From: an uncultured Marinococcus sp.
Lineage (GTDB): Bacteria > Bacillota > Bacilli > Bacillales > Marinococcaceae
Assembly (NCBI RefSeq): GCF_947493875.1
Contig: NZ_CANLSU010000014.1
Span: 1-39,952 of the forward strand
Direction of reading: 5' to 3'
Length of the DNA: 39,952 nt
Shown: positions 1 to 39,952 of the stretch, piece after piece
How the letters are laid out: each line of letters begins with the position of its first letter
Position numbering within the stretch: position 1 is the stretch's first letter
The notes under the pieces: generated by a model
Seen by the model: only the letters and a program-made list of their open reading frames with translations
Databases searched by the model: none
What the model was told of the DNA's origin: nothing
Program-made: the position numbers and the translations under genes

Positions 1-306
1 ACGGCGTGGTCGCCGCGCTACCCATCGATTCGCCGGGTGCTCGACGAGCACCCCACGTTACTCACCTTTTATGATTTCCCGTCTGCCATCTGGCGGAGCC
101 TGTATTCCACCAATCTCAGCGAATCATTCAACAAGCAGCTGAAAAAATACGTTAAACGCAAAGAACAATTTCCGAATGAAGCGTCGATCGAACGATTTTT
201 GGTCAGTCGTTTCGACGCGTATAATCAAAAGTTTTCCACCCGCTGCCACCTGGGGTTCGCCCAGGCCCAACATCAATTGGAAGACATGTTCCGACCGCAG
301 GGTTAA
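1..306 (+). CDS. IS256-family (mutator-type) transposase, C-terminal fragment
   Basis: The frame is open from base 1, so about 101 C-terminal residues are visible and the start is outside the window. The segment with key words SLYSTNLSESFNKQLK and later FDAYNQKFSTR is typical of the C-terminal part of DDE transposases of the IS256/mutator family, which move the element by a cut-and-paste or copy-out route. The normal length is about 390-410 residues, so roughly three quarters is missing only because the window begins here. A second copy's last seven codons lie at the far end of the window on the minus strand, ending DMFQRQG instead of DMFRPQG, so the two copies are related but not identical. 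Confidence 0.88.
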   Translation, partial: TAWSPRYPSIRRVLDEHPTLLTFYDFPSAIWRSLYSTNLSESFNKQLKKYVKRKEQFPNEASIERFLVSRFDAYNQKFSTRCHLGFAQAQHQLEDMFRPQG

Positions 307-356
307 CTTCCCGGCTGGAAAAGGACAGCCGTTTACACAAAATTATTGACGGTCCC
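1..356 (+). mobile_element. IS256-family insertion sequence, 3' end (partial)
   Basis: This is the right end of an insertion sequence whose body lies outside the window. It comprises the transposase C-terminus (stop at 304-306) and about 50 bp of terminal sequence ending in GACGGTCCC at 348-356. The boundary is set by comparison with 39877-39952, where the same terminal sequence occurs in inverse orientation with only a few differences; similarity stops at GGTCCC in both copies. No target duplication can be checked because the other end of each copy is not present. Confidence 0.88.
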
Positions 357-357
357 T

Positions 358-708
358 GTGATACTTATTGGCAATATCGTGTGTTTGATTTTATTTGTGT
401 TCTTATTTATTCACTTTTACCGGAAAGCTGAATGGGTTTCGTTTGGTATTACCTGCTTGGTAACGGTGCTTGCAGTGGTGAATATCATTCTCTATGGAAT
501 GGATATAGATGGTTCGATCACAACGACCATCGAGACACTGGAAACGATCGTTAATGTTTTATGGAGTATCGCTATGGTGGTCGTGGTTATAGGCACAGCT
601 TTTCTGTTCTTCGTGAAGCAACAGAAAGAACTCGCTACAAAACTTGGGATGACAGGGATTGGTTTGTTAATGATCGTGTTTCTTGCGAAAGAAATGATTC
701 CCGTTTAA
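358..708 (+). CDS. Small four-helix membrane protein, 5' end disturbed by the IS
   Basis: I do not recognise a family. The protein has about 116 residues with four hydrophobic segments (roughly residues 1-18, 29-46, 66-86 and 96-114) and a short basic loop with KQQKELATK before the last helix, so it is an integral membrane protein. The frame can be opened at TTG 346, inside the IS terminus, or at GTG 358, two bases after it; neither has a ribosome binding site. The IS has therefore probably landed at the 5' end and removed the native start, and any expression now depends on the element. It is followed 33 bp later by the nuclease gene on the same strand, which suggests a former operon. Confidence 0.5.
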   Translation: MILIGNIVCLILFVFLFIHFYRKAEWVSFGITCLVTVLAVVNIILYGMDIDGSITTTIETLETIVNVLWSIAMVVVVIGTAFLFFVKQQKELATKLGMTGIGLLMIVFLAKEMIPV

Positions 709-741
709 CAAGGGAAATATCATAAAAGGAAAGGAAGCGTT

Positions 742-1404
742 ATGATGGAAGGCTATTCGATTTCTATGCTTATAACAGCCGTGATCGTACTGATCGTTTT
801 GATGTTCCTGGGGCAAGGGATGGTTTATCTCTACCGATGGTGGCAGAACAAGCGGCAGTTCCAGCGCATCATCGACAGCGGCCTTCCGTCCATCGACCAG
901 ATGGACGGGGCGCAGTTCGAGTATTTTCTGGTCGAGCTGTTCCGGCAGTTGCAATACAGGGCCAAAGGCTCGAAGGCGTCTCACGACTACGGAGCGGATC
1001 TCATTTTAGATAAAGAGAACCGGATTGTCGTACAGGCCAAACGGTACGGCGTGAACAAGAAAGTGGGTATCAAAGCCGTACAGGAAGTGTATTTTGCTCA
1101 AACCTATTTCCAAGCCGAGGAAGCGTGGGTATTAACGAACAGCTTGTTCACCCAAAGTGCCAGAAAGGGCGCTGATAAAACCGGGGTGAAGCTGTTTGAT
1201 CGGGAGGACTTGCAGCGGTGGCTCTTGCAGGTCAATCCGGCCCTTGATGCCAAGACTGTGGTTGAAACCGTGAAGCCGAAGGAACGGAAATGTCCAGCCT
1301 GTGGCGGCCGTCTGGAAAAGCGTACATCGAAACACGGGGCGTTTATGGGATGCAATCATTATCCGAATTGCACACATACCGAACCAGTCAATGCCAAGAA
1401 CTAA
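742..1404 (+). CDS. Membrane-anchored Mrr-type restriction endonuclease with C-terminal topoisomerase zinc finger
   Basis: This 220-residue protein has three parts. An N-terminal hydrophobic helix (about residues 7-31) precedes a basic stretch and should anchor it in the membrane. Residues 54-165 form an Mrr_cat/restriction-endonuclease-like domain: D86 in the DYGAD motif, then Q98 and K100 in VVQAKRY, reproduce the D-(Q/E)xK nuclease signature. Residues 181-215 form a topoisomerase I type zinc ribbon with C184, C187, C204 and C210. Such proteins are predicted DNA endonucleases, but whether they act in defence or repair is not established from sequence. An AAAGGAAAGGAAG ribosome binding site precedes ATG 742 (ATG 745 is also possible). 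A serine recombinase follows after 18 bp, implying co-transcription. Confidence 0.85.
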   Translation: MMEGYSISMLITAVIVLIVLMFLGQGMVYLYRWWQNKRQFQRIIDSGLPSIDQMDGAQFEYFLVELFRQLQYRAKGSKASHDYGADLILDKENRIVVQAKRYGVNKKVGIKAVQEVYFAQTYFQAEEAWVLTNSLFTQSARKGADKTGVKLFDREDLQRWLLQVNPALDAKTVVETVKPKERKCPACGGRLEKRTSKHGAFMGCNHYPNCTHTEPVNAKN

Positions 1405-1422
1405 GCAAAGGAGAGTAACCGA

Positions 1423-2031
1423 ATGGCTGGCAAACATATCGGCTATGCAAGAGTAAGCACGAACGAACAAAATTTAGAGCGGCAGATGCAGTTACTCCGG
1501 GAAGCCGGATGCGAAAAAATCTTTACGGATAAAGATTCCGGCCGGCAAATGAAGCGGAAAGGCTGGGAGGAAGCCAAAGCCTTTTTACGGGAGGAAGATA
1601 CCCTATTCATCCATGATCTGAACCGGCTCGGCCGGAGCATGGAAGGCATCAAACAGGAATGGGAAGCCTTAACGAAAATGAAAGTGCATATCGTGGTGCT
1701 GAACATGCCAATTTTAGACACCCGGAAGTACGGAAAAATGGAAATCGTGGGCCAGATGGTGATGAACCTCTTAAGAGAAGTGTTTGCATGGATGGCCGAA
1801 GAACAATGGAAGCAACGAAAAGAAGCCCAAGATCAAGGCATAGCGATTGCAAAGGCACAGGGCAAATACAAAGGCCGTCAAACCGAATTTAGTCCCGAAG
1901 GTAAACACCGAGACAAATACTACATGATTTTAAATTTTCTGGAGCAGGGCTACGGCCAACAGGAGATTGCCAAACGGATGAACTGCGGCCTGTCTACGGT
2001 CAAACGAATCAAGAAAAGAAATGATCTCTAA
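1423..2031 (+). CDS. Serine recombinase (resolvase/invertase family)
   Basis: This is a small serine recombinase of 202 residues, the normal size for the Tn3 resolvase/DNA invertase group. The N-terminal catalytic domain starts with GYARVST, where S12 is the nucleophile. Arginines in the conserved DLNRLGRS block (about residue 66) and the E-helix ending GIAIAKAQGKYKGR are present. The C-terminal 45 residues form a helix-turn-helix for recognising the crossover site (EIAKRMNCGLSTVKRIKK). These enzymes cut both strands of short inverted sites and exchange them, resolving cointegrates or inverting DNA. A GGAGAG ribosome binding site precedes ATG 1423. No transposase of the Tn3 type is visible, so its substrate site is unknown. 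It is a different lineage from the resolvase at 14459. Confidence 0.9.
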   Translation: MAGKHIGYARVSTNEQNLERQMQLLREAGCEKIFTDKDSGRQMKRKGWEEAKAFLREEDTLFIHDLNRLGRSMEGIKQEWEALTKMKVHIVVLNMPILDTRKYGKMEIVGQMVMNLLREVFAWMAEEQWKQRKEAQDQGIAIAKAQGKYKGRQTEFSPEGKHRDKYYMILNFLEQGYGQQEIAKRMNCGLSTVKRIKKRNDL

Positions 2032-2198
2032 AATCTCAGGAATCTTTAAACTGAAAAATTTTTAAGCATAGAGTTTTCCTTACAAAACTAATTGGCTAGT
2101 GGTTTTCGTATAGTATATTCATTTTTATATAATTGTATAAATGTATTAAAAATGATAAGGTTTATATAATTAAAATTTGAGAAAGGATGGTCATAAAT

Positions 2199-2699
2199 AT
2201 GACGAGTAAGAACTCAAGCAACGGTGATTTAACGAATGAAGAATTTCACAACAGAACCCGAAAAAGAAACCCAACTGAAGAGACAGAGAACCCGTTTGAA
2301 GAAGCTGATAAGCAGAACGAAAATACTTCAACGGCAGCGCGTAATGTAAAAATTACGTCTGACAAAGAACCGATTGAGAAAGCTGAGACATTTAATAAAA
2401 ATCAAAACAAGTATGTGACTGTAAATTGTACTCGAAGAGATCGTGATAGACTTAAAGCCATTGCGGTAATGAATGACACTACCATGATTCACTTAACAGA
2501 AATGGGAGTCTCTCATTTAGTTCATAAAGAAGATTTGAGTATCAAAAATAATATTGAAGAAAACGATCGACATACTACTATACGTGTGTACCCAGACGAT
2601 AGAAGTTTATTGAAAAAACTATCCTTCAAACACACAACGACTATGGCTAATGTTATTTCTAACATGATCGACTACTTAGAAGAACGGTACGATCATTAA
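2199..2699 (+). CDS. Tandem ribbon-helix-helix-like DNA-binding protein, disordered N-terminus
   Basis: No named family is recognised. The first 70 or so residues are polar, rich in N, E, K and T, and probably disordered. They are followed by two segments of similar plan: a short strand then two helices (KYVTVNCTRRDRDRLK with a helix to about residue 118, and RHTTIRVYPDDRSLLKKL with a helix to the end). That strand-helix-helix pattern with alternating T and V/I residues resembles ribbon-helix-helix folds of plasmid copy-control, partition and antitoxin proteins. Two copies in one chain would make an intramolecular RHH pair. The start is set at ATG 2199, with GAAAGGATGG 8 bp upstream; the in-frame ATG 2187 overlaps that site. 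A small membrane protein follows 20 bp later. The region is much more AT-rich than the upstream recombinase. Confidence 0.6.
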   Translation: MTSKNSSNGDLTNEEFHNRTRKRNPTEETENPFEEADKQNENTSTAARNVKITSDKEPIEKAETFNKNQNKYVTVNCTRRDRDRLKAIAVMNDTTMIHLTEMGVSHLVHKEDLSIKNNIEENDRHTTIRVYPDDRSLLKKLSFKHTTTMANVISNMIDYLEERYDH

Positions 2700-2719
2700 A
2701 CAAGGGAGACTTATTATTT

Positions 2720-3004
2720 ATGGTGGGCATTGAAGTATTAGATAAAGGTAAACAAAAGATTGCCGAACAGCCATTAGGTATAAGGTTCTCCTTACTCTTT
2801 GGCTTCCTTTTGATAGTCTTTTTACTGTTTTTAATATTTCCACAAACGTTTATAGTGGTTACTATCATAGCCCCAATAGCACTCGCTTTAGGCATTGTTA
2901 TTGTATACACTATGGCTCGTATTTTAATTGGTCTTATAACGATTATTATTTGTATTACTGCTTTTGTATTGCTTTTCCTCGGACTTAGTAATCTTTTATT
3001 TTAA
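2720..3004 (+). CDS. Small hydrophobic membrane protein of unknown function
   Basis: This 94-residue protein has a short amphipathic N-terminus (VGIEVLDKGKQKIAEQP) followed by two or three hydrophobic segments, roughly residues 23-42, 45-65 and 68-92. It has no recognisable motif. AAGGGAG lies 11 bp before ATG 2720. It sits 20 bp after the tandem RHH gene and may be co-transcribed. The AT-rich composition and absence of a known family fit plasmid- or element-borne cargo. The role is unknown. Confidence 0.5.
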   Translation: MVGIEVLDKGKQKIAEQPLGIRFSLLFGFLLIVFLLFLIFPQTFIVVTIIAPIALALGIVIVYTMARILIGLITIIICITAFVLLFLGLSNLLF

Positions 3005-3846
3005 GAATTATTGTGACTTTTATATTTTTTAAGGCTTTGGTGTTTAATAGCCTTACTCATAACTACTTTTAAACTAGTGTACTAGCTAATTAGCATAAAT
3101 TAATATATTTCATTCATTATATGATTTAGTTGGTAAGTTAACATTGTCTTGTAAATAATCATTTAAACTATTACGTAAACTAAAACTTTTATGTAATAGT
3201 TTGATATATAAAGAAATGTATACGGATTTTGTCTTTTTTATCTTTTAGAGTGTTAAGAATTAATTTCTAGAAACAAGGAGAAGCTTAATCACAGGCATTT
3301 AACGTAAAATTCATCTGTGCGGGGAATATATTCTACTTTGTGCTTTCTATTGCTTCATTACCTGAGGAGGTTTTATTGTCCTTTTTTAGTTTTCATAATT
3401 TCGTTATAGATAGTAAAACATGTCATTTGAAGCGACTGACTTTTTCACAAGAGGGAAGATAACTCTTAAAGATTTTTATTTTTTGCTAAAATGATATTTG
3501 AACAGTAACTGTATTTTTTTCGCCGCGTTAGAATATAAATCGCTTAAAAAATAGGTGACAAAGAGTCTCACAGCAAAAAAGAAGGCGATAACCATGATTA
3601 AGAGGAAAAGAATGAGTCCTTATGGAATGAACGGCAAAAGGTCTCTCTCCTTGAGAATACGAGAGAACTAGTAGCAAAATGTTTTTTTACCCATTTTATA
3701 GTACCCAGTGGTTCTACAGGCTAGTAACTTCCTATGAACGAAAGATTGTTGTATAAGAAAGATAGCAAAGAAGTATATTTAAGCCAGAAACTATTATTAA
3801 TAAAGAAAACAAGATCTAGAGTAACGGGGAAAGGAGCGTAGGTTAT
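3005..3846. other. 840-bp AT-rich intergenic stretch
   Basis: I see no convincing gene. The stretch holds an inverted repeat at 3165-3202 (listed separately) and several short AT-rich runs. A 25-codon frame at 3595-3672 has many basic residues but no support. The last 20 bases carry the GGAAAGGAG ribosome binding site of the XRE gene. It could be the regulatory or origin region of a decayed plasmid-like element, but nothing proves this. Confidence 0.4.
3165..3202. repeat. 15-bp inverted repeat
   Basis: AAACTATTACGTAAA (3165-3179) and TTTATGTAATAGTTT (3188-3202) are inverted with one mismatch and an 8-base loop. There is no T-run directly after it, so it is not a typical terminator. It could be a protein-binding site or a replication-type hairpin. 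It lies 160 bp downstream of the RHH/membrane protein pair. Confidence 0.5.
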
Positions 3847-4143
3847 ATGGCTCGTGACAATGTAGAACAACGACGCCTGGACCTCTTTGGCGAACAAAAG
3901 GTGGCTCAGGCGAAGCATGTCGCGCGTTGGGTCGTTCAGATACGTGAGGCTCGAAAAGCGCGAGTCTGGACGCAGCAAGACCTGGCCCAGGTTATTGGGA
4001 AATCAGCTTCCACGATTGGACGGATAGAAACCGGCGCCGTCGTGCCAAGCACGGAGACGTTAATCGCTCTCGGTTTAGCTCTCCACCTCACGTTTATCAT
4101 TGGCAACCAACCAGCAGATACGGGTTCTCGACCCCGGCCATGA
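3847..4143 (+). CDS. XRE-family helix-turn-helix regulator
   Basis: This 98-residue protein has one XRE/Cro-type helix-turn-helix at about residues 36-88. The recognition part is TQQDLAQVIGKSASTIGRIETG, broken here only for naming: TQQDLAQVIG then KSASTIGRIE. The first 30 residues are charged and include ARWVVQIREARKARVW. It should be a cytoplasmic DNA-binding repressor. The start ATG 3847 has GGAAAGGAG upstream. The gene ends inside a strong terminator, so it is transcriptionally separate from the toxin-antitoxin pair that follows 150 bp later, but it could regulate it. A HigA-like antitoxin role is possible, though no HigB toxin is adjacent. Confidence 0.75.
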   Translation: MARDNVEQRRLDLFGEQKVAQAKHVARWVVQIREARKARVWTQQDLAQVIGKSASTIGRIETGAVVPSTETLIALGLALHLTFIIGNQPADTGSRPRP

Positions 4144-4170
4144 CCGTTTCCAAGTCATGGCCGGATTTTT
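4134..4170 (+). terminator. Rho-independent terminator of the XRE gene
   Basis: CCGGCCATGAC (4134-4144) and GTCATGGCCGG (4154-4164) form a perfect 11-bp GC-rich stem, followed by ATTTTTAT. The stop codon TGA (4141-4143) lies inside the left arm. Confidence 0.88.
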
Positions 4171-4180
4171 ATGTAAAATT

Positions 4181-4248
4181 ATATGCACAAATAAATGCTC
4201 ATATATTTGTGCATATATATGGGCAAGTGAGTTGCTGTACGATATAAT
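4181..4248 (+). promoter_or_regulatory. Operator palindrome and sigma-A promoter of the toxin-antitoxin operon
   Basis: ATATGCACAAATA (4181-4193) and TATTTGTGCATAT (4204-4216) are perfect 13-bp inverted arms with a 10-bp spacer. Immediately downstream are a plausible -35 TGGGCA (4220-4225) and a perfect -10 TATAAT (4243-4248), spaced 17 bp. The palindrome abuts the -35, which is the layout expected for autorepression by an antitoxin or antitoxin-toxin complex. The XRE protein is the alternative ligand. Confidence 0.65.
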
Positions 4249-4290
4249 AAAGAAAAGCCCTCCACGTAGGAGGAGAAAGGAGTGAGGGGC

Positions 4291-4623
4291 ATGGTCACGA
4301 AAGAATTTAACTCGCAACAGATTCATGCGGCCAACGAGTTACGGACCCTCTCTCAAACTAAACTGTTAGAAATGCTGGAAAAAGAACGCAAGTTAGCGTT
4401 TAATTTTAATAATGTGACGAAAGCCACGATGCTGGATATTGAGACGTATAACGAGCTGATCGATCGGTTGGAGGAGCTAGAAGCGAAAGTGGAAAGCCTG
4501 GAGCTAGAACAGCGGTATGGGCATCGTCAAGATCCGGACGAAGCGCCCGAGCAGTGGGCCTCGAAGCCCGAAGGCATGTCCTTAGCCGAGTGGTATGCTT
4601 CTCACCAGGAGAACTCTCGGTAA
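4291..4623 (+). CDS. Putative antitoxin (Phd/YefM-like context)
   Basis: This acidic protein of about 110 residues sits immediately upstream of a RelE-like toxin and behind a palindromic operator. Its middle part (KLAFNFNNVTKATMLDIETY) recalls the strand and helix of Phd/YefM-type antitoxins. It is followed by a coiled-coil-like helix (LIDRLEELEAKVESLELEQ) and an acidic, proline-containing tail that would wrap the toxin. I cannot confirm the family. Two starts are possible: GTG 4282 with AGGAGG 8 bp upstream, or ATG 4291 with AAGGAG 8 bp upstream; ATG is preferred. Only 7 bp separate it from the toxin start. Confidence 0.65.
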   Translation: MVTKEFNSQQIHAANELRTLSQTKLLEMLEKERKLAFNFNNVTKATMLDIETYNELIDRLEELEAKVESLELEQRYGHRQDPDEAPEQWASKPEGMSLAEWYASHQENSR

Positions 4624-4630
4624 GGGGCTG

Positions 4631-5020
4631 ATGGAAGAACAATACCACCGGGACTGGTTGGCGAAGGATCTCCCTCGCATTTATCGTCAGCTCTACCAAG
4701 CATCGGCCGTGTCCGATCCAGCAACGGCTTTTCATCAGCTACTCCAACAGTTAGAACAAGAAATCGAGCGATTAAAACGATCGCCGTATCAAGCGTCTAA
4801 GCCTCTCCAGCATGGTCGCCTGGCCGCCCAGGGCTATTATGCATGCAAATGGTTTTCCTCGCCTCATATTCGTGGGGCTAAAGGAGCGAAGCCCGATATG
4901 CGATTGATCTATAAGTACAACGAAGATCATACGTGCATCTATCTCAAAGCGGTTGGTTTTCGCCATGAGCCTCCGCCGATATATGATGAAGGCGAGCAGC
5001 GCAGTGATGCGTTTGAATAA
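4631..5020 (+). CDS. Putative RelE/ParE-superfamily toxin
   Basis: The 129-residue product is longer than a usual RelE toxin (85-100 residues) because of an N-terminal helical extension (residues 1-55, with a coiled-coil-like LLQQLEQEIERLKRSP). Its C-terminal half ends with the strand pattern MRLIYKYNEDHTCIYLKAVGFRH, quoted in part as MRLIYKYN and IYLKAVGFRH. This matches the last strands and basic residue of RelE-fold mRNA interferases. Start ATG 4631 follows AAGGGG; the frame could open earlier, but that would overlap the antitoxin. The toxin identity rests on the C-terminal pattern and the gene pair, not on a whole-length match. Confidence 0.65.
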   Translation: MEEQYHRDWLAKDLPRIYRQLYQASAVSDPATAFHQLLQQLEQEIERLKRSPYQASKPLQHGRLAAQGYYACKWFSSPHIRGAKGAKPDMRLIYKYNEDHTCIYLKAVGFRHEPPPIYDEGEQRSDAFE

Positions 5021-5222
5021 TGAGGAATTATGTTTAATCTTAAAATAATTAAATGCTTTTCATACTTGTGGCAATAAAATAATTTAAAATGTTCGATTTA
5101 TTTTAAGTTGTGTAGTATCATTCAAATCGTTTTTCTTCTAGTAGCATAACGTTTATATGTTGGATATAACATGGTAAGATAGCCGTATAAAAGTTCATTG
5201 TCATTTTAGCACCAACAAAGGG

Positions 5223-5260
5223 AGCGCCCAGATGTCGTCAGCATCTGAGCGCTTTTTTTG
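5223..5260 (+). terminator. Rho-independent terminator in the intergenic region
   Basis: AGCGCCCAGATG (5223-5234) pairs with CATCTGAGCGCT (5242-5253) with one mismatch, followed by seven T. It lies 200 bp after the toxin gene and may end that operon. The flanking ACAAAG and TTTGTT extend the stem weakly, so some activity in both directions is possible. Confidence 0.75.
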
Positions 5261-5294
5261 TTACCGATCCTTTTCTGTTCTTACATGAATGTTT

Positions 5295-5362
5295 TAATTA
5301 TGTTTACTGAAATGTTTACTGAAATGTTTACTGAAACGTTTACGTTTCAGTAAACATAATTA
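5295..5362. repeat. Three 12-bp direct repeats plus an inverted copy, forming nested hairpins
   Basis: ATGTTTACTGAA occurs three times head to tail (5300-5311, 5312-5323, 5324-5335), then in inverted form as TTCAGTAAACAT (5346-5357). The outer arms TAATTATGTTTACTGAA (5295-5311) and TTCAGTAAACATAATTA (5346-5362) are a perfect 17-bp inverted repeat. The last direct copy also forms a perfect 13-bp hairpin with a TTTA loop (5326-5338 and 5343-5355). The right arm can therefore pair with any of the three copies. It resembles iterons or a multi-copy operator; it is not CRISPR because there are no spacers. Confidence 0.85.
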
Positions 5363-5447
5363 ATTATAAAGTTAACGAATATAAGTTAATAGACCCCTAT
5401 ATGGGCTGATGGCATGTATGAGCGTTTAAATAGCGATATCTTGTTAG

Positions 5448-5582
5448 GACCGTTGGCAGTTCTTAATCATCATAGGCTTTTTAATACAGACCGGGAACAA
5501 AACGATCCAAAGCGTGATTATGATCATCGCTGGCATCGTAGTTATACTGTTCGGCACGCTGTTTGAATTTATTGTGGGGTGA
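5448..5582 (+). pseudogene. C-terminal remnant of a membrane protein
   Basis: After an in-frame stop at 5445-5447, an open stretch of 44 codons to TGA 5580-5582 encodes two hydrophobic segments around a short polar turn (FLIIIGFLIQTGNKTIQS, then VIMIIAGIVVILFGTLFEF). There is no start codon or ribosome binding site, and codon use looks genuine. It is most likely the 3' end of a destroyed membrane-protein gene. Confidence 0.4.
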
Positions 5583-5659
5583 ACAGCTATTGTTAAGCTA
5601 TTCGCTCAAAGGGAAGAGGGGCACATATTGGCTTGTTGTTGTTCTTTAAAAATTATAGT

Positions 5660-5686
5660 TAACATAAGATGTATTATCGGAAGTTA
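5660..5686. repeat. Dispersed 27-bp motif, copy 1
   Basis: A 27-bp sequence beginning TAACATAA and ending ATTATCGGAAGTTA matches 18731-18757 at 23 of 27 positions. Both copies sit in decayed intergenic DNA on the same strand. A looser relative may be present at 5814-5836. It could be the end of a small mobile element or a recombination site. Confidence 0.5.
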
Positions 5687-5880
5687 TCGGTTTTTATCTC
5701 AATATAATAAGTAGTCTTCGTATTTTGAGATAATAAAATTTAAAAAGCGCTAAGTTAATTTAGATATTCAAACTTTATACTCTAATTTTTGAATTAAAAA
5801 CATGGCTTAACTTCTATATGTTAGAACAATTGTGAGTAGGCCAAAACAAACTTGGATGAAATCAATAAGTACCTCCTACA

Positions 5881-6415
5881 TTGTTCGGTCAGATGAGCTT
5901 GACAGGAATACCTTGGTTCTTATTTCTTTTATGCTCACGTTGCAGGCATCCACATCGGTAAAATAGCGATCCTTTTGGCCTCGCAGCCACTCTTATTTAG
6001 CTCCGTGATACGGGTGCCAGTTACTTAAATTGCTAGCGAACGCAAAAATTATGGCGCTTGTACCCACTACAATGAGGACAACTGTGTCTCTTCATCGCTA
6101 ATTGTCGATTTAGAAATGTGTAAGGAACTTTTTCTGAATGTTCAAGTGACCGCAGGTGTGAGACGCAAAATTCTTCTCTCCGCTCTTATGGCGCCCCTAC
6201 CCTGTTTGGTCTGCTGTTGAACTGCTTCTAGAAGCCATCAATCAGTGGTACCACGTCGTACGGTCCTCGTCTAGTCTTCCTATCAGCATTTACATAGTTG
6301 TTCATCACTGCACCCTTTGTTAATAAAGCCATTTACGTCCATGTTTTCGTAATAGCTGAGGTCATCTTGGGAGAGTGCCATTAGCTTTTCCCAGGTGGTA
6401 GTTGGCAGAGTCTAA
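5881..6415 (-). pseudogene. Decayed coding DNA, several interrupted reading frames
   Basis: The minus strand contains short protein-like stretches broken by stops and frame changes. At 6228-6415 there is WEKLMALSQDDLSYYENMD, shifting frame near 6320 into a stretch containing NADRKTRRGPYDVVPLIDGF and then a stop. At 5993-6090 there is a hydrophobic segment (DTVVLIVVGTSAIIFAFASN). At 5881-5985 there is a frame containing RYFTDVDACNVSIKEIRTK. I cannot name the parent gene or genes. The 5583-5880 interval has nothing recognisable apart from the 27-bp motif at 5660. Confidence 0.35.
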
Positions 6416-6456
6416 GGTGTTTTTTTATATAGGACTACTGTTTTTCGTTTACATAT

Positions 6457-6900
6457 TTAATACGAGAAAGTATCTTTATATTGCTTTAATTCAACATTTA
6501 CTTCTACGTCTATAACGCCTTCAGTGGCAGCTAAATCGGTATTGATAAAAGAAACTAAATCCTCCTTGGTTGGAAAATAAACTTGAATGATAAGGTCATG
6601 GGTGCCAGAAAAAGAGCCGACAAAGCGAACAGCCTCAAATGCTTGTAATTGAAAGGCAACGTGCCGTTGTTGATCAGTTTGAGTGTGTATACCAATAATA
6701 GCTTGGACGTCCAAACCAATTTTTTTAGGATCAGTATAAATAATAAAATTAAAAACTTTAGCCTCAAGCAATTTGCGCATTCGGGTCCGTACGGTTCCTT
6801 CACTCACATATATTAATTTCGCAATAGTGGAACAAGATGCCTTAGCGTTTTGCTGCAGAACACGTAGAATATCCCAGTCGGTTTGATCGAGTGATGGCAT
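6457..6900 (-). CDS. Lrp/AsnC-family transcriptional regulator
   Basis: This 147-residue protein has the standard Lrp/AsnC layout. An N-terminal helix-turn-helix (about residues 5-50) carries DWDILRVLQQNAKASCSTIAK and EGTVRTRMRKL, each part typical of the family. A C-terminal RAM domain (about 65-140) carries the ligand-binding and multimerisation strands, with VRFVGSFSGTHDLIIQVYF. Such proteins form octamers that sense amino acids and control amino-acid metabolism. It lies 63 bp downstream of the nucleoside hydrolase on the same strand and may be read from that operon. Alanine dehydrogenase at 20 kb is a typical Lrp-type target, but no link is visible. A cysteine-containing recognition region (ASCST) is slightly unusual. 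Confidence 0.9.
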   Translation of the reverse strand: MPSLDQTDWDILRVLQQNAKASCSTIAKLIYVSEGTVRTRMRKLLEAKVFNFIIYTDPKKIGLDVQAIIGIHTQTDQQRHVAFQLQAFEAVRFVGSFSGTHDLIIQVYFPTKEDLVSFINTDLAATEGVIDVEVNVELKQYKDTFSY

Positions 6901-6963
6901 GGCTGAGACCTCCCCTCTGATGATACGCTGTTTTAAAGCTTAGAAACTATGTGAAACTTCTAA

Positions 6964-7881
6964 CTAAACTATGCGATTTAAAAAATGTGTTACAAATCGG
7001 TTAGATTCAACGTCAAGACAAACATTGATATTGGTATTCTTCGAAGTTTTCTTTCCTAATGTTTGTCCTGCTTTGCTTCCTTCTGTCAAAACATCAACAT
7101 GCATAGGGGCAGTTTGAACAAAAGAAGAATCAATCGCTATGCCCACTGTCAATGGATCATGAAGGGCGCATCCATTAAGTTCAGGCTCAACCCTAGCATA
7201 TGCGTCCATATAAAACTCACAAGCTTCTGCTAATACATGAGCCAAAGAAGAATTCTTTTTCTTCCATTTTTTTAAAACATCTCTCTTGAGCAGCGTTTTT
7301 GTGGTCACATCTAATCCGACAAGAGTAATTGGCAGCCCAGAGCTAAAAGTGAATTGTGCTGCTTCAGTATCGGTATAAATATTTGCTTCAGCATAAGGGG
7401 TTATATTACCAGGGACCGATATTGCGCCGCCCATGACCAAAACTTCATCGACTAGGGGGATAATATTCGGGTCTTTTTTGACAGCCTCTGCTAAGTTGAC
7501 TTGGCTTGCAGTTGTTAAAATCGTTATATCGTTTGGATGTTGGTGAATAGCAGAGATAATAAAGTCATGTGCAAGCATTTCGTGGGGTTTACTAACTGCT
7601 GGAGATAAGGTAGCTTCGCCTATACCATTGTTCCCATGAATCGTAACGGTTTTTTCACGAGGGTCCTCCCCATTAAATTTCTTGCTCACTCCCGGTATCA
7701 CTGGAATTTTTACTCCTATAGTATCCAGAAGTTGCAGCGTATTTTTTGTCGCTTCTGAAACTGTAGTATTTCCAAAGCTAGTAGTTATGCCTAGAATATT
7801 TAATTCTGGAGAGTGGATAGCATATGCAATGGCCAGCGCGTCATCAATTCCTGTATCGACATCCAAAATAATATTTTTCAT
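6964..7881 (-). CDS. Nucleoside hydrolase (IunH/RihC type)
   Basis: This 305-residue protein belongs to the inosine-uridine preferring nucleoside hydrolase family, which cleaves the N-glycosidic bond of ribonucleosides to ribose plus base in the cytoplasm. The N-terminal DVDTGIDDALAI motif supplies the Ca2+-binding aspartates. Further family marks are NTTVSEATKNTLQLL, the VMGGAI segment near residue 150, and the C-terminal HDPLTVG. I chose ATG 7881, giving the usual MKNIILDVD start with GGGGG 6 bp upstream, over the in-frame GTG at 7899. It follows ribokinase by 78 bp, so released ribose would be phosphorylated by its neighbour. The preferred nucleoside cannot be read from the sequence. Confidence 0.92.
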   Translation of the reverse strand: MKNIILDVDTGIDDALAIAYAIHSPELNILGITTSFGNTTVSEATKNTLQLLDTIGVKIPVIPGVSKKFNGEDPREKTVTIHGNNGIGEATLSPAVSKPHEMLAHDFIISAIHQHPNDITILTTASQVNLAEAVKKDPNIIPLVDEVLVMGGAISVPGNITPYAEANIYTDTEAAQFTFSSGLPITLVGLDVTTKTLLKRDVLKKWKKKNSSLAHVLAEACEFYMDAYARVEPELNGCALHDPLTVGIAIDSSFVQTAPMHVDVLTEGSKAGQTLGKKTSKNTNINVCLDVESNRFVTHFLNRIV

Positions 7882-7959
7882 AAGTTTCCCCCGCTCCACT
7901 TTTGAAATGTTATTAATGAAATTTCTTGCATTTATCTTTTTTCTAACAAATTTCTTAAG

Positions 7960-8871
7960 CTAATTCTCGGTTAACCAATGATCGACTACTCCACGATGAG
8001 GCATACCTCCTTGAGCGCCGCTTTTTGTAACTGAAAGTGTGCCTGCAGCTGTTGCAAATCGTACTGCTGTATTAAGGTCTTGTCTTTCTCCTACCATCAC
8101 TGCTATTCCCGCATTAAAGGTATCACCGGCCCCTGTAGTATCAACCGTTTCTGCAAGAAAGGTTGGTTGGTTTTTAAGCACTCCACTTGAATTCGTATAG
8201 TAAGCTCCTTCCTTGCCCTTTGTCATGATAATTTTCCCTGGATATTCTGCTAAAGTTTTTTTAACAAAAAGTTCATTGTCCGAGTAACCTAATGCAATGG
8301 CTAATTCGTGTTCATTAGGGGTTAGAAAATCTATATCTTCAATTAATTTTTCAGGGATTTGTACGGCCGGAGCCGGGTTTAAAATAACAGGCACTTTATA
8401 ACGTTTGGCTATGGTTGTGGCTGCAGCAACAGTTTCGAGTGGAGTTTCAAGTTGTAATAATAAGACGTCCGCTTTCTGGATCACGGACTCCACTTGTTCT
8501 AATTTTTCTGGAGTGAGAGCTTCATTTGCCCCAGGGACATAAATAATTCGATTTTCTCCATTTTCAATGGTAATAGAAGCAGTACCTGTGTTCATGCCAT
8601 TCATTGTCTCCACATAAGTAGTGTTCACATTCTCCTTTTTAAGATTTTTAAGCATCCTGCTACCTAAATCATCATCACCAATACATCCAATTAACGTTAC
8701 ATCCGCTCCCAACCTGGAGCATGCCACTGCTTGATTAGCGCCTTTTCCGCCAGGGAGCATCATAAACTTATTTCCAACGTGCGTTTCGCCAAGACTTGGA
8801 AATGTAGATGTCTCGGTAACTAGATCCATATTGATACTTCCAACAACAACAATTTTCGGTTTATTCATCAT
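7960..8871 (-). CDS. rbsK: Ribokinase
   Basis: This is a 303-residue PfkB-family sugar kinase. It has the N-terminal signature GGKGANQAVA (about residues 42-51) and the C-terminal catalytic signature DTTGAGDTFNAG (about 243-254), with the Asp of GAGD as catalytic base. GSINMDLV at the N-terminus and the length match ribokinase, which phosphorylates D-ribose at O5 with ATP. AAGGAG lies before ATG 8871 (ATG 8868 is also possible). It follows a LacI-type repressor gene and precedes a nucleoside hydrolase, forming a ribonucleoside salvage unit. No ribose transporter is present, which favours intracellular or nucleoside-derived ribose as substrate. Confidence 0.93.
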   Translation of the reverse strand: MMNKPKIVVVGSINMDLVTETSTFPSLGETHVGNKFMMLPGGKGANQAVACSRLGADVTLIGCIGDDDLGSRMLKNLKKENVNTTYVETMNGMNTGTASITIENGENRIIYVPGANEALTPEKLEQVESVIQKADVLLLQLETPLETVAAATTIAKRYKVPVILNPAPAVQIPEKLIEDIDFLTPNEHELAIALGYSDNELFVKKTLAEYPGKIIMTKGKEGAYYTNSSGVLKNQPTFLAETVDTTGAGDTFNAGIAVMVGERQDLNTAVRFATAAGTLSVTKSGAQGGMPHRGVVDHWLTEN

Positions 8872-8933
8872 CCATATTCTCCTTTAAATTTTTAGCTTAA
8901 TAAAATAATAACGACAAAATTTTATGAGGGTAA

Positions 8934-8961
8934 GCCAATATGTAACCGGTTACATATTGGC
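8934..8961. promoter_or_regulatory. Operator for the LacI-family repressor, upstream of rbsK
   Basis: A perfect 28-bp palindrome centred at 8947/8948 has the core TGTAACCGGTTACA, the classic LacI/GalR-family shape with a central CG. It sits 62 bp before rbsK and 65 bp after the end of rbsR. A related site (10101-10118) lies before rbsR. Confidence 0.85.
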
Positions 8962-9026
8962 GCATTTTTATTTTTTTGTGATATTGAAATGTTTAATATC
9001 CTTTTCATTACTTTTATTTCTAAAAA

Positions 9027-10043
9027 TTAATTTATCGATTGGTTTTGAACATTTGTCGATTGCCTTTTGATTAATTGAACAGGATATTTATAATAACGCT
9101 CTCTTAATGGCCGCTGTTCAATAAGGTCAATTAGCATATATGCAGCTGTTTCTCCCATTTTATAAATAGGTTGCGCCATTGTTGTGAGCTCCGGAGATGT
9201 AATTTCACTCATTCTAATTCCATCAAATCCAATTACTGCTAATTGTTCCGGGATAGAGATACCTAAATTTCTGGCTGCTTTTAATACGCCTGTGGCCATC
9301 AAGTCATTCCCGGCAAAAATACCATCGATTTCAGGATGGTTTTTTAATAATGTTAAAGTTGCTTGATAAGCGTCTTTATCATTATAGTGCCCATTCACAA
9401 TGTATTCGTCTGTAAACCAGCTTTCTTTTTTGACCACCTCTATATAACCGTTTTTACGAAGGACTGAATTAGTGATGTGAGCAGGACCCTCAATATGAGC
9501 AATCACTTTACAGCCAACTTCTTTTAAGTGCCGAACAGCGTCCTGTGAACTATGAAAGTTTTCAGAACAGACCGTTGGAAAATCTGAATTAATTGATCTG
9601 TCTATAATAACAACCGGTTTTTTTAAAGTTTTAAGATGATTACTATCTAATGTATTTGTTGCTAAAATAGCGCCATCTACGTGCTTCTGCTCCATCATGT
9701 CTAAATATCTTTCTTCTTTATTTGCTTTTTCGTCAGAATTTCCAAGAAAGATTGTATATCCATGATCATTCATTATATCCTCGACGCCTCGAGCAAGCTC
9801 TGGAAAAAAGGGATTTGTTATATCAGGCAGGATTAAACTGATGGTTTTCGACTGTTTATGATATAAACTTCTTGCTACTTCATTGGGCCTGTAATCTAGC
9901 TCTTTGATAGCCTCAATTACTTTATTTTTGGTTTCTTCACTAACATAACCATTATTGTTTAAAACTCTTGAAATTGTCGCGACCGATACCCCTGTTGCTT
10001 TTGCTACTTCTTTAATTGTGGCCATAGAATTATTAGTCTCCAT
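9027..10043 (-). CDS. rbsR: LacI-family transcriptional repressor, likely RbsR
   Basis: This 338-residue LacI/GalR repressor has an N-terminal helix-turn-helix (ATIKEVAKATGVSVATISR) with hinge helix YRPNEVARSL, then a periplasmic-binding-protein-like effector domain (about residues 65-330). The position before ribokinase and the TGTAACCGGTTACA operators fit RbsR, which releases DNA in response to ribose or a related sugar. The family start would be ATG 10025 (MATIKEVAK); ATG 10043 adds METNNS. Neither has a strong ribosome binding site, although GGAG lies 12 bp before ATG 10025. A second operator upstream suggests autoregulation. Confidence 0.88.
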   Translation of the reverse strand: METNNSMATIKEVAKATGVSVATISRVLNNNGYVSEETKNKVIEAIKELDYRPNEVARSLYHKQSKTISLILPDITNPFFPELARGVEDIMNDHGYTIFLGNSDEKANKEERYLDMMEQKHVDGAILATNTLDSNHLKTLKKPVVIIDRSINSDFPTVCSENFHSSQDAVRHLKEVGCKVIAHIEGPAHITNSVLRKNGYIEVVKKESWFTDEYIVNGHYNDKDAYQATLTLLKNHPEIDGIFAGNDLMATGVLKAARNLGISIPEQLAVIGFDGIRMSEITSPELTTMAQPIYKMGETAAYMLIDLIEQRPLRERYYKYPVQLIKRQSTNVQNQSIN

Positions 10044-10100
10044 TAATAAGGTTATTTAAAATCAGATAGTATATGTGTGTTTTCGATTACATCAAATGAT

Positions 10101-10118
10101 TATGTAACCCGTTACATA
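10101..10118. promoter_or_regulatory. Second LacI-type operator, upstream of rbsR
   Basis: TATGTAACCCGTTACATA has 8-bp inverted arms around a CC centre and matches the 8934-8961 operator in both half-sites. Its position 58 bp before the rbsR start suggests autoregulation. Confidence 0.75.
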
Positions 10119-10415
10119 TTATCCTATTAAAAAATTATTGGTTTTGTCAATTTTTTTTGTTTTCAAATTATTTTATAAAACAACGAACCTTCGCTCTCTA
10201 TATATTCATGAATGTTTCCAAACATTTATTAGGCTGAGTGAATGCCAAGAATAATTATGGCTTTTTATTCACATAAGAACTTTTTTTACCATTAGTAGTT
10301 ATAATGTGTTTAATTAAATATCAGCTATACTATATTTAGTTATTGAACTTTATTTTGGTACTATGATTTACTTTTGAAAGATATAACAAGCATTTTATAA
10401 AAGTGCAGGAAGGAA
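10119..10415. other. AT-rich intergenic region between rbsR and hssR
   Basis: This divergent intergenic region has no gene. It contains AT-rich tracts that must hold the rbsR and hssR promoters. I could not pick a well-spaced -35/-10 pair with confidence. An AGGAAGGAAG ribosome binding site for hssR ends it. Confidence 0.4.
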
Positions 10416-11099
10416 GTGTTGGCCATCCTAACTATTCTATTGGTTGATGACGATCCGAACATTTTGGCTTTTACCGGTGATTATTTGCGAAGGGAAAATT
10501 ACCGTGTCTACGAAGCCGGTCATGCGGAGGAAGCCTGGGCGATTCTCGATGAACATGATGTCCATATTGCGCTTGTTGATGTGATGATGCCTGGCACTAA
10601 CGGATTTGAACTGACGACAATCATTCGCCAGGATTATGATATCCCGGTCATTCTTTTAACGGCGAAAAATCAAATCGAAGATAAAGAACAGGGATACGCA
10701 TCGGGCACCGATGACTACATAACAAAGCCATTTGAGAGTAAAGAATTATTATTTCGCATTCGTGCCGTTTTACGGCGATATCAGCAAGTCGCCCAAGAAC
10801 GAATTCAGGTGGGGCGAACACTCATTAACACTAAGACGTATGAGGTCAGCATCGGTCATCGAGCCTTGCTCTTACCGTTGAAAGAGTTTGAGTTGCTTGT
10901 TCAGTTAGCTAGCTATCCCAAAAGAACCTATTCCCGGGAAGAATTAATAGAGTATATTTGGGGATCCACCTTTGAAGGAGATGAACGGACCGTCGATGTC
11001 CATGTCAAACGATTGCGAGAGCGTTTCCGTCGTTTGGATCCCGGTTTTGATATCCAAACGGTTCGCGGCATTGGGTATCGCCTGGAGGTCATCGAATGA
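10416..11099 (+). CDS. hssR: Heme response regulator HssR (OmpR family)
   Basis: This 227-residue protein has a receiver domain (phospho-acceptor D55 in ALVDVMMPG, acidic pocket DDD at 11-13, lysine in ITKPFESKEL) and a winged-helix OmpR-type DNA-binding domain (about 130-225, with FEGDERTVDVHVKRLR and VRGIGYR). From memory of Staphylococcus aureus HssR, the SGTDDY-TKPFE-KEL-FRIRAVLRRY block and the GDERTVDVH block are very similar. The neighbours hssS and hrtBA and the HssR-type repeat before hrtB support the call. The start is uncertain: GTG 10416 or TTG 10419 behind AGGAAGGAAG. Its stop overlaps the hssS ATG by 4 bp. Confidence 0.87.
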   Translation: MLAILTILLVDDDPNILAFTGDYLRRENYRVYEAGHAEEAWAILDEHDVHIALVDVMMPGTNGFELTTIIRQDYDIPVILLTAKNQIEDKEQGYASGTDDYITKPFESKELLFRIRAVLRRYQQVAQERIQVGRTLINTKTYEVSIGHRALLLPLKEFELLVQLASYPKRTYSREELIEYIWGSTFEGDERTVDVHVKRLRERFRRLDPGFDIQTVRGIGYRLEVIE

Positions 11100-12490
11100 A
11101 GACCCTTTATACCCGGGTCGTGCTCACGACCCTCGTCGTCATGGCCGTTAGTTTTTTCATCGCCTTTCTCGGAACCAATATATACTATCATTATCAATTA
11201 AAGCCGGAGAACGATGAACGTATCACGCAGACCGCTCAACAGGTTCAACAGTTTTATGAAAATCATCCGTCCATCAATACCCAAACGTATTTTGAACAGG
11301 TGGGCGACACAGGATTTCAAGTTGCTTTATTTTCGTCTGCTGAGGAGGATGGACGTTTTTTTGGATCATCGTTTCGCTCGTCCACCCTTTCTCCCAAGAA
11401 CATCGAGAACGTCCTTGCCGGTGACACGTATCATGGCGTCAAAAATCATCCGTTTGGCCCGTTGGTTACAGGCTTTTTTGATAATGAGCTGACCAATACC
11501 GTTGGTGTGCCGGTGGAGATTCAGGGCGAGACGTATGCGATGTTCCTTCGTCCGGATATCGAATACCAATTGGGCGAATTCCGATACTTTTTAGCCTTTC
11601 TGTTTGGAGGGATGGTCGGGATCAGCGTTTTGTTAGTCCTCATCAGTACACGCTATCTGGTTCGTCCGCTAGTAAAGCTCACGGAAGCTACAAAACGTAT
11701 TACCAAAGGAGATTTTTCTCCGCCCGTGCCGGTTCAGCGCCAAGATGAAATTGGTCAACTAGCACGACAGTTTTCGCAAATGAGTCGAGAATTAGAACAG
11801 CTAGAACACATGCGTCAGGAATTTGTCGCTAATGTTTCTCATGAGATTCAATCCCCTCTTACCACTATTCAAGGAATGGCGGCAGAGTTGGAACATGATC
11901 AACTGTCGCCGGAGCAACAACAAATGTACGCGAGCACTATTCACCAGGAAAGCCGACGACTGTCATCGCTGGGAAAGCAACTGCTAATACTGGCATCGTT
12001 GGATAAGGAAGAAGAACGATTGGCGGTTGCCCCCTATGCGCTCGATCAGCAGTTAAAAACCATGGTTCAATCCATGGCTTATCAATGCCAGGAAAGACAG
12101 ATTTTTGTCGATATCGACGTTCCTCCGACGATCATTGAGGGGGATGAAGTCCTTCTGTATGAAGTTTGGATGAATTTGTTTGCAAATGCCATCCGTCATT
12201 CGCCGATGGAGGGGTCGATATTTATCCGGCTGGAGCCTCGTTCAACGGAAGTAGTCGTGACCATTCAAGATGAGGGGCCTGGTCTTTCGCCTGAGGTGCT
12301 GCCTTTTATCTTTGAACGATTTTACCGAGCCGATAAAGCTCGAAGTCGATCGTATGAAAGCAACGGTCTTGGCCTATCGATCGCCCAAAAAATTGTGGAA
12401 CGTCACCACGGCTTCATCAGCGCTTCGAGCACGGAAGATCAAGGAGCTACGTTTACCGTGGTTCTTCCATACACTCCTTTCGATTCGTAA
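11096..12490 (+). CDS. hssS: Heme sensor histidine kinase HssS
   Basis: This 464-residue membrane kinase has TM1 at about 9-30, an extracytoplasmic sensor of about 130 residues, TM2 at about 164-184, HAMP at 186-238 and HisKA with H249 in NVSHEIQSPLTT. The ATPase domain has the N box NLFANAIRHSP, DEGPGLSP and GLGLSIAQKI. The sensor domain carries YHGVKNHPFG and VTGFFDNELTNTVG followed by LRPDIEY, which closely resemble S. aureus HssS as I recall it. HssS autophosphorylates during heme exposure and passes phosphate to HssR. The H box reads HEIQSPLT rather than the usual HE(L/I)KTPLT. The stop codon ends on the first base of the HssR-type box that precedes hrtB. Confidence 0.88.
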   Translation: MKTLYTRVVLTTLVVMAVSFFIAFLGTNIYYHYQLKPENDERITQTAQQVQQFYENHPSINTQTYFEQVGDTGFQVALFSSAEEDGRFFGSSFRSSTLSPKNIENVLAGDTYHGVKNHPFGPLVTGFFDNELTNTVGVPVEIQGETYAMFLRPDIEYQLGEFRYFLAFLFGGMVGISVLLVLISTRYLVRPLVKLTEATKRITKGDFSPPVPVQRQDEIGQLARQFSQMSRELEQLEHMRQEFVANVSHEIQSPLTTIQGMAAELEHDQLSPEQQQMYASTIHQESRRLSSLGKQLLILASLDKEEERLAVAPYALDQQLKTMVQSMAYQCQERQIFVDIDVPPTIIEGDEVLLYEVWMNLFANAIRHSPMEGSIFIRLEPRSTEVVVTIQDEGPGLSPEVLPFIFERFYRADKARSRSYESNGLGLSIAQKIVERHHGFISASSTEDQGATFTVVLPYTPFDS

Positions 12491-12509
12491 TTCATATTGC
12501 GTTCATCTT
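12490..12509 (+). promoter_or_regulatory. HssR-binding direct repeat in the hrtBA promoter
   Basis: ATTCATATT (12490-12498), GC, GTTCATCTT (12501-12509) matches the published HssR box form GTTCATATT-N2-GTTCATATT in 16 of 18 positions. It lies 47 bp before hrtB, with a possible -10 TACGAT at 12517-12522. The hssS stop codon touches it. This predicts that hrtBA has its own heme-inducible promoter. Confidence 0.78.
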
Positions 12510-12535
12510 TCTGGTTTACGATAAGCACCAGAAAG
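12507..12535 (+). repeat. 8-bp inverted repeat in the hrtB leader
   Basis: CTTTCTGG (12507-12514) and CCAGAAAG (12528-12535) are perfect inverted arms around 13 bp, overlapping the end of the HssR box and the putative -10. There is no T-run, so it is not a clear terminator. It could be a weak hairpin at the start of the hrtBA message. Confidence 0.45.
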
Positions 12536-12555
12536 CGAAAAGAAAGGAGTTCATC

Positions 12556-13614
12556 ATGTTTTTAGCCTGGCGTGAATTAACCTATGCCAAATTACGTTTC
12601 AGCCTTATTGGATTGGTCATCTTTTTATTAACGGTATTGGTGCTGTCGATTTCAGGACTGGCGCAGGGATTAGCCTCCGACAATGCCTCCAGCATGCAAT
12701 ACATGGATAAGCAAGCCGAGAAAATAGTGCTCGAAGCTGAAGCCGACAAGCAGTTATCACGTTCGGCCCTTTCCGACCATGACCTGGAGGTATTACAGGA
12801 TAGACCGGAAGCTCATGTATTGAGTCTTCGTCAAGGAACGGTGCAAAGTCATGGAAAAGAAATAGACGTCGCCGAAATGTATATGGACTTAAGCAGTGAG
12901 TTGGCTCCTTCAGTGACCGACGGCGAACTTCCTGCCGATGAGACCGAAGCTATGATTGATCATTCCGCCAAAGAGAACGGCCTCCGCCTAGGTGATACGC
13001 TGGAGCGGCCGGGCGGTACGGAAGTAACCATTAGTGGATTTACCGAAAATCAGCGGTACAGCCATACGCCGGTGTTGCACGTTCGGGATTCTGCCTGGAA
13101 GCAAGGAGAGCTTCCGATCAGTGCGGTCATCTTAGACCATGCACTTCCGGAGCAAGTGCATGATCAACTGCAGAATGCTGAAGTCATGGATATTCGTGCT
13201 TCTTTTGAAGGCATTCCCGGTTATACTTCCGAGCAGACGTCGCTTCAGACCATGATTGTTTTTCTATTTCTCATTTCGTCCATTGTATTGGCGGCTTTTT
13301 ACTACATTATGACGATTCAAAAGCTGTCCCAGTTTGGGATTTTAAAAGCTATTGGGGCAACCTCTAAAACATTAGGAATATCATTGATCCTGCAGGTTCT
13401 GCTGCTCACGACCGTCAGTATCATTGTCGGTGTAGCAGTCACGGCAGGAATGGCTACCGTTTTACCGACAGCGATCCCTTTTTCCTTGTCTTTAGGAACC
13501 GTCCTATTGTTAGCGGGGCTCTTCTTATTCGTCGCGTTGTTGGGTTCTCTATTATCCTTGGTCAAGGTGATTCGCATTGATCCGTTAAAAGCTATTGGAG
13601 GTGGTCAGGCATGA
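12556..13614 (+). CDS. hrtB: Heme exporter permease HrtB (FtsX/MacB-like ABC permease)
   Basis: This 352-residue permease has one N-terminal helix (about 14-34), a large extracytoplasmic domain of about 190 residues, and three C-terminal helices (about 230-250, 275-300 and 315-335). This is the four-helix MacB/FtsX topology. The N-terminal stretch LISLVIF-type helix followed by LSISGLAQGLASDNASS resembles HrtB. In S. aureus and other Firmicutes HrtAB protects against heme toxicity by moving heme out of the membrane. AGAAAGGAG precedes ATG 12556. It overlaps hrtA by 4 bp (ATGA). The order hrtB-hrtA behind hssRS, all on one strand, differs from the divergent arrangement in S. aureus. Confidence 0.87.
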   Translation: MFLAWRELTYAKLRFSLIGLVIFLLTVLVLSISGLAQGLASDNASSMQYMDKQAEKIVLEAEADKQLSRSALSDHDLEVLQDRPEAHVLSLRQGTVQSHGKEIDVAEMYMDLSSELAPSVTDGELPADETEAMIDHSAKENGLRLGDTLERPGGTEVTISGFTENQRYSHTPVLHVRDSAWKQGELPISAVILDHALPEQVHDQLQNAEVMDIRASFEGIPGYTSEQTSLQTMIVFLFLISSIVLAAFYYIMTIQKLSQFGILKAIGATSKTLGISLILQVLLLTTVSIIVGVAVTAGMATVLPTAIPFSLSLGTVLLLAGLFLFVALLGSLLSLVKVIRIDPLKAIGGGQA

Positions 13615-14303
13615 ATGATGTATTAACCATGGAACAAATCGAATTTCAGGCTCAAGCCGATCAGCACCCTATTGTTCAACACATTGATATCGCTTTGCGC
13701 CCTCAGGAGTTTGTGGCTTTAACCGGCCCGTCCGGATCCGGCAAAAGCACCTTGCTTTCCATGGCAGGAGCCTTACTTCAGCCAACGTCAGGAGCGCTAT
13801 CGATTAATCAGACAGACGTTCTGCGCTTAAATTCTCAAGAAAAAACGAAACTTCGTTTACAGGACATCGGATTTATCTTTCAATCAGCTCATTTGTTACC
13901 TTATTTAAAAACGGCGGACCAGCTTCGCTATGTTGGCAAACTTGCGGGTCTGACAAAGCAAACCATGAATCAACGCATCCAACGACTGCTTCACATGCTT
14001 GGGCTCGAGCATCGGCAGCACCACTTTCCCCGGCACTTATCTGGCGGAGAGCAGCAGCGTGTCGCGATCGCAAGAGCCTGGATGAATGATCCTTCGTTAA
14101 TTTTGGCTGATGAACCAACGGCTAGTTTAGACCGTGAACGCGGAGAACAAGTCGTTCAAACCCTTCGCCATCAGGTCAAGGAATCGAAGAAAGCGGCGAT
14201 CATAGTAACCCATGATACCCGCTTGTTTGCTTACTGTGATCGAGTCATCTATTTAGACAATGGGCAAATTGATCATGAGGATGCCTCCATCGTTCCATTA
14301 TGA
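13611..14303 (+). CDS. hrtA: Heme exporter ATPase HrtA
   Basis: This 230-residue ABC ATPase of the MacB/LolD type energises the HrtB permease at the inner face of the membrane. Walker [10 protein letters not shown] (about 39-47), Q-loop [14 protein letters not shown], signature [14 protein letters not shown], Walker [13 protein letters not shown] and the switch histidine in IVTHDTR are all intact. It starts at ATG 13611, overlapping the hrtB stop by 4 bp, so the two are translationally coupled. A strong terminator follows 50 bp after the stop, closing the hssRS-hrtBA block. Confidence 0.9.
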
Positions 14304-14351
14304 TTCTAAAAAAATTAATGTCTTAAAGTTTTAACTTCTAGACAGCGACAT

Positions 14352-14388
14352 AAACACCCCGTTTTTAACGATAAAACGGGGTGTTTTC
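14352..14388 (+). terminator. Terminator after hrtA
   Basis: AAACACCCCGTTTT (14352-14365) and AAAACGGGGTGTTT (14373-14386) form a perfect 14-bp stem with T- and A-runs at both sides, so it could act in both directions. It closes hrtBA and insulates the resolvase. Confidence 0.88.
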
Positions 14389-14390
14389 CA

Positions 14391-14440
14391 TCTAAAAGTT
14401 CGTCTATAATATAATGTACAATACACAATAAACTTTTAGA
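14391..14440. promoter_or_regulatory. Possible resolvase crossover/operator site
   Basis: TCTAAAAGTT (14391-14400) and AACTTTTAGA (14431-14440) are perfect 10-bp inverted arms around an AT-rich 30-bp core containing TATAATATAAT, which could be the resolvase promoter -10. It is 18 bp before the resolvase gene, where serine resolvases usually bind. The spacing is longer than a classical 28-bp subsite I, so it may be two subsites or only an operator. Confidence 0.5.
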
Positions 14441-14458
14441 CACTTTGGAGGGACCCCC

Positions 14459-15061
14459 ATGACGCAACGAATTGGTTACGCCCGCGTATCGACCTTTCAC
14501 CAGGATTTCAGCTTCCAACAGCAGCTTTTGGAAGAAGCCGGCTGCCATCGCATATTTACCGAGAAAGTGACAGGAACAACCACCACCAAGCGAGAACAAT
14601 TACAAGACGCCATTCAGTACGCCCGTCCGGGCGATACCCTGGTGGTAACGAAGATTGACCGCCTGGCCCGTTCTATTATCGACCTCAATAACATTGTGCA
14701 TGAATTGGCAGCCGAAGGCATTTCCGTTTTATTTCTAAAAGATAATATGGAGTTTCATGCCGGAGAGGACACCAATAGCATGCAGACGCTGCTGTTTAAC
14801 GTGCTGGGGAGTTTTGCGCAGTTCGAAGCCGACCTGATCCGGGAGCGTACCACAGAAGGACGAGAACGGGCCAAAGCCCAAGGGAAGCACATGGGAAGAC
14901 CGGGGCAATCGAACAAAGCGGTTCAACAAGCCCTCCAACTCTTCCAAGACCGGGCCAACAATAAGATGAGCGTGAATGATATTGTGAAGGTGACAGGCGT
15001 TCCTCGCTCAACGATTTATGCTAAACGGCCTGTCCATGGTAATGGTAAAATTAGGGATTAG
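14459..15061 (+). CDS. Serine resolvase (Tn3-type, small serine recombinase)
   Basis: This is a 200-residue resolvase. GYARVST carries the nucleophile S11; the TKIDRLARS motif, the SFAQFEADLIRERT segment and the E-helix ending AKAQGKHMGRPG are typical of Tn3/Tn552-type resolvases. The C-terminal helix-turn-helix is MSVNDIVKVTGVPRSTIYA. TTGGAGGGACCCCC is the ribosome binding region before ATG 14459. It resolves cointegrates by recombination at res, and a res-like inverted repeat lies just upstream. No transposase gene accompanies it, so it is a solitary gene from a transposon or plasmid. It diverges clearly from the recombinase at 1423. Confidence 0.9.
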   Translation: MTQRIGYARVSTFHQDFSFQQQLLEEAGCHRIFTEKVTGTTTTKREQLQDAIQYARPGDTLVVTKIDRLARSIIDLNNIVHELAAEGISVLFLKDNMEFHAGEDTNSMQTLLFNVLGSFAQFEADLIRERTTEGRERAKAQGKHMGRPGQSNKAVQQALQLFQDRANNKMSVNDIVKVTGVPRSTIYAKRPVHGNGKIRD

Positions 15062-15103
15062 TAGGTGGAATATATTTAACAAGAGACGTTGGAGGTATGA
15101 CTT

Positions 15104-15379
15104 GTGACGTTTATAGCGCAGTATGGATTTTTCATCGCTATCCTAATTGTGATAGCCACCATAATATTTTTCAGTTACCTGTTACCGAAAACAGAGAAAT
15201 TTTTGTATGTTTTGACTGCTTTATTGGTGTTGGGTGGAATAGGGATTATTATTTATAGTTTTTTGGGTGCAAATGAGGTCTTTGAAGGAATTGCTTTAGC
15301 TTTTTTAACATTTTGTATTTGGTTAGGTATGGGGTTGGGATGGGTAGGAATCGCTATCTATGAAATGGTAAAGAAATGA
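15104..15379 (+). CDS. Small three-helix membrane protein
   Basis: This 91-residue hydrophobic protein is of unknown family. Three hydrophobic segments lie at about 6-27, 33-53 and 60-87, ending in a short basic tail (EMVKK). GTG 15104 is chosen because GGAGG lies 8 bp upstream; the nearby ATG is in another frame. It begins 42 bp after the resolvase and may be cargo carried with it. No function is assigned. Confidence 0.55.
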   Translation: MTFIAQYGFFIAILIVIATIIFFSYLLPKTEKFLYVLTALLVLGGIGIIIYSFLGANEVFEGIALAFLTFCIWLGMGLGWVGIAIYEMVKK

Positions 15380-15412
15380 AAGAAAGGAGATTTTATTAAT
15401 TAAAAGCTAGAA

Positions 15413-15442
15413 ATGCCTGGAGGAATATATGTCTCCAGGCAT
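15413..15442. terminator. Hairpin between the small membrane protein and relE
   Basis: ATGCCTGGAG (15413-15422) and CTCCAGGCAT (15433-15442) form a perfect 10-bp stem with a 10-base loop. There is no strong T-run after it on either strand, so termination is possible but unproven. It lies between convergent genes, as a shared terminator would. Confidence 0.5.
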
Positions 15443-15523
15443 GCATAATTCTCTTGATCATTTAAATAATTGCGCTTATCGGCAGTCTATGACCACTCTT
15501 TGAAAAAAGTCACCTTCGCTGTT

Positions 15524-15793
15524 TTATTTATAAATATCACGGCGATGACCAATTTCTAAAATTAAAATGATGATCTTTTCATCATCGATGTGGGCTATAA
15601 TTCGACGATCGCCTACGCGATATCGCCATGCTCCAGCTCTGTTTGCCGTTAACCCTTTTCCATGAGCTCTAGGGTTAGTTGTACCCACTAAGTTTTTATT
15701 GATCCAAGCCATAAGCATGGTCGCCTGATGTTTATCCATTTTTTTTAATGATTTTTGTGCTCTTTTTTCGAATCGTACTTCGTATTCGGTCAT
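15524..15793 (-). CDS. relE: RelE-family mRNA interferase toxin
   Basis: This 89-residue protein has the RelE fold pattern: VRFEKRAQKSLKKMDK helix start, GLTANRAGAWRYRVGDRRIIAHIDD in the central strands (AWRYRVGDRRII), and ILILEIGHRRDIY at the C-terminus. The basic R residues of the R-x-G-D-x-R strand and the H-R-R near the end are the usual RNA-contacting and catalytic positions. RelE enzymes cut mRNA in the ribosomal A site when released from RelB. The start overlaps the antitoxin stop by 4 bp (ATGA), giving translational coupling. Confidence 0.9.
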   Translation of the reverse strand: MTEYEVRFEKRAQKSLKKMDKHQATMLMAWINKNLVGTTNPRAHGKGLTANRAGAWRYRVGDRRIIAHIDDEKIIILILEIGHRRDIYK

Positions 15794-16017
15794 TTGTTTA
15801 CGTCTAATTCCTTCATCATCTCATCGAAAGAAATATCGCTTGGCTCCTCGTGATGTTCTTGTAGGGCTTGTTGATAAATTTTCAAGTCAATATCATTTTC
15901 AATCTGCTCTAAAACGGACGAACGAAATAATTCGGATAGACTAACGTTATTGGCTTTAGCATATTCTTTAATTAATTTTTCTTCCTCTTCATTCATGCGT
16001 AACGAAATAGTGGACAT
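15790..16017 (-). CDS. relB: RelB-type antitoxin (ribbon-helix-helix)
   Basis: This 75-residue antitoxin has an N-terminal ribbon-helix-helix (STISLRMNEEEEKLIKEYAK, then NVSLSELFRSSVLEQIE) for operator binding. Its acidic C-terminal tail (EEPSDISFDEMMKEL) should wrap and neutralise RelE. GGAGGGAG lies before ATG 16017. Direct-repeat operators overlap the -10 of its promoter. The module is complete and should be autoregulated. Confidence 0.88.
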   Translation of the reverse strand: MSTISLRMNEEEEKLIKEYAKANNVSLSELFRSSVLEQIENDIDLKIYQQALQEHHEEPSDISFDEMMKELDVNK

Positions 16018-16032
16018 GACATCTCCCTCCTA

Positions 16033-16069
16033 TGTAATACATTGTAATACAAAAAGATAAAAAAATCAA
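16033..16069 (-). promoter_or_regulatory. relBE promoter with two operator repeats
   Basis: On the minus strand -35 TTGATT (16064-16069) and -10 TACAAT (16041-16046) are spaced 17 bp. TGTAATACA occurs twice (16033-16041 and 16043-16051) at a 10-bp period, one helical turn, covering the -10. This is the arrangement expected for cooperative binding of RHH dimers and autorepression. Confidence 0.68.
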
Positions 16070-16288
16070 ATGAATAAATTTTTCCAAATGGTTATGATAA
16101 TTTTTCGTCTCGTTTTGAGAAAAAGTAAACAAGTCACGGATAGGGCCTCCATGATCTTAATTGAACCTAAGGAATTTTTATAGGATTAAGTTCATTCTTC
16201 CCGTGTTTCAAAACTTTATTCAGTATTTGGTCTCACCCTCCATGTAAAAAGTGGGAAACATGCTAATCGTTATAAGTGAACATAGGTG

Positions 16289-17458
16289 TTATTTAATATT
16301 TTTCATGAGGTCTTCAAGAAAAAGCATATCGTCAATAGACTGTGTACCGAGAGGTTTGGGACGAGCGGAGGAAATGGCAGCCACCACTTGTTCGTGCGGA
16401 TCGATATGAAGAACCTGGCCATGAATACCGTAAGCTTGAAATGCTCGATGTTGTTTTGATTGGTCTGTCCAGGCAGGCCACCACATCAGCCCATAATTAA
16501 CTGTCTCTCCATTATCTAACGTGGTTGGTCGGCTGGCCAATTCGAACCATTGGTCTGGCAAGGTAGAGGTGCCTGCTATTTTCCCCTCTTCCAAGAAAAA
16601 TTGGCCAAACCGTGCATAATCTCGTAAGGTAGCTGAAAAACCACTGCCGCCGATTTCGTTGCCCCCTGGAGAATCCAGCCACCATGCTGCCGGACTTTCC
16701 ATCCCATAAGGCTCCCAAATTTTTTCAGAAAGATAAGTGGATAACTTTTTCTGAGTGGCTCCAATAACGATTTCGCTCGCTATGGTCGTTTCCCCCGTAG
16801 AGTAATTGTGAATGGTGCCTGGATCGCCATTCCGAGGAAGGTTGGCCATGACTTGAAGCAACGAGCCATGCTTTTGGGAAAGTTGGGCTCTTAAAAAATC
16901 ACGGCGGTCGGATTCCGGATTGGTGTACGTTTCATCCCATTTCACTCCGGAATTCATTGCTAGGATATGACGTACCGTGGTGCCCTCATAAGCGCTGCCT
17001 TGAAGACTCGGCACATATTTAACGGTGGGGTCATCGATACTATTGATGTATCCATCTTTGATCGCGAGTCCTACTAGCGTGGAAGTAATGGACTTCGCCA
17101 CGGACATGGACATCCATCGGGTATCAGGGCCATTGCCATGCTGATAATTTTCGTACACCAACTCCCCTTGTTTAAGTATCACCATGCCGGTGATGGAATT
17201 GAGCGTGACATAGTCATAGATATCATAAGACTGATCAGCAATTTGAGTCGACTCGTCCTTTATTTGGGATTTAAATGGATGTAACGATAACGAGGATGAT
17301 TGTAAAGGTTTTGGGGAGGAAGAAGCCGGTATCGTACGTGTTGGAAAAAGACGTTCAATATTACGAAAAGTATTAATGGCAAGGTCGGGAAACATATCGC
17401 CATTATAAATATTATCCGTTGTTCCTATTTGTTCCTTTTCGTGTCGGTAAAAACTCAT
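16289..17458 (-). CDS. Serine beta-lactamase-family hydrolase (NylB/EstB-like)
   Basis: This 389-residue member of the class C beta-lactamase/penicillin-binding-protein fold superfamily has the SxxK nucleophile motif SVAK (about residues 119-122) and a Tyr motif in NYSTGET (Y about 219). Later, GLMWWPAW and HGQVLHIDPHEQVVAAISSARP occupy the third-motif region. The pattern is closest to 6-aminohexanoate-dimer hydrolase-like amidases and esterases rather than to antibiotic-degrading enzymes. No signal peptide is seen, so it should be cytoplasmic. The start is ATG 17458, 8 bp after GGAGG (GTG 17461 is also possible). It follows the deacetylase-like gene on the same strand after a 195-bp gap. The substrate cannot be read from the sequence. 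Confidence 0.85.
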   Translation of the reverse strand: MSFYRHEKEQIGTTDNIYNGDMFPDLAINTFRNIERLFPTRTIPASSSPKPLQSSSLSLHPFKSQIKDESTQIADQSYDIYDYVTLNSITGMVILKQGELVYENYQHGNGPDTRWMSMSVAKSITSTLVGLAIKDGYINSIDDPTVKYVPSLQGSAYEGTTVRHILAMNSGVKWDETYTNPESDRRDFLRAQLSQKHGSLLQVMANLPRNGDPGTIHNYSTGETTIASEIVIGATQKKLSTYLSEKIWEPYGMESPAAWWLDSPGGNEIGGSGFSATLRDYARFGQFFLEEGKIAGTSTLPDQWFELASRPTTLDNGETVNYGLMWWPAWTDQSKQHRAFQAYGIHGQVLHIDPHEQVVAAISSARPKPLGTQSIDDMLFLEDLMKNIK

Positions 17459-17652
17459 CACCTAACCCTCCCTCTTTATAATTCCGTGGATCCTTCAACG
17501 ATGATAATGACAACCATTGGTATCGTGAATACTTTATGGAATTGATCATATTAAATGTTTATCTCCCTGGCGTTAGGTAGTCGGATGCTGCTGATTGCTC
17601 TCTATTCCAAGGAGATTTTTGCTATCAACTCTTTTTTTATTATCGAACTATA

Positions 17653-18507
17653 TTATTTATCCTGCTCAAAATTATCATGAATCTCGGCTAGAGTGGCAAA
17701 CCATGCGCCACGCGAGTCCATATATTGAATCAGCTTTTCTAATTCAACAATCATATGCCCACGGCCAATCGTTTGGGGATGCGTGGTTAGCACAAAGCAT
17801 GCTCCTTCTTCGTGATCACATGCATAGTCAAAAATGGCTTTCCAGCGGTCATATACCCCTGAAACGGATTGCAGACCGTCCGCCATGCCCGGAGCAAATT
17901 CCTGGGTAGGAAAGTCGTCCAATAGCCAGGAGACAGGTATTTCTAACAATTGACTATCCGGGCCGAAGACATTAGCCTTGTCGTGATGAACCTCCACCGG
18001 TCGAGGACGATAAGGATAAAGGTCGTTCCCCATCAAACTGCTGTCGTATTCAAAGCCATATTTCTCCAGGATGCTCAAGGTGTTTGGACTGTAATTCCAT
18101 GCGGGGGATCTGTATCCCCTTGGCTTAACCCCAAGGTTAGCTAACGATTCGAGTCCCATCGTCATGATTTTTTCTTCTTCTTCATACGTTAGCGGAGTAA
18201 TGTTTTCATGTGCATAACCATGATGAACGATTTCGTGCCCATGGTCTACTACCGATTTCGTTATTTCTGGAAAGGTATCTACGGTGTGACCAGGGATGCA
18301 CCAACTTGTTTTGATATTATATTTATCTAGAAGTTTTAATACTCGCGGTGCTGCTACTTCTGCCCCAAATTCTCCTCGAGCCATATAGGCAGGGCTTTCT
18401 TGGTTATACATTCCCATCCAAACGGAAGGACCATCGAAATCAACACCAATATTGACAGCTACCCGTTTCCCTTTAGGTAAATTGATTTTTCCGCTCGTTT
18501 GCATCAT
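17653..18507 (-). CDS. Polysaccharide deacetylase-family hydrolase (PuuE/HpPgdA-like)
   Basis: This 284-residue NodB-homology protein has a metal-site Asp in NIGVDFDGPSVWMG (about 23-25), histidines in HGHEIVHHGYAHEN (about 95-100), GYRSPAW in motif 3, and LTTHPQTIGRGH near the C-terminus. The VDFDGP start and absence of a signal peptide match the cytoplasmic subgroup that includes allantoinase PuuE and the Helicobacter HP0310-like enzymes, which often act on cyclic amides rather than on cell-wall glycans. The start is ATG 18507, just after GGAGGTACA; the upstream in-frame ATG 18522 would place that binding site inside the gene. The serine hydrolase next door also suggests amide or imide metabolism, but this is inference. 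Confidence 0.85.
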   Translation of the reverse strand: MMQTSGKINLPKGKRVAVNIGVDFDGPSVWMGMYNQESPAYMARGEFGAEVAAPRVLKLLDKYNIKTSWCIPGHTVDTFPEITKSVVDHGHEIVHHGYAHENITPLTYEEEEKIMTMGLESLANLGVKPRGYRSPAWNYSPNTLSILEKYGFEYDSSLMGNDLYPYRPRPVEVHHDKANVFGPDSQLLEIPVSWLLDDFPTQEFAPGMADGLQSVSGVYDRWKAIFDYACDHEEGACFVLTTHPQTIGRGHMIVELEKLIQYMDSRGAWFATLAEIHDNFEQDK

Positions 18508-18608
18508 TGTACCTCCATTCATATCAGAATTTTATTCAAAATGTTTCGAAAATTCACCATAGTCATAAACCAGCAACGTTAAGCACTTACATCCATACCT
18601 GTACTTTT

Positions 18609-18622
18609 TGTAAGCGCTTTTA
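18609..18622. promoter_or_regulatory. Candidate cre (CcpA) box
   Basis: TGTAAGCGCTTTTA fits the catabolite-responsive element pattern TGWNANCGNTNWCA except at the next-to-last position. It lies about 100 bp before the deacetylase gene. This is a short degenerate motif, so the evidence is weak. Confidence 0.4.
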
Positions 18623-18730
18623 TTTTATCATAAAAAGAACTTATCATTCAATTTACCTTTTATAGTTCCCGTGCTTTCTTCAAGAAGAATAGATTTGAAA
18701 ATCTTAATTATGATTGCTTATGTTAGAAGC

Positions 18731-18757
18731 TAACATAAAGTAAATTATCGGAAGTTA
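18731..18757. repeat. Dispersed 27-bp motif, copy 2
   Basis: This sequence starts TAACATAA and ends ATTATCGGAAGTTA, and is 23/27 identical to 5660-5686. It overlaps a palindrome (18720-18736). It is possibly the terminal sequence of a small mobile element that is now missing. Confidence 0.5.
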
Positions 18758-18827
18758 ATTACTTTTGTGACATTACAAAGGGAAATCTCTATGATTTGCG
18801 GCAAGGATAAAAAAAGAAAGCCCACTC

Positions 18828-18908
18828 TGAACTGCCCCCCCCCCCCCATCAAGTAGACAATGAAAATAAGTAAAACTCTTAAGCGGCTTGGTTCCGTTAT
18901 TCTATCGG
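18828..18908 (-). mobile_element. IS3-family 3'-end scar
   Basis: Read on the minus strand, the last codons before the stop at 18879-18881 spell SPIE-stop-RNQAA in pattern. This is the typical (S)P(I/V)E(Y/F)RNQAA C-terminus of IS3/IS150-group transposases, with the Tyr codon changed to a stop at 18897-18899. After the stop comes a typical terminal stretch ending in the inverted repeat TGAACTG plus C-run (18828-18847). Only about 80 bp of the element remains, fused to a broken hicB. Confidence 0.65.
18835..18847. repeat. 13-C homopolymer run in the IS terminal repeat
   Basis: Thirteen consecutive C follow TGAACTG. The terminal repeats of related IS3 elements normally hold about five or six. 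It is either a slipped homopolymer or an assembly artefact. Confidence 0.8.
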
Positions 18909-19166
18909 GGGCCAAGCCGTCACTAAAACCACAAAAGCATCCTTCGAAGGAGTAATGTCTTTTGGCGAACTTGGTGTGGAAATGGTTTCTTGATCTTCTT
19001 CCATACTATAGAGAAATCTTTCGAGAACGTCTCGAGTTATATATGTACCTTCTTACATATCTTCTCCCTGGCTAATACCACCTGGTAGATCAGGAAATGT
19101 GATTGTAAATGCTCTGTTTTCGTTTTCGCTGTTGTCAAAGATGGCTAGAAACATATATTCAGCCAT
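18897..19166 (-). pseudogene. Broken hicB-type antitoxin gene
   Basis: From ATG 19166 (GAAGGAAG upstream) the frame reads MAEYMFLAIFDNSENENRAF then TITFPDLPGGISQGEDM and a stop at 19053-19055. It continues in the same frame with LERFLYSMEEDQETISTPSS and FVVLVTAW to a stop at 18897. The FPDLPG core and the PSSP segment are hallmarks of HicB antitoxins, which partly fold like an RNase H domain and neutralise HicA. An in-frame stop interrupts it and the IS3 scar removes its C-terminus. No hicA is adjacent, so the module is dead. Confidence 0.7.
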
Positions 19167-19340
19167 AAATATAAACTTCCTTCATGCTCGAAAGGAAATA
19201 CGTTTATTCCGTTTCTGCTAGTACTGCAGACAGAGTCCTTTTGTGGAGAAATCACTTACACATAGTGGACAATTTTATTGATAACAACATACAATAAATA
19301 CAGAAACGCTCAGATTCTTATCCTTGAAAGGAGAAAAACC

Positions 19341-19622
19341 ATGCTAAAAGCTACTGCTATCCGAATGCGTGTGGGACAAAAAGATACCGATGACGTAAAA
19401 GAAATTGACTCGATTCATATTGAAGGAGACACCTCGCCAAAAGGGTGGGAGAAAAAAGAAAATCTCTACGATTTTTTAAGAGATAATCCGAACGACAAGA
19501 TTTACGTTGATATTGAGCCCAACCCTGAATTGATAAAAGCTAAGGACGGGGAACAAAAATATGTAAGGTCTTCTCCTAATGATACCGAAAACGATAATCT
19601 GTTAAAATTGCCACGCGAATAA
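19341..19622 (+). CDS. DUF3892-family protein
   Basis: This 93-residue soluble protein looks like the DUF3892 family: a short N-terminal strand ATAIRMRVG, then IDSIHIEGD, a K/E/N-rich middle (NLYDFLRDNPNDKIYVDI) and a polar tail. The function is unknown. ATG 19341 is chosen because AAAGGAG lies 7 bp upstream; a longer frame from 19278 has no ribosome binding site. It is a single gene with its own terminator immediately downstream and is the only intact gene in this decayed 1.3-kb stretch. Confidence 0.72.
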   Translation: MLKATAIRMRVGQKDTDDVKEIDSIHIEGDTSPKGWEKKENLYDFLRDNPNDKIYVDIEPNPELIKAKDGEQKYVRSSPNDTENDNLLKLPRE

Positions 19623-19627
19623 AAGTG

Positions 19628-19660
19628 AAAGAGCAAGCAGTTCGCAACTGCTTGCTCTTT
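19628..19660 (+). terminator. Terminator after the DUF3892 gene
   Basis: AAAGAGCAAGCAGTT (19628-19642), loop CGC, AACTGCTTGCTCTTT (19646-19660) form a perfect 15-bp stem. It ends with a short T-run inside the stem, so it can serve either strand. Confidence 0.78.
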
Positions 19661-19737
19661 AAACCAGGGGCTGATCCCGGGACGAATCAGTCCTCTCTTA
19701 ACGGTAGCTCAAAAAAGCTGCCTTTCTTTCGTTATTG

Positions 19738-19930
19738 TTAAACCGCTGTAAAACCACCGTCAACAGGAACGACTGCTCCGTTAATATAATTCGATTTGTC
19801 TCCCAAAAGGAACTCCACGAGTTCCGCTACTTCTTCAGGCTACGGCATTGGCACGAATACCTTCCGAGGCGTATTTAGTGACAATGGTTTTTGTAATCCC
19901 GATGGTGGCGCGTTTGTGAGTGAGGCAATC
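19738..19930 (-). pseudogene. Short-chain dehydrogenase/reductase remnant
   Basis: On the minus strand, two frame-matched pieces of an SDR C-terminus survive. ATIGITKTIVTKYASEGIRA followed by NAVA is the post-catalytic helix. After a stop and a deletion comes PEEVAELVEFLLGDKSNYIN, then GAVVPVDGGFTAV and a stop at 19738-19740. The N-terminal NAD-binding half and the catalytic YxxxK are gone. Substrate unknown. Confidence 0.72.
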
Positions 19931-19942
19931 AAACTGCTGTTT

Positions 19943-19999
19943 TAAAATAAGAAAAACCCCCCAGTCAATATACTTGGGGGCCTGCTTTGTTCTTATTTT
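19943..19999 (-). terminator. Probable ald terminator, may act both ways
   Basis: AAAATAAGAA (19943-19952) pairs with TTCTTATTTT (19990-19999). An inner CCCCCAGT/ACTTGGGGG hairpin is centred near 19967. It lies 88 bp past the ald stop. Confidence 0.65.
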
Positions 20000-20086
20000 A
20001 GTTCATGTTAATGATTTTTTGAGCTAGTTTTTAATAGGTTACTTATTATTTTTTGACTTCGATAGTGTTTATAATCATTCCCTATA

Positions 20087-21223
20087 TTAATTCAAAGAAG
20101 AAATATTTTTTTCCAAAACGTCGGCTACATGGAAGTAAGGATAATTTAATTCGTTGGCCACAGCGTCATGGGTGATTTGGCCATTCGCTGTGTTCAGTCC
20201 TTTACTAAGGGCTGGATGGTCATTTAATGCTTGGTAAACGCCTTTATTTGCAATATGCAGCGCATAAGGAATGGTTACATTGGTTAAAGCGATGGTGGAA
20301 GTTCTTGGGACGGCGCCGGGCATATTCGCGACGGCATAGTGGACGACGCCCTCAATGTTATACGTAGGGTTTTCGTGCGTCGTTACTTTTTCTGCTGTCT
20401 CAATGATGCCTCCCTGATCAATGGCCACATCAATAATAACGGATCCTTTGTCCATGGTTTTAATCATGTCCTTGGTGACGAGCTTGGGCGCTCGAGCTCC
20501 GGGAATAAGCACTGCTCCAATAACTAAGTCGGATGATTGAACTTCTTGAGCAATGTTTAAAGGATTACTGCTGATGGTTTGAATTTGGCCTCCGAAGGTT
20601 TCGTCAATTTCCCGAAGGCGTGCAGGGTTTAAATCGACAATGGTCACGTCGGCCCCTAAGCCATGAGCAATTCTGGCTGCATTTGTGCCTACTACGCCAC
20701 CGCCAATGACCGTCACTTTTGCTTTTTTCACCCCGGGCACGCCGGACAACAACACCCCTTTTCCTTCATAAATGCTTTCCAGGAACTGGGCTCCTACCTG
20801 GGCGGCCATTCGTCCAGCTACTTCACTCATCGGTGTTAATAAAGGAAGTGCCCCATTTTCTTGTACAGTTTCATAGGCAATAGCTGTAACTTTATTAGCC
20901 GTTAAAGCTTCTGCTAATGCGGGTTCTGCAGCGAGATGTAGATACGTAAACAAAATAAGGTTTTCACGAAAAAATTGATATTCTTGTTCAATGGGTTCCT
21001 TGACTTTCATGATCATATCAGATTGAGCCCACACTTGATTGGCCTGTGGCATTATAGTGGCCCCAGCTTGTTCGTAGTCCTGGTCCTCGAATCCGCTTCC
21101 CTGCCCCGCTTTGGTCTCAATCAAAACTTTATGGTTATTTTTCTTCAATGTCAGCACTCCGGCTGGCGTGATTGCTACTCTTTTTTCTTGGTTTTTGATC
21201 TCTTTGGGTACTCCTATAATCAT
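20087..21223 (-). CDS. ald: Alanine dehydrogenase
   Basis: This 378-residue enzyme is full length. It catalyses NAD-dependent, reversible oxidative deamination of L-alanine to pyruvate and ammonium in the cytoplasm. [20 protein letters not shown] is the standard N-terminus. Catalytic K75 (MKVKEP) and H96 (TYLHLAAEP) are in place, and the Rossmann [13 protein letters not shown] motif lies at about 174-186, with VDLNPARL ending the NAD site. It follows the alanine symporter gene by 140 bp on the same strand, so uptake and catabolism are paired. The ATG at 21223 has AGGAGG upstream. Confidence 0.96.
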
Positions 21224-21363
21224 ACTATTTCCTCCTAAATATGAATGTATATACGATTATGACATCATTACGAAAACACAATTTCATTAGAGTTATTCTT
21301 TTTGTAATTTCATTTCATATGAAAAATCTTACTTGTTTGTTATAAAGGGATATTATTAAAAAC

Positions 21364-22737
21364 TTAATATAGGAAAAACTTTTGCGTTTCTTCACGGATG
21401 ATTTTATACAAAAGCAGTAAAGCAAGTAAGTTGGGAATCATCATTAAAGCATTGGCCATATCGGCAAATGCCCATACGAGTTCCAAATTAGCGACCGTGC
21501 CTAAAAAGGTAGCGGTAAGATAAATAAATCGATACGTATTTAATAGGCGAAAATTCGTTAAGTATTCAAAACATTTTTCCCCATATACATACCATCCAAC
21601 AATGGTGGAAAACCCAAAAAATATGACCGAAAAGGCCACAATATACTGGCCAAAAACCCCAAGCGTTTCCCCGAATGCTGCACTAGTTAGAGCGCCTCCG
21701 TCCAATGAAGCATTATGCGAAACACCGGAATACAGCCCACCCGTAGGATCCCAAAATCCAGTTACAATTAACACAATCGCTGTCATACTACATACAATAA
21801 TGGTGACAATAAAGGTCCCCGTCATGGCTACCAATGCTTGTTTTACCGGTGAATCGGTACGAGCGTTTCCTGCGACAAGCGCAGCGGTTCCCAGGCCCGC
21901 TTCATTGGAAAAAATCCCTCTGGCAACACCACTTTGGACCGCTTGCGTCACAGCAATACCTGTAAAACCTCCCACTGCTGAAAGAGGAGAAAACGCATAC
22001 TGAAAAATCAAACCGAAAGCAGGAAGAATTTGATCATAATGAATGATAATAATAAGCATTGCGCCGAAAATATATAAAACAGACATGATTGGCACAAAAA
22101 AGCTGGCGACTTTGCTAATTCGTTGAATGCCGCCAAAGATAATCAGAGCAGTTAAAAGGACTAATAAAGCTCCGGTAATCCAGTTAGGCACAAAGAAACT
22201 TTGATCCATAACGTCAGCGATGGTGTTAGATTGAACGCTATTTCCTATACCTAAAGCAGCAAAAGCACCGAAAAGAGCAAAAGCCAAAGCCAAAGGCATC
22301 CATTTTTTCCCCAACCCTTTTTCGATGTAATACATCGGCCCGCCTGAATATTCCCCGTATTTATTCTTGATACGAAATTTAACTGCTAATAAAGCCTCCG
22401 AATATTTCGTAGCCATCCCAAGCAATCCAACGACCCACATCCAGAAAATAGCGCCTGGTCCGCCTAACGTTAAAGCGGTAGCAACTCCAGCAATATTTCC
22501 ATTGCCTATGGTGGCGGTAAGCATGGTCATAAGGGTTTTAAAATTACTAATATCTCCCTCCTGTTCTTCTTTTTCCGTAGCTTTTTCTTTGGTAAAGGCT
22601 AAACGAAAAGCATATATTAATTTATGAAATTGGACTCCTTTTAAAACAATTGTTAGGAAAACGCCTGTACCTAAGAGCAATACCAGGCTTGGCACGCCCC
22701 AAAGCACGTTGTTAATTGATTGAATAAAATCTAGCAA
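21364..22737 (-). CDS. alsT: Sodium:alanine symporter (AGCS family)
   Basis: This 457-residue AGCS-family carrier has about ten or eleven hydrophobic helices. Family marks include SINNVLWGVPSLVLLLGTG at the N-terminus, GNGNIAGVATAL, GGPMYYIEKGL, and NEAGLGTAALVAGNA, the conserved GxGxAP-like substrate region. It imports alanine (or glycine) with Na+. I start at TTG 22737 (LDFIQSINN), with AGGAG 7 bp upstream, because the longer frame to 22806 adds 23 residues with no family match. Context with ald directly downstream supports alanine as substrate. Confidence 0.93.
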   Translation of the reverse strand: MLDFIQSINNVLWGVPSLVLLLGTGVFLTIVLKGVQFHKLIYAFRLAFTKEKATEKEEQEGDISNFKTLMTMLTATIGNGNIAGVATALTLGGPGAIFWMWVVGLLGMATKYSEALLAVKFRIKNKYGEYSGGPMYYIEKGLGKKWMPLALAFALFGAFAALGIGNSVQSNTIADVMDQSFFVPNWITGALLVLLTALIIFGGIQRISKVASFFVPIMSVLYIFGAMLIIIIHYDQILPAFGLIFQYAFSPLSAVGGFTGIAVTQAVQSGVARGIFSNEAGLGTAALVAGNARTDSPVKQALVAMTGTFIVTIIVCSMTAIVLIVTGFWDPTGGLYSGVSHNASLDGGALTSAAFGETLGVFGQYIVAFSVIFFGFSTIVGWYVYGEKCFEYLTNFRLLNTYRFIYLTATFLGTVANLELVWAFADMANALMMIPNLLALLLLYKIIREETQKFFLY

Positions 22738-22959
22738 AGATGAACTCCTACCTTCTTTTCGACATTGTGAAGCGGTTTCATTCAAAGTATAGTAAAAGAT
22801 AGTCAAAATTAGTTTGTGAATTTTTACAAAATGTGAGCGTTATCATTGTGATAGATAATCAAAATGAAGGCGATTTCATACATAGGCCTTTTAATCGAAC
22901 GAGTATGTAGTTATAATAAAAATATCTTTACATTGACATGGTTAGTACTCTTAATCTAT

Positions 22960-22988
22960 TTGAAAGGATAAATTTTCCTGTATATTAT
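22960..22988 (+). promoter_or_regulatory. Sigma-A promoter of the riboswitch-sdaAB operon
   Basis: -35 TTGAAA (22960-22965), 17-bp spacer, -10 TATTAT (22983-22988). This predicts a start near 22995, about 25 bases before the first aptamer. An upstream TTGACA lacks a matching -10. Confidence 0.6.
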
Positions 22989-23020
22989 AGATAAATCTAA
23001 ATTAAGCAAATGAATGTGTT

Positions 23021-23200
23021 GGGAGAGATTGCAGCGCGTAGCTGTAGCACCGAAGGAGCAATCTTTTTAAACAGCCTAAAAAGAAAAACTCTCAGGTTCC
23101 GGGACTAACACAGGATGCACCTCTGGAGAAGGTATCTACCTGCCGAAGAAGAGAATTCTTTGTAAAAAGATGAAATCTTTCAGGCTCCCAGACAGAGATG
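23021..23200 (+). ncRNA. Tandem glycine riboswitch
   Basis: The leader of sdaAB contains two glycine-aptamer patterns. Aptamer 1 has GGGAGAGATT, GCACCGAAGGAGCAA and ACTCTCAGG. Aptamer 2 has CTCTGGAGAA, TGCCGAAGAAGAGAA and TTTCAGGCTCCCAGACAGAG. The CCGAAG and TCAGG blocks occur in both, as in the known family. CTCTG at 23121-23125 closes P1 of aptamer 2 with CAGAG at 23193-23197. The same CAGAG is the left arm of the terminator that follows. Glycine binding should therefore block termination and turn expression on. Confidence 0.9.
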
Positions 23201-23232
23201 TGGCGTAAACGCTACTTCTCTGTCTTTTTTTA
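23190..23232 (+). terminator. Riboswitch expression-platform terminator
   Basis: AGACAGAGA (23190-23198) and TCTCTGTCT (23217-23225) form a 9-bp stem extended by GTGGCG/CGCTAC inside, followed by seven T. The left arm overlaps the P1 strand of aptamer 2, so the two structures are mutually exclusive. Confidence 0.88.
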
Positions 23233-23235
23233 TTT

Positions 23236-23249
23236 TATAAACGCTTACA
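23236..23249 (+). promoter_or_regulatory. Candidate cre (CcpA) box
   Basis: TATAAACGCTTACA matches TGWNANCGNTNWCA apart from position 2. It lies between the terminator and sdaAB, where it could act as a roadblock. The evidence is weak. Confidence 0.35.
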
Positions 23250-23272
23250 ATAAATAATTTGAGGAGGTATTT

Positions 23273-23770
23273 ATGCAATTTGATAGCTGTTTTGATATTA
23301 TTGGCCCGATCATGGTGGGCCCTTCGAGTTCACACACCGCTGGAGTGGTCTCTATTGGCAAATTTGTGCACACTTGGCTAGGGGATTTGGACCATGTCAC
23401 CATTACGTTTTACGGCTCTTTGGCCTCGACGTACCAAGGCCACGGATCGGACAAAGCCATTATCGGCGGCTTGCTCGGGTTATCGTCACGAGATCTTAAT
23501 ATTCGCAGCGCCTATGCATTAGCCAAGGATCGTCATCTGGATTACCATTTTACGCTCGTTCCCGATGCTCCTCCGGACTATCACCCGAATACTGTTCAGG
23601 TGGAAGCCGCTTCCCGGGCGGGGACCCTGCACATCATAGGAGCCTCTATTGGCGGGGGCGTCGCGATGATTTATGCCATTAACCATCAGGAGGCGAGCAT
23701 CAACCTGGGCACGGGCGTGGATATTGATACTATTGTGGCAAAAACCAAAAAGGAGGTTTCGGACGTATGA
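23273..23770 (+). CDS. sdaAB: L-serine dehydratase, beta subunit (no ACT domain)
   Basis: This subunit of the iron-sulfur L-serine dehydratase, with SdaAA, converts L-serine to pyruvate and ammonium. SCFDIIGPIMVGPSSSHTAG, quoted by its core GPSSSHTAG, and the later HIIGASIGGGVAMI are diagnostic. At 165 residues it is shorter than the roughly 220 of Bacillus SdaAB: it ends right after the catalytic-type domain and lacks the C-terminal ACT domain that is the usual regulatory or effector module. The stop overlaps sdaAA by 4 bp, so this looks like a real C-terminus, not a frameshift. GGAGG precedes ATG 23273. Composition is clearly more GC-rich than the neighbouring genes. Confidence 0.9.
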   Translation: MQFDSCFDIIGPIMVGPSSSHTAGVVSIGKFVHTWLGDLDHVTITFYGSLASTYQGHGSDKAIIGGLLGLSSRDLNIRSAYALAKDRHLDYHFTLVPDAPPDYHPNTVQVEAASRAGTLHIIGASIGGGVAMIYAINHQEASINLGTGVDIDTIVAKTKKEVSDV

Positions 23771-24651
23771 CGGAAACCATGAAAGACATTGTGGCGGCAT
23801 GCCAGGAGCGAGGCATTTCACTGGGTGAATGGATGATCCAGCGGGAGACAGAGCGGACCGGGGGTGAACGGGAAAAAATATTCGCCCAGATGCAAGAAAG
23901 GCTGAGCGTGATGAAAGAAGCTGTGGCCCAAGGAATCAATGACTTGGAGGAAACGACCAGCAAACTTTCGGGCGGGGACGCCTATCGGATGCATCAATAC
24001 AATCAGACAACCGATCCCCTATCCGGCCCCACCATCAGCAAAGCGATGGAGGCAGCCATGGCCACCTCTGAAAGCAACGCAAAAATGAATGTGATTGTGG
24101 CGACGCCGACCGCGGGGTCCGCGGGCATTCTTCCTGGCATCATGATTTCCCTGCAGGAAAATCATCATATTAATGATGAAGCACTCACGATGGGGCTGTT
24201 TGCAGCGAGCGCCATTGGTTATGTGTTTGCCAACCATGCTTTTGTCTCGGGAGCCGCCGGTGGGTGCCAGGCGGAAGTAGGATCGGCTACAGCAATGGCT
24301 GCGGGAACCATAACGGAATTGCGCGGCGGAGCTCCGGCAGCTGTGACACATGCCGTGGCGATGGCCATGAAATCCCTTCTGGGATTAGTTTGTGATCCTG
24401 TCGGGGGGTTAGTGGAAGTGCCCTGCGTGAAGCGTAATGTGATCGGGACCTCTATTGCCTTTTCAGCGGCGGATATGGCCCTAGCTGGCATTGAAAGTCG
24501 GATCCCTTGTGATGAAGTCATTCATACCATGCATACCATTGGCAAAGACATGCCAGGGAGTTTAAAAGAAACCGCTGAGGGAGGACTTGCACAAACACCG
24601 ACCGGTTTGCAAGCAGCGCAACGGGTCTATCAACGGCCATGTAACTTATAG
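23767..24651 (+). CDS. sdaAA: L-serine dehydratase, alpha subunit
   Basis: This 294-residue subunit carries the catalytic [4Fe-4S] cluster. Its likely ligands are C167 (GGCQAEVGSA), C209 (LVCDPVGG) and C220 (VEVPCVKRN). GPTISKAMEAAM and TPTAGSAGILPG are other family blocks. It is full length for the Bacillus type. It starts inside the sdaAB stop (ATGA), so the two subunits are translationally coupled. Expression should follow the upstream glycine riboswitch. The enzyme needs an intact Fe-S cluster and is oxygen sensitive in known members. Confidence 0.93.
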   Translation: MTETMKDIVAACQERGISLGEWMIQRETERTGGEREKIFAQMQERLSVMKEAVAQGINDLEETTSKLSGGDAYRMHQYNQTTDPLSGPTISKAMEAAMATSESNAKMNVIVATPTAGSAGILPGIMISLQENHHINDEALTMGLFAASAIGYVFANHAFVSGAAGGCQAEVGSATAMAAGTITELRGGAPAAVTHAVAMAMKSLLGLVCDPVGGLVEVPCVKRNVIGTSIAFSAADMALAGIESRIPCDEVIHTMHTIGKDMPGSLKETAEGGLAQTPTGLQAAQRVYQRPCNL

Positions 24652-25113
24652 GAATACTTGTTCTTGAATAAATCACTGCGTCTTTTAAGTTTGAACTATT
24701 CATTAAGAACTCTCGCCTCAGCAAAAAATCTTATCAAAATTTTTTAGATGACCAATCTTTGGGAGCGTCAGTGACTTATAAAGGTCATGTAAATAGTTAG
24801 CGTCTGAGAAGTAAACCGAGACGAGGCCTCCCTTATATTCAATATCTTAACGTTTGCTGATCTTTTATTCGTCTGCAGTACCAAAAATATAAAGGTCAGC
24901 GAAATACTCGGAAATGTTTCTCGACGTATTAATAAAAGAAATACCTACATGCTTTGTTCACATTTACGTTGATGCTTAAAAGAATATGCTATAACTAACG
25001 AGTTAAAAAGATGACTATATGAACATTCTTAATAAGTTTCGGTACAAAAGTGGAAAACATTTAAGTTTAATACCCTGTGAAATAAAAGTTAAATAATTTT
25101 TGCAATCAAAAAA
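24652..25113. other. 460-bp intergenic region
   Basis: I see no gene and no clear terminator after sdaAA. The stretch is AT-rich with a few short inverted bits (CGTCT/AGACG near 24800). It may hold decayed sequence. The EIIC promoter must lie at its right end. Confidence 0.35.
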
Positions 25114-25127
25114 TGATAACGCTTACT
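25114..25127 (+). promoter_or_regulatory. Candidate cre (CcpA) box before the EIIC gene
   Basis: TGATAACGCTTACT matches the cre pattern except the last base. It lies 36 bp before ATG 25163, a position suited to carbon-catabolite repression. Confidence 0.45.
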
Positions 25128-25162
25128 TTTGCGTTTGTCATCAATCATTGGGAGGCGAATGT

Positions 25163-26251
25163 ATGGAGTTGATGTTTGGGGTCCTATTATTGTTCTTGGT
25201 GTTGGCTTTTTTTACTTTGTTCAATTACAAAGCTCCTCAGGGGAGTAAAGCGATGGGGGCACTGGCTGCTGCAGCCTGTGCAAGTTTCTTGGTTGAAGCT
25301 TTTCATGCTTTTTTCTTTGGAGATGTGTTGAATATCCCTTTTCTTAAAGCAGTCGGTGAAGCGAATGGGAGTTTAGGAGGGGTGGCAGCTGCTACTCTTG
25401 TTCCTTTAGCACTTGGAGTATCACCGGTTTATGCTGTGTTAGTGGGTATTGCCTGTGCAGACCTAGGTATTCTTCCTGGTTTTTTAGCAGGGTATTTGGT
25501 AGCCTTCGTAGTAAAATACTTAGAAAAAAAGGTTCCGAATGGGTTAGATTTAATTGTGATTATTATTCTAGCAGCCCCTCTTAGTAGATTAATCGGGGTA
25601 AGTGTTAGCCCGGTAGTTGATGCCACCCTTTTAAATATTGGTGATATACTGGTGTCTACCTCACAATCCAGCCCCATTGTTATGGGCATCATTTTGGGCG
25701 GTGTTATCACTGTCGTAGCTACAGCACCCTTAAGCTCCATGGCGCTAACAGCAGTTTTGGGGTTAACAGGTACTCCTATGGCAATAGGAGCCTTGGCCGT
25801 GTTTGGGTCTTCTTTCATGAATTTTATCTTTTTCAAGAAAATGAAGTTTGGAGACAAAAAAGATAATTTATCTGTCGCGATTGAACCACTGACTCAAGCA
25901 GATCTTATATCTGCCAATCCAATTCCTATGTATATCACAAATTTTGTCGGGGGCGCTGCAAGTGGCGTTGTGATTTCTTTATTAGCCATGACCAATGAAG
26001 CTTCGGGTTCCGCTACCCCCATTGCTGGGTTAGCCGTCATGTTTGCTTATAATCCCGCCGGACAGGTTATTTTAGTAGCCAGTATATGTGCGATTTTAAG
26101 TTTAAGTGTTGGTTACGCAGGAGCCTTTGTTTTTAAAAATTATCCAATCATGACTGCCAATGAATTAAGAAATTCTGAGGTAAACAAGCAACCTGACATG
26201 AAAATAAAAGTCACGGGTGAAAACATACAAACTGAAAAATCATCTCTGTAA
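25163..26251 (+). CDS. PTS_EIIC_2-type membrane permease, orphan
   Basis: This 362-residue integral membrane protein has about nine or ten hydrophobic segments. The N-terminus LFNYKAPQGSKAMGALAAAA followed by ASFLVEAFHAFFFGD is typical of the family annotated as PTS sugar transporter subunit IIC (PF13303). No EIIA, EIIB or sugar enzyme gene lies nearby, and the residues EIIC proteins use to face EIIB are not identifiable here. It may therefore transport something other than a phosphorylated sugar. ATG 25163 is preceded by GGGAGG; an upstream frame from 25100 has none. It has its own terminator and a cre-like box. Confidence 0.8.
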   Translation: MELMFGVLLLFLVLAFFTLFNYKAPQGSKAMGALAAAACASFLVEAFHAFFFGDVLNIPFLKAVGEANGSLGGVAAATLVPLALGVSPVYAVLVGIACADLGILPGFLAGYLVAFVVKYLEKKVPNGLDLIVIIILAAPLSRLIGVSVSPVVDATLLNIGDILVSTSQSSPIVMGIILGGVITVVATAPLSSMALTAVLGLTGTPMAIGALAVFGSSFMNFIFFKKMKFGDKKDNLSVAIEPLTQADLISANPIPMYITNFVGGAASGVVISLLAMTNEASGSATPIAGLAVMFAYNPAGQVILVASICAILSLSVGYAGAFVFKNYPIMTANELRNSEVNKQPDMKIKVTGENIQTEKSSL

Positions 26252-26277
26252 ATTAAAAATTAATTAGAAAAAATATA

Positions 26278-26322
26278 ACCCGAATCGTAGACATATAAAA
26301 GTCTTTACGATTCGGGTGTTTT
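26278..26322 (+). terminator. Terminator after the EIIC gene
   Basis: ACCCGAATCGTA (26278-26289) pairs with TACGATTCGGGT (26307-26318), with an inner GAC/GTC and then TGTTTTAT. It lies between convergent genes and probably serves the racemase operon as well. Confidence 0.85.
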
Positions 26323-26408
26323 ATATATATATATATCAAATGTTTTGTTCGAATTAAACAATTTGGGCTACAAAAATTTTATAGAATTGGTTTATATTTT
26401 TTAGTGAA

Positions 26409-27449
26409 TCAAGTCGAATGTTGTACGGAAATATCCTCTATTTGATTTAAAAGAAACCCTCGACGAAAAGGATCATTAGGATTGATAAAAAACTGATGCA
26501 TACCAGTCACCCATGCAGTACCGGCAATCGTTGTTTCAACTCCTACTTGAGCACCCACAGTCGTTTCATTTATTACTTCGCCAACGAACGTACCTCCAAC
26601 AATACTTTCGTGCGTAAAGGGCTCTAGCAGCTGAATTCCCCCTTTTTTATATAGTGTAGCCAATTTGGCAGAAGTGCCTGTCCCACATGGAGAACGATCT
26701 ATACCCAAGGGTGGAATAACCACGGTATTTCGAATATCTGCTTCCTTGCTGTGAGCTGGTTCGTAAAATTCGATATGCGTTAGTTCATTAATATAAGGCT
26801 TTGTGGGATGACTAATGTTATGTTCTTGATTTATTAATGTACGAATTTGCTTAGCTTTTTCAAGAATTTCCATACTACTTTCGGGTATAAGTTTTAATCC
26901 AACATCTTCGGCGCGAATAATGGCGTAAAAGTTTCCGCCGTAGGCGATATCGCAAAGAATAGGAGCATTTGCATAAGGAGTTTGTACTTTAATGGTGTCA
27001 AAATGAAATGCAGGAACATTTTTAAATTTCACTTCTTGAGCTTCTCCGTTTTTTACTTTAATGTCCACATCTACGAGTCCGGCAGGCGTTTCTAATGTTA
27101 AAGATGTTTGAGGTTCTACTGCCGGTATTCTCCCTGTCTCTATTAGTGCAGTGCAAAATCCAATGGTATCGTGACCACACATTGGAAGGTAACCGCCAGT
27201 TTCAATATATATAACTCCGACATCTGCTTTAGGATTACATGGTTCAAGCAGTATGGCTCCAGACATCACTTCATGGCCCCTCGGTTCATACATTAAAACT
27301 TCCCTTACCCAGTCATGGTTTTTTTTCATATCTAGCATTTTTTCTTCGATACTTTCACCTTTCAAGGCTGGCACACCACTTAGGATGGTTCTTGTTGGAT
27401 TTCCGGCTGTATGACTATCAATCGTATGAAAAACATTGGTGTAATTCAT
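26409..27449 (-). CDS. 4-hydroxyproline 2-epimerase (proline racemase family)
   Basis: This 346-residue, cofactor-independent racemase or epimerase has the two catalytic cysteines C91 (PMCGHDTIG) and C255 (DRSPCGTGT). Having both Cys rules out the trans-3-hydroxyproline dehydratase subgroup, where the second is Thr. The next gene, a DAO-type FAD oxidoreductase, is 4 bp overlapped, and the rest of the hydroxyproline pathway follows. The likely reaction is therefore trans-4-hydroxy-L-proline to cis-4-hydroxy-D-proline. Proline racemase activity cannot be excluded from sequence alone. It is the distal gene of the sigma-54 transcription unit that starts at 28.65 kb. Confidence 0.9.
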   Translation of the reverse strand: MNYTNVFHTIDSHTAGNPTRTILSGVPALKGESIEEKMLDMKKNHDWVREVLMYEPRGHEVMSGAILLEPCNPKADVGVIYIETGGYLPMCGHDTIGFCTALIETGRIPAVEPQTSLTLETPAGLVDVDIKVKNGEAQEVKFKNVPAFHFDTIKVQTPYANAPILCDIAYGGNFYAIIRAEDVGLKLIPESSMEILEKAKQIRTLINQEHNISHPTKPYINELTHIEFYEPAHSKEADIRNTVVIPPLGIDRSPCGTGTSAKLATLYKKGGIQLLEPFTHESIVGGTFVGEVINETTVGAQVGVETTIAGTAWVTGMHQFFINPNDPFRRGFLLNQIEDISVQHST

Positions 27450-28627
27450 CCTTTAACACTCTCCTTTTGAAATCTTTCAATAGATAATGGTTCAAGTGGT
27501 ACGCTGCTTTTAACACCTTGAATCAATTCTTGTATCAATTTGCCAGTTATGGCAGCTAAGCTGATACCATCTCCCTCGTGCCCAGCAGCAACATAGAAAC
27601 CAGAATAGCCTGAAACTTCAGAGACAATAGGCAAATGATCAGGCGTCCAGGGTCTATGGCCAGCGTAACTACGGATCATAAGCATATCTTTTAAAATTGG
27701 ATAAAATCTGGTTGCACGTCTAGCTATTGCTTTGACTACCTGGTAATTAACAGAGGAATCCATGGAGGCGAATTCCCGACTGCTCCCAAGTAAGAAATTT
27801 TGACTTTCTGTTGGTTCAAAAACAAGAGCAACCCCATACTTTTTTAATTCTGAATCTACTTGGCGTTCACCTCCAAATTTAGATAACAAATAACCAAATT
27901 CCATTACTTTTCGATTTCCAATTGGCCGATCGCGAGAAGCTACAAGGATGTGCCCTTTGCGAGGTTCAATAGGAACATTGATATTTTCGTCCAACAAGTG
28001 AGTAATATGAGGGGCCCAAATACCAGCAGCATTCACAATTCTTTTAGTTTTTATAGTTCCTTTATCTGTTTCCACTTGATAAGCGTCGTTCACTTTTTTT
28101 ATGGAAGTAACTGTAGTATGAGTACTAAGGAAAGCTCCCTGCGATGTTGCTCCATTCATTAAAGCATAAGTGAAAAGGTAAGGGTTCACAGTAGCATCGC
28201 TGGCGCACTCAAGGCCTCCTAACAGGTCATCGGCAAAATATTTTGATTCGTTTCTTAAGTCCTCTTTATCTAACATTCGAAAGGGAAGGTTATGTTGCTT
28301 TTGTTGATCTACCCATTGCTGGGCCGCTTTCATTTCTTCTTCGGTTTCACAGACAAGAATACTCCCTGGGTTTCGGTATTCAAATTTTTCAGGTAAAGTT
28401 TTGCTTAAATCTGAAACTAGTTTTTGGCTTTCCGTAGACATCAAGCTATCAAAACCTGGATCCTTATCAATAGCGAGTATATTGCCATCACATTTGGAAG
28501 AAGTGCCTGCGGCGATCTCTTTTTTTTCTACTACTTGTACATCCAGTCCTGTTTTTGAAACATAATAAGCTATAGAAGCACCTACGATACCTCCACCGAT
28601 AATTAATACATCACATTTCTGCTTCAT
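27446..28627 (-). CDS. FAD-dependent D-hydroxyproline dehydrogenase, DAO-type subunit
   Basis: This 393-residue DAO-fold flavoprotein begins with the FAD-binding CDVLIIGGGIVGASIAYY (GxGxxG). Near the C-terminus it has the second FAD contact (SGFYVAAGHEGDGISLAAITG, cited as AAGHEGDGI). It resembles HcnC and the beta subunit of bacterial D-hydroxyproline dehydrogenases, which oxidise cis-4-hydroxy-D-proline to 1-pyrroline-4-hydroxy-2-carboxylate. The start is ATG 28627 (GGGAGG 9 bp upstream). The in-frame ATG 28654 is rejected because the sigma-54 promoter at 28661-28676 would start transcription near 28650. It is divergent from the three genes that seem to supply the other subunits. Confidence 0.88.
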   Translation of the reverse strand: MKQKCDVLIIGGGIVGASIAYYVSKTGLDVQVVEKKEIAAGTSSKCDGNILAIDKDPGFDSLMSTESQKLVSDLSKTLPEKFEYRNPGSILVCETEEEMKAAQQWVDQQKQHNLPFRMLDKEDLRNESKYFADDLLGGLECASDATVNPYLFTYALMNGATSQGAFLSTHTTVTSIKKVNDAYQVETDKGTIKTKRIVNAAGIWAPHITHLLDENINVPIEPRKGHILVASRDRPIGNRKVMEFGYLLSKFGGERQVDSELKKYGVALVFEPTESQNFLLGSSREFASMDSSVNYQVVKAIARRATRFYPILKDMLMIRSYAGHRPWTPDHLPIVSEVSGYSGFYVAAGHEGDGISLAAITGKLIQELIQGVKSSVPLEPLSIERFQKESVKG

Positions 28628-28660
28628 GCTTCTCGCCTCCCTTTCCTTATTCATAAGTAA

Positions 28661-28676
28661 TGCAATTTTTATGCCA
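28661..28676 (-). promoter_or_regulatory. Sigma-54 promoter for the dehydrogenase-epimerase operon
   Basis: On the minus strand TGGCATAAAAATTGCA has GG and GC with the exact -24/-12 spacing of the TGGCAC-N5-TTGCA consensus. It predicts a start near 28650, just upstream of the RBS for ATG 28627. The activator gene lies at 33.1-34.8 kb. Confidence 0.8.
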
Positions 28677-28697
28677 AAGAGTTTATAAAATAAAAAG

Positions 28698-28715
28698 TTG
28701 GCTTAAAATTTGCAT
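28698..28715 (+). promoter_or_regulatory. Sigma-54 promoter for the BFD/ferredoxin/flavoprotein operon
   Basis: TTGGCTTAAAATTTGCAT contains TGGC and TTGCA with the exact 16-nt spacing. It lies 26 bp before ATG 28741. Only 21 bp separate it from the divergent sigma-54 promoter. Confidence 0.78.
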
Positions 28716-28740
28716 GTATTAAAGAAAAGGAGGAAGTAAT

Positions 28741-29025
28741 ATGAGCGAAAACAACTTTACTGTCTGTAGGTGTGAAGAAGTAAGTTATCAAACATTAAAA
28801 GAGACAGCTCAAACATATGGTTGCTCTTCAAGAGAATTGAAACTACGAACGAGGGCAGGAATGGGAATATGCGGAGGACGAACTTGCAGACCGATGGTTG
28901 AAGCTATCAGTAAAAACGTAGGAAAAGCTTCAGCTTTTGCTTCTAGTGAAGAAGTCCCCCTTAAGTATCAGCCTCCAGTAAGACCTATTGGTTTTGATTT
29001 TGAAAGAGGTGAATATAATGAATGA
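28741..29025 (+). CDS. BFD-like [2Fe-2S]-binding protein
   Basis: This 94-residue protein has the bacterioferritin-associated-ferredoxin/Fer2_BFD pattern: C9-x-C11 near the N-terminus and C44-x4-C49 in MGICGGRTCR. These are four cysteines for one [2Fe-2S] cluster. In known multi-subunit D-hydroxyproline dehydrogenases and cyanide synthases this domain is normally the C-terminal part of the larger flavoprotein subunit. Here it is separate and comes first in the operon. It likely passes electrons from the flavoproteins. The next gene begins 8 bp before its stop, so translation is coupled. GGAGG lies just before ATG 28741. Confidence 0.85.
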   Translation: MSENNFTVCRCEEVSYQTLKETAQTYGCSSRELKLRTRAGMGICGGRTCRPMVEAISKNVGKASAFASSEEVPLKYQPPVRPIGFDFERGEYNE

Positions 29026-29350
29026 ACGCATTTACGAACATCCCGTATTAGAAAATATAGAAAAGGGCAGCCTCATTCCATTTATTTTTAATGGAAAACA
29101 ATTAGAGGCTAGAGAAGGAGAAACGGTAGCAGCAGCATTGCTAGCAAATGGTATCCGAAAATTACGAGTGCAGGAAGCTACGGATGAGCCAAGGGGAATC
29201 TATTGCAATATTGGTCATTGTTTTGAATGTCGTATGAAAGTAGATCAAAAAAATAACACACGTGCTTGCTTGACGATGGTTAAGCCACATATGCAAGTAG
29301 AAACGCAGGGTAGTTTGCCAAAACCATTTGAGAACGATGGAGGGATATAA
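29018..29350 (+). CDS. (2Fe-2S) ferredoxin-like subunit (HcnA/Fer2_4 type)
   Basis: This 110-residue protein has a plant-type ferredoxin fold with cysteines C63, C68, C71 and C84 (YCNIGHCFECRM and RACLT), a standard [2Fe-2S] set. The sequence around FNGKQLEAREGETVAAALLANGIR, cited by EGETVAAALLANGI, matches the N-terminal Fer2_4 domain found in sarcosine oxidase alpha and in HcnA. It should be the small electron-transfer subunit of the dehydrogenase. ATG 29018 is preferred because it has AAAGAGGTG upstream; an earlier frame from 28988 overlaps too much. It overlaps the next gene by one base. Confidence 0.87.
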   Translation: MNERIYEHPVLENIEKGSLIPFIFNGKQLEAREGETVAAALLANGIRKLRVQEATDEPRGIYCNIGHCFECRMKVDQKNNTRACLTMVKPHMQVETQGSLPKPFENDGGI

Positions 29351-30615
29351 TGGAGACACGCCAAGTAGATGTTGCAATTATTGGTTCTGGGCCAGCCGGG
29401 CTCGCTGCAGCTATTGAATGCGCTACTTATGGTCATCATACTATTGTGATCGACGAATTTATGAAAAAGGGAGGAAGATTATTAGGCCAATTGCATGAAG
29501 AATCAAAAAATGAATGGTGGAATGGAATCGAAGAGTCAGAGAAATTAAATGAGAAAGCCGTGGAGGCCGGAGTAGAATTTTATATGGAAACTTCTGTGGT
29601 CAATATCGATAAAGACGATAATTACTGGGTAATTGAAACTTCTAAAAAAGCATTCAAGAGTTCTTGTGTGTTGGTAGCTACGGGTGCAGCCGAGTCGCCA
29701 ATTGCTCTGCCAGGATGGACGTTGCCAGGCGTCATGTCTATTGGAGCTGCTCAAGTGATGACCAATGTGCATCGTGTAAAGCCAGGTAATAAAGGCATCA
29801 TTATAGGTATTAACGCTCTTACCATGGCTATTGCCCGAGAACTGCAACTAGCCGGTGTGGAAGTAGAAGGGATTTATACAAGTCCATATGAACCGAATAT
29901 CGACGCTATGAATAGTACACCCAATGATGCTTTGGATGAAATGGGGAGAATGGCTGGCCTTGCCCCCACCATATTTTTAAGGATGGGCAGTTATTTTATC
30001 GGCTCGGACTGGTTAAGAAGGCGAGTATTACAGTTTTATCCTTCAAAAGGAATATCTGTATGGGGTATTCCTATTCATTTTAATAAAACAGTGCAGCAAA
30101 TATTTGGGAGAGAGCAAGTCGAAGGCGCTATGATTCATAAAATACACGCGGATGGGGAAATTGCCAAGTCTAATTACGACCAAAAAGAGCTCGATTTTGT
30201 CTGCATTTCTGGAGGTTTATATCCTTTAGCGGAGTTAGCAGCTATTGCTGGATGCTCCTTCTATAATATACCTGCATTAGGAGGATATGTGCCATTACAC
30301 TCTGAAAAGATGGAGACCACAGTAGAGGGTCTCTTTGTAGCTGGAAATATTACTGGAATTGAGTCTGCCAAAGTAGCTATTGTCCAAGGTACCACTGCCG
30401 GACAGAGTATATCTAAATTTTTAGATAAAGAGTCTAAAACTTTAGACGAAAGAATTGAAAATAGTATTCGACTTCAGAAACAAATAAGAGCAGAAGCTCC
30501 TATTCAATTTCATCCAGACATACAATCTGGAAGAAAGGAAATGCAGAAGCTTTGGAAGGAGCACGTGGAACAAGCAGCATCTTTCAAAAAACAAGAACAG
30601 ATCTCGGTTAAATGA
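29350..30615 (+). CDS. FAD/NAD(P)-binding oxidoreductase subunit (HcnB type), without BFD domain
   Basis: This 421-residue pyridine-nucleotide-disulfide-oxidoreductase-like protein starts with QVDVAIIGSGPAGLAAA (FAD GxGxxG). The second Rossmann stretch reads GNKGIIIGINALTMAIARE, where the second glycine motif is degenerate, so NAD binding may be lost. VAGNITGIESAKVAIVQG is the C-terminal FAD contact. It matches the alpha subunit of D-hydroxyproline dehydrogenases and HcnB but is shorter because the usual C-terminal [2Fe-2S] BFD domain is encoded separately by the gene at 28741. It ends 20 bp before a bidirectional terminator. Confidence 0.87.
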   Translation: METRQVDVAIIGSGPAGLAAAIECATYGHHTIVIDEFMKKGGRLLGQLHEESKNEWWNGIEESEKLNEKAVEAGVEFYMETSVVNIDKDDNYWVIETSKKAFKSSCVLVATGAAESPIALPGWTLPGVMSIGAAQVMTNVHRVKPGNKGIIIGINALTMAIARELQLAGVEVEGIYTSPYEPNIDAMNSTPNDALDEMGRMAGLAPTIFLRMGSYFIGSDWLRRRVLQFYPSKGISVWGIPIHFNKTVQQIFGREQVEGAMIHKIHADGEIAKSNYDQKELDFVCISGGLYPLAELAAIAGCSFYNIPALGGYVPLHSEKMETTVEGLFVAGNITGIESAKVAIVQGTTAGQSISKFLDKESKTLDERIENSIRLQKQIRAEAPIQFHPDIQSGRKEMQKLWKEHVEQAASFKKQEQISVK

Positions 30616-30635
30616 AATCAGTTAATCCTATATCA

Positions 30636-30678
30636 AGCAAAAAAACGCCTCCAGAATAATTTCGGAGGCGTTTTGCTT
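30636..30678. terminator. Bidirectional terminator between convergent operons
   Basis: AAAACGCCTCC (30642-30652) and GGAGGCGTTTT (30664-30674) form an 11-bp stem flanked by AGCAAAA and TTTTGCT. It ends both the oxidoreductase operon (+) and the dehydrogenase operon (-). Confidence 0.9.
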
Positions 30679-30706
30679 AGTATAAAACTACTTTTACCTT
30701 AAAGTT

Positions 30707-32137
30707 TTATTGATATTTGATGGCGCATGTTTTGGTTTCTGAATAAAATTGAAGCGCCGCTTGACCTTGTTCTCGTGTATGCGAACTTGAATCTTTCATA
30801 CCACCAAATGGGGCTTGATATTCGACCCCTGCGGTCTCTAGATTTACGCGAACCATTCCGGCCTCTAGCCGATCTAAGAAAGAAAAGGATTGATTCAGAT
30901 TTTGCGTAAAGATAGAGGCGCTTAGACCGTAATCAGTGTTATTGCAAACATCGATAGCTTCATTGATATCTTTAGCTTTACGAAGCACAATCAATGGACC
31001 AAATACTTCTTCATTCCAGGCTGGATGGGTTTCATCTAAGCCTTCGACAATCGTAGGGCGAACATAATATCCGTTAGCATCAGGAATGTCTCCTTGGGAG
31101 ACGACCGTTCCGTCTTCCGTGCTTTGGGCTATATAACGACTGACTTTATCGTATTGAGCCTTTGAAACTACAGGCCCAAGATAACAATGTTCTTGATCTG
31201 CTGGCGTAACCTGGACGTCTTTCATCGCTGTCGCCAGCTCTTGTTTAAATGATTCATAAGCAGCATCTTCAACAATCACCAGACTTGTAGCTGTGCATTT
31301 TTGTCCCGCCGAGCGAAATGCTCCACTCAATACAGCATGAGCTGCTTGGGAAAGATCAGCATCAGCCATGACAATTGCTGGGTTCTTCCCTCCCATTTCT
31401 GTTTGAAATTTAATATTGCGCTGAGCGCATGTTTGCCCGATGGCTTTACCAACCTTTGTAGATCCTGTAAAACTAACAGCGTTGATGTTCGCCTGTTCTA
31501 CTATATAATTTCCTATTTCTCTACCTCTTCCTAAAACGAGATTGATCAATCCTGATGGAAAACCAGCTTCATTTAAGATTTCTGTCATTTTACTTGCGGT
31601 TAAATAAGCGTTTTCCGCTGGCTTCCATACCACTGCATTTCCACAGACAAGAGCAGGAGCAATTTTCCAAACGGGGATAGCTACCGGGAAGTTCCAAGGA
31701 GTAATGATTGCTACTACACCAAGTGGTACCCTTTTAGCATACTGATGAACGCCTGGAGCACTAGCTGGTATCGTGTCTCCATCTGGACGTACGCCTTCTG
31801 CTGCATAATAACGAAAAAGCTGTATGGCTCGTTGAACTTCTCCTTTCATTTCTTTGATAGGTTTGCCCATTTCTTTAGTAGCGAGCGTAGCGAGTTCATC
31901 AGCATATTGATTTATGAGTTGTGCTGCCTTATACAACACAGCGCTTTTTTCAGCGCCGGTTTTCGATACCCATTCTTTTTGAGCTTGTTTGGCTGCCTCT
32001 GCCGCTTGATTTACGACTTTTTGATCGCTTAAAGTAACTTCCCCTACGAGTTCTTCAATATTGGATGGGTTTGTGATTTGAATAGTTTCCCCGTCTTTTT
32101 TAATTTGATCGTTTACGACGCTATGGCCTTGTAACAT
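30707..32137 (-). CDS. 2-oxoglutarate semialdehyde (2,5-dioxopentanoate) dehydrogenase
   Basis: This 476-residue aldehyde dehydrogenase has all catalytic residues: N149 in TPWNFPVA, E247 in TEMGGKNP and C281 in AGQKCTATS. It has GSTKVG for NAD(P) binding. Together with the DHDPS-family deaminase 15 bp upstream, it completes hydroxyproline catabolism by oxidising 2-oxoglutarate semialdehyde to 2-oxoglutarate. The clade cannot be fixed by eye; betaine-aldehyde or other aldehydes are possible but context argues against them. ATG 32137 has AAAGGCGG upstream. It is transcribed with the deaminase from the sigma-54 promoter at 33077. Confidence 0.9.
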   Translation of the reverse strand: MLQGHSVVNDQIKKDGETIQITNPSNIEELVGEVTLSDQKVVNQAAEAAKQAQKEWVSKTGAEKSAVLYKAAQLINQYADELATLATKEMGKPIKEMKGEVQRAIQLFRYYAAEGVRPDGDTIPASAPGVHQYAKRVPLGVVAIITPWNFPVAIPVWKIAPALVCGNAVVWKPAENAYLTASKMTEILNEAGFPSGLINLVLGRGREIGNYIVEQANINAVSFTGSTKVGKAIGQTCAQRNIKFQTEMGGKNPAIVMADADLSQAAHAVLSGAFRSAGQKCTATSLVIVEDAAYESFKQELATAMKDVQVTPADQEHCYLGPVVSKAQYDKVSRYIAQSTEDGTVVSQGDIPDANGYYVRPTIVEGLDETHPAWNEEVFGPLIVLRKAKDINEAIDVCNNTDYGLSASIFTQNLNQSFSFLDRLEAGMVRVNLETAGVEYQAPFGGMKDSSSHTREQGQAALQFYSETKTCAIKYQ

Positions 32138-32152
32138 GCTTAAACCGCCTTT

Positions 32153-33034
32153 CTAATTTAATATAAAACTTTTAGCTGTTTCGAAATCTTTTTTAATATC
32201 TTGATAATACGTTTCATTTAAGGACAAACGTGGAGGACGAGTAGGGCCACATGGGCGTCCCGCGAGCTCCATCATGTACTTAATTGATTGTACTAATTGA
32301 GGGTTCGCATCGTAATGAAATAATGGTAAAAGTTTTTGATATAGTTCAGTGCCTTTTTCGATTTCCTTCTCCTTCCCATAATTGAATAATTGTTTTCCTT
32401 CTTTAGGAAGAGCGTTTGGTACGCCCGAAATCCACCCTGTGGCCCCCATTAATGCTCCTTCAAATGCTAAATCATCGACGCCAATCATGACTTCTAAATT
32501 AGTCAATCTTAGAATATCTTGAACACGTCGTATATCTCCGGAAAATTCTTTCACGCCCAGGACATTATCGAACTGAGATATTTCTTGTAACAATTCTGGG
32601 GTTAAGTCCGTAGGATAATCGTGTGGGTTATTATAAGCTACGATTGGCAGGCCGACTCCTGACAGTGCCTCATAATGAGCCAGAATTTCGTTTTTTAATG
32701 GATTATAGTTTATTGGAGGAAGAGCCATTAAACTCGTGGCCCCATTTTCTTTGGCATGTTCTGCCCAGAACACAGCTTGTTTTGTAGAAGGAGCTCCAGT
32801 ACCTACCATCACTGGTACTCTATCTTTTGAAATTGCTAATACGGTCTCGACTACTTTTTGCCTTTCTTCCACCGTAAGAGTAGCGTACTCTCCCAGTGAT
32901 CCTCCCGGGATAAGTCCATCAATTCCGTTTTCTATTAACCAATCGCAATGGTTTTGAAGTTCCTTGTAGTCTACCTCATGGTTATCTTTAAATGGTGTAA
33001 CTAATGCAACATGCACGCCTTGAAAAATCGACAT
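32153..33034 (-). CDS. 1-pyrroline-4-hydroxy-2-carboxylate deaminase (DHDPS/NAL family)
   Basis: This 293-residue class I aldolase-fold protein has Schiff-base lysine K162 in GVKEFSGD and Tyr134 in IVAYNNPHD. The GGSLGEYATL loop (44-53) replaces the GTTGE of true dihydrodipicolinate synthase. It closes with RPCGPTRPPRLSL. Such divergence, and the neighbouring aldehyde dehydrogenase, point to the deaminase that turns 1-pyrroline-4-hydroxy-2-carboxylate into 2-oxoglutarate semialdehyde with loss of ammonium. A sugar-acid dehydratase is the alternative. AGGGGAAATAAC precedes ATG 33034. It is first in its operon. Confidence 0.88.
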   Translation of the reverse strand: MSIFQGVHVALVTPFKDNHEVDYKELQNHCDWLIENGIDGLIPGGSLGEYATLTVEERQKVVETVLAISKDRVPVMVGTGAPSTKQAVFWAEHAKENGATSLMALPPINYNPLKNEILAHYEALSGVGLPIVAYNNPHDYPTDLTPELLQEISQFDNVLGVKEFSGDIRRVQDILRLTNLEVMIGVDDLAFEGALMGATGWISGVPNALPKEGKQLFNYGKEKEIEKGTELYQKLLPLFHYDANPQLVQSIKYMMELAGRPCGPTRPPRLSLNETYYQDIKKDFETAKSFILN

Positions 33035-33076
33035 GTTATTTCCCCTCCTTAAATGTATAAGTACAATCTATGTATA

Positions 33077-33092
33077 TGCAAAAATGATGCCA
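33077..33092 (-). promoter_or_regulatory. Sigma-54 promoter for the deaminase/aldehyde dehydrogenase operon
   Basis: On the minus strand TGGCATCATTTTTGCA has exact GG-GC spacing. The -24 region is embedded in one arm of the hairpin that terminates the upstream activator gene. The start would be near 33066, about 30 bp before ATG 33034. Confidence 0.8.
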
Positions 33093-33111
33093 AGTTTGTA
33101 CTTGGCATCAA
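33084..33111 (-). terminator. Terminator of the activator gene, overlapping a promoter
   Basis: On the minus strand TGATGCCAAG, loop TACAAA, CTTGGCATCA forms a 10-bp stem followed by TTTTT. The activator's TGA stop (33108-33110) is the first codon of the stem. The right arm is also the -24 element of the next operon. Confidence 0.85.
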
Positions 33112-34841
33112 AAAAGGTTTGAAAGTTGGTGCTTATTTATTTTGTTGTACATGGTTGCTCTTGAAATGTTCAAATCAGTAGCTGCTTTATTAATTGCCCC
33201 AGCATGTTTTTCAAGGCATAGTCGGACAATGTATTTTTCAAACTCCGCCATTTGCTGGTTCAAACTTTTTTGGTCATCGATTTTAAATTCTGAAGTTGAT
33301 AATAAAGAATGTTCTATTTCAGTTGTTTCTAGTTTTAAATATTGTATTTCTTTTGGAAGATCGTGAGTAGTTATAGTTTCATTGTCTAAAAATATAATTA
33401 CGTTTTCAATAACATTCTTTAATTCTCTAATATTCCCAGGCCAAGTATATTCAAGCAATCGTTTCATAGCACTTGGTTCAATATGATGGAGGATACGATT
33501 ATACTTTTTTGTAAATTCATAAATGAAATTGTGAGTCAAATCTAAGATATCTTTTTTTCTTTCTCTAAGAGGCGCGATATCTAAGGTCACAGTGTTTAAT
33601 CGGTAATATAAGTCTTCGCGAAAACGATTTTCGTTAACTTCTTCTTTTAGGTCTTTATTTGTCGCAGCAATAATCCGGCAATCAACCTGCTTCTCCTTAG
33701 TGCCTCCAACTGCATAATATGATTTTTCTTGAAGTACTCTTAATAATTTAACTTGCATTTCTAAAGGCATTTCTCCTATTTCATCTAAAAACAAGGTACC
33801 TCCTCGAGCCAAATCGATTTTTCCTTCTTTGCCTTTATTCAAAGCTCCAGAAAAAGCGCCTTTTTCATAACCGAAAAGTTCACTTTCAAATAAGCTAGAA
33901 GCTATGGCTCCGCAATTTAATGCAATAAAAGGAGCTCCATTCTTTTCTCTTACATAATGAAGAGATTTCGCAAATAATTCCTTTCCTACGCCGGTTTCTC
34001 CGCGTATAAGTACTGTAGCAGGTACATTTTCCATTTTTCTTATTTTTTCTTTAGTTGCTTCGATCTTTTCACTATGACCTTCTATCATAGAGAAAGGGTT
34101 CGTGCTACTTTGAATCTTTTCTTCTAAGTCATTTATCGTTTTGTTAGCTTTCGATAATTGTTTATTCAATCTTACGTAATTTGTAATATCTGTTTCAGCT
34201 GCGATTGCCCCTACTATTTTCCCTTCAACAGTAATTGGATTAGTGTTGATTAATACCACTAAATCTTCTCGAGGTTGATGCTGATGTCTATAATAACTTT
34301 TTCCATATTGGAAAGATTCATATAATTTTAACATTGAGGTATCAAAAAATTCGGTCATTTTCTCGCCTAGTATATCTTTTTGTTTAATGGAAAAGATCTC
34401 TTCTGCCCCTGAAGTCCATACAAAAGTATTTTCTTTTTCATCAATCATGGATACAGAGCTGTCTATGGTTTCTATCATAGTTTCGAAGCACGATTCTATA
34501 AAGGTATATCTAGAATATATTTTGGAGGAAATATTGCTCGTACTTATAATCCCCTCGGGTTTATGATGCTCATTGAGCAATACAACAAAGTCTTCCGTAT
34601 CCAGCAAAGCTGCGATAGATGCGTTAATCTGGAGAGTCGGAACTTTTTTTGAGAAGGCCTGAATAATTTTCTTCGTGATTTGTAACTCTGAATTGTTCAT
34701 ATAAACGCAATAAAATTCATTGTTTTCTTCATAAAAATAAGTGCCCTTGCTTGGTTTCTCTGCTAATACAGCGTTTAAAGAGGAGAAAATTTGATAACTG
34801 TGGTCTATAAATTCATGTAAGCTAAAGCTAAAATTCTTCAC
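33108..34841 (-). CDS. Sigma-54-dependent transcriptional activator with PAS domain (hydroxyproline-responsive, predicted)
   Basis: This 577-residue bacterial enhancer-binding protein has an N-terminal region of about 115 residues without a known family, then a PAS domain (about 120-225, SVSMIDEKENTFVWTSGAEEIF in part). The AAA+ domain (about 250-485) carries Walker A GETGVGKE (281-288), GAFSGA (328-333, the sigma-54 contact loop, usually GAFTGA) and Walker B GGTLFLDEIGEM. A Fis-type helix-turn-helix ends it (NKAATDLNISRATMYNKI). It remodels sigma-54 RNA polymerase using ATP. The start is GTG 34841 behind AAAGGAG. It sits between the operons that carry sigma-54 promoters. The sensed ligand is unknown; a hydroxyproline-pathway intermediate is the obvious guess. 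Confidence 0.92.
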   Translation of the reverse strand: MKNFSFSLHEFIDHSYQIFSSLNAVLAEKPSKGTYFYEENNEFYCVYMNNSELQITKKIIQAFSKKVPTLQINASIAALLDTEDFVVLLNEHHKPEGIISTSNISSKIYSRYTFIESCFETMIETIDSSVSMIDEKENTFVWTSGAEEIFSIKQKDILGEKMTEFFDTSMLKLYESFQYGKSYYRHQHQPREDLVVLINTNPITVEGKIVGAIAAETDITNYVRLNKQLSKANKTINDLEEKIQSSTNPFSMIEGHSEKIEATKEKIRKMENVPATVLIRGETGVGKELFAKSLHYVREKNGAPFIALNCGAIASSLFESELFGYEKGAFSGALNKGKEGKIDLARGGTLFLDEIGEMPLEMQVKLLRVLQEKSYYAVGGTKEKQVDCRIIAATNKDLKEEVNENRFREDLYYRLNTVTLDIAPLRERKKDILDLTHNFIYEFTKKYNRILHHIEPSAMKRLLEYTWPGNIRELKNVIENVIIFLDNETITTHDLPKEIQYLKLETTEIEHSLLSTSEFKIDDQKSLNQQMAEFEKYIVRLCLEKHAGAINKAATDLNISRATMYNKINKHQLSNLF

Positions 34842-34876
34842 TCGTATTCTCCTTTCTAATTGTTTAGATAATTTTA

Positions 34877-34905
34877 ATTATTTTCTAACATAATAGACAT
34901 GTCAA
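34877..34905 (-). promoter_or_regulatory. Sigma-A promoter of the activator gene
   Basis: On the minus strand -35 TTGACA (34900-34905), 17-bp spacer, -10 AATAAT (34877-34882). The activator is therefore made from an ordinary promoter while its targets use sigma-54. GACATGTC at 34896-34903 is a palindrome that overlaps the -35 and could be an autoregulatory site. Confidence 0.6.
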
Positions 34906-34934
34906 GTGCGTTTATATTCGAAATAATAAAAAGA

Positions 34935-34948
34935 TTCATTTAAATGAA
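34935..34948. repeat. 14-bp perfect palindrome upstream of the carrier promoter
   Basis: TTCATTTAAATGAA lies 23 bp upstream of the -24 element. It could be part of an activator site, but it is close for an enhancer. No matching copy was found near the other sigma-54 promoters. Confidence 0.4.
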
Positions 34949-34971
34949 AGCGCTATTTTTTCATTTTGCAA

Positions 34972-34988
34972 TTGGCATGTAATTTGCA
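34972..34988 (+). promoter_or_regulatory. Sigma-54 promoter of the NhaC-type carrier
   Basis: TTGGCATGTAATTTGCA matches TGGCAC-N5-TTGCA with exact spacing. It lies 42 bp before ATG 35030 and is divergent from the activator. Confidence 0.8.
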
Positions 34989-35029
34989 AGTAATAAAGCA
35001 AGCAAGATAAATTTATTAGGAGGGTAACT

Positions 35030-36478
35030 ATGAGGAAGGAAATAAAAGATCCGTCGGTAAAACAAGTTTTACTTGTAATGGTACTATTTATATTAATCAT
35101 GTTTAGTTTCATGAATTGGTTTGGATTACCTATACAGTTAGCTCTTTTAACTTCTTGGTTCATGTTAATGGCTCTAGGGTTGTGGCTTGGAAGATCATAT
35201 TCATTCATGCAAAGTGGACTGCTTAAAGGAATATCAGATGGAATGGAAGCAGTTTTAATTCTTATTTCAGTTGGGGCATTAATCGGGAGTTGGATTGCAA
35301 GTGGTATTGTGCCAAGCATTATCTACTATGGTCTTTCTGTTATGAACCCTTCGATTTTTTTACTTGCAGCAATGATTATCTGTGCTGTGACTTCTTTAGC
35401 TACTGGCACATCATTTGGCACGATAGGAACAGCAGGGATTGCTATGATTGGTATTGGTCAAGGATTTGATATTCCTCTTCCGCTTGTTGCAGGGGCAGCT
35501 ATATCTGGCGCTTATGTCGGGGATAAACTTTCACCTTTATCTGATACTACGGTGATGACTGCTTCTTTAACCAAAGTAAACATTATTACTCATATCAAAT
35601 CAATGTTGTATGTGAGTGTACCAGCGTTTATTATTTCAGGGCTCCTCTTCCTTTTAACCGGTTTATTCTATGTAACTAACTCTGCTGACTTAACTCAAGC
35701 TACTCAAACTATGAATGCGTTGAACGATCAATTCCAAATTAGTTGGTACATGTTAATTCCTCCTGTAATCATTATTAGCTTACTTGCCTTAAAGCAACCA
35801 GCAATACCAACAATCATTTTTGGCTCACTATTAGGCGTTTTGTGGGGATATTGGTTCCAAAACATGGCATTTTTAGATTCAATTAATACTGTTTATGAAG
35901 GATATAGTACAAATTCTGGGGTACCTTTTATTGATAACCTACTAAATAGCGGTGGTATTGTATCAATGCTGGAAGTGATTTTATTAATCCTACTTGCACT
36001 TGGTTTAGGGGGACTGATGGAATCCATTGGAGTATTAAGGACCATCGGAAACACACTAGCGAAATGGGCAACAAATTCCGGGAAATTAACCACATCTACT
36101 ATGCTATCCGCTTTTTTTGGCAATTTCTTCGGAGGCGCAGCTTACGTTTCTGTTATCACAGGTAGTAAAATAACAGAAAAAAACTATGAAAAGTTAGGTA
36201 TTGAGAAGCGTGTTTTATCAAGAAATACTGAGGCTGGAGGTACTATTACGACTCCGATGGTTCCCTGGTCTGATGGTGGTGTATTTATGGCGGCTACATT
36301 AGGAGTAGCTACTTTAGCATATTTACCATTCTTATGGTATCACTTTCTAGTAATCATAATTAGTTTAGTATATGGCTTCACAGGCAAATTTATATGGTAT
36401 ACAGATGCTACCTCACCAGAAATAGAACAACCATCTGAGAAATCCTCTATTTCTGCTTCTGGGAAAAAGAAAGCTTAA
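35030..36478 (+). CDS. NhaC-family secondary carrier, predicted hydroxyproline importer
   Basis: This 482-residue membrane protein has about eleven helices. Family marks of the NhaC/ion:H+ or substrate:Na+ antiporter group include ATGTSFGTIGTAGIAMIGIG, cited by TSFGTIGTAG, and GAYVGDKLSPLSDTTVMTA, typical of MleN- and NhaC-like carriers. It also has TEAGGTITTPMVPWSDGG near the C-terminus. The sigma-54 promoter shared with the catabolic operons and its divergence from the activator suggest it imports hydroxyproline or a related amino acid in exchange for an ion. True Na+/H+ antiport is the alternative. GGAGGG precedes ATG 35030. Confidence 0.87.
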   Translation: MRKEIKDPSVKQVLLVMVLFILIMFSFMNWFGLPIQLALLTSWFMLMALGLWLGRSYSFMQSGLLKGISDGMEAVLILISVGALIGSWIASGIVPSIIYYGLSVMNPSIFLLAAMIICAVTSLATGTSFGTIGTAGIAMIGIGQGFDIPLPLVAGAAISGAYVGDKLSPLSDTTVMTASLTKVNIITHIKSMLYVSVPAFIISGLLFLLTGLFYVTNSADLTQATQTMNALNDQFQISWYMLIPPVIIISLLALKQPAIPTIIFGSLLGVLWGYWFQNMAFLDSINTVYEGYSTNSGVPFIDNLLNSGGIVSMLEVILLILLALGLGGLMESIGVLRTIGNTLAKWATNSGKLTTSTMLSAFFGNFFGGAAYVSVITGSKITEKNYEKLGIEKRVLSRNTEAGGTITTPMVPWSDGGVFMAATLGVATLAYLPFLWYHFLVIIISLVYGFTGKFIWYTDATSPEIEQPSEKSSISASGKKKA

Positions 36479-36493
36479 AAACAATAAAGTAAC

Positions 36494-36529
36494 ACGGACT
36501 GAGAATTAATTTCTTTAGTCCGTTTTTTC
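36494..36529 (+). terminator. Terminator after the carrier gene
   Basis: ACGGACT (36494-36500) and AGTCCGT (36517-36523), with inner GAA/TTC pairs, are followed by TTTTTTC. Confidence 0.85.
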
Positions 36530-36704
36530 TTTTTATTAATAGAATTCAGTGATTTTAGCTTCTGCTAACTAAAAGTAATGACATTTTTCAAAAATATACT
36601 TCTCCTATAAAAATTTCTTCCCTACTGGTACCTAGACTTTTTCCAAACCCAACGCTAACTAGAAAACATAATTTAACGACGTGGTTAACTTAGAGAACGT
36701 AATT

Positions 36705-36735
36705 TTGTTAACCATTTTAATTATTTGGTTTACAA
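36705..36735 (+). promoter_or_regulatory. BirA (biotin repressor) operator
   Basis: TTGTTAACC (36705-36713) and GGTTTACAA (36727-36735) are inverted with one mismatch. Counting the core TTGTTAAC/GTTTACAA, the spacer is 15 bp, as in Gram-positive BirA sites. It lies 88 bp before bioY, and the right half-site contains a possible -10 TACAAT. This predicts repression of bioY-bioB when biotin is plentiful. Confidence 0.8.
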
Positions 36736-36822
36736 TATGATTTTGTCCCTATATACTAATGGGCAAATGATTTTATTGTGAAAGAAACATCCTTGTTAAC
36801 GTACTACAAAAGGAGGGAGTTC

Positions 36823-37419
36823 ATGATTCAGTCACGACTACACGGCTTTGTCTTAGCCGCCTTGTTTGCGGCTTTAATGATGATTGGAGCAAATATCACG
36901 TCCATCGCTCCGATTTTTGTGATTGGCGGGGTGCCGATTACGCTTCAAACAGCGGTATGTATTTTAGCCGGCCTGCTGCTCGGCAAAAAATATGCTCCGA
37001 TTGCTATGGTTTTGTACCTGCTGATCGGCCTCGCCGGGATGCCGGTATTTGCCCGTTGGTCGGGAGGACTTGATGCGGTCATTTCACCGACATTTGGCTT
37101 TTTACTTTCTTATATTCTTGTAGCTTACGTAGTTGGTGTTTTATCCGAACAAAAACGTTCACTCACGGCCTTTAGTGCAGCCGCACTTATAGGCACAGCG
37201 CTGAATTACCTCGTTGGGACGAATTGGATGTATATGGCCTACGAATGGTGGTTTGCCGCTCCGGGCGGATTTTCGTACACCACGGCCTGGCTGTGGATGC
37301 TTGCACCGATGCCGAAGGATATTCTATTAGCTGTGGGAGCAGCCTGGCTGGCGCGCCGCCTTCTGCGTATTTTACGAAAAACAGAACGAGGAACAAACTC
37401 ATCAAAAGGAGCTGCATAA
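36823..37419 (+). CDS. bioY: Biotin transporter substrate-specificity protein BioY
   Basis: This 198-residue membrane protein has about six helices. FVIGGVPITLQTAVCILAGLLLGKKYAPIAM, cited by GGVPITLQT and LLLGKKYA, and the later VGTNWMYMA are BioY family marks. BioY is the S component of an ECF transporter and needs EcfAA'T, which are not here, or acts alone. ATG 36823 is chosen because AAAGGAGGGAG precedes it; the upstream GTG 36778 adds 15 residues without a binding site. Four bases separate it from bioB, so both are made together under the BirA box. Confidence 0.93.
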   Translation: MIQSRLHGFVLAALFAALMMIGANITSIAPIFVIGGVPITLQTAVCILAGLLLGKKYAPIAMVLYLLIGLAGMPVFARWSGGLDAVISPTFGFLLSYILVAYVVGVLSEQKRSLTAFSAAALIGTALNYLVGTNWMYMAYEWWFAAPGGFSYTTAWLWMLAPMPKDILLAVGAAWLARRLLRILRKTERGTNSSKGAA

Positions 37420-37422
37420 CCC

Positions 37423-38433
37423 ATGGGCACATTCTGGATTGAACGGGCCAGAGAAATACAACAAGGAAAACATTTAACAAGGGAGGAAGCAGCTGCCTTT
37501 CTAAAGGAACCTGGGGAACGGCTGCTTGAGCAGCTGGAAGCGGCCTATCTGCTCCGATCGCATTACTATCAGAACCAGGTAAAATTAAATATGATCATCA
37601 ATACAAAGTCCGGTCTCTGCTCGGAAAACTGTGGTTACTGTGCTCAGTCCATTGATTCCAAAGCGGTAATTTCCAAATACCGTATGATGCCTTCCAAAGA
37701 AATCGTCCAGGGAGCCCGGGAGGCGGAAAAGCGTGGAGCCGGGACCTACTGTATTGTGGCAAGCGGTCGCGGTCCCTCAGAAAAAGAGCTTCGGATCGTG
37801 GAAGAAGCAGTCGAAGAAATTAAAGCCACGAGCCAGTTAAAAGTATGCGCCTGCCTGGGAATTTTAAAGGAGGGTCAGGGCAAGCGGCTGAAAGCAGCTG
37901 GTGTAGACCGTTACAACCATAACGTCAACTCTTCGGAACGTTTTCACGAAAATATTGTTACCACTCATACATATGAAGACCGGACGGGAACAGTGAATGA
38001 GGCTATCCGGGCAGGCATCTCCCCCTGTTCGGGATTAATCGCCGGCATGGGGGAAAGCCACGAGGATATTATCGATGTATTGTATGCCTTAAAAGAGATC
38101 GGTGCTGATTCCGTGCCAGTGAATTTTCTTCATGCGATTGAGGGTACAGCTTTTGAACACCAGCCGGGCCTGCGGCCAGAGGAGTGCCTCCGCATTTTAG
38201 CGCTTGCCCGAATGATTCTTCCCTCAAAAGAAATCCGGGCAGCCGGCGGACGCGAAGAAAATTTAAAGAGCATGCAGCCGCTTGCTTTGTATGCGGTGAA
38301 TTCGATTTTTCTGGGCGATTATTTAACAACGCCGGGACAGGCGTGGAAAAAAGATCTTCAAATGATTGAGGACGCCGGGTTTAGAATCGAAGAAAACGCG
38401 TTTACCCAAAGTGCTGAGATGTACTCTTCATAA
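37423..38433 (+). CDS. bioB: Biotin synthase
   Basis: This 336-residue radical-SAM enzyme inserts sulfur into dethiobiotin. The radical-SAM cysteines C66, C70 and C73 (GLCSENCGYCAQS) bind the [4Fe-4S] cluster. Other marks include YNHNVNSSERFHENI, cited as YNHN, GMGES and RPEECLRILALAR. The [2Fe-2S] ligand set is expected elsewhere in the chain, consistent with its length. It is full length. No bioA, bioD, bioF or bioW is in the window, so it is paired only with the uptake protein. A terminator is not obvious after it. Confidence 0.95.
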   Translation: MGTFWIERAREIQQGKHLTREEAAAFLKEPGERLLEQLEAAYLLRSHYYQNQVKLNMIINTKSGLCSENCGYCAQSIDSKAVISKYRMMPSKEIVQGAREAEKRGAGTYCIVASGRGPSEKELRIVEEAVEEIKATSQLKVCACLGILKEGQGKRLKAAGVDRYNHNVNSSERFHENIVTTHTYEDRTGTVNEAIRAGISPCSGLIAGMGESHEDIIDVLYALKEIGADSVPVNFLHAIEGTAFEHQPGLRPEECLRILALARMILPSKEIRAAGGREENLKSMQPLALYAVNSIFLGDYLTTPGQAWKKDLQMIEDAGFRIEENAFTQSAEMYSS

Positions 38434-38656
38434 GCACATAGATAGTTTCCTGCTCCGTGGCCGCAAAAGAGCTTCTCCCTGTTCTTGCTGCCAGCTGAAA
38501 GTAAATAGCCAAAGCTTGCCTTGTTAAAAAACGCGAATACCAAGATCGAAGCCATTGTACCTTTTTAAACGGAAGAACGCTTTAACTATTTAAGGTTTAG
38601 CAAAAACTTTTAATGGGGAAAATATTTATATTATATTTTTATAAGGAGTCTTTCTA

Positions 38657-39295
38657 ATGATTAGTAATTTGGACGAAATTAAAGTGCCAAATAGTAAAAT
38701 TATTCAAGACGCACAAGGCATCGTAAAAGAATATGGTAATGAGTTAATTTGGAACCATTCAAATAGAGTTTATTTATTTGGAGAAATAAAAGGTATGCAA
38801 GATAATTTGAATTACGATAAGGAATTGCTTTATATTACGGCTTTGTTTCATGATTTAGGTTTAACAGAACAGTACAGTAGTAGTGACTTAAGGTTTGAAG
38901 TAGATGGCGCTAATACTGTAAGACAATTTTTAGAAACATATAATTATCATGAGCATGATTTACAACTAGCTTGGGATGCTATTGCTTTACACACAACGTT
39001 AGGAGTAGCCGAACATAAAGAAGATAACGTGGCATTGTTGTACCATGGCGTAGGTATGGATGTCATGGGAGATAATTGGGAACAATATGCTAATGATATA
39101 AGAAAAGCAATAGTCAATAAATTTCCTAGAGGAGATTTTAAGCATGATGTTATAAAAGCTTTTTACGATGGGTTTAAGCATAAGCCTGAAACAACTTTTG
39201 GAAATATAAAATCGGACGTTATCAAATATTTCGAACCAGAATATCCTCAGAATAATTTCTGTTCATGTATATTACGTTCAAAATGGGATAGCTAG
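38657..39295 (+). CDS. HD-domain phosphohydrolase-like protein
   Basis: This 212-residue protein has the HD-domain metal motif: H54-type NHSNRVYLFG, FHDLG (HD pair near residue 70) and AIALHTTLGVAEH, giving the H...HD...H/D layout. The family includes cyanamide hydratase-like and other phosphohydrolases. The substrate is not readable. It is not an obvious nucleotide-signalling enzyme, as it has no other domain. ATG 38657 follows AAGGAG. Composition is AT-rich and unlike bioB, so it may be recently acquired. It has its own terminator. Confidence 0.75.
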   Translation: MISNLDEIKVPNSKIIQDAQGIVKEYGNELIWNHSNRVYLFGEIKGMQDNLNYDKELLYITALFHDLGLTEQYSSSDLRFEVDGANTVRQFLETYNYHEHDLQLAWDAIALHTTLGVAEHKEDNVALLYHGVGMDVMGDNWEQYANDIRKAIVNKFPRGDFKHDVIKAFYDGFKHKPETTFGNIKSDVIKYFEPEYPQNNFCSCILRSKWDS

Positions 39296-39318
39296 ACCTT
39301 CCCATCTATTATTTTCAG

Positions 39319-39352
39319 CCCTTAGTTTTAACATTAAACTGAGGGTTTTGAT
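39319..39352 (+). terminator. Terminator after the HD-domain gene
   Basis: CCCTTAGTTT (39319-39328) pairs with AAACTGAGGG (39336-39345) with one mismatch, followed by TTTTGATTTT. Confidence 0.8.
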
Positions 39353-39387
39353 TTTATGCTTAGTTGTTTTAAGAGCTGTGCTCTATA

Positions 39388-39790
39388 AACATTTAACAAA
39401 GTAGAAATGTGGCACGATGATGCTTCAGGAAAGTATTCTAACTTTAATTCTGATGCTCCAGATTACAATTTGCGTGGGCACTTTTATATGGATGAAAATG
39501 GCGAATTTGAAGTGAAAACTATAACGCCGATTCCATATTTCATTCTGGCGGATGGCCCTACAGGAGAAATTCTGGCCTATGCAGAACAACATTCTATGCG
39601 GCCTGCCCATCTTCATATCATGTTCATTGCCGATGGCCATGAAATATTGATTACACAGGTTTTCTTTGACGGTGATGAATACCTTGAAACAGACGTTGCT
39701 GAAGGGGTTCGTGATGATCTTTTGACGAAACTCGAACGTAAAGGTGATTATAACGAAGCTTCATTAGATTTTGTAATGAGAAAGGAATAG
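39388..39790 (+). pseudogene. Intradiol ring-cleavage dioxygenase, C-terminal half
   Basis: From about 39388 to TAG-type stop at 39788-39790 the reading is that of a catechol/hydroxyquinol 1,2-dioxygenase: VEMWHDDASGKYSNF, NLRGHFY, PIPYFI and RPAHLHI. All four Fe(III) ligands are present in pattern (Tyr of KYS, Tyr of PIPY, and both His of HLH). About 130 or more N-terminal residues are missing, and a stop lies just upstream in the same frame, so ATG 39407 is a chance start. The IS256 copy begins 86 bp later and the break probably came from IS-associated rearrangement. No ring-cleavage pathway genes are near. Confidence 0.82.
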
Positions 39791-39876
39791 AATAATGTTT
39801 AAAGATTGGTAGAGACTTTGCGGTAATATAAATAAATGATTATAAAGGGAAGAGTGACGTCTCTAGGGCCTCTTCC

Positions 39877-39952
39877 GGGACCGTCAATAATTTTGTGTAA
39901 ACGGCTGTCCTCTTCCAGCCTTGAAGTTAACCCTGCCGTTGAAACATATCTT
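39877..39952 (-). mobile_element. IS256-family insertion sequence, 3' end (partial, inverted copy)
   Basis: GGGACCGTC at 39877 starts the same terminal sequence seen at 348-356, in reverse. The transposase stop is at 39927-39929, and the last seven codons (DMFQRQG) run to the window edge on the minus strand. The body continues outside. The two copies differ at several positions but are clearly the same element type. Confidence 0.85.

Follow-up and report, generated by a model that had tools for sequence, protein, structure and literature searches.

A gene cluster of an uncultured Marinococcus sp. very probably equips this bacillus to use hydroxyproline, an amino acid plentiful in collagen, as a nutrient. 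The stretch of DNA that was analysed spans 39,952 nt (GCF_947493875.1, contig NZ_CANLSU010000014.1, positions 1-39,952; hereafter the window). We consider it probable, on balance, that the cluster within it forms a four-unit regulon for trans-4-hydroxy-L-proline, served by sigma-54 and a sigma-54 activator (EBP), with a pair of dyads inside one of its own genes as the main enhancer. The hydroxyproline reading is well supported and not new in kind, for the cluster resembles the B. thuringiensis “sox” and B. cereus clusters. New here are the activator dyad, predicted from sequence as GTNTAAA-N2-4-TTTANAC; a dyad-less pair of promoters combined with intragenic dyads, whose enhancer function we infer; an overlap of terminator and promoter; and the loss of the cluster in a sister species.

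Profile matches bear out, at the family level, the gene identities given in the original prediction. The substrate would be imported by an NhaC-family carrier (35030-36478, plus strand; TIGR00931, 500 bits, cut-off 370), which is probably the uptake protein and is the only cluster protein above its NCBIfam cut-off; these are curated equivalog models, and every pathway enzyme scores below them. Conversion to cis-4-hydroxy-D-proline would fall to a hydroxyproline 2-epimerase of the proline racemase family (26409-27449, minus; PF05544, 370.6 bits), in which the catalytic Cys/Cys pair of the 4-hydroxyproline epimerase/proline racemase superfamily is present (Cys91 and Cys255, within MCGHDTIG at 90 and SPCGTGTSA at 253). 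A four-subunit flavin/iron-sulphur D-hydroxyproline dehydrogenase would then yield pyrroline-4-hydroxy-2-carboxylate; its candidate subunits are a DAO-family protein (27446-28654, minus; PF01266, 229 bits; best solved relative 1y56_B), a BFD-like [2Fe-2S] protein (28741-29025, plus; PF04324), a Fer2_4 [2Fe-2S] protein (29018-29350, plus; PF13510), and an FAD protein of the pyridine-nucleotide type (29350-30615, plus; PF07992). Deamination to alpha-ketoglutarate semialdehyde is assigned to a DHDPS-family pyrroline-4-hydroxy-2-carboxylate deaminase (32153-33034, minus; PF00701) carrying the YNNP tyrosine and VKEF lysine motifs. The semialdehyde would be oxidised by an alpha-ketoglutarate semialdehyde (KGSA) dehydrogenase of the ALDH family (30707-32137, minus; PF00171; best NCBIfam model NF042993, 594 bits, below its cut-off of 770). 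Epimerase, D-hydroxyproline dehydrogenase, deaminase, and KGSA dehydrogenase are thus encoded together, at family level, in a conserved neighbourhood, and calling the catabolic set complete, as the earlier description did, is reasonable as far as the oxidative route to alpha-ketoglutarate is concerned.

A proline-racemase pathway, taking L-proline to D-proline and onward, is very improbable. The epimerase does score higher with the NCBIfam model for proline racemase than with that for 4-hydroxyproline epimerase (359 vs 336 bits), its nearest solved structure is AsProR, and the nearest NCBIfam model of the activator is PrdR (NF041552; 481.6 bits, cut-off 795), but all three models score below their cut-offs. 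PrdR of the Clostridiales, the nearest named EBP family, likewise has a proline-related substrate, but it controls reductive proline fermentation (PMC6615313, in part), and no D-proline reductase family was among the matches listed for the nine cluster proteins. D-proline requires neither a DHDPS-family deaminase nor a semialdehyde dehydrogenase (PMC4113996, in part, and pathway knowledge), and in B. thuringiensis the use of proline survives mutation of soxR or of soxB (PMC4941409, in part).

Two known clusters were likened to the window by gene content, not by alignment. In B. cereus ATCC 14579, trans-4-hydroxyproline (t4Hyp) raises the expression of a predicted epimerase gene and of the oxidase, deaminase, and dehydrogenase genes close to it; this 4HypE cluster 4, which like the window combines epimerase, DAAO, DHDPS, and ALDH, is probably BC2832-2836, going by the primer list, and neither a sigma factor nor an activator is mentioned for it (PMC4113996, in part). 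The sox locus of B. thuringiensis HD73 (HD73_3138-3147) is SigL- and SoxR-dependent by lacZ, 5'-RACE, EMSA, and footprint (PMC4941409, in part). It shares with the window its annotated gene families, SigL promoters, and, within the cluster, an EBP gene served by a separate promoter that is not of the sigma-54 type (PMC4941409 and PMC4428206, both in part), as well as a promoter directly after that gene and activation over kilobases, which for the window is predicted (PMC4941409, in part). The two differ in gene order, in the carrier (“amino acid carrier protein” in sox, NhaC here), and in control, with two sigma-54 promoters and one intergenic enhancer in sox against four promoters and a predicted intragenic enhancer in the window; moreover, sox has been read as a locus for sarcosine utilisation (PMC4941409, in part).

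Carried over to the window, that reading in terms of sarcosine (N-methylglycine) is improbable. It draws on the failure of B. thuringiensis soxB and soxR mutants to grow on sarcosine as nitrogen source, but a promiscuous dehydrogenase would account for this result. The same paper leaves open the functions of soxE-soxI, whose annotations are racemase, hypothetical protein, DHDPS, ALDH, and carrier (PMC4941409, in part); sarcosine utilisation has no evident need of these. The FAD subunit of the window has 421 aa against the 996 positions of the soxA model, its best stretch ending at position 351, and the rise of the B. cereus cluster on t4Hyp concerns these same enzymes. Reading the window as a hydroxyproline locus connects two lines of published work, on the B. 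cereus-group “sarcosine” locus under SigL and SoxR and on the hydroxyproline cluster found in those bacteria, and this union offers functions for most of soxE-soxI. No paper linking the two was found in the literature searched; none of PMC4524646, PMC4941409, and PMC4428206 uses the word hydroxyproline in its main text, and no title in the searched collection named a sigma-54 hydroxyproline regulon in Bacilli.

Homologues of the activator were sought in named genomes (best 80 of 313 relatives) and in the genus (5 genomes), the family (29), and the order (an even draw of 397). The core genes occur together in 62 of the 86 related loci examined, in one order in 60; the gene order of the window is common to 2 of the 62. 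These relatives were picked at at least 50% identity, and within that selection the epimerase is 51-66% identical to its cluster homologues, with an NhaC homologue of at least 50% in 28. The activator was found in no other genome of the genus (5 genomes, including that of the window), and in a sister species the cluster has been lost, leaving a broken nhaC as its remnant. Of the 15 loci listed, 9 contain an additional, divergent gene of the racemase family (22-28% identity); the window is without one.

Sigma-54 is encoded in the genome and, as had been claimed, a sigma-54 promoter precedes every structural unit. The exact motif TGGC-N7-TTGCA occurs four times in the window, within 6.3 kb and each time just 5' of a unit, against a mean of 0.42 and a maximum of 3 in 100 dinucleotide shuffles. 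The sites belong to the DAO-epimerase unit (28661-28676, minus), the BFD-Fer2-FAD unit (28699-28714, plus), the DHDPS-ALDH unit (33077-33092, minus; also at the equivalent place in two related loci, L150 and L151), and nhaC (34973-34988, plus). All four elements with exact spacing that had been reported were found again, but both plus-strand starts, 28698 and 34972, were one base low and included the preceding T. Motif enrichment was rejected as proof of promoters by itself: the exact motif occurs 28 times genome-wide against 24 for the reversed control, and with two mismatches allowed the window is near chance (138 sites against a shuffle mean of 118, with 6 of 100 shuffles reaching 138). Because the genome-wide count is about that of the control, the evidence for these promoters is their position and conservation, not their number. 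The strict motif stands 5' of DAO in 57 of the 62 relatives (reversed control 0/62) and 5' of BFD in 38, with 20 more having the relaxed form only (reversed control 0); 5' of the NhaC match, the strict form is found in none of 29 relatives and the relaxed form in 3. With -24/-12 promoters, a sigma-54 gene, and an AAA+/HTH EBP all present, the four units would constitute a sigma-54 regulon, sigL dependence being argued by analogy; promoters, sigma-54 gene, and enzyme families agree in supporting, for this host, the single SigL-dependent trans-4-hydroxy-L-proline regulon of the original prediction.

Sigma-54 polymerase would read all four units under the drive of the EBP (33108-34841, minus; PF00158, 229 bits; PF25601; PF02954), an AAA+ protein with GAFSGA, a Fis-type HTH, and a marginal PAS match (22.5 bits against a cut-off of 22.6). 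The GAFSGA loop motif is kept in 57 of 62 relatives; it was rejected as a novelty, the motif being already in published papers. As proposed earlier, the activator has a sigma-A promoter (34877-34905, minus; TTGACA-17-AATAAT, 11/12) from which the EBP would be made; this is the best of 33 matches in the region, where 31.4 such matches are expected.

The EBP is predicted to bind the dyad GTCTAAA-N2-TTTAGAC. This dyad was first found by eye in L150 and L151 and then scored; the pattern was not fixed in advance, and the window and other loci were scanned afterwards. Between the match starts of DAO and EBP lie 33 of the 47 occurrences of the gap-4 form (0.90 if evenly spread) and 12 of the 24 of the gap-2 form (0.46 if evenly spread), and exact TCTAAA-N2-TTTAGA occurs 7 times in 1.75 Mb, the next best of 60 arrangements reaching 2. 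Upstream of the EBP, the gap-2 dyad in 5 of 62 loci is not distinct from permuted half-sites (up to 4), and the gap-4 dyad occurs in 21 of 62, one permuted half-site reaching 13. Both relatives sharing the gene order of the window have the dyad between divergent promoters, and two dyads are also present at L074, a locus that has an EBP but lacks the epimerase and DAO genes. The recognition dyad is predicted in relatives across Bacillales. The published SoxR footprint shows no obvious match to it; the footprint sequence was not found in 398 genomes, and no B. cereus-group sequence was retrieved.

In the window, two predicted dyads lie 21 bp apart inside the FAD-subunit gene, at a roughly central place in the cluster: dyad 1 at 30411-30426 (12/14 to the gap-2 sequence above; 10/12 on the wider pattern) and dyad 2 at 30432-30447 (14/14; 12/12), the only perfect dyad of the window. 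Three more 10/12 dyads occur in 26000-37000. The pair sits 1.7-4.6 kb from the four sigma-54 promoters and, as main enhancer, would reach them all by looping. For SoxR the published reach is at least 1.7 kb, and RocR works from 1.5 kb downstream and, partially, even from 15 kb; at B. subtilis rocG, as predicted here, one enhancer serves promoters at a distance, also from downstream, but it lies in the rocG-rocABC intergenic region, whereas that of the window would lie inside a regulon gene (PMC4941409, in part).

It is doubtful, though a serious alternative, that the regulon and its promoters are real and the intragenic dyads a coincidence of coding, the EBP working instead from a weak site at 34854, from unrecognised sites, or from solution. 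The protein words SKFLD and SKTLD do bias the codons towards the dyad: when the protein was held constant, at least one site of at least 12/14 arose in 594 of 3000 recodings and two in 36 of 3000, and L150 has the similar word SKGLD where the second dyad would be, without a dyad there. But a pair of the actual quality arose in only 16 of 100,000 synonymous-codon recodings, neither word is kept in the other 17 of the 18 aligned homologues, and the 21-bp spacing matches that in L150. Two sites of at least 12/14 within 42 bp were seen in 0 of 200 shuffles, and the host stretch is a linker of variable length in the FAD-subunit protein. As for the weak dyad (34854-34869; 11/14, 9/12), it spans what are predicted to be the start and the ribosome-binding region of the activator's mRNA and stands 104 bp from the nhaC -24 box, a usual distance for an enhancer. 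By score it is not above noise, three other 11/14 sites occurring at 14320-14426; its support is positional, L150 having a 12/12 site at the equivalent place. An EBP-proximal site was scored in L150 and seen by eye in L151. Alongside an intragenic main enhancer, this weaker dyad may limit EBP synthesis by autorepression and help nhaC.

Should the intragenic enhancer hold, the same codons serve as protein and as enhancer, and transcription from the BFD promoter has to pass across it, which may let the regulon curb its own output. Synonymous changes could erase the predicted site and leave the protein intact, which makes it a clean natural test of the reach of a bacterial enhancer and of its host sequence. 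Its intragenic position has been seen in a single genome, and the term “intragenic enhancer” was absent, among the matches listed, from the literature on enhancers inside genes. The -24 boxes of the divergent DAO and BFD promoters are separated by 22 bp, and no dyad above 8/12 was found in 28100-29300, the region around these promoters. It is possible, and we suggest it tentatively, that the divergent control region shrank in this lineage to these back-to-back promoters and that control moved to an intragenic hub in the FAD-subunit linker, from which all four promoters, on either side of it, are driven across 1.7 to 4.6 kb.

The activator gene ends in a terminator-like hairpin (33085-33110, minus; 11-bp stem and T tail; -16.9 kcal/mol, z -5.9), the 3' arm and T tract of which coincide with the -24 to -12 region of the DHDPS-ALDH promoter. 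The EBP transcript would stop here, and the same arm and tract would double as the next sigma-54 promoter. As a family-wide trait this overlap was rejected: apart from the window (11 bp), a stem of at least 10 bp at the promoter after the EBP gene was found only in L150 and L151 among 52 relatives, against 2 of 57 control DAO promoters. A looser first count, with stems of at least 8, gave 8 of 53 (window included) against 13 of 57 in the control. The overlap of terminator and promoter, like the activator dyads, the close promoter pair, and the sister-species loss, goes beyond the earlier account of this DNA.

The pathway encoded here is ordinary and the regulon is of a known kind; it is the layout of its control that is unusual. 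Family searches bore out the gene content claimed in the original prediction, namely an epimerase (proline-racemase family, with the Cys/Cys pair present), dehydrogenase subunits (one of the DAO family, two [2Fe-2S] and an FAD subunit), a member of the DHDPS family that has the lysine motif, a semialdehyde dehydrogenase whose nearest relative is alpha-ketoglutarate semialdehyde dehydrogenase, and an NhaC carrier, and they also recovered the sigma-54 activator (EBP; 33108-34841, minus strand). NhaC alone among the cluster proteins reached an NCBIfam cut-off, and the assignment of a substrate therefore depends on which genes occur together and on experimental work in relatives. According to PMC4113996, Bacillus cereus ATCC 14579 grows on trans-4-hydroxyproline, and the predicted epimerase gene is upregulated on it together with oxidase, deaminase and dehydrogenase genes close by; the primers listed there are for Bc0905-0906 and Bc2832-2836, and the second of these groups is probably the one induced.

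To place the cluster among its relatives, 86 related loci were examined (the best 80 of 313 relatives plus six further), of which 62 form a core set where BFD, FAD subunit and EBP matches occur alongside an epimerase and a DAO, the last two at ≥50% identity. Their EBPs are 38-52% identical to that of the window. The order epimerase-DAO, EBP, BFD-FAD subunit is common to 60 loci, and the gene order of the window is shared only by L150 and L151, two loci from its own family. The DHDPS-family protein is 57-73% identical to those of eight loci (L047, L058, L079, L150, L151, L152, L153, and L155), and in a further 53 loci with a DHDPS match the best one is 29-38% identical. That this subtype keeps turning up next to the other cluster genes supports its role. 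In 9 of the 15 loci listed (L042, L047, L051, L057, L058, L079, L083, L090, and L110), the epimerase gene has beside it another member of the proline-racemase family, divergent at 22-28% identity, and none is present in the window. The EBP carries GAFSGA in place of the usual GAFTGA loop, as do 57 of the 62 relatives (four have GAFTGA, one neither); the GAFSGA motif is already in the literature.

The four exact TGGC-N7-TTGCA elements that had been claimed are all present, above chance for the window, and each lies just 5' of a unit: DAO-epimerase (28661, minus strand), BFD-Fer2-FAD subunit (28699, plus), DHDPS-ALDH (33077, minus), and nhaC (34973, plus). Genome-wide, the exact motif occurs 28 times versus 24 for a reversed control, and since the motif alone is not enriched, the evidence for these promoters is their position and conservation. 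Within about 220 bp 5' of the estimated gene start, the strict motif precedes DAO in 57/62 loci and BFD in 38/62, with 20 more in relaxed form only, versus none for the reversed motif at either gene. It precedes 8 of 61 DHDPS matches and none of 29 NhaC matches (three relaxed only; one of the 29, in L051, is distant at 32%), which leaves the window as the sole case so far of an nhaC with a promoter of its own. Sigma-54 has a single match in the genome, and PF00158 has eight, six of them strong. Among the controls, B. subtilis 168, which is not known to carry this cluster, also matched the sigma-54 family. The activator gene itself has a good sigma-A promoter where one had been predicted. Just 5' of the nhaC sigma-54 promoter lies the cre-like TGAAAGCGCTATTT (34945-34958); control by CcpA at this place is possible.

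A counterpart has been studied in Bacillus thuringiensis HD73 (HD73_3138-3147). As shown in PMC4941409 and PMC4428206, the promoters 5' of soxB and soxC need SigL and the EBP SoxR, SoxR represses its own promoter, and soxC is served by a single SoxR site at a distance of at least 1.7 kb. Since mutants in soxB and soxR do not grow on sarcosine, the authors assigned the locus to sarcosine utilisation (PMC4941409), and soxE-soxI are left without a function; the word hydroxyproline is absent from the main text of both papers. Going by the described gene content, the sox locus and the B. cereus hydroxyproline cluster would be one and the same type as the cluster in the window. Read jointly, these sources suggest that SigL and SoxR control the hydroxyproline pathway and that its dehydrogenase may also take sarcosine; no paper stating this was found by our searches. 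The gene combination, the positions and conservation of the promoters, and the experiments with relatives together indicate that a single SigL-dependent regulon for trans-4-hydroxy-L-proline had been correctly read from the sequence alone.

Where would the activator bind? GTCTAAA-N2-TTTAGAC palindromes lie between the DAO and BFD promoters in L150, where they are in tandem 21 bp apart, and in L151; a further palindrome is found just 5' of the EBP start in L150 and, by eye, a weaker one in L151. The exact core TCTAAA-N2-TTTAGA occurs seven times in 1.75 Mb (87 sequences), twice each in the window, L150, and L074 (an EBP locus without epimerase and DAO genes) and once in L151, versus a mean of 0.32 and a next best of two for 60 half-site arrangements. 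The form GTNTAAA-N4-TTTANAC is found ≤300 bp 5' of the EBP in 21/62 loci (59 permuted half-sites: mean 0.44, one reaching 13); the gap-2 form, at 5/62, is not distinct there from controls, which reach up to 4. Across the 62 loci, 33 of 47 gap-4, 6 of 12 gap-3, and 12 of 24 gap-2 dyads fall in the interval from the DAO match start to that of the EBP, versus 0.90, 0.23, and 0.46 if evenly spread, it being understood that this stretch is A+T-rich and can take in the first part of the EBP gene, and that some matches with different gaps coincide. A tandem arrangement of dyads at 19-20 bp is seen repeatedly, with L072, L098, L069, and L073 as examples. These patterns point to the dyad as the probable EBP site. 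The published SoxR footprint is A+T-rich with no obvious match to it.

In the window, the divergent promoters leave 22 bp between their -24 boxes; across 28100-29300 the highest dyad score is 8/12 on the wider pattern (GTNTAAA-N2-4-TTTANAC). The 12/12 site unique in 26000-37000 is at 30432-30447, with a partner 21 bp away at 30411-30426 (10/12); three other 10/12 sites with gaps of 3 or 4 are at 29863, 30680, and 31243. Both dyads fall within the part of the FAD-subunit gene that encodes SKFLDKESKTLDER, a stretch which differs in both sequence and length across 18 aligned homologues; L150 alone carries a comparable word, SKGLD, at the position of the second dyad, and its codons there hold no dyad. 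Scored out of 14 on GTCTAAA-N2-TTTAGAC, dinucleotide shuffles of the region gave 0.045 sites of ≥12 each and two within 42 bp in 0/200. Resampling codons throughout the gene, with the protein kept fixed, gave a site of ≥12/14 in 594 of 3000 recodings, a perfect one in five, and two sites in 36; ≥12 at both fixed places arose in 1081 of 100,000 recodings, and the observed quality (≥12 and 14 of 14) in 16 of 100,000. From the pair to the four -12 boxes is 1768, 1715, 2648, and 4559 bp, and PMC4941409 describes SoxR and RocR as acting over similar distances. A weaker site at 34854-34869 (11/14), 104 bp from the nhaC -24 box, lies over the predicted EBP mRNA start and ribosome-binding region, like the strong site in L150; its score alone means nothing, since the window has three other 11/14 sites, and its place would fit the autorepression reported for SoxR.

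The EBP gene ends with an 11-bp hairpin (33085-33110; -16.9 kcal/mol, z -5.9) followed by a T tract. Terminator-like matches in the region are at chance level (10 vs 8.6); this hairpin is one of the two longest stems there and, of the two, the only one with five Ts. Its 3' arm carries the TGGC of the sigma-54 promoter that follows, and the T tract is that promoter's spacer; used in both ways, the element would end the EBP transcript exactly at the start of the next unit. The same design, with other stem sequences, is seen in L150 and L151; of 52 relatives that have a promoter at this place, the remaining 50 show no stem of >8 (loops 3-8), which makes the overlap a mark of the subgroup of the window, not of the family. 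Control DAO promoters have a stem of ≥10 in 2/57.

The EBP is found in one of five genomes of the genus, that of the window itself (E ≤ 1e-120). The sister genome G001 retains flanks of about 98% identity, between which two nhaC pieces (matching 35602-35674 and 35927-36478), with a broken frame, replace the rest of 26264-36479; it follows that a common ancestor had the cluster, or at any rate the nhaC end of it, and that G001 lost it. The broken nhaC remnant is L149 (G001:C12), at positions 23331-23950 of that record, and it marks the loss of the cluster in a sister species. G004, of the same species as the window, is without the activator and has short matches to the flanks only. Elsewhere in the window, a glycine riboswitch (RF00504, 61.5 bits) at 23010-23117 stands 5' of two genes (23273-24651) that, judged by their translation, look like an L-serine dehydratase pair. 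Near the contig end, an open frame at 39407-39790 aligns with catechol 1,2-dioxygenases over their C-terminal half only (120-245 of the 246 profile positions) and is possibly truncated. The contig closes in a repeat of about 77 bases (39875-39952), likely the end of a mobile element; G001 and G002 hold many copies of it at 89-99% identity, and G004 has one.
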